DNA of 32,924 nucleotides from Alphaproteobacteria bacterium (GTDB taxonomy: Bacteria; Pseudomonadota; Alphaproteobacteria; Sphingomonadales; Sphingomonadaceae): assembly GCA_030426245.1 (NCBI GenBank), contig JAUHYZ010000027.1:1-32924 (forward strand), read 5' to 3'. How positions within the stretch are numbered: position 1 is the stretch's first letter; every line of letters begins with the position of its first letter. Shown here in pieces: positions 1-32,924 of the stretch. Below the pieces are notes generated by a model. That model ran no database searches, was not told the DNA's origin, and worked only from the letters and a program-made list of their open reading frames with translations. The position numbers and the translations under genes are program-made.

Positions 1-127
1 GCCGCGACCAGGCCCACCTCGACGATCGTCGGGACGATGTTGAACAGCAGGTAGTTGAGGAAGGTCGAGACGCTGCTCGTGCCGCGATCGATGTCGCGGG
101 CCACGGCGCCGGTCTTGCGATCGAGGG
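1..127 (-). pseudogene. Fragment of an Atm1-type ABC exporter (permease domain)
   Basis: Read on the minus strand from 125 down to the window edge, one open frame gives LDRKTGAVARDIDRG and then FLNYLLFNIVPT. This is the conserved transmembrane-domain signature of Atm1/HMT1-type ABC exporters, which move glutathione or heavy-metal conjugates across the inner membrane. The N-terminal part of such proteins should lie to the right, but at about 126 the frame gives way to an unrelated gene end on the other strand. The copy therefore lacks its start and roughly its first transmembrane segments. The rest lies outside the window on the left, so I cannot tell whether it is intact there. Family assignment rests on about 40 residues. 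Confidence 0.72.
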
Positions 128-332
128 TAGTATCGTCCTGGCTGACGAGATCGCGAAGAACGACACACCCCAGGCAGCATTCAAGGCCTATCGCGATCGC
201 CGATTCGATCGGTGCTCCTACATTGTTGATAAATCACTGGAAATATGCCGCGGTCAGCTCGGCAAGGGGCCCCCGGTCGACAATGCGAAGGCCACCGCGG
301 AAATGTTTGAAATCGTCGCTGAGCCCATCTGA
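126..332 (+). pseudogene. C-terminal remnant of an FAD-dependent monooxygenase
   Basis: The plus-strand frame ending at the TGA at 330-332 encodes 68 residues, including LADEI, TPQAAFKAYRDRRFDRC, LGKGPPVDN and TAEMFEIVAEPI. These match the C-terminal tail of class A flavoprotein hydroxylases of the salicylate/3-hydroxybenzoate type. No FAD-binding GxGxxG or other catalytic segment is present, because sequence upstream of about 126 belongs to an ABC exporter on the opposite strand. The remnant lies 33 bases before the dioxygenase gene and reads the same way, so the intact hydroxylase was probably the first gene of the catabolic operon. A hydroxylase making a catechol would fit a following extradiol dioxygenase. 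The truncation is seen; the former operon membership is inferred. Confidence 0.72.
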
Positions 333-365
333 GTGCATCAGGCGAAACACAGGAAAGAAGTACCT

Positions 366-1268
366 ATGAGCCGTGTGAATGAAATTCGCTATGTCGGCTA
401 CGGCGTTGAAGACTTTGATGCCGAGCGCAAATTCTATGCCGATGATTGGGGTCTGGTCGAGGTCGAGGCCAATGACGACACCGCCTGGTTCAAGACCCAT
501 GGTCATGACGAGCACCACGTGGTTCGCCTGCACAAGCGCGAGAGCAATTGCGTTGAAGTGATTGCCCTTGCCGCGGCGAGCAAGGCCGATGTCGATGCGC
601 TTCACGGAAAGGTGGCAGGCGCTGGCTGCAAGATCATTTTCGAGCCTAGCGCGCTTGATGCCCCCGGTGGCGGCTATGGCTTCCGCTTCTTTTCGCCCGA
701 CGGGCTGCCGTTCGAGATCAGCGCCGAAGTCGATACACTTGACAAGCGGGCGATGGAGCGGTGGGAAGGCATACCTGTAAAGATCAGCCACATTGTGCTG
801 CATTCGCCAGACCATCACGCGATGGTGAAGTTCTTTACCGATGTGCTGGGCTTCAAGGTCTCCGACTGGCTCGGAGATTTCATGTGTTTCCTGCGCTGCA
901 ATGAAGCCCATCACCGCCTTGCCGTCCTGCCCGGCCCGCCGTGCCTCAATCACGTCGCTTACGACATGCTTGGCGTTGACGACATGATGCGTGGCGCCAG
1001 CCGTTTGCGCAAACGCGGTACGGATATGCGCTGGGGCCCCGGTCGTCATACAGCGGGCAACAACACGTTCAGCTATTTCACCACGCCCGGCGGGTTTGCC
1101 GTCGAATACACTTCGGAACTGGAAGAAGTGGATTTCGAGAGCCACGAACCCAAGGTGCATGAGCCCGGTCCGCAGATAATGGACCAGTGGGGCATCGGCA
1201 CTGGCGGTCCGCAGACCATGCCAAAGCCGGCGCCTGACCCCTGCCTGTTTAAGCCGGCGGAGGCCTGA
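366..1268 (+). CDS. Type I extradiol (VOC-fold) ring-cleavage dioxygenase
   Basis: The product is 300 aa with two vicinal-oxygen-chelate modules (about 5-125 and 138-255), the layout of BphC-type extradiol dioxygenases. These Fe(II) enzymes open catechols next to the hydroxyls. The expected metal ligands are present in the C-terminal module: His142 (SHIVLHS), His196 (LNHVAYD) and Glu247 (AVEYTSE). A conserved active-site His228 lies in GPGRHTAGNN. I chose the ATG at 366 because AGGAAAG lies just upstream and MSRVNEIRYVGYG is a normal family N-terminus; an in-frame ATG at 333 would add an unlikely tail. It is the first intact gene of a nine-gene operon and sits 4 bases before the hydrolase that would take its product. 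The substrate (a bicyclic or substituted catechol) cannot be read from sequence. Confidence 0.9.
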   Translation: MSRVNEIRYVGYGVEDFDAERKFYADDWGLVEVEANDDTAWFKTHGHDEHHVVRLHKRESNCVEVIALAAASKADVDALHGKVAGAGCKIIFEPSALDAPGGGYGFRFFSPDGLPFEISAEVDTLDKRAMERWEGIPVKISHIVLHSPDHHAMVKFFTDVLGFKVSDWLGDFMCFLRCNEAHHRLAVLPGPPCLNHVAYDMLGVDDMMRGASRLRKRGTDMRWGPGRHTAGNNTFSYFTTPGGFAVEYTSELEEVDFESHEPKVHEPGPQIMDQWGIGTGGPQTMPKPAPDPCLFKPAEA

Positions 1269-1272
1269 TTCA

Positions 1273-2430
1273 ATGGCGCTTTACTCCCCTTTCAAGAACT
1301 ACATCTGGAACCTAAGCGTCGCCATCGCGATGGAAAGCGGCGGGCAGATCGGCGAGATTGTCGACATGTGCCAGCCGATCCTCGATGCGGCCAACAATGG
1401 CGCCGATGCCGGTACCCCGCAGTTCATGCAGGCTTGGGCAGCCATGGGCGAAAAGCTGCTCGAACTCGCCGCCGAAGACGAAGCGAAGGGGCGCGCCTTT
1501 TCGGCGTCGAACAAGCTCGAACGCGCTTCCCTCTACCTCCTCGTTGCCGAGCGCATGCAGGCGCACGGGTCGGAAGGTCGCAAGGAAACCTACGCGAAGG
1601 CTTTCCAGGCTTTCGAACGCTCGTCCACTCTCGGCAAGATCAACCGCGAGCGGGTGGAGGTGCCCTTGGCCAGTGGCACCATGCCAGCACTGTACACGCG
1701 CGCTCCCGGCAGTGGCCCCCGGCCTGTCGTCGTCTATTGCAATGGTCTCGATAGCTGCAAGGAGCTGCTTTACTGGACGCGCCTGCCGAATGAATTGGCG
1801 CGGCGCGGTATTTCGACCCTGTGCGTCGACCAGCCCGGGACTGGCGAGGCGCTGCGCTTGCAGGGCCTGCCAGTTGATCCACATAGCGAAAGCTGGGCCA
1901 GCAAGGCGGTCGACTGGCTGGCCCAGCAGGACGATGTCGATCCCAGCAAGATAGGCATGACCGGTATCTCGCTGGGCGGACATTTCGCACCGCGCGCGGT
2001 GGCCTATGAACCACGCTTTGCCAGCGGGGCTGTATGGGGAGCCAACCACAATTGGCGTGAAGTGCAGGACAAGCGGATGCAGCGCGAAGGGGAAAACCCC
2101 GTCCCGCATTACTGGCAGCATGTGCACTGGGCATTCGGGGCCGAGGGCCAAGAGGATTTCCTCGAGAAATCGACTGACATGAACCTCAATGGCCATATGG
2201 ACCGGATCAAGGTGCCCTTCCTCGTGACGCACGGTGCGAATGATCGCCAAATCAGCCCCGCTTATGCCGATGATCTATATGACCAGCTCATCAATTCCCC
2301 GCGCCGGGAAAAAGTGATCTTTACCGAACGCGAGGGCGGCGTGGAACACGTGGGCGCGGACAACATGGCCTATGGGCGCGACCTGCTTGCCGACTGGTTT
2401 GCCGAAACGCTGGGCGGAAGCACGGGATGA
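1273..2430 (+). CDS. Alpha/beta hydrolase, probable C-C bond (meta-cleavage product) hydrolase or esterase
   Basis: The 385-aa protein has a helical N-terminal domain (about 1-125) and an alpha/beta-hydrolase fold. The nucleophile elbow is GISLGG (Ser233), the acid is probably Asp324 (THGANDRQ) and the general base His359 (GGVEHVG). The long helical N-terminal extension resembles 2,6-dihydroxypseudooxynicotine hydrolase and FrsA/DUF1100-type enzymes. The former splits a C-C bond in nicotine catabolism. Position directly after the extradiol dioxygenase suggests it cleaves the ring-opened dienoate; an ester or lactone hydrolase is the alternative. The stop overlaps the next start in ATGA, which implies translational coupling. 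Confidence 0.82.
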   Translation: MALYSPFKNYIWNLSVAIAMESGGQIGEIVDMCQPILDAANNGADAGTPQFMQAWAAMGEKLLELAAEDEAKGRAFSASNKLERASLYLLVAERMQAHGSEGRKETYAKAFQAFERSSTLGKINRERVEVPLASGTMPALYTRAPGSGPRPVVVYCNGLDSCKELLYWTRLPNELARRGISTLCVDQPGTGEALRLQGLPVDPHSESWASKAVDWLAQQDDVDPSKIGMTGISLGGHFAPRAVAYEPRFASGAVWGANHNWREVQDKRMQREGENPVPHYWQHVHWAFGAEGQEDFLEKSTDMNLNGHMDRIKVPFLVTHGANDRQISPAYADDLYDQLINSPRREKVIFTEREGGVEHVGADNMAYGRDLLADWFAETLGGSTG

Positions 2431-2912
2431 CATCGGCGGCAGACAGCACGGGTCCTGGCGCGGACGCTTCCGGCTATATTGCGCGGGAAATGGCAGTCAG
2501 TGCGGCCATCAATGCTGTTATCAGCGTAGGCTTCTTTGTCGCTATATTCGGATTTGGGGCCTCCATTGAGATATGGGGCCTCGGCAAATTTGCCTTTGAT
2601 TTCCTGCCGCAGAGCCTTGCGGTGGCCTTCTTTGCCAGTTTCGTACCTTCGCTGCTGGCCAGAAAGGCGATGCTTGCCGAAACATTGGCATCGGCAACCA
2701 AGCCAGCGCCGAGCGTATCTTCGCTATTCGCAAAATCCATCCTGATCGTGTTGGCCGCCGTGATCCTCGGCACCGCAATATGGGCCGCAATCTTGTGGGC
2801 AAGCGGCACGGCGATGATCGCGCCGATACCGGCGTTTGCGCTCAAAATTGCTTACGGCGCAGCACTGGGAGCGTTTGTCACCCGCCGCCGCTTACAAGCC
2901 ATGTTGGAATGA
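2427..2912 (+). CDS. Small four-helix membrane protein of unknown function
   Basis: The 161-aa product is unrecognised. It has about four hydrophobic segments (roughly 24-46, 58-76, 103-128 and 131-150), a polar N-terminus and a basic end (TRRRLQ), consistent with an inner-membrane protein. No signal peptide or catalytic motif is seen. It overlaps the hydrolase stop by four bases and ends three bases before the P450 start, so it is embedded in the catabolic operon. A role in membrane insertion, substrate entry or P450 membrane context is possible but is only a guess from position. Confidence 0.72.
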   Translation: MTSAADSTGPGADASGYIAREMAVSAAINAVISVGFFVAIFGFGASIEIWGLGKFAFDFLPQSLAVAFFASFVPSLLARKAMLAETLASATKPAPSVSSLFAKSILIVLAAVILGTAIWAAILWASGTAMIAPIPAFALKIAYGAALGAFVTRRRLQAMLE

Positions 2913-2915
2913 GAT

Positions 2916-4115
2916 ATGACTGCGAGCCAAGCTGATCTGCCAACCCTCCCGCTGGACCCGTTCGACGAGGAGTTTCTTGCCAATCCCTTCGCCCATCACG
3001 GCGCGCTGCGCGATGCCGGATCGGTGGTCTGGCTCGACACGTACCAGATCTATGCCATGGCCCGCTTTGACGAGGTGCAGGCGGCCCTGCGCGATCATGA
3101 AACCTTCTGTTCCTCGCGCGGTGTCGGCCTTGCCGATTTCAGCAAGGAGGAGCCGTTTCGCGCGCCATCGCTCCTGCTGGAGACCGATCCGCCGCTGCAC
3201 AGCCAGACGCGCAAGCTGATGGGCAAGATCGTCTCGCTCAAGGCGCTCAAGCAATTGCGTCCGCAATGGCAGGAGAAGGCGCAGGCACTGGTGTCCAGCC
3301 TTATCGAAAAGGGGCAATTCGATGCGGCCACCGAGCTTGCGGAAGTGTTCCCGATGTTGGTCTTCCCCGACACGATCGGATTGATGGACGAAGGCCGCGA
3401 TAAGCTGATTGAATATGCCACCATCGTGTTCAACGGCTTCGGTCCGCGCAACCGCGTTTTTGAGCAAAGCCTGATTGGCAAGGAAGACGCCATCGCCTGG
3501 GTGGAAGAAGCCTGCAAGCGCGAAAATCTGAAGCCGGGCGGCTGGGGTATGGCGGTTTATGACGCGGTTGATGAGGCAGGGATGCCGCCTGACTATGCCC
3601 CTCGGCTGGTTCGCTCTTTCCTCACTGCAGGCGTCGATACTACGGTGAACGGTATCGGCCACCTGATGCTGGCACTTGGCAAATATCCGCAGGAGTTTGC
3701 CAAGCTGCGTGCTGATCCAAGGCTGGCAACGCGCGCATTTGAAGAAAGCTTGCGCTGGGATTCGACCGTCCAGACATTCTTCCGCACCACCAGCCGTGAT
3801 GTGGAAGTTGGCGGCACGATGATCCCGGAAGGCTCCAAGGTGCTGCTGTTCCTGGCATCCGCCAATCGTGATCCGCGCAGATGGGACGAGCCCGAGGAAT
3901 TCCGTATCGAACGGCCCGCAGGCGGGCATGTCGGCTTCGGCTTCGGCATCCACCAGTGTCTGGGCCAGATGGTCGCGCGGCTGGAAGGCGAACTGATCGC
4001 TACCGAGTTTGCAAAACAGGCCAGCTCAATCCGGCTGACGGGTGAGCCTGTCAGGCGCCTCAACAACACCTTGTGGGCAATTTCAAGCCTGCCGGTCGAA
4101 GTGGTCGGCAATTGA
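2916..4115 (+). CDS. Cytochrome P450 monooxygenase
   Basis: This is a full-length soluble bacterial P450 of 399 aa. The I-helix oxygen-activation motif is AGVDTT (238-243). The K-helix ExxR is Glu277-Arg280. The heme loop FGFGIHQCLG ends with the thiolate Cys348. There is no membrane anchor, as expected for class I P450s fed by ferredoxin and a ferredoxin reductase. A matching FAD reductase is the last gene of the same operon, but no ferredoxin is encoded here. The enzyme likely hydroxylates a hydrophobic substrate before or after ring cleavage; regioselectivity and CYP family are not assignable by eye. Its TGA lies inside the TTG start of the next gene. Confidence 0.95.
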   Translation: MTASQADLPTLPLDPFDEEFLANPFAHHGALRDAGSVVWLDTYQIYAMARFDEVQAALRDHETFCSSRGVGLADFSKEEPFRAPSLLLETDPPLHSQTRKLMGKIVSLKALKQLRPQWQEKAQALVSSLIEKGQFDAATELAEVFPMLVFPDTIGLMDEGRDKLIEYATIVFNGFGPRNRVFEQSLIGKEDAIAWVEEACKRENLKPGGWGMAVYDAVDEAGMPPDYAPRLVRSFLTAGVDTTVNGIGHLMLALGKYPQEFAKLRADPRLATRAFEESLRWDSTVQTFFRTTSRDVEVGGTMIPEGSKVLLFLASANRDPRRWDEPEEFRIERPAGGHVGFGFGIHQCLGQMVARLEGELIATEFAKQASSIRLTGEPVRRLNNTLWAISSLPVEVVGN

Positions 4116-4810
4116 CCGAGAGCGCCTTCCCCATCCTCTATTTTGCCCCACAAACCTGCGCCCGCGTCACGCTGACGGCGCTGGAAGAAATCGGCCTTCC
4201 TTTCGAAACCAGCCTGATCGCGTTCATGGCGGGCGAACATCGCAAGCCGGAATTTCTGGCGGTGAACCCGACGGGCAAGGTTCCGGCGCTGGAAACGCAG
4301 CATGGCGTCATCGTGCAGAACGGCGCAATCCTCAGCTATCTGGCGCAGACCTATCCCGAGGCTGGATTGTTGCCCCAAGCGGATGATGCCGCTGGCCGCG
4401 CCGCTATCCTTACCGAGCTTTTTCGCTGTTCAAGCGATCTGCACCCGCTTGTCACCCGCTTTGTCATGTCGCCCATGATCTCCACCGATGCCGCCGATGC
4501 ACCGCGTATCCGGGCGAAAGCGGCGGAGGGACTGGCCATGCAACTTGCTCCGCTGGAGCAGCGCCTATCTCGCCAACCATGGATGCTGGGAGAGGAGTGG
4601 TCGATCCTTGATGCCTATCTGGCGTGGATATGGTTCCGGATCACCGGTGCCGGCTTCGCCGCCGACGCATTTCCGACGCTCGAAGAGCACCATGCCAAGG
4701 CCAGCCAACGCCCCAGCGCGAAATCTGCCCTGGCGCGAGAGGCAAAGGCGCAGGATGAATTGAAGGCACGCGGATTATTCTTCACTCCGCCAAATACAGA
4801 CAGGGATTGA
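4112..4810 (+). CDS. Glutathione S-transferase family protein
   Basis: The 232-aa protein has a thioredoxin-like N-terminal domain (LYFAPQTCARVTLTALEEIG; cis-proline in KVPALE; glutathione-binding QNGAILSYL) and an all-helical C-terminal domain from about 90. The TTG at 4112 is preferred as start. It overlaps the P450 stop (TTGA) and gives MTESAFPILYFAP, which begins directly at the first beta strand; an upstream ATG at 4073 would lie deep inside the P450 gene. GSTs in aromatic operons detoxify epoxides, isomerise maleyl-type intermediates or cleave ethers. Which applies here is unknown. Cys in PQTC may play the beta-class Cys10 role. Confidence 0.86.
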   Translation: MTESAFPILYFAPQTCARVTLTALEEIGLPFETSLIAFMAGEHRKPEFLAVNPTGKVPALETQHGVIVQNGAILSYLAQTYPEAGLLPQADDAAGRAAILTELFRCSSDLHPLVTRFVMSPMISTDAADAPRIRAKAAEGLAMQLAPLEQRLSRQPWMLGEEWSILDAYLAWIWFRITGAGFAADAFPTLEEHHAKASQRPSAKSALAREAKAQDELKARGLFFTPPNTDRD

Positions 4811-4822
4811 GAGGGACAGATA

Positions 4823-5389
4823 ATGGCACTTGAGCCCACACGCCGCATAGTAACGGGACACAACGCCAGCGGGCAGGCAATCATTCAGGAAGACCGCCCC
4901 GTCCCGCGCTTTCAGCGCATTGGCGGCGATATCGGACCGATGTTCCATGAAGTGTGGAACACCCGCGCGACACCCGTGCCTATTGACGCCGATTCTGGCG
5001 AACCGCACGAAGATGGCATCCAGCTCGCGCCGCCGAAGAACGGCACGCGGATCCGGGTTCTCGATATTCCGCCTGATGCAGACAATCTCGATAATTTGAC
5101 TCCCGAACAGGCGCGCGCGCATTTCGCGGAAATCGGCGCGGAAGGCGCATCCTCGCACGGCGGTGCAGGTTCAAAGCATGCGCATATGCACCGCACCGAG
5201 ACGATCGACTACGGCATCGTGCTGGAAGGCGAGATCGTGCTGATCGTCGATGAGGGCGAAACAACCGTTCGGGCCGGAGACATCGTTATCCAGCGCGGCA
5301 CCAATCACGGTTGGGCCAACCGCACCGACAAGAATTGCCGCATCGCTTTCATTCTGATCGACGGCACTTTCGCGGAAGACCTCGCGTGA
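4823..5389 (+). CDS. Cupin-domain protein
   Basis: The 188-aa product carries one conserved cupin barrel in its C-terminal half. Motif 1 contains His119, His121, His123 and Glu126, ending in LEGE. Motif 2 is GDIVIQRGTNHGWAN with His162. Three histidines plus a glutamate usually bind Fe or Mn. The N-terminal 100 residues (NTRATPVPIDADSGEPHEDG) are typical of small cupins found beside aromatic catabolic genes. The length suits a single-cupin isomerase, dioxygenase or binding protein rather than a bicupin gentisate dioxygenase. GAGAGGGACAG precedes the ATG. The stop overlaps the GTG start of the FAH gene (GTGA). Confidence 0.8.
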   Translation: MALEPTRRIVTGHNASGQAIIQEDRPVPRFQRIGGDIGPMFHEVWNTRATPVPIDADSGEPHEDGIQLAPPKNGTRIRVLDIPPDADNLDNLTPEQARAHFAEIGAEGASSHGGAGSKHAHMHRTETIDYGIVLEGEIVLIVDEGETTVRAGDIVIQRGTNHGWANRTDKNCRIAFILIDGTFAEDLA

Positions 5390-6348
5390 GACTGGCCACG
5401 AGGCACGACGGCAGCCCGGACGGGGAACTCGTGGCCGTATCAGCTGATGGGGTGCGCTGCGTCGCGGCAGGCCCGAAGTGGCCCTGCCTGCGCCTTGCGC
5501 TTGAAAACTGGGAGCAGGCGCTACCGGATATTGCAGCGCTGAACCCGGAACAGGGTGAACCTCTCGATCCTTCTACCTGTCGCGCCCCTCTGCCGCGCGC
5601 CTGGCAGTGGCTGGATGGTTCGGTTTTCCCGACTCATGCGGAATTGATGCAAATTGCGTTCGGTCTCGATCCAATCGATACCGAGCGGCCGCTGATGTAT
5701 CAGGGCATGTCAGATCGTTTCTATGGGCCGACCGACGAGGTGGTTCTGCCCAGCCAGGAACACGGTATCGACTTTGAAGGCGAATATGCCGTGATCGTGA
5801 ATCAAGTGCCGATGGGAACTTCGGCTGCCGATGCGATGGATCACATCAAGCTGGTGGTGCAACTCAACGATTGGTCGCTGCGCGCCATCGCTCCGGTGGA
5901 AATGAAGACCGGTTTTGGCTGGGTGCAGGCCAAGCCTGCATGTTCGATGGCACCTTTCGCTGTTACACCCGATGAACTGGGTGAAGGCTGGCAGGATGGG
6001 CGCGTCTGCCTGGACCTGGAAATCGAATGGAACGGCCGCAAGTTTGGCCATGCCAATGGCAAGGCGATGCTGTTTGGATTCCACGAACTGGTTGAGCATG
6101 CGGCACTTTCCCGCGATTTGGTGGCGGGCACCATCATCGGATCGGGCACTGTCTCCAACGCTAACTATGCGGAGGTCGGCTCCAGCTGCATTTCCGAGGT
6201 GCGGGCGATCGAGATGATTGCAGACGGCAAGGCAAGCACGTCCTTCATGGCATTTGGTGACAGCGTCCGAATGGAAGCGCGCACCAGCTCTGGCTCCGCG
6301 CCGTTTGGTGCCATCGATCAGCGGGTTGGCCCCCTGTTAGACAAGTAA
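5386..6348 (+). CDS. Fumarylacetoacetate hydrolase (FAH) family protein
   Basis: The 320-aa product has the FAH C-terminal fold. The metal ligands are Glu131 and Glu133 (DFEGEYAV) and Asp162 (QLNDWSLR), followed by GFGWVQAKPACSMAP and a GSGTVSNAN turn. Family members hydrolyse C-C bonds of acylpyruvates or hydrate and decarboxylate 2-oxo-dienoates in aromatic catabolism, usually with Mg or Mn. I start it at the GTG at 5386 because this overlaps the cupin stop and gives MRLATRHDGSPDGELV, a normal FAH N-terminus. It is a candidate for the step after the alpha/beta hydrolase, acting on a 2-hydroxydienoate or an acylpyruvate. Confidence 0.86.
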   Translation: MRLATRHDGSPDGELVAVSADGVRCVAAGPKWPCLRLALENWEQALPDIAALNPEQGEPLDPSTCRAPLPRAWQWLDGSVFPTHAELMQIAFGLDPIDTERPLMYQGMSDRFYGPTDEVVLPSQEHGIDFEGEYAVIVNQVPMGTSAADAMDHIKLVVQLNDWSLRAIAPVEMKTGFGWVQAKPACSMAPFAVTPDELGEGWQDGRVCLDLEIEWNGRKFGHANGKAMLFGFHELVEHAALSRDLVAGTIIGSGTVSNANYAEVGSSCISEVRAIEMIADGKASTSFMAFGDSVRMEARTSSGSAPFGAIDQRVGPLLDK

Positions 6349-6358
6349 TCGCAGCTTG

Positions 6359-7180
6359 ATGCCGGACCAGAACAAACAACTCCAAGCAAGATATCGGATG
6401 CCGCGATGCTTTGGGTATGCGCCCGGACCGCGCAACCTTCCAGCTGATCAGCGCCACCGGCGTCATGATAAAGAGGTGGTGTCCTGGACCATTTCTGCGC
6501 GCACAGATCCTCACCAACTGGAGCAATTCCTGCCCGGAGGTCTGGCGCTGTTTGGTGAGGCCCGCCTGGAAATATGTGTGATGAGCTTTCGCAAGCTGGG
6601 CTGGCTTGCAGGGCGCGGTTACGACATCGTGATAGTGCGGATCCCCGCTTGCTGGACAGAAGGGCAGGTAGATAGCTCTGGTTACTTTGTCCCGGTGGTG
6701 TGGGAGAATATGGCCGATCCCATAATCACCGGGCGAGAAGAGCTGGGCTGGCCAAAAATTTTCGCCGACATTTCAGTACAGAATGCGCCTGCGGACCCCT
6801 GGCAGTGTTCGGCATCGTGGGACGGTCATGGCTTCTTCGAATTCGAAGCCTCGGAGTTCAACGAAGCCGTTTCGGATACCAAGCAAATGACCATGGTATT
6901 TGAAAAATATGTACCATCGACAGGTGACGGCGAGGCTACGGATGCCCACTACTTGACGATCACAGCGCCTGATGGACCGGAGCCGCAAATCCGTTCAGTC
7001 ATGAACGGTGCGGGCCGGTTCAGCTTCCGCCGTGCAAGTTGGGAACAAATGCCAACCCAATATCCGATAGTGAACGCCCTTGCGGCATTGCCACTGCATG
7101 ATTTCAGTCCGGTCGTCAGGATATCGTCATCTTCGGGAGGAGACGGCAGCGCCCAAAGGAAACTGGTGACCAAGCAATGA
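6359..7180 (+). CDS. Acetoacetate decarboxylase-like protein
   Basis: The 273-aa protein matches the acetoacetate decarboxylase superfamily. It has the N-terminal [12 protein letters not shown] element, the central [14 protein letters not shown] segment and the late NGAGRFSF motif. Clostridial acetoacetate decarboxylase forms a Schiff base on the first Lys of a PKK pair. Here only one Lys (133) is present in WPKI, with Ile in place of the second. Superfamily relatives without the pair can act as aldolase-dehydratases rather than decarboxylases, so the reaction is uncertain. The ATG at 6359 has a poor ribosome site; a later ATG at 6398 is possible. The TGA overlaps the next start (ATGA). Confidence 0.82.
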
Positions 7181-8418
7181 TGAAAGCAAGGCAAGCGGAC
7201 ACGGTCATAGTGGGAGCTGGTCACGGGGGCGCTCAGGCGGCGATTGCCCTGCGAAAGGAAGGCTACGCAGGGACGGTCCTGCTGATCGGCAGCGAAAGGC
7301 AATTGCCCTATGATCGCCCGCCACTTTCCAAGGAATATCTTGCCCGCGAGAAACCGTTCGAGCGGATCGTGATGCGCCCGGAGCAATTTTGGGCGGACAA
7401 GGAGGTGGAGCTTCTCCTCGGGGCGGCGGTGACCAAAGTCGATGCACAGGAAAGGCGTCTGACACTGGATGATGGCGGCACTGTTTGTTTCGGCAAGCTG
7501 ATCTGGGCGGCAGGCGGTAATCCGCGCCGGTTGACTTGCGAAGGTGCCGATTTGCAGGGCGTGCATTCGATCCGGAACAAGGCCGATATCGATGCTGTCA
7601 TGGCGCAGCTGGATGCTGGTGCGCGCAAGGTGGTTGTCATCGGCGGCGGCTATATCGGTCTGGAAGCTGCTGCGGTTCTGAGGAAACTGGGGTGCGAAGT
7701 AACCGTGATTGAGGCGCTTGACCGCGTATTGGCGCGCGTCGCGGGCGAAGACCTCTCGCGTTTCTTCGAGGAAGAGCACCGCCGACAGGGCGTGGACTTG
7801 CGGCTTGGCGCAAAGGTGGATCGCATCCAGGGCAGCGGCACGCGTGTTACCAGAGTAAAGCTTGCAGATGGCGAAGTTGTCGCCTGCGACTTGGTGATCG
7901 CGGGGATCGGGATCGTGCCTTCAGCACAGGTGCTGGCCGATGCCGGTGTAAGAGCCCCGAATGGCGTGGCGGTGGACGAATATTGCCGTACCAGCCTGCC
8001 TAACGTCTATGCGATCGGCGACCTTGCGCTGCATGCCAACAGCTTTGCCGACGGCGCGATGATCCGGCTCGAAAGTGTGCAGAACGCCAATGATAGGGCC
8101 AACACAGTGGCAAAGGACCTTTGCGGCAATCCTGCGGCCTATACCGCAACGCCCTGGTTCTGGTCCAATCAGTATGATCTGAAGCTGCAAACAGTCGGCC
8201 TTTCGATTGGTCATGACCAGACCGTACTCCGCGGCGACCCGGCCACGCGCAGCTTTTCGGTGATCTATCTGAAAGCAGGACAGGTCAGAGCGCTCGATTG
8301 CGTGAATGCGATGAAGGACTATGTGCAAGGCCGCAAACTGGTCGAAGCGCGCGCCGAAATCGCACCTGAGACGTTGGCCGATAAAGAGACCCCGCTGAAG
8401 CAGATGGCGCAAAACTGA
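7177..8418 (+). CDS. FAD-dependent NAD(P)H:ferredoxin/rubredoxin reductase
   Basis: The 413-aa protein has the full putidaredoxin-reductase-like architecture: an FAD Rossmann motif near the N-terminus ([11 protein letters not shown]), [13 protein letters not shown], a second NAD(P)H Rossmann motif ([11 protein letters not shown], about 150-160), the FAD-closing motif YAIGDLA and a C-terminal reductase domain with [12 protein letters not shown]. Such enzymes reduce a [2Fe-2S] ferredoxin that feeds a class I P450 or a Rieske oxygenase. The P450 in the same operon is the obvious partner. No ferredoxin gene lies between or next to them, so the carrier must be encoded elsewhere. It is the last gene of the catabolic operon. 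Confidence 0.93.
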
Positions 8419-8872
8419 AACAGGTTGTCGCTCAGTTGAGAGCGCCGTCACCGCCCCCGGCACTGGTCTCAGTTCCCTTGGTCATGTCAGACTAACGTTG
8501 CAGTCGCCGAAGTCGACTGCTGACGCGCTGCAGCGGCGAACAGAGCTGCCATCTTGCCAACGGCTCAGTTCGCGCCTTGCGATCGTGACCGAGATTGGCG
8601 CCAACTGCGGAATGTCCGTTTCTAGGTCCGTCTGGGCAATAGCAGACAGTCCGCTCACGGCCCAATTGCTGAAGTTAGTTTGGTGAGGGCTGAACGTCCG
8701 CTAACCACCAAATGTCAGACATCCAGCCACCACTTCGCTTCGCTCAATACCAGCCGTAAGATTTGGAATACTGCAAGGCTCAAGCTTTCGGGTGTCTCGC
8801 CGAATAGGCAGCACCCGGATAACTAGGTCCGATTATTCCTAGGACTTCCTCCTTGACGTCGCCCGCGTAGAT
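8419..8872. other. Gene-free stretch between the catabolic operon and the recombinase
   Basis: No supported gene is seen. A small hairpin, CGCTC-6-GAGCG at 8429-8444, follows the reductase stop but has no T-run, so it is at best a weak terminator. From about 8616 to 8715 there is a patch with repeated GTCCG words (at 8619, 8629, 8649 and 8697) and a short GTCTG...CAGAC stem. It resembles degenerate interspersed repeat material rather than coding sequence. A further CTAGG...CCTAG dyad lies at about 8823-8841. The downstream boundary is the recombinase stop codon. Confidence 0.5.
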
Positions 8873-9418
8873 TCAGTTGCTGTTGAGTGCTCGGTATACA
8901 CTGGCACGCCCAATCCCGAGCTGCTTTGCGATCTCAGTACCGCCGAAACCTTCGTCACGAAGCTTGCGGACAGCGGCGACATCCACGGAAGGCTTGCGGC
9001 CTCGATAGACACCTGCTGCTTTGGCTCGCTCGATACCCTCTCGCTGACGTTCTCGCCGAATGTCAGCCTCGAACTCGGCGATCGATGCGAGCACGCCAAG
9101 TAGCAGTTTTCCGGTGCTGCTGGTTGTGTCCATCCCTGGCTGCTGGATGCAGTGAAAGCACGCACCTTTGTCGGACAGCTGGCGAATGATTGCATGCAGA
9201 TCACCAGCCGAACGAGCCAGGCGATCGAGACGGGTCACAACGAGAGTGTCACCTTCACGAACGAACGACATCGCTTCTTCGAGCTGGTCGCGCTGAACGG
9301 TGCTGGTACCACTTCGCTTCTCCGAGATGACTTTCTCGCATCCTGCAGCCTCCAATGCTTCAAGCTGCACACCGAGAGATTGCCCAACAGAACTTACGCG
9401 AGCGTACCCAACCAGCAT
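8873..9418 (-). CDS. Serine recombinase (Tn3-type resolvase/invertase family)
   Basis: The 181-aa product has the small serine recombinase layout: catalytic domain with the nucleophile in GYARVSS (Ser9), VTRLDRLARS in the active site, the long E helix (LLLGVLASIAEFEADIRRER) and a C-terminal helix-turn-helix (GTEIAKQLGIGRASVYRAL). Length matches Tn3-type resolvases. The ATG at 9418 is chosen because AAGGTGG precedes it at normal spacing; an upstream extension to 9460 has no support. No transposase gene accompanies it. A dyad-rich region just upstream (9432-9497) may be its recombination site. Invertase versus resolvase activity cannot be decided from sequence. Confidence 0.93.
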   Translation of the reverse strand: MLVGYARVSSVGQSLGVQLEALEAAGCEKVISEKRSGTSTVQRDQLEEAMSFVREGDTLVVTRLDRLARSAGDLHAIIRQLSDKGACFHCIQQPGMDTTSSTGKLLLGVLASIAEFEADIRRERQREGIERAKAAGVYRGRKPSVDVAAVRKLRDEGFGGTEIAKQLGIGRASVYRALNSN

Positions 9419-9431
9419 CAATAACCACCTT

Positions 9432-9497
9432 GTCTCAATAGCTTTTAGACCATTGAGCAATGGTGTCCCAAAATTGCGGAGTCAACCCTATTGAGAC
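9432..9497. repeat. Nested inverted repeats upstream of the recombinase, candidate res/crossover site
   Basis: A perfect 10-base inverted repeat GTCTCAATAG (9432-9441) / CTATTGAGAC (9488-9497) encloses a perfect palindrome ACCATTG-AG-CAATGGT (9449-9464). Weaker TTTTAGAC / GTGTCCCAAAA symmetry surrounds the palindrome. Resolvase res sites are built from dyads directly upstream of the recombinase gene and also act as its operator. Position and symmetry fit; the family-specific sequence cannot be confirmed here. Confidence 0.45.
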
Positions 9498-9658
9498 GGC
9501 TTGGCATGTCTATTGCTGCCTCATGTAATTGCCTCGTTAGGGTATACCCATCGGGGACTGGAATTGGGCCGATTGGAGACTGTCAGCCTTTTTGTCCGCA
9601 AAAGGTCAAACGCTGCCTTAAGAAGACAATGCATTAGACCCTAGAGCCGCGTAGCAAC

Positions 9659-10222
9659 CTAGGCTTCAAATCCCTTTGCCAACGCATTCAAGCCAAGATC
9701 GAAATCCGATGAAAAATCGATCATCTGTGCCAGGTGATTGTTGAAACGCTCGTTCTGTTCAAAGACTAGCCAACCGATTGTGAACGAGACAACGGCCGTG
9801 TGCACCTTCATGGCCGCCTGCATACTGATGCCGCTCTCACGCAAGGGAAGGTATAGCTCATCCATAATCTCACTGACCTTGTCCGGCCAAGGACCGGCAA
9901 GCACGCACAGTTTTGCTGAATCCCGCACCCTCGACAGTCCAGCCCGAAATGCCGTTCCGAATTGTACCAGAAATGCACGCCAATTTTCAGTCGGTGCGAC
10001 CGAGTGGAAGGCGGCCCTATGGATAGTGTTGACCATCAGGCTGATGAGATCTTCCTTGCTGGCAATATGACGATAGAGTGAAGATTGCTGAACCCCGAGA
10101 CGTTTCGCCAACGTTCGCATGCTGAGCGCCTCAAAGCCTTCTTCCTGCAATTGATCGAATGCTGCTGCGACAATTCTGTCTTGGCTCAGTTTCATCGCTC
10201 GGTCGTGCACCACTTCATCCAT
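9659..10222 (-). CDS. TetR/AcrR-family regulator (TetR_C type)
   Basis: The 187-aa product begins its DNA-binding domain at MKLSQDRIVAAAFDQLQEEG and has the HTH MRTLAKRLGVQQSSLYRHIASKEDLI. This aligns closely with the tetracycline-repressor subgroup rather than AcrR-like members. The C-terminal ligand/dimer domain ends in LGLNALAKGFEA. The start is uncertain: ATG 10222 (used here) or ATG 10195, both with weak ribosome sites. The GTG at 10252 would lie inside the presumed operator. It is divergent from the SnoaL-like/DoxX-like/SDR operon, the usual arrangement for a local repressor of that operon. The effector is unknown. Confidence 0.88.
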   Translation of the reverse strand: MDEVVHDRAMKLSQDRIVAAAFDQLQEEGFEALSMRTLAKRLGVQQSSLYRHIASKEDLISLMVNTIHRAAFHSVAPTENWRAFLVQFGTAFRAGLSRVRDSAKLCVLAGPWPDKVSEIMDELYLPLRESGISMQAAMKVHTAVVSFTIGWLVFEQNERFNNHLAQMIDFSSDFDLGLNALAKGFEA

Positions 10223-10223
10223 A

Positions 10224-10259
10224 TTGACAAACCCATACGGGTTTGCGAACACTGTTCGC
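10224..10259. promoter_or_regulatory. Two overlapping palindromes, likely TetR operators in a divergent promoter
   Basis: CAAACCC-ATAC-GGGTTTG (10228-10245) and GCGAAC-ACT-GTTCGC (10245-10259) are both perfect and share one base. The second resembles operators of TetR_C-type repressors. A plus-strand TTGACA (10224-10229) is a consensus -35 partly inside the first palindrome, with only a weak -10 candidate (AACACT, 10248-10253). Binding here would block both divergent promoters. Confidence 0.62.
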
Positions 10260-10319
10260 TAAATCGAGTTGATGGCGATGTCGACTGCTAAATCAACCAA
10301 CTTAATCCAGGAGAGAATG

Positions 10320-10853
10320 ATGGCGTTAAAGAGGTCAATGGCGGCATTGCTGGTTCTGCCGATCGGGCTCTGTAGCTTACACGGCACGGCTATCGGTCAA
10401 ATTATTCCGCCGGAAAGCTCCATTCAAACCGAGGCCGACCGCAGTGCTTGGGAAGCCGAGGACACATCGCCCAAAGCCGTCGTGGACAAATTCAACCAGC
10501 TAGCCTTCTTCGATGGCAAACCGATCGAGGCGATCAAGAAGTATATTTCGGACGACTTCATCGAGCGCAATCCAGATTTCGCCAATGACGACTTCGCGAC
10601 CGATAAGGAAGCGATCCTGAACTTCTTCGAAACTCGCGGCTGGAAGGAAGGCGAGCAGAATAGCGATACGATCTATCAGGTTATCGCGGAAGGCGACCGG
10701 GTGGTTGTATTTCACCATGTAAAGATGAACCCGGAAGACCGCGGCATTGCCTTTGTCGATATCTTTCGCGTGAAAGACGGTCTGATCGTCGAACATTGGG
10801 CGGTGGGCCAACCCGTTCCCGACACGGTCTCCCCTCGCCACAGCATGTTCTGA
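10320..10853 (+). CDS. Exported SnoaL-like (NTF2-fold) protein
   Basis: The 177-aa product starts with a signal peptide (MALKRSMAALLVLPIGLCS, likely cut near AIGQ) and is followed by an NTF2/SnoaL-like domain. Typical features are VVDKFNQLAFFDGKPIEAIKKY, IERNPDF, RVVVFHHVK and the closing IFRVKDGLIVEHW. Family members bind or isomerise small hydrophobic compounds; an enzymatic role is not certain. Two ATGs sit in tandem (10317, 10320). The second has better spacing to the strong AGGAGAG at 10309. It is the first gene of the operon controlled by the divergent TetR gene. Confidence 0.83.
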   Translation: MALKRSMAALLVLPIGLCSLHGTAIGQIIPPESSIQTEADRSAWEAEDTSPKAVVDKFNQLAFFDGKPIEAIKKYISDDFIERNPDFANDDFATDKEAILNFFETRGWKEGEQNSDTIYQVIAEGDRVVVFHHVKMNPEDRGIAFVDIFRVKDGLIVEHWAVGQPVPDTVSPRHSMF

Positions 10854-10938
10854 CGCTCAATTCGAAACCGCAAGCTTAGCCCAGGCAAGACATCGCGCCC
10901 GTTGCGCGCGTCTGGCCTGCGGGCTGGAGAAATATCTC

Positions 10939-11607
10939 ATGACCCAATATGAGCAGGACACCACATCGTCGCATTCGCAAAGCGCCGGCTGGTTCGTGGC
11001 GACGGTTTACGCGGTGCAATTCTTCTTCGGAGGATGGTTCCTCTTCCACGGACTCAATTTCTTCGTGGAATTCTTCGTTCAGCCAGCAGGCTCATCGTCC
11101 ATCGCAAGCGAAGTGATTTCCGCGCTCATTCACTCCGGGCTGTTCGCCGTGGTCAAGGCGATAGAGGTGGTGGTTGGTATAGCCCTCCTTGCCAACCGGT
11201 TTGTACCATTGGCAGTGGTTTCAGCTTTTCCGGTTTCATTTTCGATTGCCTACATCAATCTGTTCGCCAATGGCGACACCATGAGCATTGTTGTGGCGAT
11301 TACGGTGATCGCACTCAATTCTGTGATTGCTCTGGGCCATATGGACCGGTTTTGGCCAATATTGGCCTATAATCAGGGCGATCCGAATATAGCCGGGCTG
11401 GTTCCGTATCCCGGAGAGGCGGTTCCCGCCACGCGGCGTCCAACTTCAAGCCTCGCAATGCGCGGCTGGCTCCACGCCCTTTGCATCATTGCCGGTATTC
11501 TCGCCCCAATTGGCGTGACGTTGCTGACAACACAGGATGGTGGCTTTCGGAGCCTGGAACACTATCGCGGCGTGACCGGCAATGCCGATCCTCACTCGGC
11601 CGACTGA
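10939..11607 (+). CDS. DoxX-like integral membrane protein
   Basis: The 222-aa product has about five hydrophobic segments (18-46, 58-85, 87-108, 115-134 and 177-196). GWFLFHGLNFF near the first helix and the later helix order resemble DoxX/DoxD-like membrane proteins, which are linked to quinone or thiol redox in the membrane. No catalytic motif is visible, so the function is open. GGAG lies 9 bases before the ATG. The 85-base gap to the SnoaL-like gene contains no clear terminator, so cotranscription is likely. The SDR gene follows 33 bases later. Confidence 0.68.
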   Translation: MTQYEQDTTSSHSQSAGWFVATVYAVQFFFGGWFLFHGLNFFVEFFVQPAGSSSIASEVISALIHSGLFAVVKAIEVVVGIALLANRFVPLAVVSAFPVSFSIAYINLFANGDTMSIVVAITVIALNSVIALGHMDRFWPILAYNQGDPNIAGLVPYPGEAVPATRRPTSSLAMRGWLHALCIIAGILAPIGVTLLTTQDGGFRSLEHYRGVTGNADPHSAD

Positions 11608-11640
11608 ACCAGAAAACACTAACGAGCAGGAAGAAGAACG

Positions 11641-12390
11641 ATGTCTGAGCTTATGGGCAAAGTTGCCGTGATCACAGGTGCCTCACGCGGAATAGGGGCC
11701 GCATTCTCGCGGGCTATTGCCGCCAAAGGTGCAAAGGTCATGCTGGCAGACATCTTGGACAGTGGATCTGTCGTCAAGGAAATCGAAGCGGCGGGAGGTC
11801 TGGCTCACGAGGTCATATGCGACGTATCGTCGCCCGATGCTGTGTCGAAACTGGAGCAAGAGACAAGAGAAGCATTTGGTGATGTCTCAATCCTCGTAAA
11901 CAACGCAGGGCTGCATCCAAAGCCGATGCCTTTCGAGGAATTGGACTTCCATTATTGGCAGCACACCATGGCAGTGAACCTCAATGCCATGTTCCTGACG
12001 ATGCAAGCCTTCCTGCCCCACCTGAAGCGCAATGGCTGGGGCCGAATTATCAATGTCTCGTCTTCGTCCGCCAACACCGCACCGCCCAATGGAATGCCTT
12101 ACGTCACGAGTAAGGCGGGCGTAGTTGGGCTGACCCGGGCAGCAGCGACCGAGTTCGGAAAATACAACATCACTGTTAACGCAATTGCGCCAAATCCGGT
12201 CAGGACGCCAGGCGCAGACGACATTCTGCCCGAAGCGATGTATCAGGCGATTGCCGATACGCAGCCAATCGCACGCGTGATGGAGCCCAAGGACGTAGTT
12301 GGAACTCTATTGTTTCTGTGTTCGAACGGCAGCGAGTTCATGACTGGTCAGAACCTCCATGTCGACGGAGGAACGGTAAGAGCTGGATAG
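11641..12390 (+). CDS. Short-chain dehydrogenase/reductase (SDR)
   Basis: This is a classical 249-aa SDR: cofactor motif TGASRGIG (12-19), NNAG (87-90), catalytic Ser in NVSSSS (140-142), Tyr154 and Lys158 in YVTSKAG, and a C-terminal HVDGGT. The Asp at LADILD after the second strand suggests NAD(H) preference. These enzymes oxidise or reduce alcohol/ketone groups; the substrate is unknown. AGGAAGAAG precedes the ATG. It is the last gene of the TetR-linked operon, followed by a hairpin at 12394. Confidence 0.93.
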   Translation: MSELMGKVAVITGASRGIGAAFSRAIAAKGAKVMLADILDSGSVVKEIEAAGGLAHEVICDVSSPDAVSKLEQETREAFGDVSILVNNAGLHPKPMPFEELDFHYWQHTMAVNLNAMFLTMQAFLPHLKRNGWGRIINVSSSSANTAPPNGMPYVTSKAGVVGLTRAAATEFGKYNITVNAIAPNPVRTPGADDILPEAMYQAIADTQPIARVMEPKDVVGTLLFLCSNGSEFMTGQNLHVDGGTVRAG

Positions 12391-12393
12391 ATC

Positions 12394-12417
12394 TTTCGCA
12401 GTTCTGTATCTGCGAAA
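12394..12417 (+). terminator. Hairpin after the SDR gene
   Basis: TTTCGCAG (12394-12401) and CTGCGAAA (12410-12417) form a perfect 8-base stem with an 8-base loop, four bases after the SDR stop. No long T-run follows (CTTACGTG), so termination may be inefficient or the site may be an operator. The remaining bases up to 12550 show nothing clear apart from GTCCGC-containing repeat-like sequence near 12488. Confidence 0.4.
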
Positions 12418-12550
12418 CTTACGTGTAGTTGTTCCACACCAATCCAGCCGTCACGCATAACCTGATGGCTCCAAGGCCGCCGCTTTGTCCGCAACGACGT
12501 CCTGCAGGAAAGGCATGCATGGCCGGAATGCGCCTGACCGCTTTCAATAT

Positions 12551-13102
12551 TTATCCTAGAGCTTCATAATGGCGCTGCAGAACCGCCAAAATGCGTCCAA
12601 ACTCTTCCACCGAAATGTCATCGGCAGGTTGCTCTGGGAGTTGTCGCGCTTCCAACATTTGACTCGCAATCTGCACACTTAAGTCAGCCAAGCGGATCAT
12701 TTCGTTGCCCGTGATCGCGGCCCGATCAAATACCTCTGAATATGAAAGCTTGTCACTTCGATGAGCAAACAGTTGGTCTCTGAATTGACGGACTTTCAAC
12801 GTGATTGGTTCCGCCTCCGCAATGAGACCCGAGGCTATTCCATCGAGTTGTTTGGATAGCCTCTTGAAACGTATCGTTCCGTGTCGATCTCCAAAAAGGC
12901 TGTGCGTGGTTACCATAAATGCGATGAATTGTGCGTGTTCGACGAATCGCCACGCACCCCAATGCTCGTCCAATGCCTCGTGAAACAGTGAGCGACCAGC
13001 GGCGCTCGCCGTGGTCCACCAAAGGCCGCAATGCACGCGTGCTCGGACAGCAAGCTTAGCGGCCCTCACAATCTGGTCGTCCAAAGGCAGCGGCTTTGCC
13101 AT
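12551..13102 (-). CDS. HEPN (AbiU2-like) domain protein
   Basis: The 183-aa, mostly helical protein has the HEPN-type motif RDQLFAH (Arg108 to His114) followed by RSDKLSYSEVFDRA. This is characteristic of the AbiU2-like HEPN group. HEPN proteins are often RNases in abortive infection or toxin-antitoxin pairs, and the Arg and His are the usual catalytic residues. No nucleotidyltransferase or recognisable antitoxin is next to it, and the next minus-strand gene upstream is separated by a strong terminator. The family call is by eye and the nuclease role is inferred. No good ribosome site precedes the ATG at 13102, so the start is moderately certain. Confidence 0.65.
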   Translation of the reverse strand: MAKPLPLDDQIVRAAKLAVRARVHCGLWWTTASAAGRSLFHEALDEHWGAWRFVEHAQFIAFMVTTHSLFGDRHGTIRFKRLSKQLDGIASGLIAEAEPITLKVRQFRDQLFAHRSDKLSYSEVFDRAAITGNEMIRLADLSVQIASQMLEARQLPEQPADDISVEEFGRILAVLQRHYEALG

Positions 13103-13223
13103 TGCACCATATTAGACAACTTGAAGGCTTCAGCGCACTTAATTCTGCCAGCGTCCGCTATCTGGACTGCAATTTTCTCCTTAGAAAGTCAGCATTTGGC
13201 GCAATGCTGCCGCCTTCGCTAAG

Positions 13224-13254
13224 AGCCTGGCCGGAATGGTTCTCCGGCCAGGCT
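13224..13254 (-). terminator. Strong hairpin terminator for the 13263-13859 gene
   Basis: AGCCTGGCCGGA (13224-13235) and TCCGGCCAGGCT (13243-13254) form a perfect 12-base GC-rich stem with a 7-base loop. It lies 8 bases past the stop of the minus-strand gene. There is no T-tract, but stem strength and position fit a terminator. A smaller CAGCATT / AATGCTG dyad lies at 13190-13209. Confidence 0.65.
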
Positions 13255-13262
13255 GCTAGCGA

Positions 13263-13859
13263 TCATCTCGATTTCTTCGGCAAGATCAGCTCATAGTCAG
13301 GTGGAAGTATGCGAAGGAATTCACCCTCCACGCCTGCAATTCCGACGATGCCGTCTTCCATATCGTCTCGCAGTGTAACCAGCCCGCCGGTCAATTCCCA
13401 GCGAGAGCGAAGATGGATTGTGAATCGTGTGGGAAGTTCGCCCCAGCGATCGAGGTGCCATGCGCAATAGACGCTGGTCGCTTCTTCGAAGCTAGTCGCA
13501 AAAACCCTAGCGTCATCGCCTTCATCAGCCGTTGCACGAAAATAGCGAACAGAAGGCTCGGGGGGGGCGAGATATCCGAGCGGGTCAGATTGGGGCTCAC
13601 CGACCATCCACCGGTGCTCTAAGGACGACCAGTAACCTATCCCTGATGCTCCGAGGGCCGAAGCTTTTGCCATGTGAGGGCGTGCTGCCACCCAGGTTTC
13701 ATTATAAATGCAGATGTTATCGGTGTCTGTCGGCTGGTCGGCATGATGTGTGCTGACCCATTGTTGATAGATCGTTTCGGCTTGGCTTGCTCCTGATGCA
13801 AAGATCGTCACAGGGACGTCCGCCCAGCTCCGGGTGAACTCGAACACTTTAATCGTCAT
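13263..13859 (-). CDS. Hypothetical protein
   Basis: I do not recognise this 198-aa protein. It begins MTIKVFEFTRSWADVPVTIFASGAS and contains two parts of similar style, TIFASGASQAETIYQQWVSTHH and VFATSFEEATSVYCAWHLDRW. These look like a duplicated unit (an aromatic-rich strand, then a helix beginning after ASG/ATS and ending in a Trp). It has no signal peptide or membrane segment. ATG 13859 is chosen over the upstream start because GAGG lies 8 bases before it and the added N-terminus would be low-complexity. The gene is alone between a terminator and a gap of about 275 bases (13860-14134) in which I see no gene. It is probably island cargo. Confidence 0.7.
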   Translation of the reverse strand: MTIKVFEFTRSWADVPVTIFASGASQAETIYQQWVSTHHADQPTDTDNICIYNETWVAARPHMAKASALGASGIGYWSSLEHRWMVGEPQSDPLGYLAPPEPSVRYFRATADEGDDARVFATSFEEATSVYCAWHLDRWGELPTRFTIHLRSRWELTGGLVTLRDDMEDGIVGIAGVEGEFLRILPPDYELILPKKSR

Positions 13860-14134
13860 TTGATAACCTCGTCGTTTGCTTGACGAGATCACTGTGTGTG
13901 AGACCGCATTGGAAGTCGGGTGGGCAATGCGCACGCTTTGCAGCTGGGTAGAGCTTGTATGGCAGGCTGGTTCAGAAGGCGTGTGCGCAGATCTCAGAGC
14001 TAGATCATGTTAATCTGCTCGAGGAAGCGCGTAGGGCGTCTAATTAAGGTTCTGACTTGTTAGGGTGCGATCTCAGATCATCGCGTTCAGCCGCATCCTG
14101 GAGAGCCGACAAAAATCGGAAATAATCCTGCGCT

Positions 14135-14605
14135 TCAAGCTCCTGGCCACGGCCATCGGCTCAGGTCGATAGGTTGCCATCTCGGCGGACGCGACGGGGT
14201 CCAAGGCGACGGGCTTTCCATCTGACTGACACGTTGCCGTGCCCGATAGATCAAAACGCGGAGAGTGGCAGGAGTATAGCCGTGATCCCGCCCCTGGTCT
14301 CTGAGCCACTCAGCGACCTTTGCGGGCTTCGCCTTCCCCACGCCCAATTGCCACTCCAGGAGCGTTACCGCAGCCCACACGTCCGCGACGAAAGCTTTGC
14401 CTTTTCCTGTTTCATCATGTTCCCAACGCCACTGCCAGAAGGCGCCATCATTTGATGCACGTCGATCTCGTTCTGCGAGGATGTGTTCCTCCAGATCCTT
14501 GGGAATAGATGGCGGAGGAGGGGGAGCCTTCCGCTTGCGCTCGTCCTCTTTGTTCTTTTGCCAGCGCGCTCTGGCTTTCTCGCGCTTCGAGTCAGTCACG
14601 GTCAT
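14135..14605 (-). CDS. Hypothetical protein with basic N-terminus and HTH-like segment
   Basis: The 156-aa product is unrecognised. It has a highly charged N-terminus (KREKARARWQKNKEDERKRK), a run of prolines, an acidic/aromatic middle (WQWRWEHDETGKG) and a helix-turn-helix-like stretch (KPAKVAEWLRDQG...YTPATLRVLIYRARQRV, about 95-127). The last 30 residues are Pro/Trp/Ser-rich. Another minus-strand frame (to 14073) reads more protein-like over the same bases and ends in LSRMRLNAMI, so the C-terminus may have been altered by a frameshift near 14220-14240. AGGGG precedes the ATG at 14605. It is divergent from the DUF5131 gene, and a DNA-binding role is possible. Confidence 0.6.
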   Translation of the reverse strand: MTVTDSKREKARARWQKNKEDERKRKAPPPPPSIPKDLEEHILAERDRRASNDGAFWQWRWEHDETGKGKAFVADVWAAVTLLEWQLGVGKAKPAKVAEWLRDQGRDHGYTPATLRVLIYRARQRVSQMESPSPWTPSRPPRWQPIDLSRWPWPGA

Positions 14606-14633
14606 CGAGCCCCTGCTCCAACTTGCATGTCTA

Positions 14634-14715
14634 TTTTGCGTCTATCTCAAGCCCGCCTGCTGTACGATAACGCGGACATATTTTGTAACAGATTAGCCAA
14701 GAGACAAACGCAAAA
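14634..14715. repeat. Inverted repeat in the divergent promoter region of the DUF5131 gene
   Basis: TTTTGCGT (14634-14641) and ACGCAAAA (14708-14715) are perfect 8-base inverted copies separated by 66 bases. They lie in the 178-base gap between the divergent genes at 14605 and 14784. They could be a looped operator pair or chance; there is no further extension. Confidence 0.35.
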
Positions 14716-14783
14716 ATGTGCGTATCTGAGTCGGCTCCCTTTCGATTGTCGAATGGGCTTCGAAACGAAGGAGCAAATCGAAT

Positions 14784-15569
14784 ATGTCTGATACAACGAA
14801 AATTGAATGGGCCGACCACACATTTAACCCGTGGATCGGTTGCACAAGGGTGAGCCCGGCATGCGACCATTGCTATGCCGAAGTCATGATGAGCCAGCGT
14901 TATTCTCGAGTACGCTGGGGCGCAGGTGAGGAACGTCAGCGCACTGGCATAGTCAACTGGAAAAAGCCACTTACTTGGAACCGAAAAGCTGAGCGCGCAG
15001 GCACTCGGCCATTTACCTTCTGTGCGTCGCTCGCTGACGTCTTCGATAACGAGGTGGAGGAAGTCTGGCGATCAGATCTCTTCGACCTAATCGATCAAAC
15101 GCCGCGGCTGGTCTGGCTTCTGCTAACCAAACGGATTGGAAATGTTCAAAAGATGGTGGAGCGCCCCTTGCCGAAGAATGTCGCGATTGGCGCCACCATG
15201 GCCAACCAGGCAGAATACGATCGCGATCATTGGAAGCTGCAAAAGGTCAAAGAGACGCTGAACCCGCTTTTCACCTTCGGTAGCTTCGAGCCATTGCTGG
15301 GTCCGATCCAGATGAATGCAGCTGCTCCCGACTGGATCATCGTTGGTGGTGAAAGTGGACGAGGCGCAAGGACGATGTATTTGGAATGGGCTCGCGGATT
15401 GCGCGAACAATCTGAGGCGTTGGGCCGTGTGTTCAATTTCAAGCAGGTCGGCGGTTCCGGTAAAGGGAATGGTGGCCATTTGTTGGATGGCTGCCAGTAT
15501 TATGACCGGCCTGAAGTCGAAGCGCTGGAGGCAAGTGTCGACCAGCCGGATGATAGCCAAGCTGCATGA
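14784..15569 (+). CDS. DUF5131 (phage Gp37/Gp68-like) family protein
   Basis: The 261-aa protein has the hallmarks of the Gp37/Gp68-like DUF5131 family: TKIEWADHTFNPWIGCTRVSPACDHCYAE at the start with three cysteines (20, 27, 30), then FTFCASLADVFD, WLLLTKRIGN, NVAIGATM, FGSFEPLLGPI, WIIVGGESGRGAR and VFNFKQVGG. The Cys spacing and the order of motifs resemble a radical-SAM-like barrel, but no activity is established for this copy. Relatives occur in phages and islands, often next to a three-Cys-motif partner (TcmP). None is found here. GGAG precedes the ATG. The acidic C-terminal tail (EALEASVDQPDDSQAA) is variable. Confidence 0.87.
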   Translation: MSDTTKIEWADHTFNPWIGCTRVSPACDHCYAEVMMSQRYSRVRWGAGEERQRTGIVNWKKPLTWNRKAERAGTRPFTFCASLADVFDNEVEEVWRSDLFDLIDQTPRLVWLLLTKRIGNVQKMVERPLPKNVAIGATMANQAEYDRDHWKLQKVKETLNPLFTFGSFEPLLGPIQMNAAAPDWIIVGGESGRGARTMYLEWARGLREQSEALGRVFNFKQVGGSGKGNGGHLLDGCQYYDRPEVEALEASVDQPDDSQAA

Positions 15570-15628
15570 GGTTCATTGACTGCACCTATGCGTGACCTCA
15601 CGCCGTGGATAGGTGAAAACTGGAATAT

Positions 15629-15662
15629 GGTCGGAGCACTGTTTGCGCAGTTCGCTCCGGCC
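15629..15662 (+). repeat. Long hairpin 60 bases after the DUF5131 stop
   Basis: GGTCGGAGC (15629-15637) pairs with GCTCCGGCC (15654-15662) with one G-T pair. The inner ACTG (15638-15641) pairs with CAGT (15648-15651), leaving a 2-base bulge and a 6-base loop. Thirteen pairs make it a stable structure. No T-run follows, so it is more likely an RNA structure, a Rho-associated terminator or a protein site than an intrinsic terminator. Confidence 0.5.
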
Positions 15663-15729
15663 ATGTCCCGCTTGATAAATTGGCGGAATCCGGCGCAGCA
15701 TTTTCCCGTCCGCCATCATAACTTCGGCC

Positions 15730-15821
15730 TTTGTGTCCAACGGAACTCTGCGATGGGTTTCGGGGGAATATACTTTGGTAAAGCTGAGCAAGTCCAAGCA
15801 GCGCATTCAGTTGGACACAAA
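15730..15821. repeat. 12-base perfect inverted repeat
   Basis: TTTGTGTCCAAC (15730-15741) and GTTGGACACAAA (15810-15821) are perfect inverted copies with 68 bases between them. No transposase or target duplication is seen, so they may be ends of a tiny non-autonomous element, recombinase arm sites or a structured RNA stem. Confidence 0.5.
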
Positions 15822-15894
15822 CCTTGCTTCGAAGCGGTAAGGTGATTCAAGGTAAGGCAAATGCTAGCCGTGGCATATCCATGATCCATATTTG

Positions 15895-15919
15895 GAGGGG
15901 GCGAAATGGACACCCCCTC
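15895..15919 (+). terminator. Terminator-like GC stem
   Basis: GAGGGGG (15895-15901) and CCCCCTC (15913-15919) form a perfect 7-base stem with an 11-base loop, followed by TTT. It could end a plus-strand transcript from the DUF5131 side or an unrecognised small RNA. Confidence 0.42.
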
Positions 15920-16253
15920 TTTGGTGACCAAGACGACCACGGAAGCTATTTCATACTACCCCGCAGGCCGCATGCTCGAAAACACGCGCCCGTGTAATTA
16001 AAACACCCTTCAGAATGCCCGAGGATCGATTCTCAGCGCCAAAACGGGGTGCTGGGCGGGCGTACTACCTCGATGGCGCATTTGCCCCTGAGAGCAGCTT
16101 CTCGTCGATTTGTTCCGTCCGGCCTTCCGTACGAGATCCCACGCCTGGCCTTCTTCCGAATGCAGACGAGTTCCTCGTGCACGCCGAGGGGCTGTGATTA
16201 GCTTGGTTGGATTGTTGTTGGCCAAAGTGTGACAAAAAAAGAAGCGCAGCTCT

Positions 16254-16349
16254 GATTCCCGAACGAAGTGAGGGAATCTATAACATAGGTAATAATAATA
16301 TTATATATATAAAACAAACTACTAACGCGCGCACGCATACGCGCATGCG
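16254..16349. other. Hairpin, AT-rich block and alternating purine-pyrimidine tract
   Basis: GATTCCC (16254-16260) and GGGAATC (16272-16278) form a perfect stem. Then comes an almost pure A/T stretch (about 16279-16319), followed by 25 strictly alternating purine/pyrimidine bases at 16325-16349 rich in GC and CA steps. GTGACAA (16229-16235) and TTGTCAC (16358-16364) flank the whole block as inverted copies. Easily melted plus Z-forming DNA between inverted arms suggests an origin or regulatory locus, but no iterons or initiator gene are present. Confidence 0.4.
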
Positions 16350-16454
16350 AGGAAACCTTGTCACGGTGTGTGATTTTTTATCCTCGGAGCTATCGGCCTC
16401 GGCTCAAAATTAGAGCGCCGTCTGAATGCGTCCGCAAACGGTTAGCCGGAAAGG

Positions 16455-17003
16455 CTAATCGTCCTTGAGTGCGTCACGCAGTCTATTTCTGTCATAGTCG
16501 TTCAACCCCTTCTCGCGCATGGCAGGGCGCATACGACGCAGATCCAGTACTACTGGTAGTTCAGCCAAGCTAAGCCAGCGCCGGCGAGCATTTGGGTCCG
16601 AAACCACTTCGCGCATTACGCTGCGCTGTTCCTCCGTCAATTCTGACAAGGGGTGATCTGCGATCGCTACCAAATCCGTTGCGAATTCATCGGATTGAGA
16701 GGCGGTGCTTTGGTGAAGCAGGTCGCTAGTGGCCGCGCTGTGTTGGCCAACAACGGCGGCAACAAATTCTCCGGGGTCGAGATTGAGCGTAATTGCGATC
16801 TGTTGAGCGCGTTTGATCGGAATGGCTACCCTGCCGGAAGCCATATGGCTGAGGACTGTGGCCTGCTTGTAGCCAAGGGATTTAGCAATCGAGCGGAGTG
16901 AAATTCCTCGAGATTTGGCTGATTTCACACCATTTCGAAGCATGCGTGCGGCCATTGAGAATTCGTATGGAAATGAAGTCTTCTCTGGCTTTTCAGGCGA
17001 CAT
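16455..17003 (-). CDS. HTH (XRE/Cro-CI-like) repressor of the integrase module
   Basis: The 182-aa protein has an N-terminal helix-turn-helix (GISLRSIAKSLGYKQATVLSHMASGRVAIPIKRAQQIA, about 33-70), typical of Cro/CI-like regulators, followed by an acidic linker and a helical C-terminal part (LSLAELPVVLDLRRMRPAMREKG) that I do not recognise. No LexA/CI-type peptidase motif is evident, so induction would not be by self-cleavage. It is divergent from the 63-aa gene and integrase with only 42 bases between start codons. A short palindrome there overlaps both promoters, which fits autoregulation and control of integration. The start at 17003 has a weak GAAAG ribosome site. Confidence 0.78.
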   Translation of the reverse strand: MSPEKPEKTSFPYEFSMAARMLRNGVKSAKSRGISLRSIAKSLGYKQATVLSHMASGRVAIPIKRAQQIAITLNLDPGEFVAAVVGQHSAATSDLLHQSTASQSDEFATDLVAIADHPLSELTEEQRSVMREVVSDPNARRRWLSLAELPVVLDLRRMRPAMREKGLNDYDRNRLRDALKDD

Positions 17004-17008
17004 AATCG

Positions 17009-17039
17009 TTGACTTTCATGCATACTGTGTGTATAGAAT
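17009..17039 (+). promoter_or_regulatory. Promoter for the 63-aa gene and integrase, giving a leaderless transcript
   Basis: TTGACT (17009-17014) and TATAGA (17032-17037) are spaced by 17 bases, a near-consensus sigma-70 promoter. Initiation about 7 bases after the -10 falls at 17044-17046, which is the ATG at 17046. No ribosome-binding sequence lies before that ATG, so the message appears leaderless. Confidence 0.68.
17022..17034. promoter_or_regulatory. Candidate operator for the XRE repressor
   Basis: ATAC-TGTGT-GTAT is a perfect 4+5+4 palindrome that overlaps the plus-strand -10 and also a TATGCA that could serve as -10 for the minus-strand repressor gene. Short half-sites of this kind suit Cro-like dimers. 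Only one copy is seen. Confidence 0.45.
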
Positions 17040-17045
17040 AACACA

Positions 17046-17237
17046 ATGAGTACAGGCAAGCATACATATGCCACTTCTGCAGTAATCCGTCGAGCCAAGT
17101 CAGCGGTTGAGCGAGCCGGCGCCAAGGTGAGTAGCATCAGGCTGTTAACTGACGGAACGATTGAGCTTTCGTTTGCCAATAACGACGATCTCAGCGGTTC
17201 GGAGTTCGATCGTCTTGATGCTGCAGGCTTGTTGTGA
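17046..17237 (+). CDS. 63-aa protein coupled to the integrase
   Basis: The small product (MSTGKHTYATSAVIRRAKSA at the start) is unrecognised. It reads as an Arg/Lys-rich helix (about 8-25) followed by a beta hairpin (VSSIRLLTDGTIELSF) and an acidic tail ending in LDAAGLL. Its TGA overlaps the GTG start of the integrase (GTGA), so the two are translated together. It starts at the predicted transcription start. Small basic proteins beside tyrosine integrases are often excisionase/directionality factors, but this one lacks a visible winged-helix signature, so that role is inferred from position only. Confidence 0.72.
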   Translation: MSTGKHTYATSAVIRRAKSAVERAGAKVSSIRLLTDGTIELSFANNDDLSGSEFDRLDAAGLL

Positions 17238-18331
17238 TCAAGGGCCTGCACATCGTCAAAAAGAACCGAACGGGTCGACCGCCGTATTGGTATGTTTATG
17301 CGTTTCGTGGTGGTCCGATGATCTATCGGCACGAAGGGCGGGACAGGCCGTCGCTTGGCACTGAACATCTGCGCAGGCTCATTGAAGAGCATGACAAGCA
17401 AATCGAGCGCCGAAGGGCAAACACTCTCGGAGAGCTGCTCAGAGATTGGCGACCCAACAGCCCCGAGTGGCAAAGACTTGCGAAGACTACTCAGAAGACA
17501 TGGGGATCTGCACTCGACCGGATCGAAGAAAAATGGGGGGCTACTCCGCTCACGGTTTGGAATGAACCGAGAATGGCGGGAAAGGTCATGGCCTGGAGAA
17601 ACTCTAGAAGTTCAACGCCGAGGTCCGCGGATATCGGTGTCTCGGTGTTGCGCGCTCTTCTTGAGTTCGGACGTCTTCAAGGCCGTGTTTCAATCAATGT
17701 CGCAAAAGGAATTCCTCAATTGTATAAGAACGGAACTCGTGCAGAGATCGTTTGGACTGATCTTGATCTAACAAAATTCGCCGATGCAAGCCGCGAGTTG
17801 GATGCCGCTCATGTCAATTTTGCAGTGAGGTTGGCCGCTTTGACAGGGCTGCGGCGAGAGGATCTCGTATCATTACGCTGGGACGAGATTAACGACCACG
17901 CGATCATCAAGAAGGCCCATAAGACTAGTAGAGGAAAGCGTCGAACCGCGACGATCCCAAGACTGCCTGAATTGGATGTCTTGCTCGACGAACTGCGCGG
18001 GCAAAAAAGATCAGAAGAAGTGAGCACGGTGCTGGTCAATCGCCACGGACGTTCCTGGTCCGCCGATGGTTTCAGCACGAGTTTCACTCGCATCCGAAAC
18101 CATGCTCAGATTGCTTACGCCGATCCAGAGACTGGCGAGATTCGTAGCAAACACCTGCACGATCTACGCGGAACATTCTGCACCCGATTGATCTTGGCAG
18201 GACTATCAAATCAAGAGGCCGCCGACATCATGGCGTGGTCACCTGAACAGGTGTCTGGAATTCGCAGAACTTACGTTGACCAAGGACGTGTCGCTGTGGC
18301 AATCGGCGAACGTCTGAGCGGCGGTGTGTAA
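17234..18331 (+). CDS. Tyrosine recombinase (site-specific integrase)
   Basis: The 365-aa protein has an N-terminal arm-binding part, a core-binding helical domain (about 62-160) and the catalytic domain with the expected residues: Arg207 (TGLRRED), His309 and Arg312 (HDLRGTF), Trp335 in the second His position (MAWSPEQV) and the nucleophile Tyr347 (RRTYVDQ). Lys residues around 226-236 may supply the catalytic Lys. The GTG start at 17234 overlaps the 63-aa gene stop. It ends 58 bases before a tRNA-Gly gene, the usual integration target class. A short ATTGAT/ATCAAT dyad lies between (18360-18384). It is intact and probably functional. Confidence 0.95.
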   Translation: MIKGLHIVKKNRTGRPPYWYVYAFRGGPMIYRHEGRDRPSLGTEHLRRLIEEHDKQIERRRANTLGELLRDWRPNSPEWQRLAKTTQKTWGSALDRIEEKWGATPLTVWNEPRMAGKVMAWRNSRSSTPRSADIGVSVLRALLEFGRLQGRVSINVAKGIPQLYKNGTRAEIVWTDLDLTKFADASRELDAAHVNFAVRLAALTGLRREDLVSLRWDEINDHAIIKKAHKTSRGKRRTATIPRLPELDVLLDELRGQKRSEEVSTVLVNRHGRSWSADGFSTSFTRIRNHAQIAYADPETGEIRSKHLHDLRGTFCTRLILAGLSNQEAADIMAWSPEQVSGIRRTYVDQGRVAVAIGERLSGGV

Positions 18332-18389
18332 ACTATGCTGTAAACTCCTCAGACTCTCAATTGATGAAAGCGTTATTTATCAATAAGTT

Positions 18390-18463
18390 GCGGGCGTAGC
18401 TCAATGGCAGAGCAGAAGCTTCCCAAGCTTACGACGAGGGTTCGATTCCCTTCGCCCGCTCCA
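18390..18463 (+). tRNA. tRNA-Gly (anticodon CCC)
   Basis: The acceptor GCGGGCG (18390-18396) pairs with CGCCCGC (18453-18459), followed by discriminator T and an encoded CCA. The D arm is AGCTCAATGGCAGAGC. The anticodon loop TTCCCAA gives CCC, which reads GGG. The T arm is GAGGGTTCGATTCCCTT. All arms fold in the usual cloverleaf. It adjoins the integrase on its 5' side and looks complete. Confidence 0.95.
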
Positions 18464-18554
18464 GTTTTGGATTGCATTCCGGCATCCTGAATGTCCGAAT
18501 ATCATGGCCTGCGCCGCAGTGCGCAGCTTGGCACCCGCAGCCCCGCAGACTAAT

Positions 18555-18572
18555 CCTGTTACCGCGAACAGG
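18555..18572. promoter_or_regulatory. Palindrome upstream of the acyl-CoA ligase gene
   Basis: CCTGTT (18555-18560) and AACAGG (18567-18572) flank ACCGCG. They lie 36 bases before the ligase start, with a smaller GGCGC...GCGCC dyad directly after. The position suits an operator or a 5' leader hairpin. No regulator gene is adjacent. Confidence 0.35.
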
Positions 18573-18607
18573 CGCCGTGAAATAGCGCCAGGAACAAAGC
18601 GGACGGG

Positions 18608-20218
18608 ATGGCAATGAGCGGCAAACGGCAGGCACCGACAGCGGATGAATGCGTTATCCGCAACCTGATTGATATCCATGCGCGCGATATCGGCGATACC
18701 ACCTTCATCCTCTATGAAGACGGCTCCAGCTGGACTTACCGCCAGTTGCGCGAACAGGTCTGCGCCGCCGCCGCCGGGCTGCAGCGGATCGGCATCGCGC
18801 AGGGCGATCATGTGCTGGTGTGGATGCCCAACGGGCCCGAGGCGGTGCGCAGCCTGCTGGCGATCAACTATCTTGGCGCCGTGTGCGTACCGATCAATCT
18901 TTCCAATCGCGGGCTGGTGCTGGAACATGTCATCAATGACAGCGGCGCCAGCACGATGATCTGCGACGCGCGCCTGCTGGACCGGCTGGAGGATGTCGAT
19001 ACCGGACGGCTGGAAACGATCGTTCTGGTGGGCGGCGATGCACCGCAGCAGCCGGACCGGTTCAAGTTCCTGCGCGAAAGCGACATTTTGAAGCCGGGCG
19101 AAGAGCCGGAGCCGCCCGCGCGCCCGATCCAGCCTTGGGACAACGAATTCGTGCTCTACACTTCGGGCACCACGGGCCCGTCCAAAGGGGCAATCTCTTC
19201 CTACACCCACCGCCATGCCCATGCCTGGGCGACGACCTGTATCGGCATCGGGGACAGGCGCTTCATCCATGGCCCGCTGGCGCATACGGCGGGCGCAGGC
19301 GCGATCTACACCACCATCTGCAAGGCCGGTTCGATCGCGCTGGTGGAAAGCTTCAAGACGGACCAGTTCTGGGACCGGGTGCGCAGCATGAATGCGGATG
19401 TCACGTCCCTGCTGGGCGCGACCATTCCCTTCCTGCTCAAGCAGCCGCCTTCGAGCGAAGACAAGACGCATGGCCTGCGCGCAGCGATCGTCGCCCCGAT
19501 CGACGAGAATGCGATCGAATTCGGCAAGCGTTTCGGCGTGGAGGTCTATGGCATCTATTCCATGACCGAGATGTCCATCCCGCTGTTCTGCGGGCCGGAT
19601 TTGGACCGGGTGGGGCAATGCGGCACGCCGCGCGAAGGGGTGGAAGTGCGTATCGTGGACGAACACGATTTCGAGGTCGAATTCGGGCAGAGCGGTGAGC
19701 TGATTGTGCGCTGTGACGATCCCTGGGTGATGATGAGCGGCTATCTCAACAATCCGGCTGCAACGGCAAAGGTGTGGCGCAATGGCTGGTTCCACACCGG
19801 CGACCTGTTCCGCCAGGACCCAGACGGCACCTTCATCTTCATGGACCGCATGAACGACATGGTCCGCCGGCGCGGGGAGAATATCTCCTCCTTCGAAGTG
19901 GAAACCGCGATTTCGCAGTTCCCCGGGGTGAAGGAAGTGGCGATCGTGGGGGTGCAGAGCGAATTTTCCGAAGACGAGGTGATGGCGGTGATCACGCTGA
20001 CCGGCGGAAGCGAGCTCGATCCGGCGGAACTGGTCGAATTCCTGCGCCCGCGGCTGCCGCATTTCATGGTGCCGCGCTATATCCGGATCATGGACGATCT
20101 GCCGCGTACGGGCACGCAGAAGATCATCAAGGCCCAGCTGCGCGATGAAGGCGTGACGGCGGATGCGTGGGACCGCGAGGCGCACGGCATCAAGATCAAG
20201 ATGGAACGGCTGGCCTGA
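18608..20218 (+). CDS. AMP-forming acyl-CoA ligase
   Basis: The 536-aa protein has the complete ANL-superfamily layout: ATP-binding loop YTSGTTGPSKG (184-194), YGIYSMTEM, the GWFHTGD hinge region and the C-terminal catalytic Lys motif RTGTQKIIK. It activates a carboxylic acid as acyl-AMP and then acyl-CoA. It resembles crotonobetaine/carnitine-CoA ligases and other ligases acting on branched or cyclic acids. The gene for an alpha-methylacyl-CoA racemase follows 32 bases later, so the substrate is probably a 2-methyl-branched acid such as an isoprenoid or sterol side chain. GGACGGG precedes the ATG; ATG 18614 is an alternative start. Confidence 0.92.
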   Translation: MAMSGKRQAPTADECVIRNLIDIHARDIGDTTFILYEDGSSWTYRQLREQVCAAAAGLQRIGIAQGDHVLVWMPNGPEAVRSLLAINYLGAVCVPINLSNRGLVLEHVINDSGASTMICDARLLDRLEDVDTGRLETIVLVGGDAPQQPDRFKFLRESDILKPGEEPEPPARPIQPWDNEFVLYTSGTTGPSKGAISSYTHRHAHAWATTCIGIGDRRFIHGPLAHTAGAGAIYTTICKAGSIALVESFKTDQFWDRVRSMNADVTSLLGATIPFLLKQPPSSEDKTHGLRAAIVAPIDENAIEFGKRFGVEVYGIYSMTEMSIPLFCGPDLDRVGQCGTPREGVEVRIVDEHDFEVEFGQSGELIVRCDDPWVMMSGYLNNPAATAKVWRNGWFHTGDLFRQDPDGTFIFMDRMNDMVRRRGENISSFEVETAISQFPGVKEVAIVGVQSEFSEDEVMAVITLTGGSELDPAELVEFLRPRLPHFMVPRYIRIMDDLPRTGTQKIIKAQLRDEGVTADAWDREAHGIKIKMERLA

Positions 20219-20250
20219 ACCGGCCGGTATAAGTGGAAGAGGCTGGCACA

Positions 20251-21393
20251 ATGGCGCAAGGCGAAGGCCCTTTGGCGGGTATCAAGGTGGTCGAATTTGC
20301 CGGACTGGGGCCCGCGCCGTTCTGCGGCATGCTGCTGTCCGACCTTGGGGCCGACGTCATCCGCATCGACCGGCAGGACGGCGAGTACAAGCCCTGGGAA
20401 GTGATCACGCGCGGCCGCAAATCGGTGGCGCTCAATCTCAAGCAGGCCGAAGCGGTGGACGTCGCCCTGCGCCTGATCGACAGCGCGGACATGCTGCTCG
20501 AAGGCTTCCGTCCCGGCGTGATGGAACGCCTTGGGCTTGGGCCCGACGTGGTCCTCTCGCGCAGGCCTGCGCTGGTCTATGGGCGGATGACCGGTTGGGG
20601 CCAGACGGGATCGCGCGCGAAAGAGGCGGGGCACGATATCAACTACATCGCTGCGGCCGGTGCGCTGCATGGGATCGGCCCGGCAGAAAAGCCTGTGATA
20701 CCGCTCAATCTGGTCGGCGATTTCGGCGGCGGCGCGCTCTATCTTGCATTTGGCGTGCTTGCCGCGCTGATCCAGGCGCGCAGCACGGGCAAGGGCCAGG
20801 TTGTGGATTGCGCCATGGTGGACGGCACGGCATCGCTGATGGCGATGATCTATGGCCGCCTCAGCGGCGGCATTTGGCAGGACCGGCGCGCTTCCAACAC
20901 GATCGACGGGGCGGCCCATTGGTACAACACCTATGAATGCGCCGACGGGAAGTGGTTCGCCGTCGGTGCGTATGAAAAGAAGTTCTACGACAATCTGATT
21001 GCCGCGATGGGCTTCCCCGATCCCGAGACTTTCGACACCCAGCAGGACCGTGCGCGCTGGCCCGAACTGAGGGCGCGCTTTGCCGAACAGTTCAAAACCA
21101 GGACCCAGGCGGAATGGATCGATATTCTGGGGCGAACCGAAACCTGCTCCAGCGCGATCCTTTCGATGGAAGAGGCGGTGGCTGCGCCAGAGAATGTGGA
21201 GCGCAATCTCTTCTCGACGCTTGAGGGCGTGCTGCATGTCAGCCCCGCGCCGCGCTTTTCCGCCAGCCCCGATCTCCAGCCCGGGCGCATTTCGATGGTC
21301 GGGGAAGGGCAGGATGCGCATCTTGCCGCATGGGGCTTCAGCGAAGGCGAGATTGCCGATCTGCATGAAGAGGGCGTGCTGAAGCCGCTCTGA
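20251..21393 (+). CDS. Alpha-methylacyl-CoA racemase (CaiB/BaiF family)
   Basis: The 380-aa protein matches the CoA-transferase III fold. It carries the racemase catalytic set known from the mycobacterial enzyme: His128 (AGHDINY), Asp157 (VGDFGGG) and Glu242 (VGAYEKKF). A family III CoA-transferase would carry a catalytic Asp in a different context, so racemase is favoured. It would interconvert the 2R and 2S forms of 2-methylacyl-CoA, needed before beta-oxidation of branched chains. It pairs with the acyl-CoA ligase upstream. GGAAGAGG stands before the ATG at 20251; a GTG at 20233 is a less likely start. Confidence 0.9.
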   Translation: MAQGEGPLAGIKVVEFAGLGPAPFCGMLLSDLGADVIRIDRQDGEYKPWEVITRGRKSVALNLKQAEAVDVALRLIDSADMLLEGFRPGVMERLGLGPDVVLSRRPALVYGRMTGWGQTGSRAKEAGHDINYIAAAGALHGIGPAEKPVIPLNLVGDFGGGALYLAFGVLAALIQARSTGKGQVVDCAMVDGTASLMAMIYGRLSGGIWQDRRASNTIDGAAHWYNTYECADGKWFAVGAYEKKFYDNLIAAMGFPDPETFDTQQDRARWPELRARFAEQFKTRTQAEWIDILGRTETCSSAILSMEEAVAAPENVERNLFSTLEGVLHVSPAPRFSASPDLQPGRISMVGEGQDAHLAAWGFSEGEIADLHEEGVLKPL

Positions 21394-21464
21394 CCCAGCC
21401 TGCTTTCTTGCTGCCTGCGCAAGTCCAGCCGACAAGCCGCGCGGGCCGTGCTAACGCCCGCGCC

Positions 21465-22019
21465 ATGCCTGCCTTCCTCCTTGCCTGCGCCGCTGCATGG
21501 ATCACCGCGATGGGCGGACGGGACCAGCAATTGGCCGCGCATCTTTCCGCAAGGCTCGGGCGGAGCGCGGCATTGCTCGCGCTTTGCCTGGCGGCCAGCC
21601 TGGCAACGGCTGCATTGGCCGCTGCGGCGGGGTTGCTACTTGGAAGGCTATTCCCCGAAGCGGCCTGGCCTGCCGCGCTTGCCTTGCTGCTGGCCGCTGC
21701 GCAATTGGCGCGGTCTGTAGCGCCCGAGACCGCGCGGGAACCCACGCGCTCGCTCTTCGCCATCGCTCTGGTGCTCATCATGCGCCAGGCATTCGATGCC
21801 CCGCGGCTGATCATCCTGGCGGTCGCCGCTGTTTCATCCTTGCCCGTTCACACGGCGCTGGGCGGCGCGCTGGGTGCAGGCGCGGTAATGGCCATCGCCT
21901 GGGCGGCGGGGCCCAGTACCGCAGGCGCCCTACCCGGTGCGCACTATCCCTGGCGGAGTGCAAGGTTGGCACTGGCCGGGCTGGCCGCGACGGCGGCGGC
22001 GGCCATCCTTTCCCTGTGA
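21465..22019 (+). CDS. GDT1/TMEM165-like membrane protein, degenerate
   Basis: The 184-aa hydrophobic product has about six transmembrane segments arranged as two repeats. The first repeat, ITAMGGRDQQLAAHLSARLGRSAA, looks like the UPF0016/GDT1 cation-transport motif (normally E-x-G-D-K-[TS]-Q), but the acidic Glu and the GDK core are changed to MGGRDQ. The second repeat (LIMRQAFDAPRLII) has lost the motif. It may therefore no longer transport Mn or Ca. The ATG at 21465 lacks a good ribosome site. It is probably core genome, unrelated to the racemase gene before it. The family call is by eye. Confidence 0.6.
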   Translation: MPAFLLACAAAWITAMGGRDQQLAAHLSARLGRSAALLALCLAASLATAALAAAAGLLLGRLFPEAAWPAALALLLAAAQLARSVAPETAREPTRSLFAIALVLIMRQAFDAPRLIILAVAAVSSLPVHTALGGALGAGAVMAIAWAAGPSTAGALPGAHYPWRSARLALAGLAATAAAAILSL

Positions 22020-22128
22020 ACGCTCGGATCAGGCCATCGGCTTAATCGATCACCGTGAAGCAATTTGTTCGAGAAACTCGATGCAACGTTGGCCGTTGAG
22101 TGAATGAGACATTCAAAGGAGGATTATA

Positions 22129-22590
22129 ATGGCCAACACTGGCGACAATTCGAAGAAGGCTCTTGCCGACGCGCTGAACGGCGTGCTGGCGGACCATTTC
22201 GCGCTCTATCTGAAGACCAAGAACTTCCATTGGCATGTAAAGGGCAACCGGTTCCACGATTTGCACCTGTTGTTCGATTCCCAGGCGGCGCAGATCATCG
22301 GCGTGACCGATGCGATCGCGGAGCGCGTGCGCAAGAATGGCAGCGATACGCTGACTTCGATCGGTTCGATCGGACAGCACAGCTCCATCGCCGATCAGGA
22401 TTCGACTTCGGTCGATGCCGACGCGATGGTGAAGGAACTGGCTGAAGACAATCGCAAGCTGGTCGAAAACATTCGCAAGGCCAAGAAGGCGGCAAACGAT
22501 GCTGGCGACAATGCGACTGACGGGCTGACGGACGATTGGACCGATCAGGCCGAAGAACGGGCATGGTTCCTTGAAAGCATCGCGGCCTGA
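22129..22590 (+). CDS. dps: Dps ferritin-like DNA-protection protein
   Basis: The 153-aa protein is a four-helix Dps subunit. The inter-subunit ferroxidase residues are all present: His34 (NFHWHVKG), His46 and Asp50 (DLHLLFD), and Asp61 and Glu65 (VTDAIAERV). Twelve subunits would store iron and quench peroxide, and often bind DNA; the Lys-containing N-terminus is short. A perfect AAAGGAGG lies 8 bases before the ATG, predicting high expression. The 109-base upstream gap likely carries its own promoter. Confidence 0.95.
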   Translation: MANTGDNSKKALADALNGVLADHFALYLKTKNFHWHVKGNRFHDLHLLFDSQAAQIIGVTDAIAERVRKNGSDTLTSIGSIGQHSSIADQDSTSVDADAMVKELAEDNRKLVENIRKAKKAANDAGDNATDGLTDDWTDQAEERAWFLESIAA

Positions 22591-22670
22591 TCCTGTCTGC
22601 ACGAATGGGGCGGGGGATCGCTTCGCGCGCTGCGGTTCTGTCATGGCCGCGTCTCTGCTAGAGTGACGCC

Positions 22671-23291
22671 ATGGCAGCAGCGCAGATCGTCTCCGGAGCC
22701 AGCGACGCGGATATCGCGCGCTGGCTGTTCTCCCGCCTTGCAGCCGCGCTTGCCTCGACACCGGACGAGGTCGTGATCAGCGTACCGGGCGGCTCCACGC
22801 CCTTCCCGATAATGGAATGCCTCTCTGCAATGAATCTGGATTGGGCGCGCCTTGCCGTATGGCCGGGCGATGACCGCGTGGTCGATGAAGCGCACCCTGC
22901 AAGCAATGCGGGCCGAATTCGCGCCTTGCTGGAACCTGTGGGGGCGAAAGTGGTGGCGCTGGACCCGGCAGTGAAGCCGCCCCATTTCGCGCTGGTCTGG
23001 CTCGGCATGGGAGGAGACGGCCATATCGCTTCGCTGTTCCCCAATACCGATCCGCAAGTGGACGATCCCCAGGCGCTGCGTCGGCTGACGCCCGATCCGC
23101 TTCCACCCGAAGCACCCTTCGACCGGCTGAGCCTGACGATTCCGGCGCTGCTCGACAGCGATGAAATCCTGTTCGTGATCCGCGGCGCGGAAAAGCAGGC
23201 GCTGTTCGAAGCCGCTTCGCGCGGTGAGAACGACCTGCCGGTTGCCCGTCTGTTGGGCGCCGCGAAAGGGCCGGTCACATGTTTCACCTGA
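22671..23291 (+). CDS. pgl: 6-phosphogluconolactonase
   Basis: The 206-aa product belongs to the glucosamine-6-phosphate isomerase/6-phosphogluconolactonase fold. Phosphate- and active-site motifs are SVPGGSTP (37-44), PGDDRVVDEAHPASN (65-79) and GMGGDGHIASLFP (112-124). It hydrolyses 6-phosphogluconolactone in the Entner-Doudoroff/pentose-phosphate route. It is slightly shorter than many homologues but shows all motifs. Its end overlaps the Nudix start by 13 bases. Confidence 0.9.
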   Translation: MAAAQIVSGASDADIARWLFSRLAAALASTPDEVVISVPGGSTPFPIMECLSAMNLDWARLAVWPGDDRVVDEAHPASNAGRIRALLEPVGAKVVALDPAVKPPHFALVWLGMGGDGHIASLFPNTDPQVDDPQALRRLTPDPLPPEAPFDRLSLTIPALLDSDEILFVIRGAEKQALFEAASRGENDLPVARLLGAAKGPVTCFT

Positions 23292-23743
23292 TCCCGCCGA
23301 TCCTGCACCGGTTCCTGCTGCGTATCGCGCATGCGCTGCGTATCCTGTGGTGGCGCTGGGCCAAGCCGGACCTTTCGGGCGTGAACGTCCTGATCCTGAG
23401 CGGGGAGGGCAAGGTGCTGCTGGTGCGGCATTCCTATGAAGCGGAAAAATGGACCTTGCCGGGCGGCGGGCTGCAACGCGGCGAGCTTCCTGCGGCGGCC
23501 GTGTCGCGCGAACTGAGCGAGGAACTGGATTGTGCAGTGGCCGAACTCACGCCGATCGGGGTGGACGACAATCAGCTTTACGGTGCGCGCTGCGTCACCC
23601 ATGTGTTCGCCTGCACGGTTTCCGGAGAACCGCAGGTGGACGGGCGCGAAGTGATCGAAGCGGCTTATTACGATCCCTACAGTCCGCCCCCCAGCCGCAC
23701 CGGGATCGTGGACCGCAGCCTCAGAATGCTACAGCAGCGATAG
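23279..23743 (+). CDS. Nudix hydrolase
   Basis: The 154-aa protein carries the Nudix box from Gly63 to Cys85 (GGLQRGE, then RELSEELDC). The Glu residues for Mg binding are intact, and the usual Gly near the end is Asp84. The N-terminal 30 residues are hydrophobic/basic (LLRIAHALRILWWRW), suggesting membrane association. The substrate (nucleoside diphosphate derivative) is unknown. It overlaps pgl by 13 bases and its 3' end overlaps the convergent dinB by 15 bases. Confidence 0.9.
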   Translation: MFHLIPPILHRFLLRIAHALRILWWRWAKPDLSGVNVLILSGEGKVLLVRHSYEAEKWTLPGGGLQRGELPAAAVSRELSEELDCAVAELTPIGVDDNQLYGARCVTHVFACTVSGEPQVDGREVIEAAYYDPYSPPPSRTGIVDRSLRMLQQR

Positions 23744-24865
23744 CTGCGCCGTATCGGGGTTTCGGTTCTCCTTCTCTCCCTCCAGCGAGGACAGCGTCAG
23801 GCCCATCAGGCGGATCGGCAGAGGGAGCGGCAGCATCTCGTCCAGCAATTCATGGCCGATAGCGCAGAACTCCGCCTTGTCGGCGACCGCGTGTTGCAGC
23901 GAGCGTGCCCGGGTGACGAGCCGGAAATCGGTGTAGCGCAATTTTAGCGTGACGGTGCGGCCCCGGGCCTTGCCTGTTTCGATCCTTTCCCACACAATCT
24001 CCGCAATGGTGTCCAGCGTCTCGTGAAGTGCGTGGCCGGTGGATATGTCCCCGGCAAAGGTGCGTTCGCCGCCCAGCGATTTGCGCCGCCGGTTGGCCTG
24101 CACCGGGCGCAGATCGATGCCGCGGGCCGCGCGGAAGAGATATTCGGCGAAGCTGCCGAAATGCCGGCGCAGGAAGGCCAGGTCCTTTGCCGCCAGGTCG
24201 GCGCCGGTCGCGATCCCCAGCTTGGCCATCTTTTCCGCCCCGCGCGGGCCCACTCCGTGGAAGCGCCGCACCGGCAGTGTGGAGACGAACGCCGCGCCCT
24301 GGCCTGGCTTGATGACGCATATTCCGTCGGGCTTGTTCTGGTCGCTGGCGAGCTTGGCCAGGAACTTGTTGTAGGAAACGCCCGCGCTGGCCGTCAGCCC
24401 CGTTTCCGCGCGGATGCGCTCGCGGATCAGCTGGGCGATGCGCGTGGCCGATCCGATGCCGCGAATGTCCTCCGTCACGTCCAGAAAGGCTTCGTCCAGG
24501 CTCAGCGGTTCGACATGCGGCGTGAAATGGCGGAAGATTTCGCGGATCTGCCCCGAGATTTCGCGATAGATGTCGAAGCGCGGCTTGCGGAAGATCAGAT
24601 CGGGGCAAAGCTTCTTCGCGCGCATGGAAGGCATGGCGGAGCGCACACCGAACTTGCGCGCCTCATAGCTCGCAGCCGCCACGACGCCGCGCCCGCTGCC
24701 GCCGCCGACCGCGACCGGTTTGCCTTTGAGCGAGGGATCGTCGCGCTGCTCCACACTGGCGTAGAAGGCATCCATATCGACATGGATGATCTTGCGCAGG
24801 CCGGGGGATTCCCCACCGCCTTCCTCTTCCTCGGCAAGGCCGTCAATGTCCGCTGCGCCGCTCAT
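23729..24865 (-). CDS. dinB: DNA polymerase IV (Y-family translesion polymerase)
   Basis: The 378-aa protein has the Y-family catalytic carboxylates: Asp30 in HVDMDAFYASVE, and Asp124 and Glu125 in SLDEAFLDV. It also has the HhH region (FHGVGPRGAEKMAKLG), the little-finger domain, and a C-terminal beta-clamp binding peptide QLSLL. An acidic extension of about 20 residues precedes the catalytic core, so a later start is possible. It copies past damaged bases. No clear LexA-type GTTC-N7-GTTC or GAAC-N7-GAAC box is seen in the 121 bases shared with the divergent transporter gene. Confidence 0.95.
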   Translation of the reverse strand: MSGAADIDGLAEEEEGGGESPGLRKIIHVDMDAFYASVEQRDDPSLKGKPVAVGGGSGRGVVAAASYEARKFGVRSAMPSMRAKKLCPDLIFRKPRFDIYREISGQIREIFRHFTPHVEPLSLDEAFLDVTEDIRGIGSATRIAQLIRERIRAETGLTASAGVSYNKFLAKLASDQNKPDGICVIKPGQGAAFVSTLPVRRFHGVGPRGAEKMAKLGIATGADLAAKDLAFLRRHFGSFAEYLFRAARGIDLRPVQANRRRKSLGGERTFAGDISTGHALHETLDTIAEIVWERIETGKARGRTVTLKLRYTDFRLVTRARSLQHAVADKAEFCAIGHELLDEMLPLPLPIRLMGLTLSSLEGEKENRNPDTAQLSLL

Positions 24866-24986
24866 GCGCGCATTCTAGGCCGGGCGGGCCCGCGTTTGAA
24901 GCTACTGCGCAATATGGAATTTCTTCTCCGCTTCCGCGCCAATTCGCGCTGGCCTTCGCAGGTGCAACAAGGCATTGGGGGCCGCT

Positions 24987-26246
24987 ATGGCAACGCAAGT
25001 GGATCATATGGCGCCCAGTCTGGGCCGCACGGAACTGGTTTTGCTGATGGCCGGCCTGATCGCGTTGCAGGCGCTCGCAGTCGATGGAATGCTGCCCGCG
25101 CTGGACGAGATTGCCGAAGGGTTCAACGTCCAGGAAGCCAATCGCCGGCAGCTGGTGGTGGGCTTGTTCCTGCTCTGCGTTGGGGCGGGTTCGCTCCTGC
25201 CTGGCCTGATGGCGGACCGCTATGGGCGCAAGATCGTGCTGATGGTCACGCTGGTGTTCTATGCCATCACATCCTTCGCCTGCGCCGTTGTCCCTACGTT
25301 CGACATGCTGCTGCTGGCGCGCGGGCTTCAGGGTCTTGCCGCGGCGGGCCTCACCGTGCTGCCGGCCGCGATTATCCGCGACCAGTTCGAAGGCGACGCC
25401 ATGGCGCGGATGCTCTCGCTGGTTTTTGCGGTCTTCATCACTGTTCCGGTCGTGGCCCCCGCCGTGGGCCAGGTGGTGATGGAAGTGGCCGATTGGCGCT
25501 GGATATTTATCGGCCTGAGCATTCTGTCGGGCGCCATGTTGGTTTGGGCTGGGATTCGGCTGCCCGAAACGCTGCATCCCGAATTCCGTCAGCCATTCAG
25601 GCCGCGCATTCTGGCGCGCAACATGTTCATTGCCGCTACGGCGCGCAGTTCGGTTGGTTACGTTCTGGGCGTCGGCCTCGTGATCGGTACGATGTTCGGC
25701 TACGTCAATTGCGCCCAGCAACTGATCGGGGAGCATTTCGGCATGGGTGATATGTTCCCCTATGCCTTCGGCGCAACGGCTGCGACCATGGCAGTGGCCA
25801 GTATCGTGAATTCGCGGATCGTAGAACGCTTCGGCGCACGCCGCGTTTCGCATACCGGATTGCTGATTTTCATTGTGGTTAGCGGATTGCAGGTGTGGGT
25901 GGCGCATAGCTCGCACGGTAATCAGATCGAATGGTTCCTGCCCCTGATGGCGTGCAATCTGGCCCTGGTGGGCTTCTTGGGCGCCAATTTCGGTTCGATC
26001 GCGATGCAGCCCTTTGCCGAGATTGCAGGGGCGGCCAGTTCGATCCAGATATTTATCCGCATGGTGATGGGATCGCTGATCGGCATCTGGGTGGGGCAGG
26101 CCTATGACGGCACTGCCGGGCCGCTGTCCTACGCGCTGCTGATCGCGGCCCTTCTGGCGCTGGGGCTTGTGCTGTTCAGCGAACGCGGCAGACTGTTCAG
26201 GCGGCTCTATGCGCGCCCACCGCACCCGGTACAGGGGATTCGATGA
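24987..26246 (+). CDS. MFS multidrug exporter, Bcr/CflA type
   Basis: The 419-aa protein has about twelve transmembrane segments. Motif A is GLMADRYGRK between TM2 and TM3, and LARGLQGLAAAG and the PVVAPAVGQ motif are characteristic of Bcr/CflA drug:H+ antiporters. It sits in the inner membrane and likely exports drugs or toxic metabolites. The start is ATG 24987 (GGGG upstream). The stop overlaps glpD by four bases, an odd pairing that suggests shared transcription rather than shared function. Confidence 0.88.
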   Translation: MATQVDHMAPSLGRTELVLLMAGLIALQALAVDGMLPALDEIAEGFNVQEANRRQLVVGLFLLCVGAGSLLPGLMADRYGRKIVLMVTLVFYAITSFACAVVPTFDMLLLARGLQGLAAAGLTVLPAAIIRDQFEGDAMARMLSLVFAVFITVPVVAPAVGQVVMEVADWRWIFIGLSILSGAMLVWAGIRLPETLHPEFRQPFRPRILARNMFIAATARSSVGYVLGVGLVIGTMFGYVNCAQQLIGEHFGMGDMFPYAFGATAATMAVASIVNSRIVERFGARRVSHTGLLIFIVVSGLQVWVAHSSHGNQIEWFLPLMACNLALVGFLGANFGSIAMQPFAEIAGAASSIQIFIRMVMGSLIGIWVGQAYDGTAGPLSYALLIAALLALGLVLFSERGRLFRRLYARPPHPVQGIR

Positions 26247-27715
26247 GTGAAACCTATGATCTGGCCGTCATAGGCGGCGGCGTAAACGGTGCGGGAATAG
26301 CCCGCGATGCGGCGGGGCGCGGCGCAAAGGTGCTGCTGCTGGAAGCGCGGGACCTGGCGAATGGTACGTCCTCGGCTTCCACCAAGCTGGTCCATGGCGG
26401 GCTGCGCTATCTCGAATATTATGAATTCTCCCTGGTCAGGGAGTCGCTGAAGGAGCGCGAAGTGCTCTGGGGCATTGCCCCGCATATCATCCGCCCGATG
26501 CGCTTCGTGCTGCCCTGGACCAAGGGGCTGCGGCCGCGCTGGATGATCCGGCTGGGCCTGTTTCTTTACGATCATATTGGCGGGCGCGGTGCCTTGCCGG
26601 GGGCGAAGTCGATCGACTTTTCGCGCCACAGTGCGGGCGGCCCGCTCGATCCTTCGATCAAGAGCGGTTTCGAATATTCCGACGGCTGGGTGGACGATGC
26701 GCGGCTGGTGGTGCTGAACGCGTTGGATGCGGCCGAACGCGGGGCGGACATCCGCACCTATACGCCTGTCACCAGGGCGCAGCGCGTGGAAGGGCTGTGG
26801 CGGATCGAAACGCCTGCGGGCGAATTCAGCGCCCGCGCTCTCGTCAATGCCGGTGGTCCGGGGGCGGACGATGTCGCCCGGATTGCCGGGCAGAATCCCC
26901 GTTTCGGCCTGCGCCGGGTACGCGGATCGCACATCGTCACGCGCAAGCTGTTCGATCACGATTACGCCTATATCTTCCAGCTGCCCGATACGCGGATCTG
27001 CTTTGCGATCCCCTATGAAGAGGATTTCACGCTGATCGGCACGACCGACAGAGACCATACCGGCTCGCTGGTCGATCCCCAGGCGGGCGAGGACGAGATC
27101 GCCTATCTGTGCGATGCTGCCAGCACCTATTTCGCCAAGCCGATTACGCCTGAAGATGTGGTGTGGACCTATTCGGGCGTGCGCGCTCTGGTCGATGACG
27201 GGTCGGGCAAGCCGGAAGCGGCAACGCGCGGATACCGCCTGCCTATCTCCGATCCGGAAGACGGACCGCCGCTGCTGGGCGTCTATGGCGGGAAGATCAC
27301 GTCCTACCGGCATCTGTCCGAAGCCGCCGTGGACGAGCTGGCCGGGCGCCTGCCTGAACTGTCCGGCCGCCCCTGGACGGCCAAGGCGCCGCTGCCGGGC
27401 GGGGACTTCCCCAAGGCGGGGCAGGCCGCGCTGATTGCCAATCTCACCCTGCGCTATCCCTTCCTGGGCGAAGAGCAGGCGACGCGTATCGGCCGCGCCT
27501 ATGGCACGCGGGCGAATCTCTGGCTGGGCGAGGCCACGGAGTGGAGCGATCTGGGCCGCGATTTCGGCGCTGGCCTGACCGAGGCGGAAATCGCCTATAT
27601 GTGCGAAGTGGAATGGGCCCAGAGCGCCGGCGATATCCTCTGGCGGCGCAGCAAGCTGGGCTTGCATATGACCGAGGAAGAGCGGGCCGGAGTAAAGGAA
27701 TTCGTCGGCGCCTAG
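26243..27715 (+). CDS. glpD: FAD-dependent glycerol-3-phosphate dehydrogenase
   Basis: The 490-aa protein is a full-length GlpD: N-terminal FAD motif IGGGVNGAGIARDAAGRG, SSASTKLVHGGLRYLE, GGPGADDVA, the substrate-domain IPYEEDFTLIGTTDRDH, YSGVRAL and GVYGGKITSYR, then the C-terminal helical domain (EVEWAQSAGDILWRRSKLGL). It oxidises glycerol-3-phosphate to dihydroxyacetone phosphate at the membrane and passes electrons to quinone. It overlaps the exporter gene (ATGA) and ends 8 bases from the convergent MFS gene. Confidence 0.95.
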   Translation: MSETYDLAVIGGGVNGAGIARDAAGRGAKVLLLEARDLANGTSSASTKLVHGGLRYLEYYEFSLVRESLKEREVLWGIAPHIIRPMRFVLPWTKGLRPRWMIRLGLFLYDHIGGRGALPGAKSIDFSRHSAGGPLDPSIKSGFEYSDGWVDDARLVVLNALDAAERGADIRTYTPVTRAQRVEGLWRIETPAGEFSARALVNAGGPGADDVARIAGQNPRFGLRRVRGSHIVTRKLFDHDYAYIFQLPDTRICFAIPYEEDFTLIGTTDRDHTGSLVDPQAGEDEIAYLCDAASTYFAKPITPEDVVWTYSGVRALVDDGSGKPEAATRGYRLPISDPEDGPPLLGVYGGKITSYRHLSEAAVDELAGRLPELSGRPWTAKAPLPGGDFPKAGQAALIANLTLRYPFLGEEQATRIGRAYGTRANLWLGEATEWSDLGRDFGAGLTEAEIAYMCEVEWAQSAGDILWRRSKLGLHMTEEERAGVKEFVGA

Positions 27716-27723
27716 CCCGCTAT

Positions 27724-29355
27724 CTAGCTCTCCTCATGCTCGATATGCCGGCGGAAGGTCTCCGGCAGGAACAGCAAGCCGACAATCAGCGTCATCGCCG
27801 CGATCAGCACCGGATACCATAGCCCGGCATAGATATTGCCCGTTGCCGCCACCATGGCGAAGGCGATGGTGGGCAGGAAGCCGCCGAACCAGCCATTGCC
27901 GATATGATAGGGCAGGCTCATCGCCGAATAGCGGATGCGGCTGGGGAACATTTCCACCAGCAGCGCCGCCAGCGGCCCGTATGTCATTGTCACGGGCAGC
28001 AGGAACACCACCAGGATCGCAACGATCAGCGGCTTGTTCACCCGCTCCGGATCCGCCTGTTCGGGATAGCCCGCTTCGGCCACCGCCGCCGTGATCCGCC
28101 CGGAATAGGTTGCCAGATCGCCCACTTCGACTGTTCGCTGCCCGATCGTGACTTCGCCATTCCCGTCCGGCGCGTTGGCATAGGGGATGCCCGCCTTGGC
28201 CAGCGTGGACTTGGCAATGTCGCAGCCCGATTTGTCGAACGTGTTGTTGCCGATCGGATCGAACTGGACGGAGCAGGTTGCCGGATCGGCATGAACGACC
28301 ACGGGCGCGCGTTCCTGCGCTTCGGCCAGGGCGGGATTGGCGGCGGAGGTCAGCGCGGCGAAAACCGGGAAGCAAAGCAGCACGCCCAGCGCCAGGCCGG
28401 TCATCACGATCTTCTTGCGCCCCACCTTGTCGGACAGCCAGCCGAACAGCACATACATCGGCGTGCCGACAATCAGCGCCAGCGCAATCAGCACATTGGC
28501 GGTGCCGCTTTCGACCTTGAGGATGCGCTCCAGATAGAACAGCGCATAGAATTGCCCCGTATACCACAGCACGGCCTGACCGGCGACCGCGCCCAGCAGC
28601 GCCACCAGCACCCAGCGCAGGTTGCGCCACTGCCCGAAGGCTTCGGATAAAGGCGCCTTGGAAGTCGCGCCTTCGTCCTTCATCTTCTGGAACACCGGGC
28701 TTTCGGAAAGCTGCAGGCGGATCCACAGCGACACGCCCAGCAGGATTGCGGAGAGCAGGAAGGGGATGCGCCAGCCCCAATCGGCAAACGCCTCCGGCCC
28801 CATGGCGGAACGCAGGCCGATCACCACCAGCAGCGCCGCGAACAGGCCCAGCGTAGCCGTGGTCTGGATGAAGCTGGTGAACAATCCGCGCCTGCCATCG
28901 GGGGCATGTTCGGCAACGTAAGTGGCCGCGCCGCCATATTCGCCGCCCAGCGCTAGGCCCTGGATCAGGCGCAGCGTGACCAGAATCAGCGGAGCCGCCA
29001 CGCCGATGCTGGCATAGGATGGCAACAGGCCGACGCAGAAGGTGGCCAGGCCCATCAGCCCCATCGTGACCAGGAAAGTATTCTTGCGCCCGACAATGTC
29101 CCCCACGCGCCCGAATACCAGCGCGCCGAAGGGGCGCACGGCAAAGCCCGCGGCGAATGCGGCCAGCGCCAGGATGAAGGCGGTCGTTTCGTTGACGCCG
29201 GAAAAGAACTGGCTGGAAATGATCGAGGCGAGCAGTCCGTAGAGATAGAAATCGTACCACTCGAACACGGTGCCGAGCGACGATGCCGCAATGATCTTCA
29301 CTTCCGAATCTTGCGATTTCGCAGCAGGCTTTTGCCCCGCGGCACCTTCGGCCAT
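27724..29355 (-). CDS. MFS metabolite:H+ symporter (MHS family) with a large loop insertion
   Basis: The 543-aa protein has MHS-family signatures: SLGTVFEWYDFYLYG at TM1, FGRVGDIVGRKN in loop 2-3, RLIQGLALGGEYGGAATYVAEHAP and the DWGWRIPFLLS segment. Relatives such as ProP and KgtP import osmolytes or organic acids. Between two late helices there is a hydrophilic insertion of about 100 residues (about 336-440) with two Cys (361, 378), probably periplasmic and disulfide-bonded. This makes it much longer than the usual 430-450 aa. ATG 29355 has GGGAG upstream and is preferred to 29409. Confidence 0.88.
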   Translation of the reverse strand: MAEGAAGQKPAAKSQDSEVKIIAASSLGTVFEWYDFYLYGLLASIISSQFFSGVNETTAFILALAAFAAGFAVRPFGALVFGRVGDIVGRKNTFLVTMGLMGLATFCVGLLPSYASIGVAAPLILVTLRLIQGLALGGEYGGAATYVAEHAPDGRRGLFTSFIQTTATLGLFAALLVVIGLRSAMGPEAFADWGWRIPFLLSAILLGVSLWIRLQLSESPVFQKMKDEGATSKAPLSEAFGQWRNLRWVLVALLGAVAGQAVLWYTGQFYALFYLERILKVESGTANVLIALALIVGTPMYVLFGWLSDKVGRKKIVMTGLALGVLLCFPVFAALTSAANPALAEAQERAPVVVHADPATCSVQFDPIGNNTFDKSGCDIAKSTLAKAGIPYANAPDGNGEVTIGQRTVEVGDLATYSGRITAAVAEAGYPEQADPERVNKPLIVAILVVFLLPVTMTYGPLAALLVEMFPSRIRYSAMSLPYHIGNGWFGGFLPTIAFAMVAATGNIYAGLWYPVLIAAMTLIVGLLFLPETFRRHIEHEES

Positions 29356-29468
29356 TCCCCGCTCCCGGCTGTTATTCCGATCCCCAATGTGGGGCAGAGT
29401 GCCCTGCATCGCTTAACGGAGCAAGAAAAGTCTGCGCCCGTCAGCATGCAGTTTCAGCATTCCAGGAA

Positions 29469-29505
29469 TTGAAAACTAAAGCGAACTTTAGCTTTATAAT
29501 TAAAG
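29469..29505. promoter_or_regulatory. AT-rich promoter-like region with two nested dyads
   Basis: CTAAAG-CGAA-CTTTAG (29476-29491) and CTTTA-TAAT-TAAAG (29492-29505) are perfect and adjoin each other. A plus-strand TATAAT occurs at 29495-29500 and TTGAAA at 29469-29474 (20-base spacing). No plus-strand gene follows, so the block more likely serves the minus-strand symporter gene or the crtB 3' end. Confidence 0.4.
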
Positions 29506-29577
29506 GCGGTTTATCATAGAGCTAAGCATACAAGCTGACTTGCTGCAGGAACTTCCGCAGGGCCCGCGCGTGCCCCG

Positions 29578-30528
29578 TCAGGCCGCCGCGCTGCGTTCTG
29601 CAAGCTGGCGGCGGCGCCATTTCGGATCCCTATCGGGTGCGGCTGGAGGGCCAAGCGCATCGATCAGCCCCAGGCCCACGGCGCCCAATTTGGCGAGGCC
29701 GGATGTGTGGACCCGGTGGTCCCAGGCATGCTCTCCGCGCTCGGCCACTTCCTTGCCGATCGCGCCGTAAATGCGCGTTGCCGACAGCACGGCCCAGCGC
29801 TGCCGGAATGTCAGGCGCGCGGCCCCCACGCGCGCCGATGCCTGATGCGTTTCGCCCAGATCGTTCAGCCGGCGGGCGAGCTGAGCCAGCTTCGCGCGAT
29901 AGGGCGGCTTCATGTGCTGGCCTGGGGGAATGTCCGCCTCCACCAGCCACTCCACCGGCAGGTAGCAGCGCCCGGCTGCATCGTCTTCCCACACGTCGCG
30001 CGCAATGTTCGCCAGCTGGAATGCCAGCCCCAGATCGCAGGCCCTGTCCAGCGTCTCTTCGTCCTGGGGCGATACCCCCATCACCACGGCCATCATCACC
30101 CCCACGGCCCCGGCGACGTGATAGCAATAGCGCATCATGTCTTCCTCGCTGCGGGGGCGCCAGCCTTCGGCATCCAGGGCGAAGCCGGCGATCACATCGT
30201 CCGCCATCGCCTGGGTGATGCCGCATTCGCCCGCCAGCAGGCCCAGCGCATCGAAGGCCGCATCGCCGGTGGGTTCTCCGCGGAAGGCGCGCGCGGTCAG
30301 CTCGCGGATCGTGGCCAGCCGCTCCTGCGCGCCGGCCTGCTCGCCCAGTTCGCCGCCGTGATCCTGCGCATCGGCCAAATCGTCGCAGCGGCGGCACCAG
30401 GCATAGAGCAGCCACACCCGCTCGCGCGTCGTCCGATCGAACAGCATGGAGGAGGCGGCGAAGCTTTTCGATCCATGCTGAATACTCTCGCGCGCTTTCG
30501 CGACGAGTTCGCCGCGCGCCCGATTCAC
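29578..30528 (-). CDS. crtB: Phytoene synthase
   Basis: The 316-aa protein is a squalene/phytoene synthase with both Asp-rich motifs that bind the diphosphate via Mg: YAWCRRCDDLAD (Asp49, Asp50, Asp53) and QLANIARDVWED (Asp178, Asp182). It condenses two geranylgeranyl diphosphates to 15-cis-phytoene, the first committed step to carotenoids. It is the last gene of the minus-strand operon crtI - secreted protein - LOG - crtB; its ATG overlaps the LOG stop. Confidence 0.95.
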   Translation of the reverse strand: MNRARGELVAKARESIQHGSKSFAASSMLFDRTTRERVWLLYAWCRRCDDLADAQDHGGELGEQAGAQERLATIRELTARAFRGEPTGDAAFDALGLLAGECGITQAMADDVIAGFALDAEGWRPRSEEDMMRYCYHVAGAVGVMMAVVMGVSPQDEETLDRACDLGLAFQLANIARDVWEDDAAGRCYLPVEWLVEADIPPGQHMKPPYRAKLAQLARRLNDLGETHQASARVGAARLTFRQRWAVLSATRIYGAIGKEVAERGEHAWDHRVHTSGLAKLGAVGLGLIDALGPPAAPDRDPKWRRRQLAERSAAA

Positions 30529-31109
30529 AAATCGCCTGCCTTCATGGCAAAGATCGGCTGGTGCGGTTCATGCGCTTCCATCTTGGCCAGCAGGCCTGCC
30601 AGATCGCTGTCGGCAATGATGATCTTCTGATGGGCCGGCCGGATGAAGCCGGTTTCCGCCATGTGGCGGTTGAAGGCCAGCAGGTGATCGAAATAGCCCA
30701 GTGCATTCAGCAGGCCGACCGGCTTGGTGTGATAGCCCAGCTGGGCCCAGCTGACCGCTTCCCACAGCTCGTCCATCGTGCCCACGCCGCCGGGGATGGT
30801 CAGGAAGCCGTCCGCAAGCTCGGTGAAGGCGGCCTTGCGCTCATGCATGTTCTTGACCACGCGCAGCTCGGTACAGGCCTCATTGGCGATTTCGCGGTCC
30901 ATCATCGCTTCGGGGATCACGCCGATCACTTCCCCGCCGGCCTCCAGCGCGGAGGATGCGATCGCGCCCATCAGCCCCAGCTTGCCGCCGCCATAGACTA
31001 CGCCGATCCCGCGTTCGGCCAGCCTGGCGCCCACTTCGCGCGCCAGACCGATATAACGGGGATCCGCCGGCGATGCCGAACCGCAATAGACTGCAATTCG
31101 CCCGATCAT
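30525..31109 (-). CDS. LOG-family nucleotide phosphoribohydrolase (TIGR00730)
   Basis: The 194-aa protein has the LOG/'lysine decarboxylase' motifs GGGKLGLMG (41-48 region) and PGGVGTMDE (106-114). Such proteins hydrolyse cytokinin ribotides or other nucleoside 5'-monophosphates, releasing the base; they are not decarboxylases. ATG 31109 is set by the overlap with the upstream gene (ATGA) and the typical start MIGRIAVYCGS. Its place inside a carotenoid operon is unexplained, although LOG genes do occur near crt genes in some bacteria. Confidence 0.9.
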   Translation of the reverse strand: MIGRIAVYCGSASPADPRYIGLAREVGARLAERGIGVVYGGGKLGLMGAIASSALEAGGEVIGVIPEAMMDREIANEACTELRVVKNMHERKAAFTELADGFLTIPGGVGTMDELWEAVSWAQLGYHTKPVGLLNALGYFDHLLAFNRHMAETGFIRPAHQKIIIADSDLAGLLAKMEAHEPHQPIFAMKAGDL

Positions 31110-31510
31110 TGCGCTGCGCTCTCCGGCTCCTGGCACAGGGCTGCCTGGTAGAGGTCTTCGGCGCTGCCTTCGCGGATCGGTGTGAAGCCGGCATCGGCCA
31201 GGATATTGTCGGAAATCAGCCGAGGGCCGTCGATCAGGCGGATTCTGCGGATTTTCGCCTCCTGGGCTTCGCAGTCCACCGCCACGGAGGTTTCCATCAA
31301 CCCGGTGGGCAGCTGCTTGCGGAAGACGCCCATCATCACGCTGCGCGATCCGTCCAGCGCCTTGGCGGTGGAATCCCGGTCCAGCTCCAGCGCGATGCCG
31401 CCGGGCACCTGCGCCACCTCTTCCCATGTCTGCGCGGCCAGCGGGGCAGGGGCCAGCGCCAGCAGCGCGGAGAGCCCCGCAAGCGGCGTTGCGGCCCTTC
31501 GAAAACTCAT
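31106..31510 (-). CDS. Small secreted protein of unknown function
   Basis: The 134-aa product has a clear signal peptide (MSFRRAATPLAGLSALLALAPAPLAAQ, cut after AAQ or LAA) and a mature part of about 105 residues with beta-strand pattern and two Cys (VDCEAQE and ALCQEPE). It resembles small surface-adhesin-like periplasmic domains, but I cannot assign it firmly. Its start overlaps the crtI stop and its stop overlaps the LOG start, so it is translated with the carotenoid operon. Confidence 0.78.
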   Translation of the reverse strand: MSFRRAATPLAGLSALLALAPAPLAAQTWEEVAQVPGGIALELDRDSTAKALDGSRSVMMGVFRKQLPTGLMETSVAVDCEAQEAKIRRIRLIDGPRLISDNILADAGFTPIREGSAEDLYQAALCQEPESAAQ

Positions 31511-32924
31511 TCGCTCAGATCCTCCAGCATCAGCTTGGCCGTGGCCTTGGCGCTCCCCACAACGCCAGGAATCCCGGCGCCGGGATGGGTTCCCGCACCC
31601 ACCAGATACATGTTTTCCAGCACGTCGTCGCGGTTATGTGCGCGGAAATAGGCGCTTTGCGTCAGGATCGGCTCCAGGCTGAAGGCGCTGCCGAGATGGG
31701 CATTGAGATCGAGTGCGAAATCGCGCGGCGTATAATGGAATTTGGTGACGATCCGGTCATGCAGATCGGGGATCAACCGGCGCGAAACCTCGTCCAGCAC
31801 CCGCTTTTCCAGCATCGGGCCGATCTGTTCCCAATCCAGCGCCAGCTTGCCCATATGCGCCACGGGGACCAGCGCATAGAAGGTGCTCTTGCCTTCCGGC
31901 GCCATGGACGGGTCGGTCACTGTGGGGTGGTGCAGATAGATCGAAAGATCGGCGGGCAGCACGCCGTGTTCGTAAATATCCGTCAGCAGTTCTTCATAGC
32001 GCGGGCCGAACAGGATCATGTGGTGCGGAATGCCCGGCCAGTTCCCTTCGATCCCGAAATGGACGACGAACAGGCTGGGAGAAAAGCGCTTGGCGGCCAG
32101 CGACCGACCGGCCTTGGGCCCGTGCTGCGTACCGCTGAGCAGGTCGCGATAGGTGTGCACGATATCGGCATTGCTGGCGACCGCATCGAAACGCTGTTTC
32201 CATCCGCCCGCGGTTTCCACCTCGGTCACTCGCCGGCCCAGCACGTCGATGGCGGTAACCGGATCGCCCAGCCGCACGATGCCGCCCAGCCGCTGGAAAT
32301 GGCGGACCATTGCGGCCACCAGGCGGTTGGTGCCGCCGCGCGCCCACCAAACGCCGCCATCCTTTTCCAGCTTGTGGATCAGGGCGTAGATGCTGCTGGT
32401 GGTCATCGGATTGCCGCCGACCAGCAGCGTATGGAAGCTGAAGGCTTCGCGCAATTTTTCCGATTTGATGTATTTCGAAACGATCGAATAGACTGATCGC
32501 CATGCCTGATGGCGGGCCAGGGCGGGCGCGGCCTTCAGCATGGATTTGAAGTCCAGGAAGGGCACATGCCCCAGCTTGACATAGCCTTCGCGCCAGACGT
32601 TCTCCGAATATTTCAGGAAATCGTTGTAGCCGGCGATGTCTTCTGGGGAGATCCGCCCGATTTCGCGGCTGAGGGCTTCTTCGTCGTTCGAATAGTCGAA
32701 GCTCGTGCCGTCGGGCCAGTTCAGCCGGTAGAAGGGCGAAACGGGCATCAGCTCGATATCTTCGGCCATGTCGTGGCCCGAAAGCGCCCATAGCTCTCGC
32801 AGGCAGGATGGATCGGTGATCACGGTGGGCCCGGCATCGAAAGTGAAGCCTTCGCGCTCCCAGAAATAGGCCCGGCCGCCGGGCTTGTCCCGCGCTTCGA
32901 TCAGCGTGGTCTGCACCCCTGCCG
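31507..32924 (-). CDS. crtI: Phytoene desaturase, 5' end cut by the window edge
   Basis: The visible 472 codons begin inside the N-terminal FAD domain (TTLIEARDKPGGRAYFW) and run to the C-terminus with the typical FAD-closing signature LVGAGTHPGAGIPGVVGSAKATA. Also seen are GPTVITDP, YFRAHNRDD and the ARGGTNRL core. The first glycine-rich motif lies beyond the edge. CrtI removes hydrogens from phytoene to give neurosporene or lycopene; step number cannot be told from sequence. It leads the minus-strand carotenoid operon, with a 4-base overlap to the next gene. Confidence 0.95.
   Translation of the reverse strand, partial: AGVQTTLIEARDKPGGRAYFWEREGFTFDAGPTVITDPSCLRELWALSGHDMAEDIELMPVSPFYRLNWPDGTSFDYSNDEEALSREIGRISPEDIAGYNDFLKYSENVWREGYVKLGHVPFLDFKSMLKAAPALARHQAWRSVYSIVSKYIKSEKLREAFSFHTLLVGGNPMTTSSIYALIHKLEKDGGVWWARGGTNRLVAAMVRHFQRLGGIVRLGDPVTAIDVLGRRVTEVETAGGWKQRFDAVASNADIVHTYRDLLSGTQHGPKAGRSLAAKRFSPSLFVVHFGIEGNWPGIPHHMILFGPRYEELLTDIYEHGVLPADLSIYLHHPTVTDPSMAPEGKSTFYALVPVAHMGKLALDWEQIGPMLEKRVLDEVSRRLIPDLHDRIVTKFHYTPRDFALDLNAHLGSAFSLEPILTQSAYFRAHNRDDVLENMYLVGAGTHPGAGIPGVVGSAKATAKLMLEDLSE

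Follow-up and report, generated by a model that had tools for sequence, protein, structure and literature searches.

A sphingomonad gene cluster that probably encodes a variant of flavonoid A-ring meta-cleavage

We consider it probable that the gene cluster at positions 366-8418 of the window (the whole 32,924-nucleotide stretch analysed; contig C20) belongs to a variant system for flavonoid A-ring meta-cleavage in sphingomonads, in which a cytochrome P450 would likely O-demethylate the p-methoxy acid freed from the B ring. The novelty of this system is its composition, i.e. a dioxygenase of another subfamily, no Rieske partner, an exchange of cupin and cyclase, and a P450 module. The enzyme classes given by the first-pass annotation (extradiol dioxygenase, DHPON-like hydrolase, P450, GST, cupin, FAH, ADC-like protein and ferredoxin reductase) were borne out, and the features are:

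99..332, + strand, flavin monooxygenase (FdeE/IfcA-like), 3' end, located by tblastn with the full-length relative from locus L010
366..1268, + strand, VOC-family extradiol dioxygenase (Pfam Glyoxalase; PDB 3b59, 513 bits; alignment with 1han BphC)
1273..2430, + strand, alpha/beta hydrolase of the DHPON hydrolase/Ayg1 type (best PDB matches 2jbw, DHPON hydrolase, 3e-18, and 8qd7, Ayg1-like)
2427..2912, + strand, small membrane protein (hydropathy peaks indicate about three hydrophobic segments)
2916..4115, + strand, CYP199-like P450 (49.5% identity to CYP199A4, whose carboxylate and ring contacts it retains)
4112..4810, + strand, glutathione S-transferase (GST), TTG start (Pfam GST_N/GST_C)
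4823..5389, + strand, single-domain cupin of 188 residues (Pfam Cupin_2; 45-47% to the cupins of the fde-like operons L102/L103)
5386..6348, + strand, fumarylacetoacetate-hydrolase family protein (FAH), GTG start (Pfam FAA_hydrolase and FAA_hydro_N_2; 47-55% to the FAH proteins of the same two operons)
6359..7180, + strand, acetoacetate-decarboxylase-like (ADC-like) protein (Pfam ADC; aligned with 3cmb)
7177..8418, + strand, FAD ferredoxin reductase of the putidaredoxin-reductase/arene-dioxygenase-reductase kind (PDB 3lxd, 613 bits)

All nine open reading frames between 366 and 8418 are complete and lie on the + strand, eight of them have a Pfam match, and the eight intergenic gaps measure, in gene order, 4, -4, 3, -4, 12, -4, 10 and -4 bases (range -4 to +12). 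The coupled nine-gene catabolic operon of the first-pass annotation therefore stands as far as its layout is concerned, but it is an incomplete unit whose upstream genes are found on contig C40 of the same assembly. Using the L010 monooxygenase as a tblastn query, we matched residues 285-372 to window positions 66-329 (88%) and residues 1-306 to C40:2-919 (L099:2-919, - strand; 87%); the N-terminal 306 residues thus lie at the end of C40, and the gene is split by the contig end. The join of C40 to C20 rests on homology and on a 34-base overlap, in which C40:1-34 agrees with window 99-132 at 97%. Beyond the monooxygenase, C40 carries a metallo-hydrolase (MBL), a TonB receptor and a divergent LysR gene; from MBL through the ferredoxin reductase no gap exceeds 33 bases, and 80 bases lie before LysR. 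The complete operon likely comprises twelve genes, nine of which are whole in the window, together with the tail of a tenth. The DNA match to L010 starts at position 99, and positions 1-98, which do not match monooxygenase DNA, look like a foreign contig end. A reading of positions 1-332 as a truncated monooxygenase fused to an ABC-transporter fragment, i.e. a broken pathway, was rejected because C40 carries the remainder of the gene and 1-98 alone appears foreign. A terminator scan of 8300-8900 returned one weak + strand site (8816-8831) and one on the - strand, with 0.5 expected.

As proxies for the fde operon of Herbaspirillum seropedicae we used the fde-like Burkholderiales operons of Diaphorobacter (L102) and Burkholderia (L103), which presumably match it gene by gene. 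Our protein searches listed 120 of 2697 and 120 of 2857 matches, and no Herbaspirillum name occurs among those listed in the second. Judged via these proxies, the window system shares with fde a flavin monooxygenase, a VOC dioxygenase, a DHPON-like hydrolase, a cupin, an FAH and a LysR gene, and the shared logic would be A-ring hydroxylation followed by meta-cleavage. The hydrolase is 52-53% identical to those of L102/L103 and is, like the cupin and the FAH (identities above), of the fde-like kind. The L010 monooxygenase shows 36-37% identity to its L102/L103 counterparts and all three pass NCBIfam NF005313, a broad model named hypothetical protein; through these proxies and this broad model, the operon contains a flavin monooxygenase of the FdeE/IfcA kind. 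In contrast, the dioxygenase shares 32-33% identity with the L102/L103 enzymes across about 122 residues, and thus represents another VOC subfamily rather than the FdeC/IfcB type. While both proxies hold a Rieske gene in addition to their VOC gene, no FdeD-like Rieske protein is encoded among the nine genes, and the gaps from MBL through the ferredoxin reductase leave no room for one. Furthermore, the window has no cyclase/epimerase, and the system adds TonB, MBL, P450, GST, ADC and ferredoxin reductase genes to the fde set.

In the literature examined, fde and ifc, both betaproteobacterial, are the A-ring-cleaving flavonoid operons for which genetic proof is given. The fde operon is described as the naringenin A-ring pathway (PMC8552027, and PMC11069340 as the citing paper) and ifc as the isoflavone A-ring pathway, whose IfcA shares 36% identity with FdeE yet acts on a different substrate (PMC11069340). 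By the description in the same paper, ifc of Variovorax V35 resembles the window system in its IfcA monooxygenase, IfcB VOC enzyme, DHPON-like locus 59470 and IfcD cupins; it differs as fde does, and loss of the DHPON-like gene in V35 was reported to be without effect. The earlier statement that the cluster has no obvious known counterpart consequently holds only in part: the fde/ifc core provides a counterpart for the A-ring hydroxylase, the VOC enzyme, the cupin and the DHPON-like gene, while no cluster of this kind with a stated substrate was found in the open-licence literature searched.

Is this core a common arrangement in other genomes? We analysed the best 80 of 207 dioxygenase loci with 10-kb flanks, a set that favours near relatives and misses distant genes, and scored presence or absence by thresholds set in this analysis. 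The hydrolase was present in 78 of the 80 loci and the monooxygenase in 72, with all three genes together in 72; two loci thus lack the hydrolase and eight the monooxygenase at these thresholds, and a looser search finds both in L045. By the same thresholds GST is missing from 60 loci and the cupin from 48, the P450 is an optional component, present in 7 loci, and the membrane protein, which has no Pfam or NCBIfam match, has relatives in ten. In Alteraurantiacibacter aestuarii (L014) eleven of the twelve genes recur in the order TonB-MBL-FMO-VOC-ABH-MEM-P450-GST-cupin-FAH-ADC. Of the 397 genomes sampled across the window's family, 49 carry the dioxygenase of the core. Plasmid matches were examined for 6 of the 20 listed in one search and 6 of the 60 listed in another; in the latter set, L104 (Bradyrhizobium) has the monooxygenase only and L105 (K84) a scattered gene set.

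Based on these comparisons, we propose that the TonB receptor would take up a flavonoid-type plant phenol, that the FdeE/IfcA-like monooxygenase would hydroxylate ring A adjacent to an existing hydroxyl, and that the VOC dioxygenase, with H142, H196 and E247 as metal ligands predicted from the 1han BphC alignment, would open ring A beside both hydroxyls. GST, possibly a cis-trans isomerase acting on the ring-cleavage product, and FAH would then isomerise and trim the acyl-pyruvate-like chain. Next, the cupin would open and decarboxylate the remaining pyranone, comparable to the IfcD cupins, which act on the isoflavone pyranone (PMC11069340). The resulting 1,3-diketone would be cleaved by the DHPON-like protein, which is likely a C-C (1,3-diketone) hydrolase with Ser233, Asp324 and, likely, His359 as predicted catalytic residues, and the ADC-like protein, whose putative Schiff-base Lys133 is conserved in the 3cmb alignment, would remove CO2 from a 3-oxo acid or perform a retro-aldol break. 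Finally, P450 and ferredoxin reductase would convert a 4-methoxybenzoate-type acid to 4-hydroxybenzoate, which PobA, present in the same genome, would turn into protocatechuate. Most of the genes would be accounted for by a 4'-O-methyl flavone, for example acacetin or diosmetin; the scheme assigns no step to the membrane protein or the metallo-hydrolase.

Judging from its sequence, the P450 is likely an O-demethylase of a p-methoxy aromatic acid. Indeed, all eight dioxygenase-adjacent P450s, that of the window included, retain CYP199A4 residues R92, S95, L98, F182, F185, R243, S244, A248, D251, T252 and F298; the window P450 therefore shares the p-methoxybenzoate contacts examined. PMC11854964 names the CYP199A4 contact residues (carboxylate-binding Arg92, Ser95 and Ser244, and the aromatic contacts), and PMC11530827 reports that R84, S87 and S237 of the relative PbdA bind the substrate carboxylate, that CYP199A enzymes demethylate p-methoxybenzoate and veratrate, and that 51% identity is low within CYP199A, slightly above the 49.5% of the window P450. 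A ferredoxin reductase gene lies in the same operon as the window P450. In contrast to CYP199A4 and PbdA, this P450 sits within a ring-cleavage operon, and a motif search found no ferredoxin gene in the window; ten Fer2 matches occur elsewhere in the genome. The ferredoxin reductase is likely the partner of the P450: after 3lxd its PDB ranking lists 3fg2 and putidaredoxin reductase and then biphenyl dioxygenase reductases, and its score against the HcaD model is 328.5 bits, under the cut-off of 450. At the edge of L075 lies a partial ferredoxin-reductase match (57%), below the length threshold.

Among 16 P450 matches outside the own genome, five of six with at least 58% identity, and none of ten with at most 54%, have the dioxygenase within 10 kb; the G273 P450 (61%) adjoins FAH, cupin and a 39% monooxygenase, with no dioxygenase or hydrolase match there. 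In an unrooted tree of 22 P450 rows, a branch with 100/100 support separates 11 operon-labelled rows and one other from CYP199A4 and nine others. The operon-labelled rows include L127, which has no dioxygenase/hydrolase match, and the cluster P450s as one clade give a p-AU of 0.324. The P450 surveys overlap, G315 being the L010 contig and G077 the L019 contig.

The C-glycoside deglycosidase beta family PF19906 occurs in 23 of the 397 family genomes, and the dioxygenase in 22 of these 23 vs 27 of the 374 without PF19906 (Fisher 1.5e-21, uncorrected for relatedness and assuming that both surveys drew the same 397 genomes); in 12 of the 22 both lie within 20 kb. In cyclase-type sister loci, genes for the deglycosidase beta subunit, as known from the dfg, dgp and car clusters, a TIM-barrel protein and a GMC oxidoreductase adjoin the same core, with glycosidase genes nearby. 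The window differs from those clusters in that neither it nor its assembly contains a C-glycoside deglycosidase (PF19906), and none was found within 10 kb in 32 loci of the window's own cupin type; the deglycosidase evidence thus comes from the sister type.

Since such deglycosidases take xanthone and anthraquinone as well as flavonoid C-glycosides (PMC8563793), their co-occurrence does not single out flavonoids, and a different plant polyphenol that contains a resorcinol or phloroglucinol ring (xanthone, chromone, anthraquinone, dihydrochalcone) might undergo the same hydroxylation and meta-cleavage. The different VOC subfamily of the dioxygenase also speaks for such a substrate. We nevertheless regard it as rather unlikely, because four of the enzymes (hydrolase, cupin, FAH and monooxygenase) resemble those of the fde-like operons, and the CYP199 pocket points to an aryl acid with a p-methoxy group; such an acid is available from a flavonoid B ring but, we infer, not readily from a xanthone. 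It is very unlikely that the P450 starts a pathway for lignin-type or simple p-methoxybenzoates while the remaining genes process later products: CYP199A activity on p-methoxybenzoate and veratrate, the conserved contacts and the presence of PobA agree with such a route, but the P450 is optional in the core loci, and these substrates should require no such VOC enzyme plus DHPON-like hydrolase.

We give scant credence to ring cleavage of a steroid, alkylphenol or diterpenoid, although the first-pass annotation had named a phenolic steroid or terpenoid as one possibility and the combination of extradiol dioxygenase, P450 and ferredoxin reductase resembles such a set. A plasmid of Novosphingobium sp. 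ES2-1, an estrogen degrader, carries a cluster with related monooxygenase (42%), hydrolase (45%) and FAH (59%); however, pNL2 of N. aromaticivorans has a similar cluster too, the dioxygenase reaches 59.8 bits against the steroid HsaC-type model NF045631 (cut-off 450), the contacts in the P450 suit small p-substituted acids, and the sister loci are accompanied by glycosidase and C-deglycosidase genes. The least credible reading is a gentisate/homogentisate-type route, suggested by the adjacency of GST, cupin and FAH, which would serve as maleyl isomerase, ring-cleavage dioxygenase and fumaryl hydrolase. None of the corresponding model cut-offs is reached (GST, 76.9 bits vs 171.05 for MaiA; FAH, 34.7 vs 375.3 for fumarylacetoacetase), the short single-domain cupin has no gentisate dioxygenase match, and GST and cupin are frequently missing from the core loci.

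Beyond the flavonoid A-ring reading, we speculate, with some doubt, that sphingomonads separately assembled a flavonoid system that has a non-FdeC core, exchanges a cyclase (with C-deglycosylation) for cupin and GST, and in one lineage has recruited a CYP199 branch of its own for demethylation of the freed B ring. If true, this would constitute a complete 4'-O-methylflavone route that no described operon covers. The cluster offers testable handles, i.e. a named carrier strain (A. aestuarii JCM 16339), a compound class and a P450 with a predictable product, and could let bacteria feed on methylated plant phenols. As its dioxygenase is found in 49 of 397 genomes of the family, a widespread path of plant polyphenol carbon may be escaping notice.

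The nine-gene operon of coupled reading frames reported by the first-pass annotation is indeed present, as nine complete genes on the + strand at 366-8418, with intergenic gaps of 4, -4, 3, -4, 12, -4, 10 and -4 bases. Pfam names eight of them, i.e. VOC dioxygenase, alpha/beta hydrolase, P450, GST, Cupin_2, FAA_hydrolase, ADC and pyridine-nucleotide reductase with Reductase_C; the membrane protein (161 residues) has no match in Pfam or NCBIfam. The dioxygenase lies near PDB 3b59 (513 bits) and, aligned with 1han BphC, keeps the extradiol metal ligands at H142, H196 and E247. The structures closest to the hydrolase, the DHPON hydrolase 2jbw and the Ayg1-type 8qd7, both cut C-C bonds. For the ADC-like protein, the PDB match was to 3cmb alone (E 0.01), and the Lys in GWPK is retained; decarboxylation is putative. 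The ferredoxin reductase is closest to 3lxd, then to 3fg2 and putidaredoxin reductase; 3lxd and 3fg2 are presumably reductases paired with P450s.

The operon likely reaches beyond the contig. In the nearest relative locus, L010, whose dioxygenase is 93% identical to that of the window, a flavin monooxygenase (FMO) gene precedes that of the dioxygenase. The window's own assembly (79% complete, in 93 contigs) has this gene in two pieces, residues 1-306 on contig C40 (C40:2-919, - strand, 87% to L010) and residues 285-372 at the window start (88%). The two contig ends have 34 bases in common (C40:1-34 and window 99-132, 97%). The window DNA matches L010 at 85% from position 99 onward; positions 1-98 have no match there and are probably an assembly artefact. 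Window 27-113 resembles C28:26862-26948, on another contig, at 70%. Further on C40 we found:

C40:923-1930, metallo-beta-lactamase-fold (MBL) gene
C40:1933-4446, TonB receptor
C40:4527-5426, LysR gene, divergent

Because the monooxygenase is split over C40 and the window and these genes follow on C40, the sequences suggest a twelve-gene unit behind LysR, likely LysR / TonB-MBL-FMO-VOC-ABH-MEM-P450-GST-cupin-FAH-ADC-FdR, with a presumed C40-window join. The TonB-to-ADC series recurs unchanged on a single contig of Alteraurantiacibacter aestuarii JCM 16339 (L014), with identities to L010 of 38% (TonB), 70% (MBL) and 78% (FMO), and to the window of 87% (VOC), 82% (hydrolase, ABH), 58% (membrane protein, MEM), 87% (P450), 87% (GST), 80% (cupin), 75% (FAH) and 70% (ADC). 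Its LysR-type gene (37%) runs in the same direction as the operon there. At the threshold used, none of the 80 genome loci contains the ferredoxin reductase (FdR); a single partial match lies at the L075 edge.

Downstream, GC falls to 52-57% at 8001-19000 vs 57-63% on the left and 60-68% on the right, and this stretch looks like a genomic island adjoining the operon. Repeats of at least 25 bases, whether direct or inverted, are absent from 8400-20300. The stretch contains:

8873-9460, resolvase
14784-15569, DUF5131 protein
17234-18331, integrase
18390-18463, tRNA-Gly

TetR, SnoaL-like, membrane protein and SDR genes lie at 9659-12390; the SnoaL and SDR protein clusters (20 and 24) occur in 11 and 9 loci, counting the window.

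Which genes form the core? Among the best 80 of 207 dioxygenase relatives, taken with flanks of up to 10 kb and presence thresholds of our own, we found the hydrolase in 78, the monooxygenase in 72, FAH in 63, a cyclase (PF04199) in 42, the cupin in 32, GST in 20, the P450 in 7 and ADC in 2. The cyclase and the cupin are mutually exclusive (42 loci have just the cyclase, 32 just the cupin, 6 lack the two and 0 combine them), and the window is of the cupin type. GST (17 of 20 loci) and MBL (20 of 26) track the cupin. The C-glycoside deglycosidase beta subunit PF19906 is present in 16 of the 80 loci, 15 of them of the cyclase type, and in none of the 32 cupin-type loci within the 10-kb flanks. 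All these association tests ignore kinship.

Among 397 family genomes, the dioxygenase (called at E 1e-125 or better) occurs in 49 and PF19906 in 23 (0 of 14 control genomes). The dioxygenase is present in 22 of the 23 PF19906 genomes vs 27 of the 374 others, and PF19906 lies within 20 kb of it in 12 of the 22 genomes with both; the window's own assembly has no PF19906. Since C-glycoside deglycosidases take flavonoid, xanthone and anthraquinone C-glycosides (PMC8563793), this co-occurrence points to plant polyphenols in general.

We compared the operon with two Burkholderiales plasmid operons, L102 (Diaphorobacter) and L103 (Burkholderia), which encode hydrolase, VOC, Rieske protein, FAD monooxygenase, MFS, cyclase, cupin, FAH and epimerase and, outside the 80-locus set, carry cyclase and cupin together. 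Against these fde-like operons, used as proxies for the naringenin (fde) and isoflavone (ifc) clusters, the window hydrolase shows 52-53% identity, FAH 47-55% and the cupin 45-47%; the L010 monooxygenase shows 36-37%, and the window dioxygenase 32-33% over about 122 residues. FdeE, together with the Rieske protein FdeD, hydroxylates C8 of naringenin ahead of A-ring fission (PMC8552027); in ifc, IfcA hydroxylates daidzein at C8, IfcB cleaves and IfcD cupins transform the remaining pyranone, and a DHPON-like hydrolase gene is present whose loss had no effect (PMC11069340). Related clusters in N. aromaticivorans pNL2 (L106) and Novosphingobium sp. ES2-1 (L107) combine several VOC genes with monooxygenase, hydrolase, FAH and cupin, L106 with histidinol-dehydrogenase and sulfatase-like genes in addition. 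The window's genome holds two further monooxygenase-VOC-FAH clusters, L100 (G000:C9:8000-24000) and L101 (G000:C60:8000-22000), with VOC identities to the window's of 47% and 29%; L100 further encodes TonB, cupin, GST, amidohydrolase, MBL and MFS proteins and has three FAH-family genes in total.

The P450 shares 49.5% identity with CYP199A4 across 392 residues. The substrate contacts listed for CYP199A4 in PMC11854964 (R92, S95, L98, F182, F185, R243, S244, A248), together with D251, T252 and F298, are identical in all eight dioxygenase-adjacent P450s, the window's included; two of the eight, among them the window's, have Thr in place of S247, and one has Ala in place of V295. In the related PbdA, the substrate carboxylate is bound by the equivalents Arg84, Ser87 and Ser237, and replacing these residues lowered p-methoxybenzoate binding and demethylation (PMC11530827). 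Across the 397 genomes the P450 had 17 matches in 16 genomes (16 matches without its own). Six of these share 58% or more, and five of the six have the dioxygenase within 10 kb; the other one (G273) has only FAH, cupin and a 39% monooxygenase as neighbours. The ten that share 54% or less show no match to dioxygenase, hydrolase or monooxygenase nearby, in stretches that contig ends shortened in three cases, one to 7 kb. The unrooted tree, of 22 rows, has a 100/100 branch that parts 11 operon-labelled rows and one other from CYP199A4 and nine others.

By analogy with ifc, opening of a flavone A ring would leave a 6-aryl pyranone, which on opening would give a 1,3-diketone that the DHPON-like hydrolase may cut to a benzoic acid. 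From a 4'-methoxy B ring the acid would be 4-methoxybenzoate or isovanillate, both substrates of CYP199A-type enzymes (PMC11530827). The P450 product could be taken over by PobA, which the own genome encodes above the model cut-off (C60:270091-271254). The operon is known in logic and new in composition, and this proposed order of steps would, as a prediction, explain a small-acid P450 inside a ring-cleavage operon.
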